Part shown: positions 1 to 64,000 of the stretch, one piece after another
Layout of the letters: every line of letters begins with the position of its first letter
Numbering within the stretch: the stretch's first letter is position 1
NCBI RefSeq assembly: GCF_004359215.1
Contig: NC_090620.1
Span: 527,689 to 591,688 of the forward strand
Origin: Bremia lactucae
Taxonomy: Eukaryota; Oomycota; Peronosporomycetes; Peronosporales; Peronosporaceae
Direction: 5' to 3'
DNA length: 64,000 nt
Program-made: the position numbers and the translations under genes
The notes under the pieces: generated by a model
Told to the model about the DNA's origin: nothing
Databases searched by the model: none
The model's input: the letters and a program-made list of their open reading frames with translations, nothing else

Positions 1-472
1 CAAAGATGGCGCTTACTGTATCAGCTGTACCACGAAAAAGAGCAAAGATGAGCTTAGAGTTGCACCCTGTGGTCACAGGTATTGCCAATCGTGTCTTCTA
101 TGCATGAGCAAACTCGCACTACGTGACCGTGCGCTTGTGCCTCTTCGTTGTTGCAAGAAGGAATTACCCGACGATTATGTGCGAGAAGCATTTCGTAGAC
201 ATAGTGATTTCGCCAAGTATCAGCAACTCGTCGTGGAGAAAGACTGGAAGGTATCAGATCTTAAGTCTGATGCCGAGTACGCAGCAACTGTGATAGCCGT
301 GGGGGCAAAGCAATGTCCTGGCTGTGGTATTGGCGTGCAGCGTGATTTCGGATGTGTGCATATGGCATGCCCAAACGGACACCAATTTTGCTACACATGC
401 CTTGGCGTTTGGGGGACTTGCAAGTGTCCATTAATACCAGAGGCTGAGCTCCGAGCGATTCTCGGCGAGTGA
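1..472 (+). CDS. RBR (RING-IBR-RING)-type E3 ubiquitin ligase, 3' part
   Basis: Reading frame open from base 2 to the stop at 470-472; the 5' end lies outside the window. The visible part begins in RING1 (CISC, then APCGHRYCQSC and RCC) and ends with a RING2/Rcat-like C-terminus: CPGCGIGVQRDFGCVHMAC followed by HQFCYTC and CKC. RBR ligases pass ubiquitin through a Cys in RING2 and here probably act as cytosolic protein-ubiquitin ligases; the substrate is unknown. The segment between the rings is short, so a classical IBR zinc site is not obvious. The same gene occurs inverted at 36825-37505 with no difference noticed in the overlap. It lies tail-to-head upstream of the WEE1 gene, about 400 bp away. 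Family assignment is from the cysteine pattern. Confidence 0.8.
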   Translation, partial: KDGAYCISCTTKKSKDELRVAPCGHRYCQSCLLCMSKLALRDRALVPLRCCKKELPDDYVREAFRRHSDFAKYQQLVVEKDWKVSDLKSDAEYAATVIAVGAKQCPGCGIGVQRDFGCVHMACPNGHQFCYTCLGVWGTCKCPLIPEAELRAILGE

Positions 473-869
473 TGTCTTTGTTAGGCATTGCCTTTAATTT
501 GAGCTTATTGTACTTTTCTGCGCGTTCCTCATCACTCTCACATACGGTGCCGCGACACAGCGATTTGCAGGTATGAAGCTATCTCAATTCTGCACATTGG
601 TTCATACACGTAAAGTATAATTGATTCAGGACCGAAAAACGTCATTAAAATTAAATGTCAGAATGTTTTTATGTATTGCTTGAAGCGTCAAGCATTACCA
701 ATATTATGACATTCATTACGTTTTAATCTTTGCCAAATCAAAATTTTAGGGAATGCCAATTAAAGTATCGGGTGACGCCCCATTTTTTGATATGAATCCT
801 ATCAAAACGCATTAGAAAAGGCGGGAAAATGTTTTGCACAGCACTTTTGGGTAAGGATAGCTGGGCACC
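473..869. other. Intergenic spacer between RBR gene and WEE1
   Basis: About 400 bp without a supported gene. It should contain the RBR terminator and the WEE1 promoter. I see no TATA box or oomycete initiator good enough to mark. It is duplicated in the inverted arm at 36428-36824. Confidence 0.6.
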
Positions 870-3151
870 ATGCTGCTGAACGCTGTGCGATATAAGACGC
901 GGACGGGCGGCGGCTTGTCTCAAGCGTCTAGTGGTGGTAGTTCTGGTGGCACCAAAAAGCAGCGCTCAATACATGATTTCTTCTCTCAATCTTCCTTGGG
1001 CAACAAGCATTTAGGCGTAAGACCCCGCAAGGCTCGACGGTCATTGGAGGCGTCGGCCAAGACTACTAATCGTAGCCACCCTGCCGTGGAAGATAGTGAG
1101 GCCGAAACGATTTCTATACAAAAGTGTATTGACTATGATGTCATAGATGACGACAGTAGCGAGGAATCCATGCTTTTAACCTCGCGGGGCCGCGTCTCTA
1201 AAGGACGCAGGCCTCGGCCTAAAAAGATCGACTTTACTGCCTGCTCAAGTCAGCGTAGCGAACCAGACTATGAACCGACGCACACCCCTCTTCGCTTTGG
1301 GCTACCTCCTACCAGTCAAGGCTACCCAACACCGGGAAAAGCCACTCCTGTGCACCAATATAGCCAAGACGATATGGACTTCCTCACGCCCCGAGATCAG
1401 CCCGTACTTTCACTTTCAAATCCGACAACGCCATCGCCACTAAAGAAAAGACCAAGACTTAGTACTGAAGTGGACATAATTCAGGAGGAGCAGGTGCAGA
1501 ACCTTACCCAAGACATGACCTACATGGATGTGAGGCGCAATAGAAAAGGACTGCCAATATTTTCCAGTCAATCGTCCATGGATGTGGGATCTCCTAAGGT
1601 CAATCTGGAATTGAATGCAAAGAGAGTGAGGCCGAACAGGTGAGTGTCTAGCGCAAAGATGAAATCATGATTGGGCTGCTCAGTGCTCATCTATTTGGTG
1701 CTGCCAAATATTGAATCTAGTGACCAAGCTGCGTCGTTCTTGTCTGAAAATATTTACATGAACCCGTTTGCCCCGGAGCCATCGACCGAGTTAGGAAAAA
1801 AAAAGCTTTCGAGACGCAAACGACAGTCGTTTTCTTCAGCATGGATTGGAGTGGAAAAGGATTCACCCGTGTCCAAGTATCTCTCGAATTTTTCTGAGTT
1901 GGGAGTGCGTGTCTCTCTCCCTGCAAGCAGTTGGTAGACGTGGAGTTTTAACATTCTTGCTTCACGCATGACAGTTAATAGGCTCGGGATCATTTTCTAA
2001 AGTGTTCAAGTGTATGAAGAAAATCGATGGGTGGATGTATGCCGTTAAGAAACGCAAGCGTCATTTTCGGGGCAAAGCCGATACGTACGTGATGATATCG
2101 TCTGGTCAATTCAGAATACATTTGTCTGACGTTTTAGTATTCATTTGGGCAGTGCTCGAGCTCTACGGGAAGTACAGGCTCTTGCTGCGATGAGTAGTAG
2201 CAATCACATTGTTCGATATTTCGATGCTTGGATAGAGGACGATTTGCTTTACATACAGCTTGAAAACCTTGAAGGCTGCTCGTTGGCTAGATTTGTCGAC
2301 AAGTATGCACCACAGAAGGTTCCTGAAGAAACACTGTGCAAGCTCTTGTGTCATACTGCGCAGGTGCGTAAGCCGCAGTATGCAAGGTACAAAAGCTGAG
2401 TAGCTTACAATCGCCTTTAGGCTCTTTACGATATGCACAGCAAAAAGATGGTACACATGGACGTTAAGCTGCAAAATGTACTGATTGGTCCAGGCGATGT
2501 GTACAAGGTTTGTTATGCTTGTTAAGTTCTCGCTTTTTTGAACTTATTTGTGTCAAAAGCTTGGCGACTTAGGAACTGTTGCGCATCTTGACGGCAGTAT
2601 GGAGATCACTGAGGGCGATAACCGGTATCTTAGTCGGTAAGTGTTGCAATCGCGAAGTTGTAAATATTCAAAAGACTTACGTAACTGTAGAGAATTGCTT
2701 GAAGGCAACCGAAATAATTTACGCGCCGGCGATATTTTCGCGTTGGGGGCCATGATCTATGAGCTGGCACTAGGAACAACGCTTGCAAGTTGCGGCGAAG
2801 AGTGGCAAAAGATTCGCGATGGAGACATCGTCATGTTTCGGTACGTCTTATATTATGACCACCAATGGCGTGGCTTTGACGGCTTTGCTTGACCTTCCTT
2901 CTCAGCCAATACTCGAATTCGCTGCAGCACTTGATTGCCAGCATGTTGCATCCTGACGCACTGCAGCGTCCTCTTGCTGAGGATATTCTGCAGCACGAGG
3001 TAATACAACCCTTTCGGTGACCAACCACTTCCTTCTACAAAAGATTCTTGCATGCCGGTAAACTACATTTCAGATTCTAAAATCATTACACTTTGAAAAT
3101 ACAGTCCTCCCTCTGATAACTTATCATTCGCAAACTTACAACCTCCGCTAA
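870..3151 (+). CDS. WEE1: WEE1/MYT1-type inhibitory cell-cycle kinase, nine exons
   Basis: WEE1 kinases phosphorylate the inhibitory Tyr of CDK1 and delay mitosis. My exon model is 870-1639, 1721-1904, 1975-2084, 2153-2363, 2421-2507, 2560-2636, 2691-2840, 2906-2999 and 3074-3151. All introns are GT-AG, phases agree, and the product is 586 aa. The first ~310 residues are disordered and Ser/Pro rich with several SP/TP sites. The kinase domain starts about residue 319: glycine loop IGSGSFSKV (320-328), Lys in YAVKK (~343), catalytic loop HMDVKLQN (437-444), and DLG in place of DFG (457-459) followed by EGDNRYL (472-478), the WEE1-family hallmark. Residues 31-38 (QRSIHDFF) match the PCNA-binding PIP box. 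The last exon is short and its end (stop 3149-3151) is the weakest part of the model; a solo LTR starts 200 bp downstream. An inverted partial copy lies at 35228-36427. Confidence 0.88.
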
Positions 3152-3348
3152 CTTATAGGATTTGACGTCCACCGATGGTCACTAACTTATTACTAATAGC
3201 CGAGAAGCCAGATAAAAAAGATTTTTTTTAGAAAAATGCGGGAGGAATCCTATTAAAGCACTGCGAATGTCAGCCTGAAGGCTGCGGAGTAGCTTATAGG
3301 CAGAACGGTGGGTTTCCTGGGACCGTTCAAGAAAATACATGCACTACC

Positions 3349-3878
3349 TGTTACGGGCTAAAGTTGCCAAATGTTACACAGTCCCCGTTAAGTACACTTG
3401 GTGTACTTAAGGGGATGGTCAATTACTAAATAATAGTAATTAGACCCAGCACTCGGGTGTGGTGCACGTTTGTGACCAACCTTTGTGTATGTGATCCACA
3501 TAGGTGCATTCACATTAGGAGGGATGAAGCTTAGCGTCATCCGTTACGCGAGGTATATAGAAAGATACGCGCGCAATACATATTAGTGTAATCTACAGAG
3601 ATGACATTTTTGATAATAAAATAGGTATTTGTATTTAATGCGATTAAATATAAATCAGTCTGAAAACTACTTTCTACTTAGTAAGTGCGCACAAGGAGAC
3701 GGATTTACCGCTCCCGTGACGACACTTTACTAGAGTACTTAGTGGTTGGGTGAGGTTGCTAAGGCGCCCACCACAACTAACTCGCTGCCTGCAAGAGAAG
3801 CTGGTTAAACCGCTTCCTCGCTGTACTAGTGTGTGTGTCTAAGTAGAGCGTGGCGGCATTACGACGTGCCCGCCTACA
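3349..3878 (+). mobile_element. LTR, family C (530 bp), apparently solo
   Basis: Starts TGTTACGGGC and ends GTGCCCGCCTACA. It is homologous over its full length to 46215-46744 and in part to 50762-51132. Flanking 5-mers (CTACC, CTTGG) give no target duplication. No family C internal sequence adjoins it; 3879-3990 is unassigned and then family B pol begins. It is missing from the other duplication arm, where pol continues instead. The 197 bp between the WEE1 stop and this LTR contain nothing I recognise. Confidence 0.75.
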
Positions 3879-3990
3879 CTTGGTAGCTCTTGAAATCCTT
3901 CCCACGCCCCGCATCTCTTCGTGTGTACGTGAGGATGAGCCTTAATATTGATTGAGCTCATTTTCCCCACCTCTCCGAACATCATCGGTA

Positions 3991-5743
3991 GGTTCACAAG
4001 CCACTCCCAAAGCATACCGCTTGGGGTGCTTACTGCCGTTTTGGCTACATCGGACTCTCTCATGATTACCTGATAGTAGCCATCCTTCAAATCCAACGCG
4101 GAAAAGATAGTTGACTTTCCCATGGAGTTCAACAAGACATCGTTCCGCGGGATGTCGCCGTGTTCAGCTTATTGTATGCATTAACCACGCGCCATCCACC
4201 TGTGGCTTTACGCACACAAAAGGTCGGGCTGCAGTAAGGCGATTTGCTCTCACGCACATGTCCCGCCTTGGCTCGCTTGTCGAAAAACTTTGTTTGGAAC
4301 ATTGGTTGTGGCGCCTAAGGACTTATACCTCCAATCGATCCATTGCTCATGGTGTTCTAACCAAGCTATACCAAGAATGAGATCATATCTCGAACCCAAA
4401 TCAAGGACGAGACAGCGTTCCATACTGTCAAACTCCAGAAACTTTATACCTAAGTTCAATGGAACTTTGGGAACAGTGACACGAGTCCCGGTCGCTAAGC
4501 GAACAGTTATTGTATCACCCATGCACTCTAAGCACATCAACGTATTGCTGACTTCCTTCAAGGGAAAGGCGTCGAGCATAATTGCAAGACGATCCGTAGT
4601 CAATTAAAATTGACCACGGCTTATCAAAGCCCTTTACAGTCGCTCGAGCGACTAGCAAGTCAGGCTTGTACTCTCGCCCCGTGCCAGTAAGCACCGAGCT
4701 AATTGGGGCTAGGTTCTGCTTATTCTCACCTCCTAGAGGTTCAACAGAGCCTAGGTCTTCCCCAGTAGGGCGCCCCGCACCTACTGGGTATCGACGTTAT
4801 CCCCGCACCGTTCCAGATCTCTGGTATAGGTCGGAGTCGGAGCTATTTCGAGCTTTACGCGAATTTCGTAGGGGGCAGGCCGGACGTAAATGTTTCGTGA
4901 TTCCGCACATATAACATCTACGGATGGTCTTATGCTGTTCCACAGCTTGAATAGCCTCTTCTCTTTCCTCAACGAGGCTCAAATCCATAGGTTCCGCTCT
5001 ATTAGATGGAACCCTGTGCTCGAAGAGCTTGTTCGGTAGACGGGCGTGCTAACGCGAGCAGACTTAAAGTCGAACTCGGCGCGTGCAGCGCTATGGCAAC
5101 TGCCTCTTCGAACGTAGTCGGATGAGATCGGAATAATTCCGTCCGGGGGAAACGCCCTCATTGAGACCCCCCCCCATAAAGATAGTTACTACAATTGCTT
5201 CTTGCATCGGGTCTTGATGCATAGATGCAATGCGAGTTCTCAACTCCTGAACAAAGTCCCATAAGGTTCTTTTACCCTGTCGAGTCGCTAGGAGCCGGGC
5301 TCGCATGCGAAAAGCCTGATCAGTCGGTGCAATCATGCTTGTCATTTGCTGTTTCAGCGAATCCCATGAGGGAAAAGCGTCATTTATGGACGTGCTGCAC
5401 ATTAGTGCCCACTCCATGACTCTACCTCCAAGTTTGGAAATGGCCATAGCCACCTTGTGCCGTTCTGTTAAGATCAAGGCGGAATCAATGGACATTTACA
5501 TCTGTTTAATCCAAAAAGGGAGATTTTCTCCCTCTTTTCCCTCATACGTCTTCACATTTACAGCTAGAGGGCAAGCCCTCGGCTCTGAGTCAAGTACAGA
5601 GATGTACCTGGTTGGCCTTGAATGCAGGACCTCTGGTCCCTGGGAGATAATAAATTCCACGTGTTGAAGCATAAATAAACTTTTGAGCTTGTCATAAGCG
5701 GCGCGTTGCGCTTCTAACAGTTCTGGAGTCTCTTCCATTTTCG
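3991..5743 (-). pseudogene. Gypsy family B gag-protease-RT, truncated and frameshifted (left copy)
   Basis: Reading on the minus strand from 5738: a gag frame with an in-frame stop at the 5496/5495 boundary, then capsid-like sequence. A CCHC zinc knuckle (CYMCGITKHLRPAC, ~4850-4900) follows in another frame. Then a retropepsin-like region (4603-4250) and the start of reverse transcriptase with FSALDLKDGYYQ (4110-4070). Homology to the right-arm copy stops abruptly at about 3990, after the RT motif MLWEWLV, so the rest of RT, RNase H, integrase and the 3' LTR are missing. Several frameshifts show it is dead. Confidence 0.85.
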
Positions 5744-5798
5744 TGAGGGTTTAGTCTTGTAAAGACTCAGACGTAGATTGACTACGAGTGCTACCAGG

Positions 5799-6281
5799 TT
5801 CAGCGGAGCTACCTTGCTTCTAAAGTCAGAGAAAGACTTTCTGACTCAGATAGTACTTAGTTCTATTGAACTAATGGGTTTAACAACTCAGGGAGTCGTA
5901 CAAGCTATTAAAGATTAAGGAAATCTAGTTCAAGGGATTCAGGGCTTCGTAGAACTAGGTGGCAACTAGTACCGAAGAGGATATACCTTAGAAAGGCTTC
6001 TATCTCTTACAGATCAATGCGCAAGCCTTAGGAAGGCACTGAACGCTTTAAGATCAAATGGGAAACTGCTGTTTATTTAATTATTTAGATCAAAAATCTT
6101 ACCCTAGCTAATTTAAAATAGATTTCGGCCGCTAGATTTATATCTGGCGGCGACCGTATTTGTTACCCATAATAAATGGGATCTAAGTAATTAAATATTT
6201 TAGAATATGATAAAAGTGTACTTTACCCCTAAAGTAAATGTACCACAACAACGGTTCTCCACCGATGTGTGCCCCATTACA
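5799..6281 (-). mobile_element. 5' LTR of Gypsy family B (left copy)
   Basis: Reverse complement of the LTR at 31015-31496: on the minus strand it begins TGTAATGGGGCACAC at 6281. It is followed inward by a primer-binding site TGGTAGCAC and gag. It was inserted inside an older family A LTR, whose remainder lies at 6282-6545. Confidence 0.8.
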
Positions 6282-6807
6282 ACGCGCCCAAAGAGAGGGA
6301 CAGATAAGACTTTTTTACATGTTTTGTATTAATTTATAATTAAGTTAGTATTTAATAGATAGAACCAGAAGCACTTAATTATATTTAATACAGCTTTAAA
6401 ATAACCCTCTTTAAAGAAAGTGTTTTAAAGGGAGTCTTCTCTGCACGTACTAGTGTACGTGAAGTGACGTGAGACACCACTCGCACTGAAGCAGTGCAAG
6501 GTGTACTTGTACTGAAGCAGTACAAGTCAGTAGTGCCCCGTTACACCGTGTAGCACTTTGTAGTCCGTCCAAGGACCGCAGGTGATAATGGAAATACGCA
6601 TCACGTTTCGCGTGATAGCTACTCTTTTTGTAAGTGACATAGAAAAGAGTGCGGTCGAACGAATGAGTTGGACCATAGGGAACAATGCCATCTTGGCCAT
6701 GCTGTCCGGTGTGGACAGAGATGCCCTCCGTTCAGCCATCGCCAAGTTCATACAATATGAACTTGACGAGGCGAAGGATAAGGTAGCCTTGCTTAATCAG
6801 CAATTAT
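6282..6807 (+). mobile_element. Gypsy family A fragment: partial LTR-A and gag start
   Basis: 6282-6545 is the 3' part of an LTR-A in its true orientation, ending CCCCGTTACA. A degraded primer-binding site TGTAGCAC and a plus-strand frame starting at 6582 follow; the frame includes SAVERMSWTIG. The same segment is present inverted at 30433-31014. It runs into the assembly gap. Confidence 0.7.
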
Positions 6808-6907
6808 NNNNNNNNNNNNNNNNNNNNNNNNNNNNNNNNNNNNNNNNNNNNNNNNNNNNNNNNNNNNNNNNNNNNNNNNNNNNNNNNNNNNNNNNNNNNN
6901 NNNNNNN
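6808..6907. other. Assembly gap (100 N)
   Basis: Exactly 100 N, the usual placeholder for a gap of unknown size. It sits at the inner end of the large inverted duplication, so the true junction is not observed. Confidence 0.99.
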
Positions 6908-7200
6908 TAATATAGTTAAGTGTCTCTTAATCTATCTTTGTAAATGCTGACTTAACTATAAACTAATACTAAACATGTAAATGAATTCTTATCTATCTTA
7001 TCTTGTAACTCTCTTTGATTACTTCTACAGCTGATTAGTCCGCGGAATAAATAGACATAATGGCCTATACCTATTTATGGATAAGAATTCAGGATATTAC
7101 TATATAAAGTAATATCCTCCAAATATTATCTACCTCTTAGATAATATATTAATTAACAAATTTTAAGTGAGAATTTCATGTAACGATACACCCCGTTACA
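6908..7200 (-). mobile_element. Partial LTR, family A
   Basis: Matches the second half of the family A LTR copies at 10763-11202 and 56995-57423, ending CACCCCGTTACA at 7200. It contains the family's paired AATATTAC/GTAATATT hairpin. Its other half is in the gap. It ends only 120 bp upstream of the GPCR-TKL start codon, so it could supply or disturb that gene's promoter. Confidence 0.75.
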
Positions 7201-7320
7201 ATAGAACTGAAACTAGCTACATGATACCCGCCAGATGCATCAAGCCGTTGCGGTAATTTATCTGCATGAAGACAAGATCGGCTGAACTGTTCGAACCGAC
7301 TCCGCGATCAGAAGTCCACG

Positions 7321-9400
7321 ATGAAAGTGCCGCTCGAATGGCTGGCAGCCTGGCAGGTCATTCACTGGACCTCTTTGGGGGCAGGAGCCACGGCGGCGCT
7401 TCTTTTATTGTTGCACTCAGCGACATTCCGCTGTAAGCGACGCATGACCGACCTACTTCTTGGTGGTATCGCATTAGCGGACCTGTGTTTCGTGACACTG
7501 GAGGCCCTGAAACAGGCTCTGCATACATCCTACTTCGCGCGTTATCGACGCAAGGACGAGGGATTAGAGGAATTTCACTACACAACCGGAGACTTTATTT
7601 TGACACTTATGTCGCGCTTTAGTTTCTTTAAGTCTCTTTGTTGGATCGCAAACTTGTCGCTGCTCATGAGACTTGGTGCGTTGAAGGCACTCCAAGTCAA
7701 GAAGAATTTACTTATTTCATCACTGGTCTCGTTCGGCTATGGATGCATGCATGCCACCCTTCCAATGTTGAAAAGACAAGGTTTAGCCACTTCAGACATA
7801 GCCTATACTATCACCGCGGTGGTCATATGTATTATGCAGTCCACACCTTTGCTATTGATCATAATTAATTTACGAGCTGTGAGGCAATCACGACTTTATA
7901 GCTCTACACACGGACGGAACGTGATCCGACGACTGTCAGGCTATTATGTCTGTGCAACGATATTTACACTGCCCTACGCAATGATACTCATTTTATCGCA
8001 AAGCTATGTCGGTGTGGGGGTGATTGCAGAGACACTCAATTATTTTGTCCCTGTGGCAAATGCCATACTTTTTGGCTCGAGTCTTAGGTGCTGTTGCTGC
8101 TGGGCAACTGCTACGGCAACTGCTACGAAGACGATGGAATTGTTTAAATCACGACTCCGTGCATCGCTGACGTCATCACTCGAGATTTCGGCTGATACAT
8201 TTACAGACAAAATCGGGTCTCTTAGCCCCACAGGCTACGTAAACCTGGCAACCGGTGGCGGATTGGGTAAACGAGATGGAGTTTTGGCTGGAATCCCTTC
8301 CATCATTGCTGAAATGGTGACGGACGCTGCAGCTGTAAAGATCGGTGAAGGATCTAGTGCAGAAGTATACAAGGCTCAGTGGCTTGGTATAACAATCGCA
8401 CTAAAGTGTTTACGTATTCGAGCTACTGACAGCTCCGACGCCGCTTTATACATGACGCACCTGGCGGAATTGCGGACAGAATTTCTGGATGAAGCCGTGC
8501 TGGCAGCTCGGTTGCGCCATCCAAACATCACCTTATTTATGCGAATAGGAACTTTCAAGGAAAGCCTCTGCCTAGTCACGTATGTATCACTCAAAAAGCT
8601 TCAAAGTGGTAATGAACAATTGTTGACTTTTTTGCATCCTTAGCGAATACTGCGCGCGTGGGTCATTGCGTGATGTGCTTCGTGGAGATCCACTACTAGA
8701 GTGGAATACGAAGGCGCGTCTAGCGTTTGAAGCGGCGAAAGGCTTGGCCTTTATGCACAACAGAGAACCAATTTACTTGCATCGAGATCTGAAAGCCTCC
8801 AATATTTTGGTGACTGCTGACTGGACTGCTAAAATTGCAGATTTTGGAATCGCTCGAATCGCCACGAACTATAGTGTGAACAAGCAGCAAAAGTCGATGC
8901 AGTCGCTTCATGAGAGCGTGAACATTGGGAATGGCGCTGCATCCGAGCTCATGACGACCTTTGCTGGCACATGGCGCTGGAATGCACCAGAGATCATGAA
9001 AGACCCGAATGAATGTCGATTCAATCGCGAGGCGGACGTATACAGCTTTGGCGTGTCTCTATGGGAGATTTTAACGAACGGCGCCATTCCATTTGGCAAT
9101 GTAGACTTTGACCATCAAGTGCGGTTGCTCGTGGCAGCAGGTGAACGTCCTCTACTACCCTCGGCTTATTTGCGGCATGCACCACCTGAATTTATTGAAG
9201 TGATGTGTGCGTGCTGGCATCAGCAACCGGAGAAACGACCTAGCGCTCAAGATGTGATGGTGCGTCTTGGATCTTTGACCAACTTTCTCTCCAATGGCTC
9301 GAAAATATCCACATTTTCACAAAACACTTCGAATTTTGACTTCAGTGATAGCTATTGCAAAGTGTTAGATTCTCACAAGAGCTGCCCCGCACTATGGTAA
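7321..9400 (+). CDS. GPCR-TKL: seven-helix receptor fused to a tyrosine-kinase-like kinase
   Basis: Two exons (7321-8579 and 8644-9400) joined by a 64-bp GT-AG intron restore the kinase segment LVTEYCARGSLRDVL, giving 671 aa. The first ATG follows an in-frame TGA at 7267. Residues ~15-255 hold about seven hydrophobic segments and a Cys cluster (RCCCCW, ~256-261). The kinase domain begins ~340: glycine loop GEGSSAEVY (342-350), Lys362, alpha-C Glu391, HRDLKASN (466-473), DFG (486-488) and WNAPE. All catalytic residues are present, so an active Ser/Thr or dual-specificity kinase is expected, probably in a membrane and regulated by a ligand or by the helices. GPCR-kinase fusions are a known oomycete speciality; ligand and targets are unknown. 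The stop overlaps a donor-like GGTAAGT, so a further 3' exon is possible. Retroelement sequence lies on both sides. Confidence 0.9.
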
Positions 9401-9749
9401 GTCGATGGCAACAGCGCTGTTTTAGCATAGTCAACGGCAATAAAGTAAATTTGTGATACTTTCATAAACTGTTGTGCATTGTTTGTCTGCGATCAGAAGG
9501 TTTCGAAATTTTGCTGTGGTAGGCAGGCCACTCACCGAAAGGATGTTTCTATATTTATTCCTGCTCAATCCAGCGAGGCAACGATTACGCCGTTTTTAGA
9601 AAACAATTGTTCCGCTTTTTTGCATGTAACTACATGTGTCCCTCGAATTACTCATCCCATCATAACTCATAAACTCACATAACTTTTAGGGTATTGGCTC
9701 CACCATGACCGTATATGGTGTCTAACTTATAACTTAAAACTAATAAGAT
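9401..9749. other. Intergenic region downstream of GPCR-TKL
   Basis: AT-rich spacer. I find no supported gene; the short frame at 9479-9682 has no recognisable features. It ends where pogo-like sequence starts. Confidence 0.5.
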
Positions 9750-10740
9750 TTAGAGAAAACGTAAGTTTTCCGATAGAGAAAATTTGGTATTAAGCACATT
9801 ACTTAGCCAAGAATCCAAGGTAAGTTGCGCTTTGGCTGCTGTACGTATGGAGATTTGAAGGTCCCGGATGCGCCTATGGAAGACCCTATTAAAAGGATTT
9901 GATAGATCGAGAAGTGTGGCAGTTATAGCGAAGGAGTTTAGCTTTTCATGCTTGCTGACCTGAACTTCCTCCACATGCTCTGGTTCCTAATTCTCCTCCT
10001 CCTCTTCTGCCTGCTATACCATTGCAATTGTTTCCTCATCATTCAGCTCCTCGTGCACCACCTTCTCCTCATCTGGATTCAATAAATACTCAATTGCCAT
10101 AGGGTTCCTCAGTGGTAGCCTCTGTAAGGCCTTATGCAGATCTAGCTCAATTTCCTGCTCCTCTGTGTGCACCATCTGCAACTGCGGTGCTGGTGCAAAG
10201 AGGTCCGTATGCCTAAAGCAGTTAACAAGTGTGGTAACTGAAATATCCTCCCATGCCCCCATACACCACCGCATTGCTGTTAGCTGGTCAACCTTGTAGA
10301 TGTTGGCCTCTCTTCACTCATCACGGTCCACGGCATTCTCAAGGTGAAAGCGCCTGTAATGGCGTTTTAATGAGGCAATGATGCCAACAAGCATCCATGA
10401 TCTGAATTTTTGATGTGCAGTTTGGTGGAAGGAAAGCGACCTTGATATTCCCAAGCCCCAGTTCTTCTATTCTGTGAGACGGAGCATTATCTAGCAAGAG
10501 AAGAATCTTCCTGCCCTTTCCCTGGCAAGGCTTGGTTAAACTGAATTCCAGGTACCCTTGCAATATAACATGGAATACAACTTACCCTCATGTCATTGTC
10601 AAGTTTCTTCAGCCACTCTTGGAAGAGGATTCGAGTCATCCATGCCTTCTTGTTGTTCCTGTAATAAGACCCCAGCCGCTCTCCTGTCTGCCGTTTAAAA
10701 CAGCGTGACATCTTGGATTTCCCAATAAAAGAGTTCTAGC
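9750..10740 (-). pseudogene. pogo/Tigger-like transposase, C-terminal half
   Basis: Minus-strand frames from 10711 downward. They include RNNKKAWMTRILFQEWL, the DDE signature LLLLDNAPSH, and LPPNCTSKIQIMD, all typical of the Tigger/pogo (DDE_1, jerky-like) family. An acidic tail and a C-terminus with QLTLDSWL follow; the latter resembles the PCNA-binding motif reported at the end of pogo transposases. A frameshift near 10500-10560 and internal stops make it inactive. The N-terminal half is missing here; a related N-terminal piece lies at 16662-17160. Confidence 0.75.
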
Positions 10741-10762
10741 TTCTCGGAGCCATAAGCATTGG

Positions 10763-11202
10763 CAGTAAATGGGGCACTGCTGACTTGTACTGCTTCAGTA
10801 CAAGTCCACTTCGCACTGCTTCAGTCCGACTGGTCCCCCACGTCACTTCACGTACACCAGTACTTGCAGAGGGAGACTCTCTTTAAAACACTTGCTTTAA
10901 AGAGGATTAATAGTAAACTGTATTTAATATAATTAAGTTCTTCTGTTTCTATCTATTTAATACTAACTTAATTATATACGAATACAAAACATGTAATAAG
11001 ATCTTATCTGTCTCTCTTTACGCGCGTCCAGCGCTGACAGGGCGCGGAGCAAGTATATATAATGGCCTATATCTACCAGTGAATAATCTTTTCAAATATT
11101 ACTATGTAAAGCAATATTCTTCAATTATTATCTACCTTTTAGATAATATATTATCAAGCAACCTTTAAGTGTTAATTTTATGTAGCGATACACCCCGTCG
11201 CA
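10763..11202 (-). mobile_element. 3' LTR of a Gypsy family A element (minus strand)
   Basis: About 440 bp, full-length homolog of the LTRs at 47150-47586 and 56995-57423. The orientation is set by a polypurine tract immediately next to it (11203-11217), with pol on the minus strand beyond. The outer end is degraded (GTAAATGGGGCAC instead of GTAACGGGGCAC). It contains many perfect hairpins, such as GTACTG-CTT-CAGTAC near 10790. Confidence 0.8.
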
Positions 11203-11217
11203 TCACCCCTCCCTTAA
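11203..11217 (-). promoter_or_regulatory. Polypurine tract of Gypsy family A
   Basis: Minus strand reads TAAGGGAGGGGTGA directly before the LTR, the expected plus-strand-DNA primer. The same arrangement occurs at 47587-47600 (family A) and 26401-26415 (family D), which supports the element orientation. Confidence 0.65.
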
Positions 11218-11334
11218 ACGACAATCACTATGACTGTCATTGAATAGAGTGGTCACTATAAGACCACTTAATTAAAAATGAAGATGATTGGTTAGAACCA
11301 TCATTTTTATTCTATCGCATAATTAACAAGTCCA

Positions 11335-12735
11335 TGCGATGTGCGAATAGTGCGGCGCCTTCGGCTGCGGTACATGCAGCTGTGGGCGACGCATATTGTC
11401 TCTTGCGGCAGACGTTTCGTCTACCGTAGTTTCATCTTCCCCCGCAACACTAGATGTTGCGGGTGCACGTGGTGAGTCACCACGTAAATGCCACCCCTCT
11501 TTGGAGGTCGACTACGAATGCGAGTCGGACGAATGGCCGACTCGGAGAACGCTGAACAGTCGCCTGATCATCGTCAGGCGGCTGACAGTGAGCCTTCAAA
11601 TGAGGGGGCTCATTCGAGTAGACGTGGTATAGCGTTCGCTATCGCATGCTTGGTTCCGACGATGAGGATGATTCCTCATCGCCAGCACCGTTACCCGTGC
11701 TGTCACCCGCACATATTTCTGTGCGTGGTGATGACGATGGCGTAAGCCATCGTAATAAAAGCTCTTGTTGCCCTCCTACTTTAGTGCGTACCACTCAGGG
11801 GAGCGTAGACAATAAAATGTCTCGTCTTGCTCCTGAGAAGAAGTGGTGGCTTTTGCCAGAACGGCTAATCAATAGCTTGTCTGGAGAGACTAGTCCTCAC
11901 AATAAATATCCCTTATTTATTGCGACAAAGCTACATGGCCTTGATCCCAGCGCGAAGAACTTTCGCGCTGAGGAAGATTTTTATCTCGATGCTTTTCTTA
12001 AGCATCGATGGTATAGTGCAACAACAAACGAGATAAAATCTCGTTGATGCAAGCGTGAATCGAGTTTATTCGCAATATCAAAGAGATTGGACGCGAAGCC
12101 TGCCTTCAAAACTTAACGCGATTCGCGTTAAGTTCGAGAAACGAACTTTAACCGGTGCAAGGTTTTAATTGAATCGGTTGTCTCGTGAGGCAGGACTTTC
12201 AATCCTCACGTGAGGTGATCCCTGTCCGTTTTGTATCGACAACACGAAACGAGTGAAAGGGGATGTTTATTCCCCTTCCTTCGCCCTGGGGAAAGGCTCG
12301 CATCTCTATCGATATGCGAGATGCGATTGAAATTTTGCAATCGATTTACAAGCGCCAGGGGCGCGTGTTTCCAATGGACTTTCTGATTCATCGGATGGGT
12401 CTCGTCCTACTGATGGACGAAGTCTTCAATGTCAACAACCAGCTGGGAACGAGGCTCCCAGCTGTCATGCGAAGGTGGATAACCACGCCAGCGAACAAGA
12501 TAACTCGCTCGCTGTTCCTTCACATCATGACAGTTTAAAAGACGTTTTACAAGGACAGGTTGACCACCGTGGGAATCCACCAATGGTTGTGTTGGAGGTA
12601 AAAAAATTAATTTCGAACCCTGTGGCGGATCCAGAGTCGAAGGTCGACAAACTCGACCACTACCTCCATGTATTGGAGGAGGGTCTTGAACACGAGCGCG
12701 GTAAGCGTCACTGTTTGGAGCAGACGGTGTAGACT
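11335..12735 (+). pseudogene. Antisense reading frame between pol and 3' LTR of Gypsy family A (copy 1)
   Basis: Protein-like plus-strand sequence inside an element whose pol reads on the minus strand. It starts near 11335 with MRCANSAAPSAAVHA. It continues through acidic Ser-rich sequence, then LFIATKLHGLDPSAKNF and RAEEDFYLDAFLKHRW (to 12045). After a frameshift it goes on with a coiled-coil-like stretch around VDKLDHYLHVLEEGLEHE (to 12732). The same protein sequence, with one codon fewer in the middle, is found at 47701-48530, which suggests selection on this frame. No known domain is recognised. It is interrupted by stops at 11452 and 12047, so this copy is broken. Hairpin-forming repeats are very dense here. 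Confidence 0.55.
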
Positions 12736-12825
12736 CACTATATCGATCGGCTGGAAATCGTTCGAAGAGTGCGTACTTAATGTTGGAGTACGAACGGAAG
12801 CTATCCGTGACGAGCTGTCGTCAGC

Positions 12826-15800
12826 TCATCGCGATTTCGAGGAATTTCGGGTCGGCATGAGAATCTCCATACTCAACATGAGAGTCTGGTTCGTGATCGC
12901 ATGAATCTTTTGGGGATTTTTGAAGGGGTGGTCAGATCTGTCCTCGGAAGAAACCGCGTACTGATGGTACGGGCGGAGCCGACCAACGTAAAACGTAGGA
13001 TGCGTTCGCATCTTACGTGGCAATTCTATTGTGTACGCATTGCTTCTGCGATGCAGTACAGGGAAAGGCCCAATGAACTTGGGTAGTAGTTTACTGTTAC
13101 CCACATTAGTGACTACACACTTAGATAAGTTAACCGTAGAGAGTAGTACTAGGTCACTAATTTAAAATGAAATAGTCTCTGCGCACCAGGTTTGTCTGCG
13201 TTCCGTTTCTGACGGTCCACTGCGTTAGCAATGAAATCCTGTCCGAAACGGATTACTGAATCTTGAGCCAGCAAATATTCCTCTGCTGACTCATTTGTTT
13301 GTTATTTTTCTGTGCGCTTTGAGCGCACTGCCATGAGATCGTTCTCATCTTCGATGTCGAAGCAATCGACGTCGACGTCATTCGCGTCGTTGATAACTTC
13401 GACGCGTCATGAGCATGAGCCAGAAATGGTTTTGCTCGTGCGAGTCCACCTCCCCTTAAACTAGACGACCCCTTTAATTGGGTGGGTATACGTGGATGGC
13501 GTAAACCACTCGTATGCGCTGTAGACGCATGCACCGAAATATTGATGGCGATTTCGATCATTTGTAAAAATTCGCTCCAATTCGGATACGATTGGACGAA
13601 ACCTCGAAGTATCTCTTCGAGGACGCGATTTACGCGTTCCGTCTTACCATCTGTTTCCGGATGATCAGTAGTTAACATAGTCAGCCGTGTTCCGAGAGAT
13701 CGGAACACGGACTGCTAGAACTCCGCCGTGAACCGTGGATCACTATCCGAGACTAGCTCACGGAGTGAACCGTGGAGTTTGAATACAGTGTCGATAAAGA
13801 CAAGGGCACAGCCCGGAGCCGTGATCGACTCTGGTATTGCAGCAAGATGTACCATCTTGCTGAATCTGTCTACAAAAACAAGGATTCCATTGTTTTTGTG
13901 ATCGTCTTCGGGAAATCCGAAGACGAAGTCCATAGATACGGACAGCCAACAGTCTGCCGGAAGTGGTAGAGGTTGGAGAGGTGCACGGGATGAATGGCTA
14001 GGCTTCACCCGTTGACATACCTCGCAAGCACGAACGTACTTGCGCACGAACTAATACTGGCGGGGCCAGTAAAAGTCGCGACTTACTGTAGGATAAGTTT
14101 TCTCTTGTCCACGATGCCCATCGTGACACTCATACATGTTGCGCAAGCGCAAATCATTGTGCGTTCGGACGACGAAACGTGGAGTGTTGCCGGCAACGGT
14201 TGTGTATTACAGTAAGCCGTTGCGAGTTGTGTATCGATCGGATGACGATTGATATAAAGCCGGTAGATCTTTTAAAGATTTATTGGATAGATTCATCAGA
14301 TAATCCATTAAACGCAGAAGGTCATTATCTTCTGTGTAGGCTTTCTTTGTGTCATCAAACAAAATTGATGACAGAACACTCGTAATGAGTGTTGCAAAAG
14401 TGTATTATGTTCACTGTTGGAGTACGCAAGCGACTCGAAATTAGGTCGGCGTAAAAACGCATCAGCGACAAAATTAATTCGTCCTAGTTTATATTCCACG
14501 AAAAAATTTAACCCATAGCACCTATAAAAAATAATACAACTATACTTCGCGAAGAAGGATAGCCTTTGGGAGAGGTGTGGGCTGTTTACGGCCGTGCGTA
14601 ATGACGCATGGTCTGTATATACGAAGATCGGTCTACTCCGAGGAGTTAGACCCTAAACTTAGCCAGTGCATACTTCATGCAAGGAGTTCCTTGTCATGCA
14701 CTGAGTAATTGCTCTCAGCTGGTTGCAGCTGAAGCGATTGGTAACAGACGACGCGCTCTGCGCCGTCTGTATCGTATCGCATTAATGCACAGTCGATTGG
14801 GAAATTACTGGCGTCACAGATCACATCGTATGGTATGTCTTAATCTGCAATCGCCAAGATGGGCGATTGAATCAAGCTTTGCTTAATACCTTGAAAGGAA
14901 CGCTGACAATTAGCGTTCCATAGCCATTTCTCGTCTTTTATTCAAGAGACGAGCGAGATGAACTGTCTCTCGGTATAATTGCGGGAGTACTTGTGCAAGT
15001 ACGCCGCTAATCCAATGAACTTTCTAAGTCCCTTGACATCGACTGGAACTGGTATGTCGGTAATTGCCTTGATCTTTTCAGGATCAAGGCGCACGCCATG
15101 TTTACCGACGATGCACCCAAGAAGTGGTACTTCGCTTGCAGCGCATATATACTTTTTGAGAATTGCGTACAACTTATGCTTTTGCATAAGTGTAAGAGCC
15201 TGACGAACGTGAATTTTATGAGCTTCCACGTCCGTTTTACCGTCCATGGCCCGGCTATGGACGAATACATCGTCGAAATAATTCGGTGCGAATTCCCGCA
15301 CCGGTCTCAACAAATTTGTTAAACATCTGTTGAACGTTGCTGGGGCTTTATTAAGCTCCTGAGGCATCACTAGCCATTCCCAGAGCATCACACTGGGAGT
15401 GCTCACTGCTGTGTCCGGGATGTCCCGCTCACGCATAAGGATTTGATAGAACCCATCCATTAGATCCATAGATGAAAAGATGCGTGCACTATCCGCCACC
15501 CTCATGTGGCCTTTCGCACACGGAAGGTCGGAGAGCTATGTGGGGAGGTTGATTTCCTCACATGGCCCGCTTTTACTCGATCGGTAAAGAATTTATCGAT
15601 CGCAAGTACTTGTTTACGAGGCAGTGGCCACTGCTTCATGACACAGTACTTCGAGCCCGGTTTGAGCTCGATCTCATGTCGAGTGCCTTTATCCTTAGGC
15701 AACTCGCATGGAACTGCTTCAGGGAATACATCCCTGAATTCTATTAAATCATCGTATAGAGGATTTCCCTTGAGTGACTCCGGGGTTTGAGTACTGTATC

Positions 15801-16450
15801 TTTCAATCCGAGTCTTCACATCGTGGACATTTTCGTCCATCGATGAGCTGCTGAGAACCCGTTCGTTCTCTGCAAAAATTACCGCTGACCGAATGTCGGT
15901 TACGTAATCGTCCTCTGTGACGAGTACGCAGATCTGCTTGATTTTCCCACAATGCAGATCTCTCAAGAACCGCTTAGGTTCTAGGGTTGGTAATTGAGTT
16001 ATCTCCGAAGTTAACTTCGGAGGCGCATACAGATCAAGAGTATAAGCGCCTACTCTTGATCCGTCATTAACCAAGACATTTAATGTCTCGGTTTTTTCCT
16101 TAGATTTATCCACAGGCTGCCGAGGGATTAATTTCTCGGGATAGAAGTCTAGTAACTTCCACTATTTGAGGAGATTTCTCCTCAAGTACGTGGGGACTTA
16201 TTCCCTCACATATTCCGACTCTGATTGCGCCATCACAGTCGGGTTCTCTACGGTCGACTCTCTACTCGACCTAGGATCATCGTGTTGTCCATTTGGACAA
16301 CCGGTTTCTTCCTTGAGCGTCGCTTGCTACGTACATTCATGTCTCAATCCACTCGACCCCTTCGAGTGGTGGATCTTCGGCGCTGCTTGTGCATTCTCAC
16401 AGCCGCCGGCAGCTGACTCCACAGGGTGATTAGTAACCACACTGTGATCT
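12826..16450 (-). pseudogene. Gypsy family A pol (protease to integrase), degraded
   Basis: Read on the minus strand. Linker and protease-RT region (16450-15505), including KPGSKYCVMKQWPLPRKQ. RT (15505-14942) with SSMDLMDGFYQI, YFDDVFVHS (catalytic DD) and HKLYAILKKYI. RNase H fragments (14900-14300). Integrase (14047-13253) with CEVCQRVKPS, SMDFVFGFP, LVSDSDPRF and TERVNRVLEE, that is the CC of the zinc site and the DDE residues. Last comes a C-terminal piece with FIGPFPVL and MRTHPTFYVGRL (13104-12826). Stops and frameshifts abound, so it is inactive. gag is absent here; an inverted protease fragment lies at 17165-17640 beyond a pogo insertion. Confidence 0.85.
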
Positions 16451-16661
16451 TGTGCAGTAAGTCTTCAGATATGTCATCTAGAAATTAGGGACGTAGACCG
16501 AGCAGCCTGCCCCCTTTTCGCTTAGTGGCTGCTTGCTTAGGCATCTAGTGAAGGAAGTTACATGAGATTATATATTACATGAGGAATATATGTATCTACT
16601 GAACCTCACTTTACTGACTGTCCTATACGATTTTTCCCCTCCTGCTTCCGCAAACCAGCTC

Positions 16662-17160
16662 CATGTCCCAGACGCGCCACCAATTGGCAAAGACTTCAAG
16701 TCTGCAGGCACAAATCACCGAGCCCACAAATGAGCCAGAGTGCCCTTGCATCTTGGGCTACAGCCCAGTACAGTAAGAACATTACGCAGGCTACTATCAG
16801 TGGCATCTTAAAGAAGCGCAATGAGCTGGAGGTCATGACAGAGACTGACCTCGCTGCCAAGCGCCCCTGTTTCGCACACCATCCTCAACTCGAAGAAGCC
16901 CTGGCAACTTGGTTGCTTCAGTGCCAGGCGAAAAACTTTGTTCTCACGGGGCAGATTATCAACGTTAAAAGCCAAGTGCTTTGCTGGCCGCCTGAGGTTG
17001 GCTGAGGATGCTGACAAGTTTTCCAATGGATGGCTTCAGAGGTTCTAGCAGCGAAACAAACTTCATTGCATCCATATTCATGGTTGAAGTGGCTCCATTG
17101 ATCAAAAAGCCATGGAAGCTGCAGTGCCTGAACTCAAGGCAACCATAGCTTGATATGTTT
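16662..17160 (+). pseudogene. pogo/Tigger-like transposase, N-terminal fragment
   Basis: Frame 16730-17005 carries SALASWATAQYSKNITQATISGILKKR-type sequence, a CENP-B-type helix-turn-helix. It is followed in a shifted frame by RLAEDADKFSNGWLQRF, the second HTH half. It ends at the junction with Gypsy protease sequence at about 17160. With the C-terminal half at 9750-10740 it represents the same broad family, but nothing shows that they were one copy. Confidence 0.65.
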
Positions 17161-17164
17161 GTCA

Positions 17165-17640
17165 CTTAGATCCTTAGTGGACTGTGGAGGGTCGAATAAC
17201 TTTATATGCGCCAGTCGCTAGAGGGTCGTAGGCTCAAATATGTTGAGCGCGACATCCCTCCAACGAGGATGACGGTGCGTCTAGCGACAGACGCATCGAT
17301 AACAGTGATGAAACGCATAGTGAGATTTCACTACACGTTAAAAGATTACAGTACGATGATGATTTATCGTACTGGATTTGGATGACAAATTCGATGTCAT
17401 CCTAGGTTTACCTTGGCTCAGAAAGTATGAGCCAAGAATCAGCTGACAGCATCGAATCGTAAAGATGCCTGCCACTTGTTCATCAGATGGCCATCTGATG
17501 AACGTCTTGGAGCGTCCACAAGCGTGTTGATGTTCTACGAGTGAGTGTGATGGCCTCACTTATGGTAAGGTTCTTTGTACGACTTCGCAGTAAACATAAG
17601 TGTTTGTAGCATCCTGACATAAGTGTGCGCTTACGATGGT
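17165..17640 (+). pseudogene. Gypsy family A protease fragment
   Basis: Close nucleotide homolog of 29885-30300: the region with the protease motif (DCGASNNF in the other copy, broken by a stop here), then RMTVRLATDASITVMKR. Includes the perfect 26-bp palindrome centred at 17490. Inverted relative to the pol at 12826-16450. Confidence 0.65.
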
Positions 17641-18110
17641 GTTAAATAGCATCAAATTTGCAAGACCAAGTTCGTGATAGGGTCATCTGGATCGCAACTC
17701 CTCTTGCGCTTAAGAACGCATTGAGTATGCTACTTTCGCTGACGGCATTCTTGCTACGCGACGAATAAATTTCCGTCCAGGCTAACAGTTTGTAATGCGG
17801 TAAACTTTCAATATTTACTATTTAATATGATTTTATTTAGGATCATCGAAAACTTAGTAGAGTCCTTAGTGATTGGGTCATATTATTTAAGCTGACATAA
17901 AGTGCTTTCTAATTCCGGGCAATACTTTTTTAGCACATGTTCCATTAGATACCAAACTTGGACAGCCGCAATGCTTGAGAGTTATATGGAATGATGGGCG
18001 GTCGTTACCTTGGAGCTTTCACTAAGACCCTGGAATACTTCTCAATTTGCCGACTATCGCTCAAATCAACTTTGAAGACCCCCCTCCGCCTTAACACGCA
18101 CTTCTACTAT
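17641..18110. other. Unassigned spacer
   Basis: About 470 bp between Gypsy and LINE sequence with no gene or recognisable repeat end. A short frame from 17991 overlaps the start of the LINE. Confidence 0.4.
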
Positions 18111-20815
18111 GTCTTTTCAATAAAAAATCCAGTGTCTCCAACATCCATTGCTCCCGCCCAGGCACTATCTGGTACATCGAAAAAAAAATTGGGCGACTGC
18201 GTCACTCCCGCGCCCTGCTAAGGTTGGTTCATCGCCGTCGCCGATTCCAGAGCAATCTGCCTCTCCAATATGCGGCTCTTTGGCGACGATGCCTAGTTAT
18301 CATACAAAAGTCGTAACGGATGCATTTATGGCGGAATCATCAGCTTCCTATCATGGAGGTGAGAATGCAGACGCTGATGCTCCGGTGGATCCACAGCCTC
18401 CAGCCGTCACTGCCGAAGCCATACCTTCTTGTGTAGGATCAGCATTCGGAAATGTGTCCAACGATGGCTGACGTGCTCCGTCGGCAAGAACATCTTTGCC
18501 GAGACCACGCTGAAGTTGATGCCGCTCGGAGCCGTGTGGAGACTCCCAAGCCCCTCTTAAGTGATATCGAATGGATCGAGCATCAATATGCTGCTGGCGG
18601 CGATTTGTCGTTCATAGCGGCTTGTAACAAACAACCAGGCCCGGCCGTATGCTCTCCCCCGTGCTAAGTATGACATGGTTATTGTTACTGGTCGGACGCT
18701 CTCGCAAACCTTTCACTAGAAGATTATGGGGTCGCTCTCGGATAAGCATCACGGCAACACCTCTCTCGAGGATCTCTACCGAACCACGAGATTGTTCAAA
18801 TCTCAAATATGCCTAGCGGTGATCATCGTCTCAAGGTGAAGTCTAGAGAAGCTTTCTTGGTACTCGAACGCACAAAGTTGAACATCTGGGCGGTGTTTTC
18901 TCGTTCAAGGAGTTCGATGTCCTCGGAGGCAAATTCTTTATTGACATCTCCAACATGGACTCAGATACACACACCAGCCTGATTCTCACCGCCACTTCCT
19001 ACTTGGCTGCAAACCCATCTATGACACATTCCATGAAGGGAACCTTTCAACTGGTATCACGTCTGCTACCTGGCGCGTATACTTCTTGACAAGCTCATAT
19101 CCCAGCCCGCTTATTGTGAACGGTGGTGTCTGCGACCAAGGGCACTTCGACATTAAACTGCACCGAGCTCATGGTATGAACACCCCGTTTCAATCGAAAC
19201 GAATGCCATTTGGGTGCCGTTCGCACCACGGAATTGACTTGAGTACGCTTTCCAGTCTATTTCCCCCACCAGTGACGGGTCATGCCTCTCCACAACAGCA
19301 GAACCGCAACACCTCTTCGTCAACCTACGCGTCCGTTGCGCGTACGCCTTCGGTTGCTGCAAACGTTACGACTACTACCAAGAAATCATCAATTCAACAG
19401 AAAGTTGAGAAGTCCAAAAAGAGGGAAAGCCAACTCATACACGGAGCTCTGCATGATAAATCGGCTGCTGCTAATCAGCTTGTGGAGATTTCGTACACCA
19501 CCTCTTGTGCGCTGCCAATCTCTACCTGTTCCAGTTTACAAGGTAAAATCATCCCTCCTGGCAGCCCCAGGGCCAGGAACTTCCCGCCACTGCAGCTGAG
19601 GAATGTTAAAAACGATGAATTTTTCGATCCAACCCGCGCAAAAAGGAGCCGCAATGCTATTGATTTCTCCAACATGTTGGTCAAACAACCGACGCTCCCT
19701 CTCGATGAGCTTGCCACTTCCAACTAGTTTCAAGCACTTCAATCTGTTGAGGTCCGCTTCCTCTCAAATGACTTGACAGCGGACCTAAACCATGGTGTGC
19801 GTCACAGGCTTTACTCTGGGAGGGTAAACACCTCGAAGCGCTACACACCTCAATTGAGTCTGCTTCTTTTGTTGAGAAGCACCACACAAAGATTTAGAAA
19901 ATTTACTAAAGCTTCGTTTTTTCCGGAAGTGGCAGAGGCGATGCTAAATGATAAAAATACGGCACTGGTCGGGGTTCTTCCTGACCTACTCCAGGAGGCA
20001 GACAGCAAAGTTGAGGGCGTGCGCAAGATATTCAAGAATGCCGCGAATCCGGAAAACTTCACCAAGGAGGCGGTAGAATCTCCTTAAGACTTCAACAGCT
20101 CTCTGTCGTTCGCGTCGGTTGATGGCAGAACAACAATTGCAGAAATTGCCCAGCTGCATGCTATTAACAAAGTGTTGTGTGCGACTTAACCGAACGCGGA
20201 CACCACCTTTACCACGAAATGAAAAAAACTATGAATGTCCCTGTTCTCTCCAAGCGGGAAGATATATTCCACATGTGTGGGTACGAGGTAGACGACGATC
20301 CCTGAAATCGAGGAATTATCTCGAGCAACTAAGGCATTAAGCTTATTTGAGCTTACCCTTATGTCTATCGCTCCCGTCATATTCTCTAATGAACCTGGAT
20401 TCAGTATGTCACTAGTCTGCCTGTTGAGTGGATACCGGCGCCTTACACACGTCTTCTCCACCCTAAAACCCTCCTTTGTCTTCTGCGGTCCGAGCTGGGT
20501 TCTCACTGCGTGCAACAATGAAAGAGGTTCAGTGACAAGGGCCTTCTGGATACACTCGAAGCTCTGCGAAACCTCGATGGGTGAGCTCCTTGGTCTTATA
20601 GCTTCGGGCCATTAGTGGGGGCATTAAAGTTCTTATCGGGGGACTAGCTACTCGTTGCTAAACTTGCCTCATCCTCGACATTGTGGAGCAACATCAATGC
20701 TCTCACGGTGATCACCAATGGCATCAAACAGGATGGGCGTTCCCTTGTCGAAAATTTGCTCTCCCACTACTCTCTCTCATGTCTACAAGAGATAAGCTTG
20801 CCGACACTTCATCTT
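18111..20815 (+). pseudogene. LINE ORF1 (L1-like), degraded
   Basis: Consecutive Ser/Pro/Ala-rich frames in shifting phase: 18148-18471, 18452-18667, 19086-19727 and 19773-20087. They contain no strong domain signature but sit directly upstream of a LINE endonuclease-RT frame in the same orientation. The 19086-19727 frame includes HFDIKLHRAHGMNTPF and a Thr/Ser/Lys-rich region. Frameshifts throughout. The assignment as ORF1 rests mainly on position. Confidence 0.55.
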
Positions 20816-21565
20816 GACTCAAGTTTCAATCACCGCTTTTTCCCGATTTAATAGCAAAAGCTGTATTAATTCTTATATGGTTGGAGACCGAGTTTTACTA
20901 AACGCTAAAAAACTACCTACCAACTTGGCTTCCGCGGTCTTCAAGACCAAATTGAGCCCGCGCTTTATTGGACCATTTACGGTCGTGGCCAAGAAGGGCC
21001 TAGCTTATACGCTAAACCTTCCCAGCAAGATGCGTACACACCCAGTGTTTTACGTTGGCTTGCTTAAAGCAATATCGGGACCCTTCCCACGTGGACTTAA
21101 AGGCGCTTGCGCCGAGACATGCGGTCGTGCCGCAGATTGTTGCATCCTCACCAAAATACCCCACTGGCCCTCTAAACGAGGCTGCTGACGCTCCAGCGTC
21201 AAAAGACGGTCCCGAACCGCCTCAAAAGAGCTCTCAACCCGAGCAAGGATCTCACGAAGAAGTTGCATCTCGTGCCGTAGATCATCAAATGCTTCCGCCG
21301 AAATTTCGGCCCCCTCCCGCGCTGCTTGATGCGCGGGGGAACCTTCAATTTCATGTGGAGAATTTAAAGCGACGTCGTAGTGAGGATCAATACCAGTATC
21401 TGGTGAAGTGGAAAACTCTTGGGAGTTCGAGGTACCTCTTCGGCAAGATTGCCCGTTCGCCTTTGACGTTTTTGAACGCCAAGCTCGGGGCCAACTCGCG
21501 TCAAACGACGCTTCCCACCACTAAACTTGGGATTAGGGATTCGCCCTACACGACGTAGGGACAAT
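20816..21565 (+). mobile_element. Chromodomain-Gypsy (chromovirus-like) integrase 3' fragment inside the LINE
   Basis: 20814-21188 encodes an integrase C-terminus: VGDRVLLNAKKLPTN, LSPRFIGPFTVV, LPSKMRTHPVFYVG. After a frameshift near 21055, the frame 21055-21558 carries LQFHVENLKRRR and YQYLVKWK, the chromodomain core. A second shift after about 21415 leaves the end of the chromodomain out of frame. Other Gypsy pieces in the window show no comparable chromodomain, so this is a different lineage. It lies between LINE ORF1 and ORF2, so it was inserted or recombined there. Confidence 0.75.
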
Positions 21566-21589
21566 GGAGTGATCACTATTCTTGGTCCA

Positions 21590-24500
21590 ACTTTCCAGGA
21601 TTTGATTCGGCTATTAAGGTCTCCCGCCTGACTGTCTTGGGCCGATATCTTGTGGTGAAAGTATTGGTTGATGGAATGTTTATCTACATTCCCAATGTGT
21701 ATGCACCGGTGGATCGTCAGGACAAACATCAATTCTTTTCGAGTTTGGACACTGAAGTGTTTGACGATAATACAACCCATCTTGTGTTGGGGGACCTGAA
21801 CACCCTGGCGTTTGAAGAAAACTATTCCAGACTTGCAGCTGGGTGATCGAGTCTTCTAGTTCAATTTGAAAGCTACACACGCCCTCGACCCTCGGCTTGA
21901 CTCCTCCTGTTCTGAACTGATATATGACCTAGGCCGGTACAGTTTTCTTGAATGGCTGGCAAAACTAGGTGTCGTTGATCCTAGGAGAATCCAGTACGCT
22001 AACAAGCGTATCTTCACCGGTCCACTTCACCGACGAAATCGTCTAGATTACTTATTGATCTCAGCTCTACTCTCTGACACTCAGGCTCTCGAGGAGGCCA
22101 GAATTTCACTTCAAGGTGCCGCTGCCCGTTTTTGTATTTCTTTCTGTTCGACAACTGGAGAAGAGTTTGACGAGGTCATGCGACTCTATAAGGAGACAGC
22201 AACTAGTACAAATTAATACAACCGAGACACCACGTTTAACTTCCATGCCGCCAACTGCTAAAAATCGACCAAGCACTTATCCCGTAAACTGGATACCGGC
22301 TTATTCCGTTTCTCAATCGAAGAGGTCGAAACACGGGGGGTGACTTCGACTAACCCTCATGAAATATCTCTCCGCTTCTTGGAGTACTAGGGTTGTGTGC
22401 TGGGCGATCCATCCAGTCCGAAGGGCAACCCCCTTCACAAGATGCCATGCAGCAAAAGCTTCTTAGGAGTACTGAGGTTGTGTGCTGGGCGATCCTTCCA
22501 GTTCGACAGGGCAACTCCCCTCAGACGATGCCATGCAGCAAAAGCTTCATGCCTCCATTACGAACTTTGTCTCCCCTCTGGACCGTGCTGTCCTTAATGC
22601 TCCGATTACGGCTGCAGACTTGGCGGCTGCAATTCTTCATCTGCGATCTACTTCGGCGCCGGGTCAGGATGGCCTAACAGCTGGCTTATACCAGGTGTAT
22701 CCGGAAATTTTGGTGAATGCCTAAGCATCGTGTTCCATGATCAACTCCACCGTGAAAAGCTGCTTTTCTCCCAACGCAAATCTGCTGTCATTTTACTCCA
22801 CAAGAAAGATTCGAGTGCGCTCCTTGGCAACTTTCGTGCCCTTGTACAGGTCGATGTCAAGGTGCTGTCGAAAGCGCTGACGTATTGCCTCGAACAAGTA
22901 GCGGCGGAATAATTCAACCAGACCAGGAATTCTTCATCAAAGGTCACTCCATTTACCACCACATCCTGCTTCTTGCTGATCTTCAGGACCTGATAACAGG
23001 TCGAGACGAAGATGCGCATGCGCTATTTCTTAGACTTTGAGAAGGCCTTCGACCGCGTCAACTGGGACTACATGTTTCGCCTGCTTGATCGGAAGGGCTT
23101 TGGCTCGAAATTTTTTCGGTGGGTTCGTCTTCTCTACACCGACCCTCATTTCCATCTTCTGATCAATCAGAACATTCAGCTTGCGGGGCAACTAGGAACC
23201 CCCTGTCGGCTCTTCTTTTTGTCCTAACCACTGAGCTACTTAGAAACGTGTTGCGGTCACACCAAGAGTACGGAATACGCGTTTCCGATGATCACACTTC
23301 CTCGAGCACGTTGTTCGCCGACGACTCGACCCTACTGAGAAGCTCCATCCCCCAATTACAGTTACAGCTCGAGATCATACAGGCGTACTGCAGTGGCTCA
23401 GGCGCAAAGCTCAACCTGTCCAAATCAGTACCCCTTGCGCTAAATCGAAGGACAACTTGTCCATTTCTTCCAGGTATGCGAGTCCTTCAGCAGACAGACA
23501 CGGTAAAGTACCTTGGCATCCCGTTCGGGTAGTCACCAGTTGGTGCTGCCATCGTGAAATTTTCTGGAGCAGCGGTTCTACGAAGGCTTCAAACACTTTT
23601 ACGCCGGGCACGCACGCTTCGAAGAAGCTTACTGGTAGCCCAGACGATGATCCTATCTCGACTGTGGGACTATACACATCATGTCTCCATATCGGTGCCG
23701 ATAGTGCGGAAATGACACTCGACGCTTCATCAATTCGTTTTAAGTGTCCAGCTGATCCCGAATAAATTTCTGCACGAGCGCTGCCAAGACGGAGGTTAGG
23801 GTGTCCCTATACTCGACGCCATCCTCAAACGTCAACGTCTTCAGCTACTTTTGCAACTTCTAAGGGACTTGGGCACAATTGAAATACGCGACTGGACAAC
23901 TGCCACCTCCGAGCCTTTGGCACTAATTTTACAGCCTTAGATTTCCTGTCAATCTCGCCAGTTCGTAATGGTCGGATGACCACCTGGCGCCTGGCTTCAA
24001 ATTGGTGGAATAATACGTGGAAGTTGTGGTACTCGCTCCAGTGCGCAGTCACGTGGCACGACCTTCCTCAGAATGATCGCGCGCGTTACCGGCTTTATCA
24101 ACCTATCTGGTTTAATGCCGACGTGGCTCTCCACTACGAGCTCGGTCCAACGGCCCCCACTGCTATCGCTGCATCGGCATGGTGGTGGAGCTGCAGCAAT
24201 GTTTCAGGATGCGCGTGTCCAGTGTATTCGGCGTCAAGTCTCTTTTGGACTTCATCCGTGTGGGGGAGTACAGGCCTTCTTAGAAGATATTAGTCCTACG
24301 CTATTTCGTTTAGGCCCTTACGTCGTTGGCAACTTGGAAACAAGCGCGCTAGCAGCGCACTCTTTACAGAGAAATCGACACAAATCGTCGGGCCATTAGG
24401 TGCATCAATGGTGATTCTGCAGCCAGCCGCGGGTGACCGCGCCTCCTCTTTCCATATCGGGTGTTCTCTTTAGGGGGTCGCCTGCACCTCGTGCCTGCAA

Positions 24501-25225
24501 TTCCCCAGGCTGCGCTTCTGAACGTGGTCTGAATCCCACCGACATCCTAAGAAAAACACACTCCATGTATCTCCACTCCCAATGCGAGATGCTCAACAAG
24601 TGAAAAGCTTCGTGAAGTCCTCGAAGCATTCACGTCGCCTCTTGCTTCCAGTCTACGCCGATCTGCAATTCCGCCTGGCTCTCCGCCTTCTGCCAGTTCG
24701 TTCTCGCTTCTGATTTTTAGAGGAGTCCACTCCCGGCATTCAATTTTGTGTACGAGTTGGCTGTCGCGCCATTGAAACGAAACGACATCTGTTTTTTTTT
24801 AATTCGACCTCGCTGCTTTATTGTGGAGTCATATTTACCGTCTCCTGACGCCTGTCTTCGTGAGACAGGCTTTTTGGATGGACATTATTCTAGCAGCTCA
24901 TCGGAAGTCCCGCTCGGTGTGAGAGCCAGACACGCTCGCCGTCTCCGACGTCTGACACACGCTTCACTCCACTCCATCTGGTTTAACCAGAATCTATGTC
25001 ATTTTGTTAGTCGCCCCCTCCCGACTCCATGTGTCTCCGCGCTGCTAGCCATCTTTTCGAACACGAGCGCGCATATGCGCCACATGCTTCGACGGCGTTA
25101 TGATACTGCTCAGCAATTGGCCTTTCAACGTGTCCTAACGATGCTGGCGCGCGACCAAGCCTTCTCCAGATTTTCTGTCTGCGTACCCTTGTCAGTCAAA
25201 GTCCATCAAAGCCCTAGGTGACTCG
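21590..25225 (+). pseudogene. LINE ORF2: endonuclease and reverse transcriptase, degraded
   Basis: Endonuclease part 21600-21850 (VYAPVDRQDKHQFF, HLVLGDLNT). RT finger motif in 22482-22724 (STSAPGQDGLTAGLY) and palm motif DFEKAFDRVNWDYM (23030-23070). Catalytic FADD at 23314-23325 within SSSTLFADDSTLL, then TDTVKYLGIPFG (to 23529). C-terminal remnants reach about 25220. This is an L1-clade type non-LTR element. Frames change at least six times, so it is dead. A tandem ~85-bp partial repeat lies at 22390-22550 (GTGTGCTGGGCGATCC twice). Confidence 0.8.
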
Positions 25226-25299
25226 ACTCGTTCATGTCCTGGCAGCTTCCTGTATCAAGGCTAGCACTCCGATTCACACACAGTGCAAACAATTTAATC

Positions 25300-25470
25300 T
25301 CCTTCCATTACCGTGGTAAAAGGCCTATTTGCTTCCGAAGCTAAGCTCAATCCGACGAACAGCAGCAGTAGCTATTGGCGTTTCGACTTAGGCATTGGGC
25401 GCTGCCGGCGTGTTAACGCGGCGCGTGCGCTTAGTGCAAGGTTGAGTGGTTTCTTCATTCTTATCCACGT
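25300..25470 (-). repeat. Fragment similar to family C antisense ORF
   Basis: 25405-25450 (CGGCGTGTTAACGCGGCGCG and beyond) closely matches 50538-50585, part of the antisense frame of Gypsy family C. It is a small displaced piece, at the boundary between the LINE and the next reading frame. Confidence 0.5.
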
Positions 25471-25483
25471 TTGGGTCACGACA

Positions 25484-25913
25484 CCATGGATTTCGCCGTA
25501 CTCCCGCACAATTTCGAAAAATACCCGGAACGATCAAGCGCATATGCCGAATTTTTTGCCACCGATCTGCCGATTATCAAGTTGATTGCCGACAGTCCAA
25601 AGGACGACGGCGCATGTCACGCCTTGAAGATGGCCTTCGAGCTGATGGGAGGCTTGGACGAGGCGGCCGCGACGTTGGGCCTCCTTGCGCAAGAGTACTT
25701 GAAGCGGACGAGACTGAGCGACAGCGGGCGATTTGGGAGCTTGAGGTTCGGACAGCTGACCCAGTTTCTCCGGGATGAGGTTCCCCGGACAGGATGGGCC
25801 GTAGAAAAGAAGACGTTCATGCGGAACTGCTATCAGGGTGTGGGTCTACACCCACAGGGCATAGTGCAGGTGGTCTGTCGTAAGGAAGATTTGCTTGAAG
25901 ATGGAGCGTATGT
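25484..25913 (+). CDS. Unidentified reading frame truncated by an LTR-D insertion
   Basis: A good-looking frame beginning at an ATG near 25484 (MDFAVLPHNFEKYPERSS) and reading to the start of LTR-D at 25911, where it is interrupted. The ~143 residues include acidic and hydrophobic helices (ALKMAFELMGGLDEAAATLG) and end with GIVQVVCRKEDLLEDGA. I do not recognise a domain. It could be the N-terminus of a retroelement gag or a host gene fragment. Preceding sequence is a shard of a Gypsy antisense ORF, so a transposon origin is slightly favoured. Confidence 0.4.
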
Positions 25914-26400
25914 AACGGGGCACCTTGCACTAGTACTGATAAGTACTAGTTAACCTTACACCGATTACAGTGTAGGTGAGGTGCCGCGAAACTTCACGGC
26001 ACAAAAGAAGGTTTCTACGTAGCTAAAGGGCTTTAGCTATCAAAGCCTCAAAGGATGATAATTAGGGAGAAGTAAAACTGTATTAAAATATTAAGTTTCC
26101 TACGTAATCTACTACTGAACTTATCATATTAATAACAAACTAAGTATGGCGCTTCCTTGCGCACCGCACAATCGTTTCTTATAACAATTGGCGGTGTTGA
26201 TGTAGACTTAAATCAACCAATCAATAGAGCTAATGTCTTATTGCATCAATATTATCCAATTCGGAAATATTGGAACTATTTAAGTCAAAACTGTTAAAAA
26301 GAATAATATTATACTTCTTTATTCATTTCCTTCGTAGGAATTAATATTTATAATTCCTCTTATAGGAAATAATACTTATGTAACCGGGCACTCCGTTACA
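25911..26400 (-). mobile_element. LTR, family D (490 bp), 3' LTR of a minus-strand element
   Basis: Begins TGTAACGGGGCACC and ends CACTCCGTTACA; homologous to the solo LTRs at 43452-43936 and 53398-53881. A polypurine tract (minus strand TGGTTGGGGGGGTGA, 26401-26415) adjoins, so this is the 3' LTR of an element lying to its right on the minus strand. It contains hairpins such as CTAGTACT-GATA-AGTACTAG. Confidence 0.8.
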
Positions 26401-26531
26401 TCACCCCCCCAACCAACAGTCGCTATAGTGACTGATGTAGGGTGACAGGAAGTGTATCCCCGTAATTTTGCATTATTGGTTTTAATCAAATAGCGACTTA
26501 ATTTTCATTAATTGATTTTGCCAAAACCAAC

Positions 26532-27090
26532 ATGGCGACGTACAAGTCGGTGCGCGTGGGCCGTGAGGCCGCAAAGCTGACAGCTGCGCGGATCAGTGCA
26601 GCTGTTGGTTATGCAAATGCTTTAGTAGACGCTATTGCGTCTACTGCGGGGAATACATCACCTCCTACTCCCATTGTAGGTGACTCAAACATGTCATTTG
26701 TTGATGACATTGCAGGTGACGGTGACAAGTCTCCTGCTACACCAATTTTAGGTGACTGGACCAAGTCACCAGCATCGCTCGACTCATTGTCTACTGTAAA
26801 GGCCGCTGCATCACCCGGGGCCGAGTCCGATAAGCATTTGGGTTCTAACGTGACAACCAGAGAGGTAATGACGAGGTTGTTCGACTCGTCGGACCTCTTT
26901 GTTGGGGAGGGGCGATGACCGCTTTGGTGACGTTAGTATGCGTCACCAGGAACTAAGTGGTCGCGAAGGGAAGAGTGCTGCGGGTCAGGCTAGTTCGTAT
27001 CACCAGGAAAGGAGTGATTCTAGGGATCGCTCCAAGGGCCAAGTTAACGTTAACGTTAAAATGAGCCAGCAGGAGAGGGAACACTCGTAA
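26532..27090 (+). pseudogene. Antisense reading frame next to LTR-D
   Basis: Plus-strand frame of 128 aa starting MATYKSVRVGREAAKL, Ala-rich at first, then repeated short units of the type SPxTPIxGD (PPTPIVGDSN, SPATPILGDW). It continues in a shifted frame to 27050 with Gln/Arg/Ser-rich sequence. RNase H follows on the minus strand, so the frame is antisense to the element, as in families A and C. No known domain. Confidence 0.5.
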
Positions 27091-27592
27091 TGAGTGTTGC
27101 AACAGTGCGATTATTTTCGCTGTTGGAATGCACTGCTGACTCGAAATCGGGTCGGCGTGATAACGCATCAGCGACGACATTAAGTCGTCCTCGTTTATAT
27201 TCCACGGAGAAATTATACTCCGCGAAAAAGGATAGCCACCTCGCCATTCTTTGCGAGACGTGTGGGCTATTTACGGCCGTGCGTAATGACGCATGGTCCA
27301 TATATACGATGAACGGTCTATCTCCGAGAAATAGACCCTAAACTTAGCCAGTGCATATTTCATGGCAAGGAGTTCCTTGTCATGCACTGGGTAATTGCGA
27401 TCAGCTGGTTGCAGCTGACGCGATAGGTAACAGACGACGCGCTCCGCGCCGTCTGTATCGTATTGCATTAACGCACAGCCGATTGCGAAATCGCTGGCGT
27501 CACAGACCACATGAAATGGTCTGTCTTGATCTGCAATTGCCAAGATAGGCGATTGCATCAAGCTCTGCTTGATACCTACGAAGGAACGCTGG
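27056..27592 (-). pseudogene. Gypsy family A RNase H fragment
   Basis: Minus-strand frames with PFHVVCDASDFAIGCALMQ, YPVHDKELLAMKYALAKF and VVADALSRRPDF, the typical Ty3/Gypsy RNase H order. Integrase, expected next, is missing, and the antisense ORF follows directly. The 5' side joins an inverted RT segment at about 27593, inside a short hairpin. Confidence 0.8.
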
Positions 27593-28370
27593 TGATCGAT
27601 AAATTCTTTATCGATCGATTAAAAGCGGGCCATGTATGGGAGTCAACCTTTCCACATAGCTCTCCGACCTTTTGGGTGCAAAAGGCCGCAGGAGGGTGAC
27701 GGATAGTGCACGCATTCAATAAACTGAATGCTGCAACGCTACCCGGCTCAATCGCCGATACCTAGAAAATACGTAATCATAGATGGAATAAGAGTACCAT
27801 CTTTTCGTCTATGGATCTGATGGATGGACTTTATCAGATCCTTATGCGTGAACGGGACATCCCGTACACAGAAGTGAGCACTCCCAGTGGGTTGCTCTGG
27901 GATTGGCTAGTTATACCAAAAGAGCTTAGCAATGCCCCTGCAACATTCAACTGATGCGTAACGAATATGATGAGACCGGTGCGAGAATTCGCACCGAGTT
28001 ATTTTGACGATGTATTCGTCCATAGCCGGGCAATGGACGGAAAGACGGACGTGGAAGTTCATGAAACTCACGTTTGTCAGGCTCTTACACTTATGCAAAA
28101 GCATAAGTTGTACGCAATTCTCAAAAAGTATATTCGCTGCAAGTGGAATACCACTTGTTAAGTGCATTGTCGGAAAACACGGCGTGCGGCCTGATCTTGA
28201 AAAGATCAAGGCAATTACTGACATACCAGTTCCAGTCGATGTCAAGGGACTTAGAAAGTTTCTTGGATTAGCGGCGTACTTGCACAAGTACTCCCGCAAT
28301 TATACCGAGAGACAGGTCATTTCTCTCGTCTCTTGAAAAAAGACGAGAAATGGCTATGGAACGCTGATTG
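27593..28370 (+). pseudogene. Gypsy family A reverse transcriptase, inverted segment
   Basis: Plus-strand RT with VIDKFFIDRLKAGHV, IFSSMDLMDGLYQILM, YFDDVFVHSRAMDG and GLRKFLGLAAYLHKYS, broken by several stops. It is the same sequence type as 14920-15600 but opposite in strand to the RNase H before it and the linker after it. Both ends carry halves of hairpins seen intact in the unrearranged copy. Confidence 0.8.
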
Positions 28371-28980
28371 AAAGTATTTGTTCACGAGGCAGTGGCCACT
28401 GCTTCATGACACTGTACTTCGAGCCCGATTTGAGCTCGATCGAAATGACTTTAACCTTTGGCAACTCGCATGGAACTGCTTCAGGGAATGACATCCCCGA
28501 ATTCAATCAAATCCTTGTTTAAGGAATTGTCTTATGTGACTTTCAGTATTGATAGTATATCACTCAATCCGAGTCTTCACATCGACGGCACTTTCGTCCA
28601 TCGATGAGCTGCTGGCTGCAGAAATTGTTGCTGACCGAATATCGTTTACGTTCCTCTGTGACAAGTACGTAGATCTGCTTGTTTCTACCACTATGCAGAT
28701 CTCTTAAGAACCGCTTGGGATTTATCCACAGGCTGCCGAGGGATCAATTCCACGGGATGCTAAAGTCTAGTCACTTCAGCATTAACTTTTTGAGGGGATT
28801 TCTCCTCAAGTACATGTGGACTTATTCCCTCAACGTCATCCGACTGTGATTGCGCTACCACAGTGGGGTCCTCTTCGGTCGACTCTCTACTCGACCTAAG
28901 ATCATGGTTTTGTCCATTTTGGACAACCGATATCTTCCTTGAACGTCGCTTGCTAGGCGTACATTCATGTCTCAATCCAC
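28371..28980 (-). pseudogene. Gypsy family A protease-RT linker
   Basis: Nucleotide homolog of 15600-16360 on the same (minus) strand, for instance CACGAGGCAGTGGCCACTGC. The minus-strand frame starting at 29071 has SKRRSRKISVVQNGQ. It is internally shortened relative to the other copy. Confidence 0.65.
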
Positions 28981-30390
28981 TATCTCTTAGTATAGGGGAG
29001 TCGAAGAAGACTATCTTAAGATGGTTTGTCGAGTTGATGCCATAAGGGCTCGTCACATCGTCGACAAGCAAAGCAAAACTTAGGCACTAGGCATTAAGTT
29101 TCACGACCCATATGTCTTTGGGTCGCTAGATGCTTTTAAAGCCCGGCTCAAACAGACGTTGAACCGCCTAGGGGTGAGTTCAGACCTCGGACAGAGCTTC
29201 TGAAACTCAAACAAGGCAAGCGTGATGTGCACGCTTATGCCCAGCAAATATGACTCTTAGCGAGTGTATCACAAACAGCTCAATACATGACACACGTTGA
29301 TTACGGTGTTCATGCAAGGTCTTACGGATGGTCCCGTAGAGACCCACCTGTTCCGCTTGGAGCTGGATACGGTTGAAGAAGCAATATCCGTTGCGGAACA
29401 GGAGGACTTTTGCTTGAAACAGGCTCAAGCTAGTTCGTCACCGTATCGTCTTACAAGACGATACGAGCTTGGAGGTCCAGAACCTATGGACCTCTTATAT
29501 GTCGAAAGCGAGAAACCTTCCTTTTCGAACAATAAGCGATTGCAGAAATGCAATCTCTGTCAAAATTTAGGACACTACGCTCATGAGTGTAGTGCCCCAC
29601 GCCCATTACCAAGAGGTACTGAAAGTAATTATGGACCGAATGCCCAAAAGGGCTACGGTCGCGGGTCCGACGTTGTTGCAAAATCGCAACTGCGAGGCGG
29701 ACCGCCAAAAAACGGTCGGGGTCAGTAGGGGCGCAACGCCCTACTGATCCAGCAACCTCAAGAGAAATTGCAAATTTCTTGACTAAAGTTGCTCCAGACA
29801 CAAAATCAGTATGTGTCTCTGCACCTGGTGATGAGGTATCCTCATCACCTTGAAGATAAAAGTGACAAAAATTTGTCAGAGCCCTAGTGGACTGTGGGGC
29901 GTCGAATAACTTCATTCGTCGCCAGTCGCTAGAAGGACGTAGGCTCAGATATGATGAGCGCGACATCTCTCCAACGAGGATGATGGTCCGTCTAACGACA
30001 GGCGCATCGATAACAGTAATGAAACGCGTAGTGAAATTTCACTGCACTTTAAAAGAATTACAGTACGATGATGATTACATCGTACTGATTTTGGATGCCA
30101 AATTTGGTGTCATCCTAGGTTTACCTTGGCTCAAAAATATGAGCCAAGAATCAGCTGACAGCATCGATCCGTATAGATGCCTGCCACTTGTTCATCAGAT
30201 GGCCATCTGATGAACGTCTTGGAGCGTCCACAAGCGTGTGGATGTACTACGAGTGAGTGTGATGGCCTCACTTGAGGTACGGTCGTTAGTACGAATACAC
30301 AAGATCTCAGTGTGATTACTAATCACCCTGTGGAGTCAGCTGCCAGCGGCTGTGCGAATGCACAGGCAGCGCCGAAGGTCCACCACTCGA
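28981..30390 (+). pseudogene. Gypsy family A gag (CCHC) and protease, inverted segment
   Basis: Plus-strand gag: DAFKARLKQTL, LITVFMQGLTDGPVETHL, then a zinc knuckle CNLCQNLGHYAHEC (CX2CX4HX4C) near 29550-29590, ending at the stop at 29728. The protease follows (29887-30210) with DCGASNNFIRR replacing the usual D(S/T)G, and VILGLPWL. The order gag-protease is normal within the segment, but the segment is inverted with respect to the flanking linker and gag start. Stops interrupt the first 300 bp. Confidence 0.8.
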
Positions 30391-31014
30391 ATAGTCAGTC
30401 GATCTTTGAGGTTTTGGGACGACGCGTGTGCGTCATCCCAGGTACAGGGGTCTGTACCTGTTGAACTTCAACAGTTCTGCCTGTTGAAATAATTGCTGAT
30501 TAAGCAAGGCTACCTTATCCTTCGCCTCGTCAAGTTCATATTGTATGAACTTGGCGATGGCTGAACGGAGGGCATCTCTGTCCACACCGGACAGCATGGC
30601 CAAGATGGCATTGTTCCCTATGGTCCAACTCATTCGTTCGACCGCACTCTTTTCTATGTCACTTACAAAAAGAGTAGCTATCACGCGAAACGTGATGCGT
30701 ATTTCCATTATCACCTGCGGTCCTTGGACGGACTACAAAGTGCTACACGGTGTAACGGGGCACTACTGACTTGTACTGCTTCAGTACAAGTACACCTTGC
30801 ACTGCTTCAGTGCGAGTGGTGTCTCACGTCACTTCACGTACACTAGTACGTGCAGAGAAGACTCCCTTTAAAACACTTTCTTTAAAGAGGGTTATTTTAA
30901 AGCTGTATTAAATATAATTAAGTGCTTCTGGTTCTATCTATTAAATACTAACTTAATTATAAATTAATACAAAACATGTAAAAAAGTCTTATCTGTCCCT
31001 CTCTTTGGGCGCGT
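30391..31014 (-). mobile_element. Gypsy family A gag start, primer-binding site and partial 5' LTR
   Basis: Minus-strand frame 30714-30433 (SAVERMSWTIG, ALRSAIAKFIQYELDEAKD) with a likely coiled coil. Upstream on the minus strand is a degraded primer-binding site, and LTR-A occupies 30751-31014. LTR-A is cut at 31015 by the family B element. It is the counterpart of 6282-6807. Confidence 0.7.
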
Positions 31015-31496
31015 TGTAATGGGGCACACATCGGTGGAGAACCGTTGTTGTGGTACATTTACTTTAGGGGTAAAGTACACTTTTATCATATTCTAAAATA
31101 TTTAATTACTTAGATCCCATTTATTATGGGTAACAAATACGGTCGCCGCCAGATATAAATCTAGCGGCCGAAATCTATTTTAAATTAGCTCGGGAAGATT
31201 TTTGATCTAAATAATTAAATAAACAGCAGTTTCCCATTTGATCTTAAAGCGTTCAGTGCCTTCCTAAGGCTTGCGCATTGATCTGTAAGAGATAGAAGCC
31301 TTTCTAAGGTATATCCTCTTCGGTACTAGTTGCCACCTAGTTCTACGAAGCCCTGAATCCCTTGAACTAGATTTCCTTAATCTTTAATAGCTTGTACGAC
31401 TCCCTGAGTTGTTAAACCCATTAGTTCAATAGAACTAAGTACTATCTGAGTCAGAAAGTCTTTCTCTGACTTTAGAAGCAAGGTAGCTCCGCTGAA
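31015..31496 (+). mobile_element. 5' LTR of Gypsy family B
   Basis: Begins TGTAATGGGGCACAC and ends near GTAGCTCCGCTGA; about 480 bp. Orientation follows from the adjoining primer-binding site and gag. Copies at 42018-42479 and 54832-55291 end GTAGCTCCGCTACA. It interrupts LTR-A at TGGGCGCGT. Confidence 0.85.
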
Positions 31497-31498
31497 CC

Positions 31499-31515
31499 TG
31501 GTAGCACTCGTAGTC
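31499..31515 (+). promoter_or_regulatory. Primer-binding site of Gypsy family B
   Basis: TGGTAGCACTCGTAG two to three bases after the LTR, complementary to a tRNA 3' end reading GTGCTACCA, as in initiator tRNA-Met-like acceptors. Family A has the matching TGGTAGCAC at 56992-56984 (minus strand). Confidence 0.6.
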
Positions 31516-31556
31516 AATCTACGTCTGAGTCTTTACAAGACTAAACCCTCACGAAA

Positions 31557-34528
31557 ATGGAAGAGACTCCAGAACTGTTAGAAGCGCAACGCGCCGCTTA
31601 TGACAAGCTCAAAAGTTTATTTATGCTTCAACACGTGGAATTTATTATCTCCCAGGGACCAGAGGTCCTGCATTCAAGGCCAACCAGGTACATCTCTGTA
31701 CTTGACTCAGAGCCGAGGGCTTGCCCTCTAGCTGTAAATGTGAAGACGTATGAGGGAAAAGAGGGAGAAAATCTCCCTTTTTGGATTAAACAGATGTAAA
31801 TGTCCATTGATTCCGCCTTGATCTTAACAGAACGGCACAAGGTGGCTATGGCCATTTCCAAACTTGGAGGTAGAGTCATGGAGTGGGCACTAATGTGCAG
31901 CACGTCCATAAATGACGCTTTTCCCTCATGGGATTCGCTGAAACAGCAAATGACAAGCATGATTGCACCGACTGATCAGGCTTTTCGCATGCGAGCCCGG
32001 CTCCTAGCGACTCGACAGGGTAAAAGAACCTTATGGGACTTTGTTCAGGAGTTGAGAACTCGCATTGCATCTATGCATCAAGACCCGATGCAAGAAGCAA
32101 TTGTAGTAACTATCTTTATGGGGGGGGGTCTCAATGAGGGCGTTTCCCCCGGACGGAATTATTCCGATCTCATCCGACTACGTTCGAAGAGGCAGTTGCC
32201 ATAGCGCTGCACGCGCCGAGTTCGACTTTAAGTCTGCTCGCGTTAGCACGCCCGTCTACCGAACAAGCTCTTCGAGCACAGGGTTCCATCTAATAGAGCG
32301 GAACCTATGGATTTGAGCCTCGTTGAGGAAAGAGAAGAGGCTATTCAAGCTGTGGAACAGCATAAGACCATCCGTAGATGTTATATGTGCGGAATCACGA
32401 AACATTTACGTCCGGCCTGCCCCCTACGAAATTCGCGTAAAGCTCGAAATAGCTCCGACTCCGACCTATACCAGAGATCTGGAACGGTGCGGGGATAACG
32501 TCGATACCCAGTAGGTGCGGGGCGCCCTACTGGGGAAGACCTAGGCTCTGTTGAACCTCTAGGAGGTGAGAATAAGCAGAACCTAGCCCCAATTAGCTCG
32601 GTGCTTACTGGCACGGGGCGAGAGTACAAGCCTGACTTGCTAGTCGCTCGAGCGACTGTAAAGGGCTTTGATAAGCCGTGGTCAATTTTAATTGACTACG
32701 GATCGTCTTGCAATTATGCTCGACGCCTTTCCCTTGAAGGAAGTCAACAATACGTTGAGGTGCTTAAAGCGCATGGGTGATACAATAACTGTTCGCTTAG
32801 CGACCGGGACTCGTGTCACTGTTCCCAAAGTTCCATTGAACTTAGGTATAAAGTTTCTGGAGTTTGACAGTATGGAACGCTGTCTCGTCCTTGATTTGGG
32901 TTCGAGATATGATCTCATTCTTGGTATAGCTTGGTTAGAACACCATGAGCAATGGATCGATTGGAGGTATAAGTCCTTAGGCGCCACAACCAATGTTCCA
33001 AACAAAGTTTTTCGACAAGCGAGCCAAGGCGGGACATGTGCGTGAGAGCAAATCGCCTTACTGCAGCCCGACCTTTTGTGTGCGTAAAGCCACAGGTGGA
33101 TGGCGCGTGGTTAATGCATACAATAAGCTGAACACGGCGACATCCCGCGGAACGATGTCTTGTTGAACTCCATGGGAAAGTCAACTATCTTTTCCGCGTT
33201 GGATTTGAAGGATGGCTACTATCAGGTAATCATGAGAGAGTCCGATGTAGCCAAAACGGCAGTAAGCACCCCAAGCGGTATGCTTTGGGAGTGGCTTGTG
33301 ATGCCCCAAGGTTTGAAAAACGCACCAGCGACATTCAACCGAGTGGTGGCTCACGTGATGCGTCAGCACCGTGCCTACGCGCCTCATTACTTTGACGATG
33401 TATTCGTGCATAGTAGGGCCGAGGACGGGCTGAGCGCAATAGAGTCGCACAAGCGTCATTTAGACGCTGTGTTGCAGACTTTAAAGGACGCCCAATTGTA
33501 CGTCAACTTGCAAAAGTGCGTCATAGGGGTCCCTGAGATACCTGTACTGGGCTGCATCGTTGGTACACATGGTGTACGAGCAGACCCAGACAAGGTAAAA
33601 TCAGTAAAGGAATGGCCAATCCCACGGCATGTGAAGGATTTGCGCCAATTCCTAGGGCTCGCTAATTACTTGCATAAGTATAGCAAGAATTATGCGGAGC
33701 AAACTAAACCATTATCTGATCTCCTTAAAAAGGACACAGAATGGGTTTGGTTAAAAGAACAAGAAGATGCGTTCACATCAGTGAAGCAATCTCTTGTAGA
33801 GGCACCGGTCTTGGCATTGCCAGACGCGGATAAGCCCTTTAGCGTCGTCTGCGATGCAAGTAATTTTGCAATCGGCAGCGCGCTCATGCAGAAGGATGAC
33901 GACGGCGTTGACCGTGTCATCTCTTATCAGTCCCGGCTATTAAAAGCCGCGGAACTGAATTACCCTGTGCATGACAAAGAGCTACTTTCAATAAAGTATG
34001 CTCTTGTCAAGTTTCGTGTGCACCTATTGGGCACCGAACCATTTGTGGTTTATACGGATCACGCATCACTGCGGACCGCAATAAACTCACCGCACCTCTC
34101 GCCTAGAATGGCAAGATGGCTCACATTCTTCTCTGAATTTAATTTCAAAGTTGAATATAAGCCGGGTAAGTCGAATGTCTTGGCTGACGCTTTATCGCGC
34201 AGACCAGACTTCGAGGTTAGACACCAGGAAAGTGTGTCTAGTGCGAAAGCACAATTTCAGCCGTCGACGTTGGCAGCCATGAAGGCATACCACGTGACGA
34301 GCTCATTGGCCTCTGAGATAAAAGAGAGCTACAGTCAGGACGACCACTGTCGCCTGCTGTTGGATCACTTCGGTGGACGAAAGGTTTCCCTTCCGTCGCA
34401 CCTGAAAGCTAAGCTCAATCGCTTTAGCTACAGCGATGGCCTGTTATGGCATCAGCTGTCACCTTGTGATCCCTTGAGAATCTATGTGCCTCATGACACA
34501 GATCTCAAGCTGATGATCCTTCACGAGC
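31557..34528 (+). pseudogene. Gypsy family B gag-pol, broken, cut by an assembly gap
   Basis: gag starts METPELLEAQ-like at 31557. One in-frame stop precedes the methionine at 31800, and capsid-like sequence runs to 32204, then shifts frame. The zinc knuckle is CYMCGITKHLRPAC (~32387-32430). The protease has IDYGSSCNY (~32690) then VRLATGTRVTVPKV. RT runs from about 33050 with FSALDLKDGYYQVIM and YFDDVFVHS. RNase H (33820-34220) has FSVVCDASNFAIGSAL, YPVHDKELLSIKYALV and LADALSRRPDF. The integrase N-terminus begins at 34470. From 33160 to 34528 the frame is open for over 450 codons, so RT-RNase H decayed little. Integrase core and 3' LTR are missing behind the N run. Confidence 0.9.
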
Positions 34529-35227
34529 NNNNNNNNNNNNNNNNNNNNNNNNNNNNNNNNNNNNNNNNNNNNNNNNNNNNNNNNNNNNNNNNNNNNNNNN
34601 NNNNNNNNNNNNNNNNNNNNNNNNNNNNNNNNNNNNNNNNNNNNNNNNNNNNNNNNNNNNNNNNNNNNNNNNNNNNNNNNNNNNNNNNNNNNNNNNNNNN
34701 NNNNNNNNNNNNNNNNNNNNNNNNNNNNNNNNNNNNNNNNNNNNNNNNNNNNNNNNNNNNNNNNNNNNNNNNNNNNNNNNNNNNNNNNNNNNNNNNNNNN
34801 NNNNNNNNNNNNNNNNNNNNNNNNNNNNNNNNNNNNNNNNNNNNNNNNNNNNNNNNNNNNNNNNNNNNNNNNNNNNNNNNNNNNNNNNNNNNNNNNNNNN
34901 NNNNNNNNNNNNNNNNNNNNNNNNNNNNNNNNNNNNNNNNNNNNNNNNNNNNNNNNNNNNNNNNNNNNNNNNNNNNNNNNNNNNNNNNNNNNNNNNNNNN
35001 NNNNNNNNNNNNNNNNNNNNNNNNNNNNNNNNNNNNNNNNNNNNNNNNNNNNNNNNNNNNNNNNNNNNNNNNNNNNNNNNNNNNNNNNNNNNNNNNNNNN
35101 NNNNNNNNNNNNNNNNNNNNNNNNNNNNNNNNNNNNNNNNNNNNNNNNNNNNNNNNNNNNNNNNNNNNNNNNNNNNNNNNNNNNNNNNNNNNNNNNNNNN
35201 NNNNNNNNNNNNNNNNNNNNNNNNNNN
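34529..35227. other. Assembly gap (699 N)
   Basis: Sized gap between Gypsy B integrase start and WEE1 exon 3. The missing material should include the integrase, a 3' LTR and about 1.1 kb of WEE1, which does not fit in 699 bp, so either the size or the join is wrong. Confidence 0.97.
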
Positions 35228-36427
35228 CGAAAATGACGCTTGCGTTTCTTAACGGCATACATCCACCCATCGATTTTCTTCATACACTTGAACACTTTAG
35301 AAAATGATCCCGAGCCTATTAACTGTCATGCGTGAAGCAAGAATGTTAAAACTCCACGTCTACCAACTGCTTGCAGGGAGAGAGACACGCACTCCCAACT
35401 CAGAAAAATTCGAGAGATACTTGGACACGGGTGAATCCTTTTCCACTCCAATCCATGCTGAAGAAAACGACTGTCGTTTGCGTCTCGAAAGCTTTTTTTT
35501 TCCTAACTCGGTCGATGGCTCCGGGGCAAACGGGTTCATGTAAATATTTTCAGACAAGAACGACGCAGCTTGGTCACTAGATTCAATATTTGGCAGCACC
35601 AAATAGATGAGCACTGAGCAGCCCAATCATGATTTCATCTTTGCGCTAGACACTCACCTGTTCGGCCTCACTCTCTTTGCATTCAATTCCAGATTGACCT
35701 TAGGAGATCCCACATCCATGGACGATTGACTGGAAAATATTGGCAGTCCTTTTCTATTGCGCCTCACATCCATGTAGGTCATGTCTTGGGTAAGGTTCTG
35801 CACCTGCTCCTCCTGAATTATGTCCACTTCAGTACTAAGTCTTGGTCTTTTCTTTAGTGGCGATGGCGTTGTCGGATTTGAAAGTGAAAGTACGGGCTGA
35901 TCTCGGGGCGTGAGGAAGTCCATATCGTCTTGGCTATATTGGTGCACAGGAGTGGCTTTTCCCGGTGTTGGGTAGCCTTGACTGGTAGGAGGTAGCCCAA
36001 AGCGAAGAGGGGTGTGCGTCGGTTCATAGTCTGGTTCGCTACGCTGACTTGAGCAGGCAGTAAAGTCGATCTTTTTAGGCCGAGGCCTGCGTCCTTTAGA
36101 GACGCGGCCCCGCGAGGTTAAAAGCATGGATTCCTCGCTACTGTCGTCATCTATGACATCATAGTCAATACACTTTTGTATAGAAATCGTTTCGGCCTCA
36201 CTATCTTCCACGGCAGGGTGGCTACGATTAGTAGTCTTGGCCGACGCCTCCAATGACCGTCGAGCCTTGCGGGGTCTTACGCCTAAATGCTTGTTGCCCA
36301 AGGAAGATTGAGAGAAGAAATCATGTATTGAGCGCTGCTTTTTGGTGCCACCAGAACTACCACCACTAGACGCTTGAGACAAGCCGCCGCCCGTCCGCGT
36401 CTTATATCGCACAGCGTTCAGCAGCAT
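35228..36427 (-). pseudogene. WEE1: WEE1-type kinase, 5' part only (second copy)
   Basis: Exon 1 (36427-35658), exon 2 and most of exon 3 match the left copy, including the PIP-box-like QRSIHDFF, introns and promoter. The frame runs into the N gap just after YAVKKRKRHF, so no catalytic loop, activation segment or C-lobe is seen. Either the gene is truncated by Gypsy B, or its remainder is missing from the assembly. Confidence 0.75.
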
Positions 36428-36824
36428 GGTGCCCAGCTATCCTTACCCAAAAGTGCTGTGCAAAACATTTTCCCGCCTTTTCTAATGCGTTTTGATAGGA
36501 TTCATATCAAAAAATGGGGCGTCACCCGATACTTTAATTGGCATTCCCTAAAATTTTGATTTGGCAAAGATTAAAACGTAATGAATGTCATAATATTGGT
36601 AATGCTTGACGCTTCAAGCAATACATAAAAACATTCTGACATTTAATTTTAATGACGTTTTTCGGTCCTGAATCAATTATACTTTACGTGTATGAACCAA
36701 TGTGCAGAATTGAGATAGCTTCATACCTGCAAATCGCTGTGTCGCGGCACCGTATGTGAGAGTGATGAGGAACGCGCAGAAAAGTACAATAAGCTCAAAT
36801 TAAAGGCAATGCCTAACAAAGACA

Positions 36825-37505
36825 TCACTCGCCGAGAATCGCTCGGAGCTCAGCCTCTGGTATTAATGGACACTTGCAAGTCCCCCAAACGCCAAGGCAT
36901 GTGTAGCAAAATTGGTGTCCGTTTGGGCATGCCATATGCACACATCCGAAATCACGCTGCACGCCAATACCACAGCCAGGACATTGCTTTGCCCCCACGG
37001 CTATCACAGTTGCTGCGTACTCGGCATCAGACTTAAGATCTGATACCTTCCAGTCTTTCTCCACGACGAGTTGCTGATACTTGGCGAAATCACTATGTCT
37101 ACGAAATGCTTCTCGCACATAATCGTCGGGTAATTCCTTCTTGCAACAACGAAGAGGCACAAGCGCACGGTCACGTAGTGCGAGTTTGCTCATGCATAGA
37201 AGACACGATTGGCAATACCTGTGACCACAGGGTGCAACTCTAAGCTCATCTTTGCTCTTTTTCGTGGTACAGCTGATACAGTAAGCGCCATCTTTGCGAT
37301 TCAAAGCCATGTAAAGTGCAGCTTTCGTAGCAGCGTACAGCCAGCTCAACTTGGTCAACTTCTTTGATGCAATCCCAGCGCGTCGCCAGTACCGAAGTTT
37401 TAGAGCCTCTTAGCACGATTGGAAAGGCAATAGACGCAGATACAGAGAACACGTGGATAGCTCCAACACAAATTGCGCTTTTAAACGCCTCGTCGCCGAT
37501 GGCAT
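36825..37505 (-). CDS. RBR-type E3 ubiquitin ligase (second copy, longer view)
   Basis: Same C-terminus as the gene at 1-472, with RING1 (CISC..APCGHRYCQSC) and RING2 (CPGCG..HMACPNGHQFCYTC). Upstream, a possible first exon runs 37505-37453 (MPSATRRLKAQFVLELS), with a GT-AG intron to 37409. The exon 2 frame that follows (LATRWDCIKEVDQVELAVRCYES) is one base out of register with the RING frame, near 37315-37330. So there is a frameshift, an assembly error or a mis-modelled intron. A short spacer of about 170 bp separates it from the divergently transcribed gene at 37676. The ring part is secure; the N-terminus is not. Confidence 0.6.
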
Positions 37506-37675
37506 TGCTGCTTTCAGCAGTCTAGTCTGTTCCTGTCTTCCAGTTCTCGCCAGTTTATCGTGCCTTGTCCCAAACTTCCGCGTAAACTGTATTGTGTTAG
37601 TATGTTTCGAAGCTCGAATTATATCATTTCTTGCAAATCATCCTTTATGTATTTATAAAGGTTTTCTGAGCAGCA

Positions 37676-38343
37676 ATGATTGATTCATCTACAATGAGCG
37701 ACTCGCAGAATTGGTCGTCGTTCGAGAATCCCGAGACACCCAAGCATCCGACTGAAGTAGTAGATAGTTCTGATAATAAACGGCTTGGTGCTGATAAGCG
37801 CGGCAGTCCGCTGCGCGCACTGACGGATCCTGTTGCCCTTCGTCATGTGCGCAATCGTCTCATTTTTGGTGGTTTAGTAGGCTTCGTCACTGGCGCCACA
37901 TTCGGTGGCAGTACGTGCAGCAATCGACGCAGACTTTTTTGTGTATCCCTTAAATTTTAGCTTGTGTCGTGCTGGTGGTGTGCAGTTGATGGAGCCAAGC
38001 TGTACATGAAACAACACTCAAAACTAGCGCCTGCGGCTTTGAGTTATGTCGCACGTGGGGCTGCCAGGACGGGAGGAGCCTTTTCGGGGTAAGGATAAGT
38101 CATTCATATTTCATTTATTTCATTACTAAAAAAACGTAAATTAGCTTTTTCTTTCTGTATTGCGGATTCAAGACCGCTCTTGCGACTCAGCGTGACGACG
38201 ATCTGATCGGTGCAGGTATTTCGACGGTGGCCGCGGCTTTGCCATTTATTCGCTCCACGGTCATGAAGCAGAATCTTCCGTATGCACTAATGTTGGTAGT
38301 GCTCGATCATTTTCACGAAGAACTGAGCGAGTTTCGAAAATAA
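37676..38343 (+). CDS. Small multi-pass membrane protein, Tim17-like
   Basis: Three exons (37676-37910, 37986-38088, 38145-38343) with matching phases give 178 aa. The first ~60 residues are polar. Then come glycine-rich hydrophobic segments: LIFGGLVGFVTGATFGGIDG, YVARGAARTGGAFSGFFFLY, and LIGAGISTVAAALPFI. The spacing and GxxxG-rich helices resemble the Tim17/Tim22/NDUFA11 superfamily, which would place it in the mitochondrial inner membrane. I have no alignment, so this is a tentative call. It is divergent from the RBR gene and lies just outside the inverted duplication. Confidence 0.6.
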
Positions 38344-39268
38344 AGCTCCAAGCGTCGTTATGCAAATCATTCGACAAAGATTGACTCGAAATTGTCATGT
38401 CGACGAAGGTTGTTAAAAATCCATCAAATGAGTGGCTGGCATAATATCACTGTGTTGTTATGGGGGATAACCGAAAATAAGCTTTAGGGTGTGCATAGAG
38501 TTCTAGGAGAATTTAAGGATTTACTCTGGCGTTAGATTCGAATAATTTATGATTGTAATTCAAGTAAATCTTTATGTCATACGGTACATTTCTTTCGTTC
38601 TTGTGCTTTGTCACAGCTATATTGTACGGGTCCTGCAATACCGCAAACAAACATTGCAAATGTAGCTTTGCAGAGAAAGCAAAAGAGTTGGCCAGACGCG
38701 ATCGCTTTGATAAACAAAGTTCCTTCGTCTCCTTTATCACTATTATTATATCTAACATGTTTAACGGCGGCTTCATCGGGCCCAAGCTACACATATGCAA
38801 ATGGATACGACGGCTACAACGGATGCCTTTGTTTTCTGAAGGAATTTCAAATTCTAAGGAAATTAGACATATCGCCTCAAAGGTGATTTCTTGGGCTGAT
38901 TTTTAACTAACCTTCAACTTCGACACGACAGTGTTAGACAGCGCAAAAATCTGCTCCATTTCGACACGACTATCGTCAAGCAAGTGAACGATGCGAGCTA
39001 CCCAATCATCGTGTCAATGGCTGGCAATAATTGACTGAATGAGCTGTCTATTGATGCTGTAGGTAATACCTACACCTCCGGGCGTGACTGTAAAGCGACC
39101 AGAACGCCGTGTCGCCTCCAGCCGATATTCCGGAATGAATGTACGGTGTCGCAGCCAAGATGAACAGCAACAGATAGTTCAAGTTCAAGTCTTTCTTTTC
39201 ATTCGCGCTGCCATTGCCAACGCATGCCGGCTTTGCCGATGCATTTAAATCTTAGGATTTAGTACCCT
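38344..39268. other. Intergenic region, possible decayed small frame
   Basis: Holds no firm gene. A 110-aa plus-strand frame at 38574-38906 begins with a hydrophobic stretch (FLSFLCFVTAILYGS) like a signal peptide. The rest lacks recognisable features, and the overlapping frame at 38608-38886 is equally plausible, so I do not call a gene. Confidence 0.3.
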
Positions 39269-39478
39269 TGTAACGGTTTATCGCTACATGAAATTAACAT
39301 TTAAAGGTTGTTAATTAATAAATTATCTAGAATGAGATAATTTTTGAAGAATATTACTTTACATGATAATATTCTAAAAGCTTATCCATTGGTAAATATA
39401 GATCATTATCTACTTTCTCCGGCTCGACGCGTGTAGCGGAGCTACCTCGCTCCTAAAGTCAATTAGTTCTATTGAACT
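39269..39478 (+). mobile_element. Fragments of LTR-A and LTR-B, joined
   Basis: 39269-39431 is the first part of LTR-A in true orientation (TGTAACGGTTTATCGCTAC). 39432-39478 is the end of LTR-B in reverse (TGTAGCGGAGCTACCTCGC). Both are truncated. Confidence 0.6.
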
Positions 39479-39780
39479 TGGGATTAGGTGGATCTATAGC
39501 CTCAGTGCGGCTTCGATCCATGGTTGTACGGTCGACCGAAGCACTGAAATATCGGCTAGGTCTAGACATCAGCGGCACCACATTCTGAAAACGGATTTGG
39601 GGCCCGCCGACGTTCATCCGGAGGAGAAGGCGTGAGAGAAAGACGCTCTTTCTCCTCCTCCTCTGATGGAGAGTGACTATTAAAGTCCACCATCCCCTCA
39701 TCGTCGAGGACGGTGTCAAGAGTCTGTGACTCACGCTTGATTGCCATGAGACAAAGGAAAAAAAAAGACAACCGAACGGT
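39479..39780 (-). other. Repeat-derived segment with acidic frame
   Basis: Minus-strand frame 39771-39562 (IKRESQTLDTVLDDEGMVDF followed by a Glu/Ser-rich stretch). It is homologous to the segments at 41830-41910 and 55400-55490, which lie beside pogo-like sequence. It may be the 5' region of that pogo family. Function unknown. Confidence 0.4.
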
Positions 39781-39957
39781 TAGCTATTAAGGTTCCAACC
39801 TCAAGAGCACTGATCTGTAAGAAATAGAAGCCTTTCTAAGGTATATCCTCTTGGGCACTAGTTGCCACTTGGTTCTACGAACCCCTGAAATCCTTGAACT
39901 AGAATTCTTTAAGTTTTTATAGCTTGTACGACTCCCTGAGTTGTTAAACCCATTCGT
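39781..39957 (+). mobile_element. Internal fragment of LTR-B
   Basis: Matches 31264-31435, for example GATAGAAGCCTTTCTAAGG and CTTGTACGACTCCCTGAG. Both ends are missing; it abuts the pol fragment on the right. Confidence 0.6.
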
Positions 39958-41562
39958 TTAGTATCGTTGTGGAACGCGGGGGTGGGTAAGACCGTTTATA
40001 TAGAACGGAGTATAGCCTGTAGATGCATGTACAGCGTTATTTAACGCAAACTCCACCACTGGGAGCATTGAGCTCCAGCGCCTTGGTGTATGAGCACACA
40101 CGCTACGTAAAACGTCTTCAATGACGCGATTGACACGTTCAGTTTGGCCATCGGTCTGCGGATGGCCCGCAGTGGGCATATCCAATCTGGTGCCAAGCAC
40201 TCGGAAAATTGATTCCAGAATCTATTGGGGTCCCGATCAGAGCCAATTGCCACTGGTAAACCATGTTGTCGAATCACGCGATCAATAAACAGCCTAGCTG
40301 TACCTTCACCATCAATGAAATCTGGTACGGCCGCTAAGTGGGCCATTTTGCTTAATCGGTCAACAAAGACCACTATGCCGAAGTTACCGGCTGAATCTTT
40401 CGGTAGACCGAAAACAAAATCCATACTAATGGACTCCCAGCAACCTATGGGGACGGGAAGGCTCGAAAGTGGCGCAGCAGCATGCGCCGAGGGTTTAACC
40501 CGTTGGCAAGTTTCGCATGTGCGAATATATGTGCTGACCCATTTATAAAGTTTGGGCCACCAATAACTCTGGCTTACAGAGCCGTAGGTCTTTTCTCTAC
40601 CGAGATGACCACCAAGAACAGTATCGTGTGTCTCATAGAGGATTCGATACTTTAAATCCTCATCATGAGGAACAACGACACGCGGAGGGTCCGCGACGTC
40701 TGTGCAATAAAGCAACAGGTCGTTATCGATAGAAAATCGATGTAACCTTGCACGCAAACGTGCCCGCAATTTCATACCTGAATCGAGTTCCTTAAAGCTT
40801 GTAGCAGATCTACAGACTGTTCATCCTTGACGTAAGCCGAACGGATTAATTTAGTAATAGGCGACAGGATAGTCGTTAAATGAGAAAGCTCATAATCCGG
40901 CCTGCGTGATAACGCATCGGCCAAAGCATTTTGCTTGCCGGGCTTATACTTCACTTCGAAGTTGTATTCCGCGAAAAAGGATAGCCATCGGGCCATTCTC
41001 TGTGAGAGCTGGGGCGACTTAGTCGCCGTGCATAATGACGCGTGATCTGTATATATCACAAACGGCTTAGAGCCGAGCAGATGAACTCTGAATTTGACGA
41101 AAGGATACTTCATAGCAAGTAACTCTTTTTCATGAATTGGGTAGTTCTTTTCCGCAGCTTAAGCTGTCAAGACTCGATCGCAATAACACATTCATGCCCA
41201 TCAACATCTGTTTGTAACAGAGCACTGCCAATGGAAAAATCCGATGCGTCACAGACGACACTGAAAGGCCAATTTGGGTTTGGCAGTGCCAGAATCGGGC
41301 ATGGATACGACTATCCTAAACTGCTCGAAAAGCATATTGTTCAATGCTAGTCCAGCACCATTCTGTATCCTTTTTAAGGATATTAGATAATGGCCTAGCC
41401 ATATCAGCGTAATTTTTGCTATATTTGTGTAAATAATTGGCGAGACCCAACAACTTATGCAAATCCTTTTGGTTATAGGAGCCGGCCAATCTACTATGGC
41501 TTTTACCTTAGCGGAATTTTGGATTCGCTTTATGGCCTCGCTTTTCAATGACGCATCCTTAT
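39958..41562 (-). pseudogene. Gypsy pol fragment: RT end, RNase H, integrase
   Basis: Minus strand from 41562: connection KVKAIVDWPAPI (end of RT). RNase H follows (41350-40870) with YTDHASLCTATKSPQL and ALADALSRRPDY. Integrase (40775-39958) has the zinc site HDTVLGGH..CETC, SMDFVFGLPKD, GSDRDPNRFWNQF and TERVNRVIEDVLR, so HHCC and DDE are all visible. A frameshift near 40190 separates the catalytic Glu from the two Asp residues. Its family is not certain; the RNase H resembles family B. Confidence 0.8.
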
Positions 41563-42010
41563 CAGACCTATCAGCTTTCGTTGTGAAAGCTAGGGTGATG
41601 CGTGTCTGTATAGCAGGTGCCAGCTCTTAATTCAGATGGAAAGACAAATAAAAATCAATTTACCCAGTCCTTTTTGTGCCCCTCAACCTTTGCATGAGCG
41701 ATCCTCCTTTCAGATGTCATGCTGTAAAAACCTCCTGTGAAAATTGGGTCAGCAAAGGTAATATATCTAAAACAAAGGCAAAACCAACATACAAGTCTCA
41801 TCCATGTTGTACACATCACGGCTGATGGAGAGTGACTTACAAAGTCAAGCATCCCCTCATCGTCGAGGAAGGTGCTAAGAGTCTGTGACTCACGCTTAAT
41901 TGTCATGAGACAAAGGAAAGAAAAACACAACCGAACAGTTAGCTGTTTGAGTTCCAACCTCAAAGAGATAATAAAGCGAATGTTGTCACTCGGTGTCAAC
42001 AGTCTGATGA
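41563..42010 (-). pseudogene. pogo/Tigger-like transposase fragment (left copy)
   Basis: Reverse complement of 55300-55757. Minus-strand frames show a NMDETCMFGF-type DDE first-Asp motif, VEGHKKDWVN, and a shifted RITLAFTTKAD, as in Tigger transposases (RIT..cAnA.G). Frameshifts and stops; dead. Confidence 0.6.
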
Positions 42011-42017
42011 GGGAGGA

Positions 42018-42479
42018 TGTAATGGGGCACACATCGGATGGAGAACCGTTGTTGTGGTACATTTACTTTATGGGTAAAATACCCTTTTATCTAATATTAA
42101 AATAGTTAGTTACTTAAATTCCATTTATTATGGGTAACAAATACGGTCGTTGCCAGATATAAATCTAGCGGCCGAAATCTATTTTAAATTAGCTAGGGAA
42201 GATTTTTGATCTAAATAATTAAAGAAACTGCAGTTTCTTATTTGATCTTAAAGCGTTAAGTGCCTTCCTAAGGCTTGCGCATTGATCTGTAAGAGATAGA
42301 AGCCTTTCTAAGGTATATCCTCTTGGGCACTAGTTGCCTTGACCTAGGAACTAGGATTCCTTAAGATTTAATAGCTTGTACGACTCCCTGAGTTGTGAAC
42401 CCATTCGTCCAATAGAACTAGTGACTCTCTGAGTCTGAAAGTCTTTCTCTGACTTTAGGAGCGAGGTAGCTCCGCTACA
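42018..42479 (+). mobile_element. LTR-B, solo
   Basis: 462 bp, TGTAATGGGGCACAC to GTAGCTCCGCTACA. No clear 5-bp target duplication (GAGGA and GTTCT). Same position as 54832-55291 in the opposite arm, so it predates the duplication. Confidence 0.8.
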
Positions 42480-42519
42480 GTTCTCTTGTCAATATCGTTA
42501 GAAATGACCTCAATCTACA

Positions 42520-43451
42520 CTCTGCATTAAAAAAAGCGTTTTTGTTACTGACCGTGAGCTTGCTCTAATGAATGCATGAATGCATTGCGAGCTACACTTC
42601 CCATTGAGCAAAAATCTACTTTTTAGGTGCACATTACAAAAAAAACTCACCGCTTATTTGCTTGGTTGTGGTAAGAAGCCAATCTCAAACTATGAATATT
42701 TTTTTTGCAGCAATGACACTTCTTCGATAAAACTATTCAAGTGTCATAGTATGCTACCTAGAGGATTCCTGAATAGTCCATAAAGAAAAGGTTCGTTTCT
42801 TTAAACATAATTTTATGCATGCATATTGAATTCTGGTGTTTTGCCTATCTTTCCTGATAACTTTTAATCTGTTTCTAGTTTGTTGAAGTTTAAGCTAATT
42901 GAGTTCCGCACTTTGGCCAATCCTATCGAAGGGATGCACAGTATGTTAAAATATCTTGGAACGAGCAATGTCGACTTAGCGACATTCCAAATTAAGAGAG
43001 AAATTGCCTGCGCAGCAGAAATCAGCAAAATAAGAACAGTAAATGAACACAATTGGCCTGCGAAGATACCACAGCATTCAACAACGCAATATGGCGTGAA
43101 GTTTGGAGGTAGAGTTCAGCATCTTCCTGAAAAGGTGCTCTGTCAAAATATCGATCAGCTATCAATAGCAACAAAAGTAGCAGCAATAACATCAATAGAA
43201 ACAGAGCGGCAATATCATCCATAACCCCAGCAATAGTAGCAACAGAAACTGCCGGAGTATCACCCGAAAAACGTTGGGAATCATATGTCAGCACCGCTTA
43301 TCGAACTCAACCAGAATAATACACCACTAACAAAGGATTATTTTGACCGACTGTGTTGGCTTCAGCAAAATCGTATGGCACCAATACCGCAGCAACCTTT
43401 ACAAGATCTCAACCTGCAGCGCCAGCAACTCTTTCACGAAATTACCGTGGA
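42520..43451 (+). pseudogene. MULE (Mutator-like) transposase remnant, left arm, first part
   Basis: FVTDRELALMNA at 42543-42578 is the conserved MULE transposase block that precedes the C(2)H region. After an internal gap, 42880-43080 has LANPIEGMHSMLKYLGTS, the typical R/P-x-EG-x-H-x-LK motif of oomycete MULEs. The frame continues through a Gln/Asn-rich tail to HEITVD, where LTR-D interrupts it. Stops and frameshifts in the middle; inactive. Confidence 0.7.
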
Positions 43452-43936
43452 TGTAACGGGGCACCCTTTACTAGTATTGATAACAGTTACAGTGAAGATG
43501 GGGTGCATCGACTACTTCACGTACAGGACGTTCAGAGGGAGCTTTTAAGTACGTAAGAAGACTTAGCTACTAAAGGTAAATTGTAAGGCTATAGAAGAGA
43601 TAAAAAGAAAAACTGTATTAATATATTAAGTTCCTACGTAACGATCTTCTCTCTACTACTGACCTTATTAAAGAATAGCCAACTATGTATGGCGCCTACT
43701 TGTGCAGGCACAATCGTCTCATGTAACGATTGGCGGGGTTGATTTAAACTTAGATTAACCAATCAGTAGAAATGATGTCTTATTGCGCCAACATTACCAA
43801 ATTTCTAATATTGGAACTATCAAGTAAAAAATAATGAAGATAATATTTTTCACTTCTTTACTTATTTCCTTTAAAAGAAATATTAATTGTTTTTTCTATT
43901 AGGATATAGTATTTATTTAACGGGCACACCGTTACA
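43452..43936 (+). mobile_element. Solo LTR-D with target duplication GTGGA
   Basis: 485 bp, starts TGTAACGGGGCACC and ends CACACCGTTACA. Flanked by perfect 5-bp direct repeats GTGGA (43447-43451 and 43937-43941). Removing it restores the MULE frame (HEITV then ELSHRQQFIHNA). The opposite arm has the same insertion at 53398-53881. Confidence 0.9.
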
Positions 43937-44105
43937 GTGGAGCTTTCCCATCGACAGCAATTCATCCATAATGCCATACGGGGGCTAATAAACAGTTCTG
44001 TAATAATGGAGCCTACAAACATTCAACCTCAAGGAAGACCAGTAGGATTAACAGCAACCGCACTTTCACTCGTCTGAATCCCTCAGCTTTTGAATATGTC
44101 AAAAC
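43937..44105 (+). pseudogene. MULE remnant, second part
   Basis: Continues the MULE frame after LTR-D: SHRQQFIHNAIRGLIN, then the basic PRGRPVGL patch and NPSAFEYVKT typical of MULE C-terminal regions. Cut by LTR-A at 44106. Confidence 0.6.
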
Positions 44106-44543
44106 TGTAAGGGCGTATCGTTACATGGAATTAACACTTGAAGGTTGTAAATTAATATATTATCTGAAAGAAAGATAACATTTAGAGAATATTACTTTAC
44201 GTAGTAATCTTCGGAAAGCTTATCCATTGGTAGATATAGGCCATTATATCTACTTTCTCCGCGGTCCAGTCAGCGCTGAACGCGCGCAAAGAGAGAGACA
44301 GATAATACTTTACTACATATGTTGTATTAGTTTATATTCAAGTTAGTATTAAATATAAATAAACATAAGAAATTTATTATATTATATACAGTACCTTTTA
44401 ACCCTCTTAAAAGCAAGTGTTTTGAAAGGAGTCTTCCTCTGCACGTACTAGTGTACATGAAGTGACGTGAGGCACCACTAGCACTGAGGCAGTGCGAAGT
44501 GGACTTGTACTGAAGCAGTACAAGTCGGCAGCGCCCTGCTTTA
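44106..44543 (+). mobile_element. Solo LTR-A (true orientation)
   Basis: Homolog of the minus-strand LTRs at 10763 and 47150, with a degraded end (CCCTGCTTTA for CCCCGTTACA). Sits inside the MULE; matched by 52789-53226 in the other arm. Confidence 0.7.
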
Positions 44544-45345
44544 AGAACCCTACACACCAGCAAAACTCTACACAGCAGCAACATTCTACGCAGCACCAAC
44601 AACTCCTGTGACATCCCAATTGGAGCATACGCAATATGCCAGGACATAGCTCAAGAAGGTGTAGATTGCGCAATATTCCCACTCATTACCACTAATAGTT
44701 AGATGTAGCACGTAATTCAGTGCCCTTGCAAAGAAAATTAATGAATGAAATTTTAGCAGCTTAACATATATTGCATATGTCCCTCCAAATAACTTTGCAG
44801 AGCAGCAAAGAACATTTTGTGATGCACTGCCAATGCCACTTTGATTACACTTTTTAATTGCCTCCTATAATATTAATTCACCTACTATTCTTCAGTACTA
44901 ATTAGCTAGTGTCTGGATGAAATGGGGATTAGATTTCAAAGTTTCATTTTTTGTGAATACTATTAATGTAGAAGCCTTAGAACAATTTGAAATTGAAGGG
45001 GCTTTTGTTTGTTCCTTTTTTCGTTTTGGAAGTTAATTAGCCAGGTTTGTGAAAAGGGTTTTGCAGATAAGCATTAATTTTAACCAACATTTCTTTCGAC
45101 GACGTCCGATCTCCAGTCTCAATATAAGTTCTAATGGCCAATTAAATTGTAACAAACCGGAAATTTTTTAGCTAATCAAAATATGTCAAATTTCAATAAG
45201 TGTAATGGGGTGTACCTTTGCATAAAATAATATCATTTGAGAGGAATAAAATGTATTATTTCTATACGAGAAAATAATAAAGAAGATTAATATAAGGGAA
45301 TGTCCTTATTCGATATTAGACTAGAAAATCTAATAAAATCTATTA
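44544..45345. other. MULE 3' region and unassigned AT-rich DNA
   Basis: The first ~150 bp continue a MULE-like C-terminal frame (IPIGAYAICQDIAQEGVDC). The remainder is AT-rich repeat with no gene. The whole segment recurs inverted at 51988-52788. Confidence 0.4.
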
Positions 45346-45869
45346 AAGGGATCCGCTAACCAATACCCAGTTTTCGCTATCCAGCCCTTCAACGCAGAAC
45401 TCCAAGGCTAAAGTCGCGAGCTATGATCGGCTGCAATCTAACAAACGAATTTTGACTGGTTGTACGTATATATATATATATATATATATGACAAAATGGC
45501 AAAGACATTCTTATGGAAGCTGAAAACGGCAGAAGCTTGCAAAAATGACGTATGCGAGATGAATTTTAATAACGAGGAAACAATTCTTTGAAGCAGTTAT
45601 AGAAACATCGCTTTGGAGCAGTTATATTATACCATTAGTAGTAGTAGTGTTATAAAATGGAAAGGGTATGGTACGGTAATATGGAATGGTATGAAGTGCA
45701 AGCTTTTCCATTGCAATCGTTCTGCCATGTATTCAAATCCTAGGTATTCATTCCAGTGAATCAAAGCTCGTTAATATAGCCTAGGGGTAATCCATTAATT
45801 ACTGGGGGGTTCTGAATTGGGGGGGGGGGGCTGGTTAGCGAAAACTGGGGGGTGGTCAGCGGATGCCTT
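45346..45869. mobile_element. MITE/foldback element (left copy)
   Basis: About 524 bp with ~40-bp terminal inverted repeats: AAGGGATCCGCTAACC at the left and its complement GGTCAGCGGATGCCTT at the right. Each repeat contains CGCTAACCA-like sequence twice around CCCAGTTTTCG, with long G/C runs. No transposase frame. A (TA)n run lies at 45467-45489. Copy 2 is at 51480-51987. Confidence 0.75.
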
Positions 45870-46214
45870 ATTTAAATATGAAAAGAAAAAATGATTATAT
45901 GGGAATTCAATGGAACTTCAAAAAAGAGCTAGCTTCAGAATCAACATATATACATCGGCCTAGCAATGCATAACTTAAGGACTGTGTATACGTGTTGAGG
46001 CATTATTATAAGGCATGATCTCCGTCCGAGCCTCGGAGATTATGTTACTCTTAAATATACATGCAAATCTGATCTTAATTTATCGAAGCGACAGATGCGG
46101 TGTCGGGTGATTACAGATAAGAGTTAATCTACAGCCGATCGTCGGCTACTTTCTGAAAAGGTCGATGAAGCGGGTATACACAATTAAGAGAGAGCGAGTC
46201 CTTTCAGCATCATG
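45870..46214. other. Unassigned repeat spacer
   Basis: AT-rich, no gene seen; includes a TCCGAGCCTCGGA palindrome near 46025. Recurs inverted at about 51133-51479. Confidence 0.4.
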
Positions 46215-46744
46215 TGTAACGGGCTAAGGTTGCCCTAATGTTACAAAGTCCCCGGTAAGTACGCTTGATGTACTTAAGGGGATGGTCAAATACTTAAATA
46301 AAGTAATTGGACCCACCACTTGGGTGTGGTTCACATTTGTGACCAACCCTTGTGTATGTGATGCACATAGGTGCATTCACATTAGGAGGGATGACGCCTA
46401 GCGTCATCCGTTCTGCGAGGTATCTAAAAAGATACGCTCGCAATACATATTAGTGCTATCTACAGAGATGTCATTTTGATTGGTAAAAAAGGTGTTTTTA
46501 TTGAATGCGATTATCTATAAATCAGTCTGAAAATTACTTCCTATTTGGTAAGAGCGACGAGGAGCCAGATTACCGCTCCCGTGACGACACTAAACACAGA
46601 TACTTAGTGCGTTGGGGGAGGTCGCTAACGCTCCCACAACAACTACCTCACTGCACGCAAGAGAAGCTAGTTATACCACTTCCTCGCTGTGCTAGGGTGT
46701 GTGTCTTAGTAGAGCGAGGCCGCATTACGACGTGCCCGCCTACA
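46215..46744 (+). mobile_element. LTR, family C, full length
   Basis: 530 bp, TGTAACGGGCTAAGG to GTGCCCGCCTACA; 5' flank TCATG. Contains the perfect hairpin GGATGACGC-CTA-GCGTCATCC at about 46391-46411. Confidence 0.85.
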
Positions 46745-46927
46745 GGATGCGTCTATGTTATTACTTGGAGATTGTGACTATTGGGCTCAAATGATTTTGT
46801 GCTTTACCAAGTAAAATTGCAAAAGAAAGCTATATGCAGTGAATGTGTGACATGATAATGGCACTCCAAATAAGCTGTAAGACATCGATGATTTTATCTG
46901 AAATTTAGCTGGACATGGCTCGCATGA

Positions 46928-47149
46928 TGTAGGCGGGCACGTCTTAATGCGGCCACGCTCTACTTAGACACACACCTTAGCACAGCGAGGGAGTGGTTTA
47001 ACTAGCTTCTCTTGCGTGCAGTGAGGTAGTTGTTGTGGGCGCGTTAGCGACCTCACCCAACGCACTAAGTACGTTAGTTAAGTGTCGTCCTAAGTGTCGT
47101 CACGGGCGTGGTAATTCGACTCCTCGTGCGCACTTACTAAGTAGGAAGT
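46928..47149 (-). mobile_element. Inverted LTR-C fragment
   Basis: The last ~220 bp of LTR-C on the minus strand (plus strand begins TGTAGGCGGGCACG), cut at 47150 by LTR-A. Its outer flank on the minus strand reads TCATG, the same 5-mer that precedes the plus-strand LTR-C at 46215. The 183 bp between the two LTR-C pieces are unassigned. Confidence 0.75.
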
Positions 47150-47586
47150 TGTAACGGGGTACTGCCGACTTGTACTGCTTCATTACAAGTCCACTTCGCA
47201 CAGCCTCAGTGCGAGTGGTGCCTCACGTCACGTCCCGTACACTAGTACGTGCCAAGGAAGTCTTCTCTTTAAAAAACTTGCCTTAAGAAGGTTAGTTAAA
47301 ATCTGTATTAATATAATTAAGTTTTTCTTGTCTATCTACTTGATACTAACTTAATTATAAGCTTATACAAATATGTACTAAAAGTCTTATCTGTCTTTCT
47401 CTTTGCGCGCGTCCAGCGCTAACTGGACCGCGGAGAAAGTAGATAATGGTCTCTATCTACCAATGGAGAAGCCTTTAAAATATTACCATGTAAAGTAATA
47501 TTTCTCTAAATATTATCTACCTTTTAGATAAGATATTAATTAACAACCATTAAGTGTTAATTTCATGTAACGATACACTCCGTTAC
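47150..47586 (-). mobile_element. 3' LTR of a second Gypsy family A element
   Basis: 437 bp, TGTAACGGGGTACTG to CACTCCGTTACA, followed by a polypurine tract (minus strand GTTTGAGGGAGGGTGA, 47587-47602). Same architecture as 10763-11217. Confidence 0.8.
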
Positions 47587-47700
47587 ATCACCCTCCCTCA
47601 AACGACAATCACTCTGACTGTCATTGGGTAGAGTGGTCACTATAAGACCACTTTATTAAAAACGATGTTAATTGGTCAGATTCATCATTTTTAATTCTAT

Positions 47701-48530
47701 CGCATGGCTAACAAGCCCATGCGGTATGCGAATAGTGCGGCGCCTTCGGCTGCGGTTCATGCAGCCGCGGGCGACGCACTATTGTCTCTTGCGGCAGACG
47801 TTCTGTCTGCCGTAGAGTAATCTTCTCCCGCAACTCCAAATGTTGAAGGTGGACGTGGTGATACACCACGTGAATGCGACCCCTTTTTGGAGGTCGACTA
47901 CGAATGCGAGTCGGACGAAATGGCCGACTCGGGGAGAAAAAAAACAGTCGCCTGGTCATCGTCAGGCGGCTGACTATGAGCCTTCGAATGAGGGGGCTCA
48001 TTCGAGTAGACGTGCTGGTAGTATTCGCCACTGTCCGACGATGAGGATGATTCCTCAGCGCCAGTACCGTCTCCCGTGCCGTCGTTCGCACATATTTCTA
48101 TGCGTGGTGATGACGATGGCGTAAGCCATCGTAAGAAAAGTTCTTGTGGTACTCCTGCTTCAGTGGGTACTACTCAGGGGAGTGAAGACAGTAAAATGTC
48201 TCATCTTCCTGAAAAGGAGCCGTGGCTTTTGCCCGAACAGCTGATTAATAGAATGTCTAGAAAGACTACTCCTCACGATAAATGTCCCTTATTTATTGCG
48301 ACAAAGCTTCATGGCCTTGATCCCAGCGCGAAGAACTTTCGCGCTAAGGAAGATTTTTATATCGATGCTTTTTTTCAAGCATCGATGGTATAGCGGCAAC
48401 AATAAGCGAGGTAAAGTCTCGCTCATGCAAGCCTGGAGCGCGTTCATTCGCAATGTCAAAGACATTGGACGCGAAGTCTGGCGATTCGCCCTAAGTTTGA
48501 GAAACGAACTCCAACCGGTGCAAGGTATAA
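47701..48530 (+). pseudogene. Antisense reading frame of Gypsy family A (copy 2)
   Basis: Same protein sequence as at 11335-12050: RYANSAAPSAAVHA at the start, HISMRGDDDGVSHRKKS, PLFIATKLHGLDPSAKNF, AKEDFYIDAFF. It has one codon fewer near MSHLPEKEPW than the other copy, and several substitutions. It is cut at about 48530 by family C integrase sequence. Frameshifts near 47940 and 48385 disable it. Confidence 0.5.
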
Positions 48531-49372
48531 GCAAGCAATTGCCCTTTGTGGAGTTCGCTATAAATAACAGTGTCCACGCCAGTACGGGTGAGACACCGCT
48601 TTACATTAACGGACTGCACCATCCTCGGACGCCAGTCTCGTTTCTGAGCAGCCCGAGTCTTAGTGGGCGAGGTCCCCTCACTATGCTCGGTGCGAAAGAG
48701 GGACAGTGTTTCGTCAATATGACCATGACCCATGAGGGTATCATCTCAAAGACAGAAACTTGCCCTCGTGACCCTGCCAGTTTAGCAGTGGTCGATAAAA
48801 CTACGCCTTATGACCGATATCTCAGCGGTGTCATAGGCGCGTTTGATGCTAAAAGCGTGAGCGAGGCTTAACGCTTTGTGGATGAGCGATTAGCCATCAC
48901 ACGTAAAGTCCGTGACACAATGGCAAGCGGACATGACAAGCACAACGAGAAAAAGTACTATTAAGCACTGCTACCCTACCTAAAATTGCAATTTCTTACT
49001 GCCTGGAGGTACTACGAAGTTGTTGCCGCGTTTCATTGGGCCCTTACGGTGGTCGAAGAGGTTGGAGACCTAAATTATAGGCTCACCCTACCTCCGTCTA
49101 TAAAGGCGCACCCCGTATTTTACGTGGGTTGTCTGAAACGGTATGTAGACCTAAATGAGAGCATTTATCCTCATCCGTCTAAGAAGACCGATGGTGACGC
49201 TGACAGTGAGTCAAGCGTCGTTCGGGTGAGGGGGGCGGTGAAGGCGAAAAGCTATCGGACCGATTCCTCCCACCACGAACAGGATTTGGAGAGCGAGGGA
49301 CATCACGCGAGTAACGCGGATCCCTCAGCATCATCCTCTCAAAGAGGTCCAAGAGTCTTCAGGCATTTATAA
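48531..49372 (+). pseudogene. Gypsy family C integrase C-terminal part
   Basis: Plus-strand LPFVEFAINNSVHASTG (integrase after the catalytic Glu), LYINGLHHPRTPVSFL, then a stop at 48870. After it, LTVVEEVGDLNYRLTLP and IKAHPVFYVGCLKRY (48986-49372) with a charged tail. Most of pol is missing, deleted or replaced at the 48530 junction. Confidence 0.75.
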
Positions 49373-49680
49373 TCCTGACGAGCCTTCGCTCGGACATTAA
49401 AAAGATCCGAGGTCAGTCGCGAGACTTGACCCTCGAGATACACAATACGTCGTTCAGCAGCGCTTAACGCCTGTGACTGAACGGACGAATGTCAGACAGC
49501 CGCGAATACGTGGGCGACGTCGCCACTCCTATCGGGCGCCGCTTGCACTGAGTGATACGGGTGAGAATCAACGCTTCCTTATTAAAAGGTTGCTTGCCCA
49601 CCGCTCCGTGGGGCAAAGGTATCAGATTTTCGTCCAATGAAAAGGTTACCCGAAGAATTTTGACTCTTAGGAACCGATCG
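49373..49680. other. Family C internal region after pol
   Basis: No open frame of note; presumably the decayed 3' end of pol or untranslated element sequence. Confidence 0.4.
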
Positions 49681-50735
49681 CTACCCTATGTATAGATGTG
49701 CCCGGCTTGGTGGCTGCCTATGAAAAGGAGCACCAGCTGAGGCCTCTTCGCTAGACTCAAATGGACTAGCAGAAGTAGCGTTGTGAGAAGAAACAGGGGG
49801 TACAGTACCGCCCATTATCTCGTTCACACGCAAGCGAAGGAAATTAATTCGTTGCGACCGCTGCTTCAACGCATCAGAATGCGGCGCAAGAATTCCGCCT
49901 TGTATTGGTCGGGCGTTTCATTTGAACGCAACACGACCGGGACCGGGAAAATACGCCCAAGCGTTTTATGCGCATCTAGAAGAGCGCGCTCTAGGAGCGA
50001 CGCTCTTGACCCGTTTAAACGAGGCCATTTAGATGGAGGAGGCATCTTTGGTATGCCACCCGTCACATAGCCACGTTCAAAACAAATGGCTTGTGACACC
50101 GACTGAGCACGTTCACGTGTCGTCGGCGGAGCTTTAGGCTCCAAATCCTCTTTGTCAGAACTATTATGGATTATGGTCTGAGCATAAGGCGTTGTGGTTT
50201 TACTCAACGGAGAAGCGGCTGCGCCTTTATGGGCAGCGCTCTCATTACCTGTCGCTGCGCTATCCAGCGTAGACACGAGACAGCATTCGTAAATGTTGCT
50301 GTCTCCATGTTGTGAGCCATGAGATAAGTTTGGATGGGCAATAATGCGCCATCATCCTTCCTCATGAGCTCGTTGTTCGCATCACTACTATGAGGTGACG
50401 GCAACGGTGTCGACTTCTTGTAGTCGACAATGAGCGACGGATCAACATCCTCACTGTTAAAGTGGGATGGATCCTTAAGCCTTTTAACGCGACAGCAGCA
50501 GTAGCTGTCGGCGTTTTGACTAAGGTATTATACGCTGCCGGCGTGTTAACGCGGCGCGTGCGCTTAATGCGAGGTTGAGTGGACGTCTTCCCAGACGACC
50601 CACCAACGTGGCCCCTTAAAAGATGCATCTTTGGCGCCATGTATGAACACACAGGTCGCTAGAGTGAATGATATAACTAGCAGCGCGTAAGGCAGCTCGC
50701 AGTTCCTCCTCCATCTTTGACGAATTTTATAATTT
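49681..50735 (-). pseudogene. Antisense reading frame of Gypsy family C
   Basis: Minus-strand frames running from just inside the 3' LTR: a start near 50715 (MEEELRAALRAASYII), KTSTQPRIKRTRRVNTPAA, then SHFNSEDVDPSLIVDYKK. Next is a 136-aa frame 50276-49866 (PPSKWPRLNGSRASLLERAL, VVLRSNETPDQYKAEFLRR) and finally 49869-49681. Compositionally protein-like but in at least three phases, so broken. It opposes pol (plus) and ends some 300 bp before the pol stop. No domain recognised. Confidence 0.55.
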
Positions 50736-50744
50736 AAATTCGTT

Positions 50745-50761
50745 CTCAAAGATGGGGATGG
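50745..50761 (+). promoter_or_regulatory. Polypurine tract of Gypsy family C
   Basis: CAAAGATGGGGATGG directly before TGTAACGGGC at 50762; fixes the plus orientation of the family C element. Confidence 0.65.
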
Positions 50762-51132
50762 TGTAACGGGCTAAGGTTGCCCTAATGTTACAAAGTCCGC
50801 AATAAGTACACTTGATGTACTTAAGGGGATTGTGGTCAATTACTTAAATAAAGTAATTGGACCCATTACTTGGGAGTGGATCACATTTGTGACCAACCCT
50901 TGTGTATGTGATGCACATAGGTGCATTCACATTAGGAGGGATAACGCCTAGCGTCATCCCTCCTTATGTGAATGCACCTATGTGCATCACATACAAAGGG
51001 TTGGTCACAAATGTGAACCACACCCAAGTGGTGGGTCCAATTACATTATTTAAGTAATTGACCATCCCCTTAAGTACATCAAGTTTACTTACCGGGGACT
51101 TTGTAACATTAGGGCAACCTTAGCCCGTTACA
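50762..51132. repeat. Head-to-head LTR-C palindrome
   Basis: 50762 to about 50960 is the first part of LTR-C (plus); the remainder to 51132 is the same part on the minus strand. The turn lies in the LTR's own short hairpin (GATAACGCCTAGCGTCATCC). The result is a near-perfect ~370-bp palindrome, and its right half is where the old inverted duplication begins. Confidence 0.85.
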
Positions 51133-51479
51133 CATGATGCTGAAAGGACTCGCTCTCTCTTAATTGTGTATACCCGCTTCATCGACCTTTTCATAAAGTA
51201 GCCGAGGATCGGCTGTAGATTAACTCTTATCTGTTATCACCCGACACCCGCATCTGTCGCTTCGATGAATTTAGATCAGATTTGCATGTATATTTAAGAA
51301 AAACATGATCTCCGAGGCTCGGACGGAGATTATACCTTATAATAATGCCTCAACATGTATACACAGTCCTTTATTTAAACATTGCTAGGGCGATGTATAC
51401 ATGTTGATTCTGAAGCTAGCTCCTTTTTTGAAGTTCCATTTAATTCCCATATAATCATTTTTTCTTTTCATATTATAAT

Positions 51480-51987
51480 AAGGGATCCGCTAACCACCCC
51501 CCAGTTTTCGCTAACCAGCCTCGCTCCCAATTCAGAACCCCCCCAGTAATTAATGGATTACCCCTAGGCTATACTAACGAGCTTTGATTCGCTGGAGTGA
51601 ATACCCTGAATTTGAATACATGACAAAACGATTGCAATGGAAAAGCTTGCACTTCATACCATTCCATATTACCATACCATACTCTTTCCATTTTATAACA
51701 GTACTACTACTAATAGTATAATATAACTGCTCCAAAGCGATGTTTCTATAACTGCTTCAAAGAAACGTTTCCTCGTTATTAAAATGTATCTCTCATACGT
51801 ATTTTTGCAAGCTTCTGCCGTTTTCAGCTTCCATATGAATGTCTTTGCCATTTTGTCATATATATATGTACAACCAGTCAGAATTCGTTTGTTAGATTGC
51901 AGCCAATCACAGCTCGCGACTTTAGCTTTGGGGTTCTGCATTGGGGGGCTGGATAGCGAAAACTGGGGATTGGTTAGCGGATCCCTT
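51480..51987. mobile_element. MITE/foldback element (right copy)
   Basis: 508 bp, AAGGGATCCGCTAACC to GGTTAGCGGATCCCTT. The terminal repeats are better preserved than in the left copy. Flanking TAAT on both sides may be a target duplication, but the left copy does not confirm it. Confidence 0.75.
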
Positions 51988-52788
51988 TAATAGATATTAT
52001 TAGATTTTTTAGTCTAATGTTGAATATGAACATTCCCTTATATTAATCTTCTTTATTATTTTCTCGTATAGAAATAATATATTTTATCCCTTTCAAATGA
52101 TATTATTTTATGCAAAGGTACACCCCATTTCACTTATTGAAATTTGACGTATTCTGATTAGCTGAAAAATTTCCAGTTTGTTACAATTTAATTGGCCATT
52201 AGAACTTATATTAAGACTGGAGATCGGACGTCGTCGAAAGAATTGTTGATTAAAATTAATGCTTATCTGCAAAACCCTTTTCACAAACCTGGCTAAACAA
52301 ACTTCCAAAACGAAAAAAGAACAAACAAAAGCCCCTTCAATTTCAAATTGTTCTAGGGCTTCTTCATTAATAGTATTCACAAAAAAGGAAACTTTGAATT
52401 CTAATCCCCATTTCATTCAGACATTAGCTAGTTAGTACTGAAGAATAGTAGGTGAATTTATATTATAGGAAGCAATTTAAAGTGTAATCAAAGTGGTATT
52501 GGCAGTGCATCACAAAATGTTCTTTGCTGCTCTGCAAAGTAATTTGGAAGGACATATGCAATATATGTTAAGCTGCTAAAATTTCATTATTTAATTTTCT
52601 TTGCAAGGGCACTGAACTACGTGCTACATCTAACTATCAGTGGTAATGAGCGGGAATATTGCGCAATCTACACCTTCTTGAACTATGTCCTGGCATATTG
52701 CGTATGCTCCAATTGGGATATCACAGGAGTTGTTGGTGCTGCGTAGAATGTTGCTGTTGTGAAGCGTTCTGCTGGTGTGTAGGGTTTT
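51988..52788. other. AT-rich repeat and MULE 3' region (right arm)
   Basis: Inverted counterpart of 44544-45345. No intact gene; short frames such as 52108-52416 (minus) show no recognisable features. Confidence 0.4.
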
Positions 52789-53226
52789 TAAAGCAGGGCG
52801 CTGCCGACTTGTACTACTTCAGTACATGTCCACTTTGCACTGCCTCAGTACTAGTGGTGCCTCACGTCACTTCATGTACACTAGTACGTGCAGAGGAAGA
52901 CTCCTTTAAAAACACTTGCTTTAAAGAGGGTTAAAATGTACTGTATATAATATAATAAAGCTCTTATGTTTATTTATATTTAATACTAACTTAATTATAA
53001 ACTAATACAACACATGTAGTAAAGTCTTATCTGTCTCTCTCTTTGCGCGCGTTCAGCGCTGACTGGACCGCGGAGAAAGTAGATATAATGGCCTATATCT
53101 ACCAATGGATAAGCTTTCCGAAGATTACTACGTAAAGTAATATTTTCTAAATGTTATCTTTCTTTCAGATGATATATTAATTAACAACCTTTAAGTGTTA
53201 ATTCCATGTAACGATACACTCCTTAC
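52789..53226 (-). mobile_element. Solo LTR-A (right arm)
   Basis: Counterpart of 44106-44543, with hairpins CACGTAC/GTACGTG-like and AATATTAC/GTAATATT retained in part. Both ends degraded. Confidence 0.7.
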
Positions 53227-53397
53227 GGTTTTGACATATCCAAAAGCTGAGGGATTCAGACGAGTGGAAAGTGCGGTTGCTGTTAATCCTACTGGTCTTC
53301 CTCGAGGTTGAATGGATGTAGGCTCCATTATTACAGAACTGTTTATTAGCCCCCGTATGGCATTATGGATAAATTGCTGTCGATGGGAAAGCTCCAC
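53227..53397 (-). pseudogene. MULE remnant, C-terminal piece (right arm)
   Basis: Minus-strand frame 53403-53191 with ELSHRQQFIHNAIRGLIN, PRGRPVGLTA and LNPSAFGYVKT; matches 43937-44105. Confidence 0.6.
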
Positions 53398-53881
53398 TGT
53401 CACGGTGTGCCCGTTACATAAATACTATATTCTAATAGAAAAACAATTAATATTTCTTTTAAAGGAAATAAGTAAAGAAGTAAAAAAAATTATCTTCATT
53501 ATTTCTTACTTGATAGTTCCAATACTACAAATTTGGTAATGTTGACGCAATAAGACATCATTTCTATTGATTGGTTAATCTAATTTTAAACCAACCCCGC
53601 CAATCGTCACAAGACACGATTGTGCCGTGCACAAGTAGGCGCCATACATAATTGGCTATTCTTTAATAAGGTCAGTAGTAGATAGAAGATCGTTACGTAG
53701 GAACTTAATATATTAATAAGTTTTTCTTTTTCTCTATTCTATAGCCTTACAATTTACCTTTAGTAGCTAAGTCTTCTTACGTACTTAAAAGCTCCCTCTG
53801 AACGTCGTGTACGTGAAGTAGTCGATGCACCCCATCTTCACTGTAACTGTTATCAATACTAGTAAAGGGTGCCCCGTTACA
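53398..53881 (-). mobile_element. Solo LTR-D with target duplication TCCAC (right arm)
   Basis: 484 bp flanked by TCCAC at 53393-53397 and 53882-53886, the complement of the left arm's GTGGA. The same insertion event copied by the duplication. Confidence 0.9.
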
Positions 53882-54831
53882 TCCACGGCAATTTCGTGAA
53901 AGAGTTGCTGGCGCTGCAGGTTGAGATCTTGTAAAGGTTGCTGCGGTATTGGTGCCATACGATCTTGCTAAATCCAACACAGTCGGTCAAAATAATCCTT
54001 TGTTAGTGGTGTATTATTCTTGTTGAGTTCGATAAGCGGTGCTGACATATGATTCCCAACTATTTTCGGGTGATTTTCCGGCAGTTTCTGATGCTACTAT
54101 TGCTGGGGTTATGGATGATATTGCCGCTTTGTTTCTATTGATGTTATTGCTGCTACTTTTGTTGCTATTGATAGCTGATCGATATTCTGACAGAGCACCT
54201 TTCAAGGCAGATGCTGAACTCTACCTCCAAACTTCACGCATATTGCGTTGTTGAATGTTGTGGTATCTTCGCAGGCCAATTGTGGTCATTTACTGTTCTT
54301 ATTTTGCTGATTTCTGCTGCGCAGGCAATTTCTCTCTTAATTTGGACGGTCGCTAAGTCGACATTGCTCGTTCCAAGATATTTTAACATACTGTGCATCC
54401 CTTCGGCAGGATTGGCCAAAGTGCGGAACTCAATTAGCTTAAAAACAGATTAAGAAGTTATCAGGAAAGATAGGCAAAACACCAGAATTCAATATGCATG
54501 CATAAAATTATGCTTAAAGAAACGAACCTTTTCTTTATGGACTATCCAGGAATCTGTAGGTAGCATACTATGACACTTAAATAGTTTTATCGAAGAAGTG
54601 TCATTGCTGCAAAAAAATTATTCATAGTTTTGGGATTGGCTTCTTACCACAACCAAGCAAATAAGCGGTGAGAATTTTTGTAATGTGCACCTACAAAGTA
54701 GATATTTGCTCAATGGGAAGTGTAGCTCGCAATGCATTCATAAGAGCAAGCTCACGGTCAGTAACAAAAACGCTTTCTTAATGCAAAGTATAGATTGAGG
54801 TCATTTCTAAAGATATTATTGACAAGAGAAC
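53882..54831 (-). pseudogene. MULE transposase remnant (right arm)
   Basis: Minus-strand frame 54419-54234 with ANPAEGMHSMLKYLGTS, as in the left arm. The VTDREL block lies near 54740-54770, now disrupted. Inactive. Confidence 0.65.
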
Positions 54832-55291
54832 TGTAGCGGAGCTTCCTCGCTCCTAAAGTCAGAGGAAGACTTTCAGACTCACAGAGTCACTAGTTCTATT
54901 GGACTAATGGGTTTACAACTCAGAGAGTCGTACAAGCTATTAAACCTTCAGGAATCCTATATCCTAGGTCAAGGCAACTAGTGCCGAAGAGGATATACCT
55001 TAGAAAGGCTTCTATCTCTTACAGATCAATGCGCAAGCCTTAGGAAGGCACTTAACGCTTTAAGATCAAAGGGAGAACTGCACTTTATTTATTATTTAAT
55101 CTAAACCTTACCCTAGCTAATTTAAAATAGATTTCGGCCGCCAGATTTATATCTGGCGGCGACCACATTTGTTACCCATAATAAATGGAATTTAAGTAAC
55201 TAACTATTTTAATATTAGATAAAAGGGTATTTTACCCATTAAGTAAATGTACCACAACAACGGTTCTCCAACCGATGTGTGCCCCATTACA
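54832..55291 (-). mobile_element. Solo LTR-B (right arm)
   Basis: 460 bp; plus strand reads TGTAGCGGAGC to GTGCCCCATTACA. Counterpart of 42018-42479. Confidence 0.8.
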
Positions 55292-55299
55292 TCCTCCCT

Positions 55300-55757
55300 C
55301 ATCAGACTGTTGACACCGAGTGACAACATTCGCTTCATTTCCTCTTTGAGGTTGGAAATCAAACAGCTAAATGTTCGGTTGTGTTTTTCTTTCCTTTGTC
55401 TCATGACAATTAAGCGTGAGTCACAGACTCTTAGCACCTTCCTCGACGATAAGGGGATGCTGGACTTTGTAAGTCACTCTCCATCAGCCGTGATGTGTAC
55501 AACATGGATGAGACTTGTATGTTTGGTTTTGCCTTTGTTTTAGATTTATTACCTTTGCTGACCCAATTTTCACAGGCCTTTTGACAGCATGATATCTGAT
55601 AGGAGGATCGCTCTTGCAAAGGTTGAGGGGCACAAAAAGGACTGGGTAAATTGATTTTTATTTGTCTTTCCACTTGAATTAAGAGCTGGCACCTGCTATA
55701 CAGACACGCATCACCCTAGCTTTCACAACGAAAGCAGATAGGTCTGAAAAGGATGCT
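55300..55757 (+). pseudogene. pogo/Tigger-like transposase fragment (right copy)
   Basis: Contains IKRESQTLSTFLDD, a shifted NMDETCMFGFAF, VEGHKKDWVN and RITLAFTT-like sequence. Counterpart of 41563-42010, with the same frame breaks. Confidence 0.6.
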
Positions 55758-55759
55758 GG

Positions 55760-56950
55760 AGCAACTTTAGTCAAGAGATTTGCAAATTCTCTTTAGGTTG
55801 CTGGATCAGTAGGGCGTTGCACCCCTACTGATCGCGGCCGTTTTTTTGCGGTTCGTCTAGCTGTTGCGATTTCGCAACAACGTCGGACCCGCGACCGTTG
55901 CTCTTTTTAACATTTGGTCCAAAATTACGTTCAGTACCGCTCGGTACTGTCCGTGGAGCTTTACACTCATGAGCGTGGTGTCCTAAGTTTTGACAGCGAT
56001 TGCATTTCTGCAATTGCTTGTTGTTCGAAAAGCAAGGTTTCTCGCTTTCGACATTAGAGAGGTCCATAGATTCAGGACCTCCCAGTTCGTGTCGTCTTGG
56101 TGGTGATATGATGACGAACTCACTTGAGCCTGTCTCAAGATAAAGCCCTCCTATTCCGCAACGGATATTGCTTCTTCAAGCGTATCCGGTTCCAAGCGGT
56201 ACAGGTGGGTCTTTGCGGGACCATCCGTAAGACCTTGCATGAACACCGTAATCAACGTGTGTTCATGAACTGGGTTGTTTGTGATAAAACTCGGTAAGAG
56301 TCGTATGTGCTGGGCATAAGCGTGAACATCACGCTTGACTTGCTTGAGTTCAAAAGCTCTTTTCAAGCTCTGAACTCAGCCCTAGGCGGTTCAAACGTCT
56401 GTTTGAGCCGGGCTTCAATAGCCCCTAGCGACCCAAAGACATATGGGTCGCGCAACTTAAGGCCTAGTGCCCAAGTTTTGGCACGTCCTGCCAAGTTTGA
56501 CTGAGCAAATGCGACTTGCATTTGCTTGTTCGACGATGTGACGAGCCCTTATGGCATCGTCCAGCTCGACAAACCTTTTAAGAGGGGTCTTATTCGACTC
56601 TCCTATACTTTAAGATGTCAATCTTTAAGGTTACGGGACGACGCGTGTGCGTCATCCCAGGTACAGGGGCCAAATCTGTTGTAACCTCAACAGTTCTGCC
56701 TGTTGAGAGCCTGCTGATTAAGCAAGGCTACCTTCTCCTTCGCCTCGTCAAGCTCATGTTGTATGAACTTGGCGATGACTGAATGGAGGGCATCTCTGTG
56801 CAAACCGGAGAGCATGGCCAAGATGGTATCGTTCCCTACGGTCGAACTTATTCGTTAGACCGCACTTCTTTCTATGTCAGTTGTAAAGGAGTAGCTATCA
56901 CGCGAAACGTGATGCGTATCTCCATTATCATCTAACATGTTCATGTTAAA
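55760..56950 (-). pseudogene. Gypsy family A gag, normal orientation
   Basis: On the minus strand, from the gag start near 56950. Next come a segment like 30714-30433 and a capsid region 56366-56151 (FELKQVKRDVHAYAQHIR, LITVFMQGLTDGPAKTHL). The zinc knuckle CNRCQNLGHHAHEC lies in 56067-55825. It is the best view here of the unrearranged gag order, though broken by stops at about 56150 and in the first 500 bp. Protease and pol are absent, replaced by the palindrome's pogo fragment. Confidence 0.8.
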
Positions 56951-56994
56951 TGATGGAACTGTTGTCCTTGGACGGACTACTAAGTGCTACCAGG

Positions 56995-57423
56995 TGTAAC
57001 GGGGCACTACTGACTTGTACTGTTTCAGTACAAGTCCACTTCGCACTGCCTCAGTCCGACTGGTACTTTACCTACACTAGTACGTGCAGAGGGAGACTCT
57101 CTTTAAAACACTTGCTTAAAAGAGGGTTAAAAGTATACTGTATTTATTATAATTAAGTTCTTCTGCTCTATCTGCTTGATACTAACTTAGTTATAAACTA
57201 ATACAAAACATGTAATAAAAGTCTTATCCGTCTTTTCTTTGCGCGCGTCCAGCGCTGACTGGACCGCGGAGAAAGTAGATATAATGGTCTATATCTATTA
57301 ATGGATAATCTTTTAGAATATTACCATGTAAAGTAATATTTTCCAAATGTTATCTACCTTTACATAATATATTAATTAACAACCTTTAAGTGTTAATTCC
57401 ATCTAACGATACACCCCGTTACA
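56995..57423 (-). mobile_element. 5' LTR of Gypsy family A
   Basis: 429 bp; plus strand TGTAACGGGGCACTACTG to CACCCCGTTACA. On the minus strand it is followed by CC and the primer-binding site TGGTAGCACTTAG (56992 downward), then gag. This fixes the family A orientation. Confidence 0.85.
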
Positions 57424-57425
57424 CT

Positions 57426-57464
57426 AGTACTGTTGTCAGTACTAGCAAAAGGTGCCCCGTTACA
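57426..57464 (-). mobile_element. LTR-D end fragment
   Basis: 39 bp reading GGTGCCCCGTTACA at its right end, with the CTAGTACTG..CAGTACTAG hairpin of LTR-D. Only this terminal piece remains, directly beside LTR-A. Confidence 0.5.
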
Positions 57465-57598
57465 CTACCTATTCCAAGATAATCATCAAAATGTCACTTT
57501 TGGCTAGCTTTTTACGACATTTAAGTTTTTGTTGCTCACACAGCTAATAAACAAAAACAATTTTCTGAAAAAAAAGATAAGAAAATGACATGGTTACG

Positions 57599-58678
57599 TC
57601 AATATTGATTTGCATCCATAGGGGCGCCAAACTCCTGTGTCCAGTACGTGTTGAACTCCTTACAAGTACTGCTTAAGGACAAGGCGAAGCCAACATTGAC
57701 TACATCGTCTTTCAGTATGTTCATCCTGTGGCCTTCAGAATTCCACCAAGACGTCATGACAGACGCTACGTCAGGTTGGCCTGCTGCGACATTCTCAGCA
57801 ACAACTGACCATTCATATCCTTGAGCTGATATTCGATCGGAAGATTTTGAGCCATCCGAACCGTCGTGCGACATTTTACACTGTGAAGCCTGGTCTTGTG
57901 AATGAACGTAGGCAGCAGACATGAGGCGAGAGTCAATGGTCAATGAGGCACGTCCATTTTGACTGCGATATGCATTAATTGAGGCCAGCATTTCCGACGT
58001 CTCGACCTCTGTAAGGCCGTAAGTTGAAGACATGAGTCCAGACTTTTGCGGCGGAGGCGAAAACGGACTTGGCACAGGAGCCAAAGCCACCGGAGCCTGA
58101 TCCACCCAAGCCACCGGAGCTGGAGCTACCGGAGCAGGAGCTGTGACAGTTGGCAGCTGAAAGGTCAGATCTGTTTGAGGTGACTTATTGACGCTCCCAA
58201 AACTGGAGTACGATGACCAGGAGGAGGAAAAGTTAGGACCTGTCTTTACATAGCCACTCTTATAGTTTTGTTTGTCACTCAATAGCTCGAAATTTTCCTT
58301 CTTTTCTTGGTTGACATTTTGGTCGATAAATTGCATCAAATGTTTCGCTGTCGAGTCAAAGTTTGAGTCTGAGAATCGGCCGATAATATAACCGCAATTT
58401 GCGCCCCACGATTGTGAGGTAGAGGCTGTTTGACCATTCTTAAGCCAGCAAGTGCCACCATTGGCTTGCGTCCAGGTCCAGTGAGTGCAATCTGCAGTGT
58501 CGGTACAATAATCTCCGCAAACGTCCGGAATTCCGGAGATCGACTTAATGTCATTGCCGTAGAGATCGCAGTTGTTTTGCCACATTACGCGGCCTTGACT
58601 ACCGACATGAAATGGTGAGGAAGCTACTAATACTGCGACGACACCAGTCGACAGCACAACTATAAAGGCATGATACAT
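57599..58678 (-). CDS. Secreted protein with PAN/Apple and CAP (SCP/PR-1) domains
   Basis: Single-exon 359-aa product. Residues 1-~21 form a signal peptide (FIVVLSTGVVAVLVASS). Residues ~35-100 are PAN/Apple-like, with six Cys (37, 54, 58, 64, 77, 95) and THWTWTQANGGTCWLKNG. A Ser-rich and Pro/Ala/Val-repeat linker runs to ~215. A CAP domain fills 225-355 with MLASINAYRS, HSQDQASQCKMSH, AENVAAG, WWNSEGHRMNIL and YWTQEFGA, which hold the usual His and Glu positions. CAP proteins bind sterols or lipids in several systems, and PAN domains bind proteins or carbohydrates, so an extracellular adhesive or host-interface role is likely but unproven. Divergent from the membrane-protein gene at 58956 with a shared 277-bp promoter region. 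Confidence 0.88.
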   Translation of the reverse strand: MYHAFIVVLSTGVVAVLVASSPFHVGSQGRVMWQNNCDLYGNDIKSISGIPDVCGDYCTDTADCTHWTWTQANGGTCWLKNGQTASTSQSWGANCGYIIGRFSDSNFDSTAKHLMQFIDQNVNQEKKENFELLSDKQNYKSGYVKTGPNFSSSWSSYSSFGSVNKSPQTDLTFQLPTVTAPAPVAPAPVAWVDQAPVALAPVPSPFSPPPQKSGLMSSTYGLTEVETSEMLASINAYRSQNGRASLTIDSRLMSAAYVHSQDQASQCKMSHDGSDGSKSSDRISAQGYEWSVVAENVAAGQPDVASVMTSWWNSEGHRMNILKDDVVNVGFALSLSSTCKEFNTYWTQEFGAPMDANQY

Positions 58679-58955
58679 GACTGCGGGATGTCAATCGGAA
58701 TGCTGGTGCTGACGAATAGGAAAATGAGTATATGCTGCCAAATATGTCGACATATTCTGACTCTACGCCGATCGCCATTATATAATCTTCCCCTCTCGCC
58801 ACATGTTCTGGCCTTTTTTGTGCTGCAGAGACGTCGCGTCACCGCATGCCTGCCATTAGTATGCTAACAAGAAACTGGCTTTTACCAAAAATTTGCATAG
58901 ATTTTGGTGGTGACATGTCGCGCCAAACAATTGAGCATTTAAAATCTTCGCGAGT

Positions 58956-59600
58956 ATGGCAATCGTATGTCAATTCACGCGGGTACTAGTGTTTCTTATA
59001 CTAAACTATGTGCTTGCATCCACGGGATTCATAGTGGTCGTTTTTGGTGTCGCGTTTTCACTTGGGTCGCTTGCACTCTGCTGTGTGGGCGTTGTGGTGT
59101 TCCAAGGGTTATTGTATCTGGCGCCAATGCTTGCTCAGCTCGACGTGATGCTACACAATTTTGTAGAGCCCGTTAAGAATCAGCTGTACGGTCACATTCC
59201 GCAGTACGTTGAAAGCGGTTCGAATGCTCGGCCTTCAATCGCTGTGCTCCTATACTTCAGTACAGCAAAGCTTGGTGTTGGCGTGTTAAGCGCCATAATT
59301 GTTATCATTCCGTTTTCAATGCCAATTCATGCGCTTGCGTCTCCAGTCTTTCGAGCCGAGTATTTCAGCAGAGGCTGGCTCGATTTTTGGGCTTTTTTGG
59401 TAGTGGCCACCGCTTTGATGACAGGCGCGATCGTCGCAATGCCCCATTTGGCACGACTCTCGTGCGTGACTACGCGTTTATTGTGTCGCGAAATCTTTCC
59501 ATCAATGTATACGCGTGAATACTTGTCGTCCGAACCTCTGGACACTTACTACGGCTTTTTCGACGACCGCACTGGTACTACAAAGCCTGACAATCTGTAA
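58956..59600 (+). CDS. Multi-pass membrane protein of unknown function
   Basis: 214 aa, single exon. About four to five hydrophobic segments: residues 5-35, 36-60, ~95-130, and ~140-165. The loops and C-terminal tail (YGFFDDRTGTTKPDNL) are hydrophilic. No recognised family. Codon use and absence of repeats look like a host gene. It stands head-to-head with the PAN/CAP gene, so the two might be co-regulated. Confidence 0.65.
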   Translation: MAIVCQFTRVLVFLILNYVLASTGFIVVVFGVAFSLGSLALCCVGVVVFQGLLYLAPMLAQLDVMLHNFVEPVKNQLYGHIPQYVESGSNARPSIAVLLYFSTAKLGVGVLSAIIVIIPFSMPIHALASPVFRAEYFSRGWLDFWAFLVVATALMTGAIVAMPHLARLSCVTTRLLCREIFPSMYTREYLSSEPLDTYYGFFDDRTGTTKPDNL

Positions 59601-60866
59601 TCTTTCGCCGTTCTGCAAAATTTTCTAGCAATTAAGAACTTTGTGACGCGGCGTGTGATTGCAGCTTAATTTTTAATTACGCTTAACTAAATTATATGAT
59701 ATCACTTTTTGCCGCAACAAGATGAACGTCAATTGAGAAGAATACCTACATCTGGAATCGCCGATTCAGGTGATAACAATGTCTCTTCACGCAATTCAAT
59801 TAGTACACCGTTAATTAAGCGATAGCTTCATAATTTGTGCAGGGTTTGAAGCGTGGTGGCTCCTTTCAAGGAGACCTGCTGGGCATTTTTAAAGAGGGGT
59901 TGAGGTGGGCGTAAAATACCCGTCTCATCTACTTTCATTGTCATTGCATCATCCTTCGCTTTGTTATGGATAGTAGCAGATGCAATGCATCGTCAATCTA
60001 AGCTGCATTTACAACAGACGAAGTTCGCCTTTACTGTCAAATACAAGTTGACCCCCTTCCAGACGTTCAGGAAGAGAGAAGTACGCGCCAAAGGTAAAGA
60101 CCATTCCTTATTGTAAAAATAAATTTCTACATTTTGCATTTGCCATTTCTAAATTTGCGGCTGCACACAACGTAAGGTAGCCACTAACTTCAATCCGTCC
60201 AAATTGCCGTCTTCAGAATTAAAATTAAGGCGCATCGAGTGTCATTATCAATTGGATTGCACTAGGCCCCCTAGATTCAAGGATGACGCTTTGATCTAAA
60301 GAATACACATTTCGCATCAAAGATTGTTTTGAGTGCAGAAAATTTGTTTACGCGCCAGCAGTCCCAAGCGATCGCGTGAAGTCGAGATATTCTATGGTCT
60401 TCATCGTGATCCCAGTTGTGCGTTACCCGACAAAATTTGTGCAAAAGGCCAAAGCGTTTACGAAGTCTCAATTTAGAACGACGATGATTGAGGCGGAAAT
60501 GGAACAAACAAGGCGCTCCTGCAGTCTTACGCGGCTTTTAAAAATGTATGGATTGTAAGAGTTGGCCGGCATAGATATTATTGGTTGGAAGGCGGTCATT
60601 CTTGTATGAGCCAAACATATTTCTGACGAGACATTTGTCATCAACAAAAGCTTAAACTAAATGTATCGAGGAAACACTTTAACGCAAAATTTGTCGCAGC
60701 GAAATCTGGGCGCATTAACTTTCTTGACTCGCCAGCTGAAGGGACGTCAAAGAAAAAAGCTTTTCTACCTAAGGAAGAATCACAATTAAGCAAGGGTAGT
60801 GTCCTATGCTAATAAAGGAACATCTTTGCTTCCTTGCTTGTCAAAGTAACGTGTATTTCGCCGCAC
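59601..60866. other. Intergenic region, no supported gene
   Basis: About 1.27 kb between two convergent genes. Only short frames, e.g. 60376-60558, without recognisable features. No transposon ends seen. Confidence 0.5.
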
Positions 60867-63800
60867 TTATTTAAGCAATTCTACTGCATTAAGGATGGCT
60901 TGAAGGAGCTGCGAAGCAATTTCCTTTACCAAAATCATGCTGTTCTCATCTTGTGCCAATGCGTACACAATAGGCTGGAGATTGTACTGAATAAGAAACT
61001 GAGTCGGTGAAGTATGTGATTCAAAGAGGCTTTTAAGCATCTTAAGCAAACTCTTGCGCACAATTGCCTTTGGAATAAGTTGCAACCGCTTAACAATCTC
61101 GGTCACAAACAAACCGCTGTGTCCGAGAGCTTGGTTAAGCCGCACAGAGCGACTCAACATCTCCAATAGCGGCTCCAGCAAGTTTTCAAGTTCAGTGTCA
61201 AGAGCGCTAGAAAAGCAGATAACGAGCTTCATCAAATTGTCCGGGATAAGCAGTACGTTTTCCATTTTCACCGTGTCATGAATGAGCCAGACACTGATGG
61301 ACTTAATCGCATCAATCTGCCAATACTTATCTTCCAATAATGCTAAAAAGAGCGTCACGCTATCAGAGATCCACAGATGAGCTCGTGCTGTAGGCGACGC
61401 GTGAGCCAAGTCACACAGAATTGGAAGTGCAAATTGCTTAAGGGGGCTAGAATTTCGAACGACCTTAATAAGAGACGGAATGACCCCAGCTTGCGCTGCA
61501 TGAGTTTGCCGATTTCGATTAATTCGGCACAGATAAAACATAGACTGTAGCACAATATTTTCAACTTCTTTCCGCTTCACATCTGAGGTATAAGAATTTT
61601 TCGCCTCTTGCTCGCTCAGCAGACGAACAAGAGTTGAGATTGCTCCAGCACGATCCAATTTTTCTAGTGTCAACGGCTCCATGCTTAAGTTTCGAATGCA
61701 CTTGAGTATCTTTATCATGGCTGAAACATATTCATCTGAGTGGCATAATCGTGGCGATGTTTGTCTGCTGCTCAACGCATCCTCTCTTTCGTAGATATGA
61801 GGCACAGTAGGGTGAATCGCTTTCAGTAGTCCTTTAATAACAGCATCAGCACACATATGCTCTTTGACCACAGTATCCCCTCGCGAAAAAAGAACGAAAA
61901 TATCACACGTCGTGTGCAACTCCTTCATTGTCCATGATTTCACCGCTTTATGCGCTTTTGGGTCTGTTTTCACGTGCTTCACACTGTCTTCATTGATACT
62001 TTTCTCGCTTGCCAATAGCGAGCTAACGATTACGGAAAAAACAAGAACAAACTTTTTCAATAGTCCCGCTTTAACAAATAGGCGGCAGATATCGTTCTTC
62101 GGGATGGTTTGGATGCTAAACACGCTGAATATTCCATCTAATGCAATGTGAACGAGATCCACATCGTGGCCAGGAAGAGGAGGCTTTTCTTTAAGCGACA
62201 AAAAGTCCACCAACACTGGCAATCCACCACATGCAATAAACATTTGTAATGTTAAGGAGCTTGTCTTGCAACACTGTCGGACAAACTTGGCTGCCTCCAT
62301 CCGCACAGCAGTCGAAAAGTAGCTATTTTTTGGGCTACACCCTTTCTCCCTTTGATCCAGCGTGTAGCATGAATTCTGCTGCTTCGTGAGCTTAATGATC
62401 ACTGGCACAAGACCAACAAGCGCCAAATTTTCTTGGAATCTTTTGTTACCCTCAACAATCTGTTAACACAGATTCGCCATAGTACGGTCAGATTCCGTTC
62501 AGATACTTAAAAAATCGATACTTACGATATTTATCACTCTAAGTACTGCGTGGAGCACATCCATCTTTTTGATTTCCAAAGCCTCCATAATGTTGGGTAC
62601 CACACCGCCTTGTGACATTAAATCTCGCCTTAGCGTCACATTCTGGTCAAATAATTCTTCCTACGCAACGATTACAAGTACAACATGCCCAATGAAACCG
62701 CATAACTCAAACAATACAATTAGTGACATGACAGCGCACCAAGTTATTGCAGGCATCCAGAATAACTTGGTCGTCCCTGCTCGGGCCCAAAAGCGACAGT
62801 AACTCGACCACTCGAGTAGTTGCCTTTTGATTCGTGTCGCGTGCAGTCGAATAATCGAAATCAAGTTCGTCGTCTAAAAACTGATCGAGCCTGGTACCAC
62901 CGGAGGAAGACCCTGCATGGCTACCAAGACCGCCACCACCGCGAAACATCAAACCTTCGTCTTGGTCTTCCGCAGACTCGAGGCCGTTGTCGTTGTCTTC
63001 CTTATATTTGCGATATAACCTCTTAACTGCAGAAAGTGGTTGCATCTCTGAAGCCTGTCGCTGCTTTGCAGCCGCTAGTACGAGTTGATTTTCGTCAATA
63101 TCGTCATACAAAAGGTCTTCGTCCGGATCTTCAGCAAATCGCTGGAGCTGCGCAAGGCGGCTCTGAGCAGGAATTATTGACGACTGATCCCACAACGTGA
63201 AATCTTCTTTTTTGGTCGATTTTGAGCTCGTATCGTCGTTACCTAGAGCCTCATCATTCCAAACATTATCATCAAAAAGTGCAGTAGCATCTTCCTTAGA
63301 AAGCTGGAAATTTTGCAAGCTCAAAGACGGTCCGACTGGAGCCCTGTCACTTATTCGGCTTTCTTGCTCTTCTAACAAGCACATCGAGAGTTTTGAATTC
63401 ATATGAAACACATCGTCCCAATTTTCTATGTCTTCGTCAAGCTGCTTGGTTGCCGTGCCCAAAATGCGCGAGACTTTGCCAGCATTTGCTATCGGTGCAA
63501 CGTCTGTGGTAGACGAGCTAGTCTCGTAAAGTCTAATCGTGTTCAGGACAGCATCGCGATCATTAGAAGACGTGACACTTTCTGCCACAAGTTGTGTGCT
63601 TTCTTCGACCTTAATTTTTGGAATTTGTGCAATCCACGGATGAACAAGAAGTTCCTCTGCCGAAGCTCGTAGTCGAGGTTCTTTCATAAAGCACTTCATA
63701 ATGAAATCATGTAGAGCCTATGAAAAAAAGAGATATCAGATATCAGCAAGGCAAACGCCCAATTTCAGCAAAGCTTTATACCGAAGACATGCGCTGCGGA

Positions 63801-64000
63801 AGCGGTGGGTGATCTTCTTGAACAATACGAAAGAGTGCTGCCATGGGCGCCAAGTCAAAGTACGGCGGCTTCGTCGTCAGGAGCTCAATAATTGTACAGC
63901 CCACACTCCAAATATCCGACGCAGATGACCAGCCGGCCATCTCAATAACTTCTGGTGCCACTGCAGATACAAATAAGACGTAAGTAAGAGCCCACTGTGT
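60867..64000 (-). CDS. MAP3K-epsilon / Cdc7 (septation-type) kinase with ARM-repeat tail, N-terminus outside window
   Basis: Minus-strand exons 63960-63782, 63717-62740, 62660-62526 and 62459-60867 with in-phase GT-AG introns; more exons lie beyond 64000. The first carries [21 protein letters not shown] and [15 protein letters not shown] (kinase subdomains VIII-X). The next gives [20 protein letters not shown], then a long acidic linker. The C-terminal ~600 residues are ARM/HEAT-like helices, including [20 protein letters not shown] and GLPVLVDFL, the signature region of plant MAP3K-epsilon and fungal Cdc7/SepH kinases. These work with a small GTPase in cytokinesis or septation signalling. 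About 960 residues are seen. Catalytic loop and DFG are outside. Confidence 0.88.

Follow-up and report, generated by a model that had tools for sequence, protein, structure and literature searches.

Some Ty3/Gypsy retroelements of the oomycete Bremia lactucae are saturated with short perfect hairpins. The counts gathered here support the view that these hairpins are an inherited trait of particular Ty3/Gypsy lineages, already present in the source copies, and that after insertion they are lost rather than made. The DNA analysed (the window) comprises 64,000 nt of assembly GCF_004359215.1 (contig NC_090620.1, positions 527,689 to 591,688, forward strand). A hairpin was defined as a perfect inverted repeat with arms of at least 7 bp and a loop of 13 nt or less, and the chance level for the window was taken from 10 rounds of 1-kb dinucleotide shuffles. 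The window holds 262 hairpins against 52.3 ± 6.5 after shuffling, and 72 with arms of at least 9 bp against about 3.5. The element at 11335–16450 contains 46 against 3.7, 18 of them with arms of at least 9 bp. Kilobases with host genes mostly hold 0–2 hairpins each, and among five frames treated as host genes, with a Pfam match in three, the total is 2 compared with 4.6 in codon shuffles. The hairpin excess in retroelements and its contrast with host genes, both put forward in the original prediction, are therefore borne out, with a density above that of shuffled sequence and host DNA alike.

The element at 11335–16450 lies on the minus strand and represents a broken-framed copy of a Ty3/Gypsy chromodomain family, termed family A. 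A Gypsy-type reverse transcriptase (RT) segment occupies 14945–15535 (RVT_1, E = 1.8e-14) and shares 54–59% identity with the RT frames of Gypsy families G1, G2, G3 and window family C, in which RT_RNaseH domains are present. Among the at least 120 protein matches listed, identity of this segment reaches 70–78% for named Peronospora and 60–69% for named Phytophthora. Downstream of the RT, an integrase segment (13718–14050) gives weak matches to Integrase_H2C2 (E = 0.0011) and rve (E = 0.002), both under the Pfam cut-off, and adjoins an SH3_Tf2-1 segment above the cut-off (12829–13161; PF24626, E = 5.2e-15). A C-terminal chromodomain follows at 12410–12820 (PF00385, E = 1.3e-10); all these segments are on the minus strand. 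The stretch at 10768–11198, found again elsewhere in the window, has an LTR-like look.

Individual hairpins named in the original prediction were recovered throughout. All nine consecutive perfect hairpins listed for 11441–12008 stand at the positions given, four with a true arm one base longer. In the integrase region, the hairpin at 13685–13710 (arm 11, loop 4) is matched by a perfect hairpin in 15 of 17 aligned copies, and that at 13902–13926 (arm 10, loop 5) in 17 of 21; the latter lies within the integrase segment together with hairpins at 13840–13862 and 13872–13899. Hairpins GTATCGTCTT/AAGACGATAC (29443/29455) and CAGTACGATG/CATCGTACTG (30061/30078) were likewise confirmed, and so were two identical perfect 26-bp palindromes, at 17478–17503 and, in family D, at 30190–30215. 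Loops most often measure 3–5 nt, and the excess is mostly gone past about 16, which points to folding over short distances.

The strength of the pattern is graded by lineage. The excess over shuffles amounts to 11- to 15-fold in families A, D and F, 6.4-fold in G1, 3.1-fold in G3 and 2.5-fold in G2; outside Gypsy, it falls to 1.6-fold in host stretches and 1.3-fold in 21 other RT loci. For family A it is 12.6-fold, rising to about 68-fold when arms of at least 9 bp are counted. The family D copy in the window (26000–30310) carries 10.4 hairpins per kb (15-fold) and the family F copy (47151–49000) 10.8 (11-fold), the latter being 84.5% identical to family A over 10768–12102 and having some hairpins in common with it. 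An element of family C/G3 with an open RT-RNaseH frame (33127–34528, plus strand) provides a hairpin-poor contrast, with 1 hairpin against 0.67 in codon shuffles. The extension of the pattern to families B and C is therefore weakly true, this frame being at chance but its G3 relatives exceeding shuffles as above. The family comparison excludes two mosaics (L034 and L051), whose excess is located in their Gypsy pieces, as well as L059, which lies near A/D, and L035, which has its own count (4 against 1.6). Four loci totalling 9.6 kb make up the Copia set. The contrast between Gypsy and other RT loci is not absolute, since two of the latter are somewhat raised (L023, 9 against 3.0; L028, 9 against 2.6). 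The long frame of L023 and the RT pieces of L021 and L028 gave RVT_1 only in a Pfam scan; as the scan covered these three, calling the remaining loci "non-LTR" is guesswork. All oomycete DNA compared comes from the B. lactucae genome. Searches for relatives returned none among viral contigs, one distant RT contig among genome contigs (L065; 13 hairpins against 10.6) and one distant match among plasmids, in a Wolbachia record.

Comparison among copies indicates how the pattern is transmitted. All 20 genomic relatives that were fetched abound in hairpins, many of them at the same places, and the pattern is therefore inherited. Forty-four sites carry a perfect hairpin in 30% or more of their block's copies, the best conserved in 19 of 21. 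Changes private to single copies of family A produced 35 hairpins against 29.1 expected (1513 clusters, non-overlapping references) and destroyed 164, losses being more frequent than gains; private multi-base clusters formed hairpins in 3 of 400 cases against 2.96 expected. Requiring strict agreement of the other copies gave 12 single-change gains against 10.3 and 0 multiple-change gains against 0.98 in family A. A relaxed test with overlapping references gave 61 against 61.6 and 4 against 3.9, respectively, with single-change values of 1 against 0.73 in G1 and 1 against 1.13 in G3. Within the Gypsy families covered by these tests (the other RT loci have no alignment blocks), private gains occur at about the chance rate; hairpins therefore do not arise after insertion, and their perfection in situ was rejected.

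Changes common to at least three copies were compensated in 5 of 41 cases compared with 7 of 376 (Fisher p = 0.003), mutation counts that are not independent because the copies are related. The other 36 of the 41 shared changes lack compensation. Hairpins also persist under coding constraint: codon-preserving shuffles, the control called for at the outset, leave an excess in nearly intact G1 frames (20 against 4.1) and in the family A RT segment (5 against 0.62). In blocks from 12535 on, where the frame was set separately for each copy, no stop column is common to more than 4 copies. The ancestor therefore probably coded for protein, and loss of coding was rejected for these blocks as the cause of saturation.

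The sequence patterns point, at a confidence just short of even, to hairpins being built and kept perfect during retrotransposition by fold-back copying of nascent DNA. Here, inheritance is supported by counts and construction during retrotransposition is the step that we infer. During its synthesis, the nascent DNA would fold its 3′ end onto a nearby, nearly complementary stretch, extend it on itself and then return to the template, turning one arm into a precise reverse complement of its partner. Across many cycles, near-palindromes would become perfect palindromes, and any point mutation newly arisen in either arm would be erased or else copied to the opposite one. The sequence would thereby fill with hairpins of 7–11 bp arms wherever the protein tolerates them, and rare longer fold-backs would yield inverted duplications of 20–46 bp. 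A process acting at retrotransposition fits because the pattern is restricted by lineage, gains are absent after insertion, compensation is higher among shared changes and three fold-back insertions exist. Slightly less probable is the broader proposal that reverse transcription in a Gypsy lineage may constitute a palindrome-making drive, in which a self-templating mutational bias, and not selection, shapes the whole element including its coding frames into a series of perfect hairpins.

The fold-back insertions, missing from relatives, account for three of the six hairpins with arms of at least 13 bp among loci L001–L065: L044 (arm 46, loop 8), L048 (arm 20, loop 9) and L010 (arm 22, loop 22). 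Alignments are clean for L044 and L048 and gappy for L010, and the insertions may have originated after integration or by assembly error. Those of L044 and L010 came from the list of long arms. A separate script marked 5 of 32 private insertions as the reverse complement of their flank, against 0.46 expected, of which L048 alone was clean on viewing. The L018 insertion is situated where the copy departs from its relatives, one of two in L005 is common to other copies while the other could not be located, the stretch displayed for it being unrelated, and that of L020 was viewed only alongside the one-arm cases. One-arm multi-base changes showed no excess, the differences splitting binomially between arms (1499 of 4575 hairpin comparisons had at least two) and private multi-base clusters being at chance. 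Striking single one-arm cases were seen at L001, L007 and L011. Among 352 loop pairs, 3 were reverse complements against 2 reversed (one site, both strands) and 1 complemented; loop inversion, another expected sign of fold-back copying, appears to lie near background.

The main rival to fold-back copying is strand-symmetric selection, a less likely reading in which hairpins benefit the element and mutations that break them are selected against in source copies. Possible benefits include folding of single-stranded cDNA, the hiding of both sense and antisense RNA from small RNAs, or stems too short for Dicer. The presence of hairpins within open coding frames such as those of G1, arms that seldom exceed 11 bp and the compensation among shared changes all accord with this account. 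So does the mainly transposable-element origin reported for the larger small-RNA class in Phytophthora (PMC3804510). However, change was not slower in the arms, where the ratio of shared to private changes was 38/246 compared with 130/990 elsewhere (OR 1.18, p = 0.41; small numbers), and hairpins have no dominant loop sequence.

Selection on the sense RNA, through packaging, stability or genome-scale ordered structure as in some viruses, is disfavoured and appears quite improbable. Family A folds strongly in the sense orientation (z = −3.57), in keeping with such selection, but the antisense strand folds equally (z = −3.35). The difference of −0.23 ± 0.18 gives no sense advantage, whereas one was detected in the rRNA positive control (−0.61 ± 0.13). 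Unique stems with one mismatch comprised 55 G-U against 80 A-C pairs, and changes common to at least three copies 12 against 16. This lack of G-U preference, the equal folding of both strands and the advantage seen in rRNA are what disfavour sense-RNA selection; strand symmetry without G-U preference is what a fold-back process would be expected to leave. Some RNA viruses possess genome-scale ordered RNA structure, with pervasive folding along the coding genome, as a property of the sense RNA; here, in contrast, both strands show similar folding and stems have no preference for G-U. Of the two causes originally offered, selection and a mutational process of reverse transcription, the former is disfavoured in its sense-RNA form, and the latter fits most observations but not the lack of an excess of one-arm multi-base changes.

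More doubtful again is a post-insertion origin, in which host DNA replication or repair would switch templates by folding back. A yeast study reports template switching at inverted repeats within coding DNA (PMC8604942), and the three fold-back insertions, each in a single copy, would suit this account, but in Gypsy blocks private gains are near chance and losses commoner, and the excess is small in host stretches and in the other RT loci of this genome. As an account of the overall pattern, chance, composition or assembly artefact is refuted and has a negligible probability: the assembly has many gaps, but the excess of family A over dinucleotide shuffles is large and individual hairpins are found again in copies that have diverged.

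Ty3/Gypsy chromoviruses resemble family A in their RT, integrase, Tf2-1-like SH3 and chromodomain segments, but differ in that both coding and non-coding parts of family A are hairpin-saturated; we know of no report of such saturation in chromoviruses. Palindromes of Sirevirus LTRs are not known to extend beyond an LTR regulatory region, whereas the hairpins described here continue into gag, RT and integrase stretches. Structured maize LTR retrotransposons share the enrichment of self-complementary sequence in LTR elements (PMC10760457). Template switching at inverted repeats and quasi-palindrome correction (PMC8604942; see also PMC3820800 and PMC3855049) would give perfect, short, strand-symmetric hairpins with homogenised arms. 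The yeast case involves a DNA polymerase and single sites (PMC8604942), whereas here whole elements are tiled; quasi-palindrome correction further predicts a multi-base one-arm signature, for which no excess was seen. Among the papers listed in literature searches, judged by title and abstract opening, there is no description of hairpin-saturated Gypsy elements, in line with the original remark that none was known for those of oomycetes.

If fold-back copying is the correct reading, the copying habit of an enzyme would have rewritten the sequence of an entire element lineage. Such a drive by mutation, which leaves its trace at intervals of a few dozen bases without precluding open coding frames, would offer a natural system to measure template switching by the RT of LTR elements. 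If selection is responsible, the hairpins would represent a strand-symmetric structural adaptation spanning a whole retroelement; we know of none from other elements. Under either cause, such sequences should not be taken as ordinary DNA when modelling how oomycete elements age or are targeted by small RNAs.

The Gypsy element at 11335–16450 had been described as saturated with short perfect hairpins, and every hairpin named in that original prediction was located at its position. With a hairpin defined as a perfect inverted repeat with arms of at least 7 bp and a loop of up to 13 nt, the 64-kb window contains 262, against 52.3 ± 6.5 in dinucleotide shuffles made per kilobase over ten rounds; for arms of 9 bp or more, the counts are 72 and about 3.5. 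The element itself carries 46 hairpins, including 18 with arms of 9 bp or more, against 3.7 in shuffles. Because both counts far exceed the shuffles, a density at the level of shuffled or host coding sequence is clearly excluded. Host genes differ from the element as predicted: five frames taken as host, three of them with a Pfam match, hold 2 hairpins in total against 4.6 in codon-preserving shuffles. The finding is real and strong.

RVT_1, Tf2-1-like SH3 and chromodomain segments, together with weak H2C2 and rve integrase segments, lie in broken frames on the minus strand and indicate a chromodomain Ty3/Gypsy element (family A). Among 120 proteins listed of 656, its RT segment is 70–78% identical to Peronospora-named proteins and 60–69% identical to Phytophthora-named ones. 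An adjoining plus-strand frame (16583–17002) matches HTH_ABP1_N and, just under the cut-off, HTH_Tnp_Tc5. The genome examined comprises 115,934,607 bases in 220 contigs; the B. lactucae SF5 assembly, at 115 Mb, is described as including 24 Mb of gaps and 53.3 Mb of Gypsy sequence (PMC6570648). Elsewhere in the window, 1–6807 and 30489–37296 match in opposite orientation at 99.8–100% (1–2069 with 37296–35228, 3994–6807 with 33301–30489), with no listed match for the parts between the matched ends. Either one element is present here in two very young copies whose interiors differ, or the arrangement is an effect of assembly beside the gaps 6808–6907 and 34529–35227.

The excess is specific to lineages. 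Hairpins reach 8.77 per kb in family A (0.70 in shuffles), 10.4 in family D (26000–30310; 0.70) and 10.8 in family F (47151–49000; 0.95). Lower densities occur in the further Gypsy families G1 (4.63 against 0.72), G2 (2.17 against 0.86) and G3, the relatives of family C at 33127–34528 (2.16 against 0.70). Codon-preserving shuffles of two nearly intact G1 frames yield 4.1 hairpins, whereas the frames themselves carry 20. Family E, an AT-rich inverted pair of 4.9 kb and 94% identity (41553–46409 and 50939–55756), is moderately rich at 3.72 against 1.19, or 3.1-fold. Host stretches give 1.01 against 0.64, four Copia loci 1.04 against 0.47 (a total of 10 hairpins, which allows no judgement) and 21 other RT loci 0.93 against 0.73. 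Within the last group, loci L023 (9 against 3.0) and L028 (9 against 2.6) are somewhat raised, almost all of their hairpins having arms below 9 bp. In the mosaic loci L034 and L051, most hairpins fall within the A/F-related piece. For scale, E. coli 16S and 23S rRNA have 1.35 hairpins per kb and none with arms of 9 bp or more.

Loop lengths peak at 3–5 nt (85, 121 and 133 cases against 2–5 in shuffles), loops of 0–2 nt being fewer. The excess is mostly gone beyond about 16 nt, with exceptions at isolated lengths (22, 35 and 36 among them). Arm lengths drop steeply after 11 bp, and no loop sequence dominates among the hairpins. The peak and the fading excess are expected if a single strand folds locally, but not from a shared motif vocabulary. 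Hairpins in open frames (three fetched loci, L037, L054 and L048, and window positions 33127–34528) lean towards the phase pairing codon positions 1 and 3 (19 of 36 against 12 expected, counted by hand).

Changes private to one copy mostly postdate insertion. In family A, 35 of 1513 private clusters make a hairpin with arms of 8 bp or more, where random substitutions would make 29.1. Of the same clusters, 164 break a hairpin; two variant runs agree. Once inserted, copies therefore lose hairpins and scarcely gain any. Changes found in three or more copies should date from source lineages, and pairing was kept by a partner-arm change in 5 of 41 of these against 7 of 376 rarer ones (Fisher p 0.003, the copies being related and the counts non-independent).

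Tentatively, the most likely mechanism in these Gypsy lineages is fold-back copying, in which nascent DNA would fold back and be extended on itself while reverse transcription is under way. Six hairpins among the fetched loci L001–L065 have arms of 13 bp or more and loops of up to 25 nt, and three are inserted reverse-complement copies adjoining their source. These lie in L048 (arm 20, loop 9; five siblings without it), in L044 at 1106–1205 (perfect, arm 46, loop 8; three siblings without it) and in L010 (arm 22, loop 22; three relatives without it, in a gappy alignment). None of the six lies in the 21 other RT loci or the four Copia loci. Separately, a 13-bp-arm hairpin at L019:4673–4702 sits in a stretch without clear relatives and may be a small insertion of its own. 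An automatic screen assigned 5 of 32 private insertions to the reverse-complement type against 0.46 expected; on viewing, one (L048) was upheld. Quasi-palindrome correction predicts that several bases of one arm are often altered at once. No excess of such changes is seen, differences splitting binomially between arms (1499 comparisons with at least two differences, of 4575). Among these, full pairing survives in 59 of the 817 comparisons that differ at two bases and in 3 of the 186 that differ at four. Private multi-base clusters give hairpins in 3 of 400 cases against 2.96 expected, and loop inversions are at background level. Given the missing one-arm signature and background loop inversions, we infer the process from its product, lineage, timing, strand symmetry and three insertions, and not from a clear mutational spectrum. 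The pattern of families A, D and F may simply be old. In titles and abstract openings of the open-licence papers listed, no description of such hairpin tiling was found; the nearest there are template switching in yeast coding DNA (PMC8604942) and structured maize elements (PMC10760457).

The main rival, strand-symmetric selection, is less likely. Shared changes are no less frequent in arms (38 shared, 246 private) than elsewhere (130 and 990; p 0.41, from related, non-independent copies), which argues against strong purifying selection. Selection on sense RNA, one form of the selection for RNA or ssDNA structure originally proposed, fails both of its predictions: G-U pairs are not preferred in unique one-mismatch stems (55 against 80 A-C) or among changes found in three or more copies (12 against 16), and the sense strand of family A folds no better (z −3.57 sense, −3.35 antisense, 83 windows; values around 0 for 48 host windows). 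Applied to rRNA, these tests returned the expected asymmetry (sense minus antisense −0.61 ± 0.13; G-U 3, A-C 0). The other proposed cause, a mutational process in reverse transcription, is tentatively favoured.

Hairpin saturation is a family trait. All 20 fetched relatives of the integrase region are hairpin-rich (20–56 per stretch against 1.8–4.6 shuffled), several containing long runs of N. Alignment in 400-base blocks shows many hairpins recurring at fixed positions (perfect in, for example, 15 of 17, 19 of 21 and 18 of 20 copies), some of them where the window copy has none; others are confined to few copies or one. Over the blocks that hold at least nine copies, 44 sites carry a perfect hairpin in 30% or more of the copies, at a median spacing of 51 bases with many near 30, and arms occupy 25% of alignment columns. 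Across 35 comparisons with family A hairpins, families D and F and relatives keep 87% of pairs at roughly 80–90% identity, so part of the pattern is older than those families. Since no stop column in the coding blocks is common to more than four copies, the ancestral element probably encoded protein at a time when it already bore hairpins.
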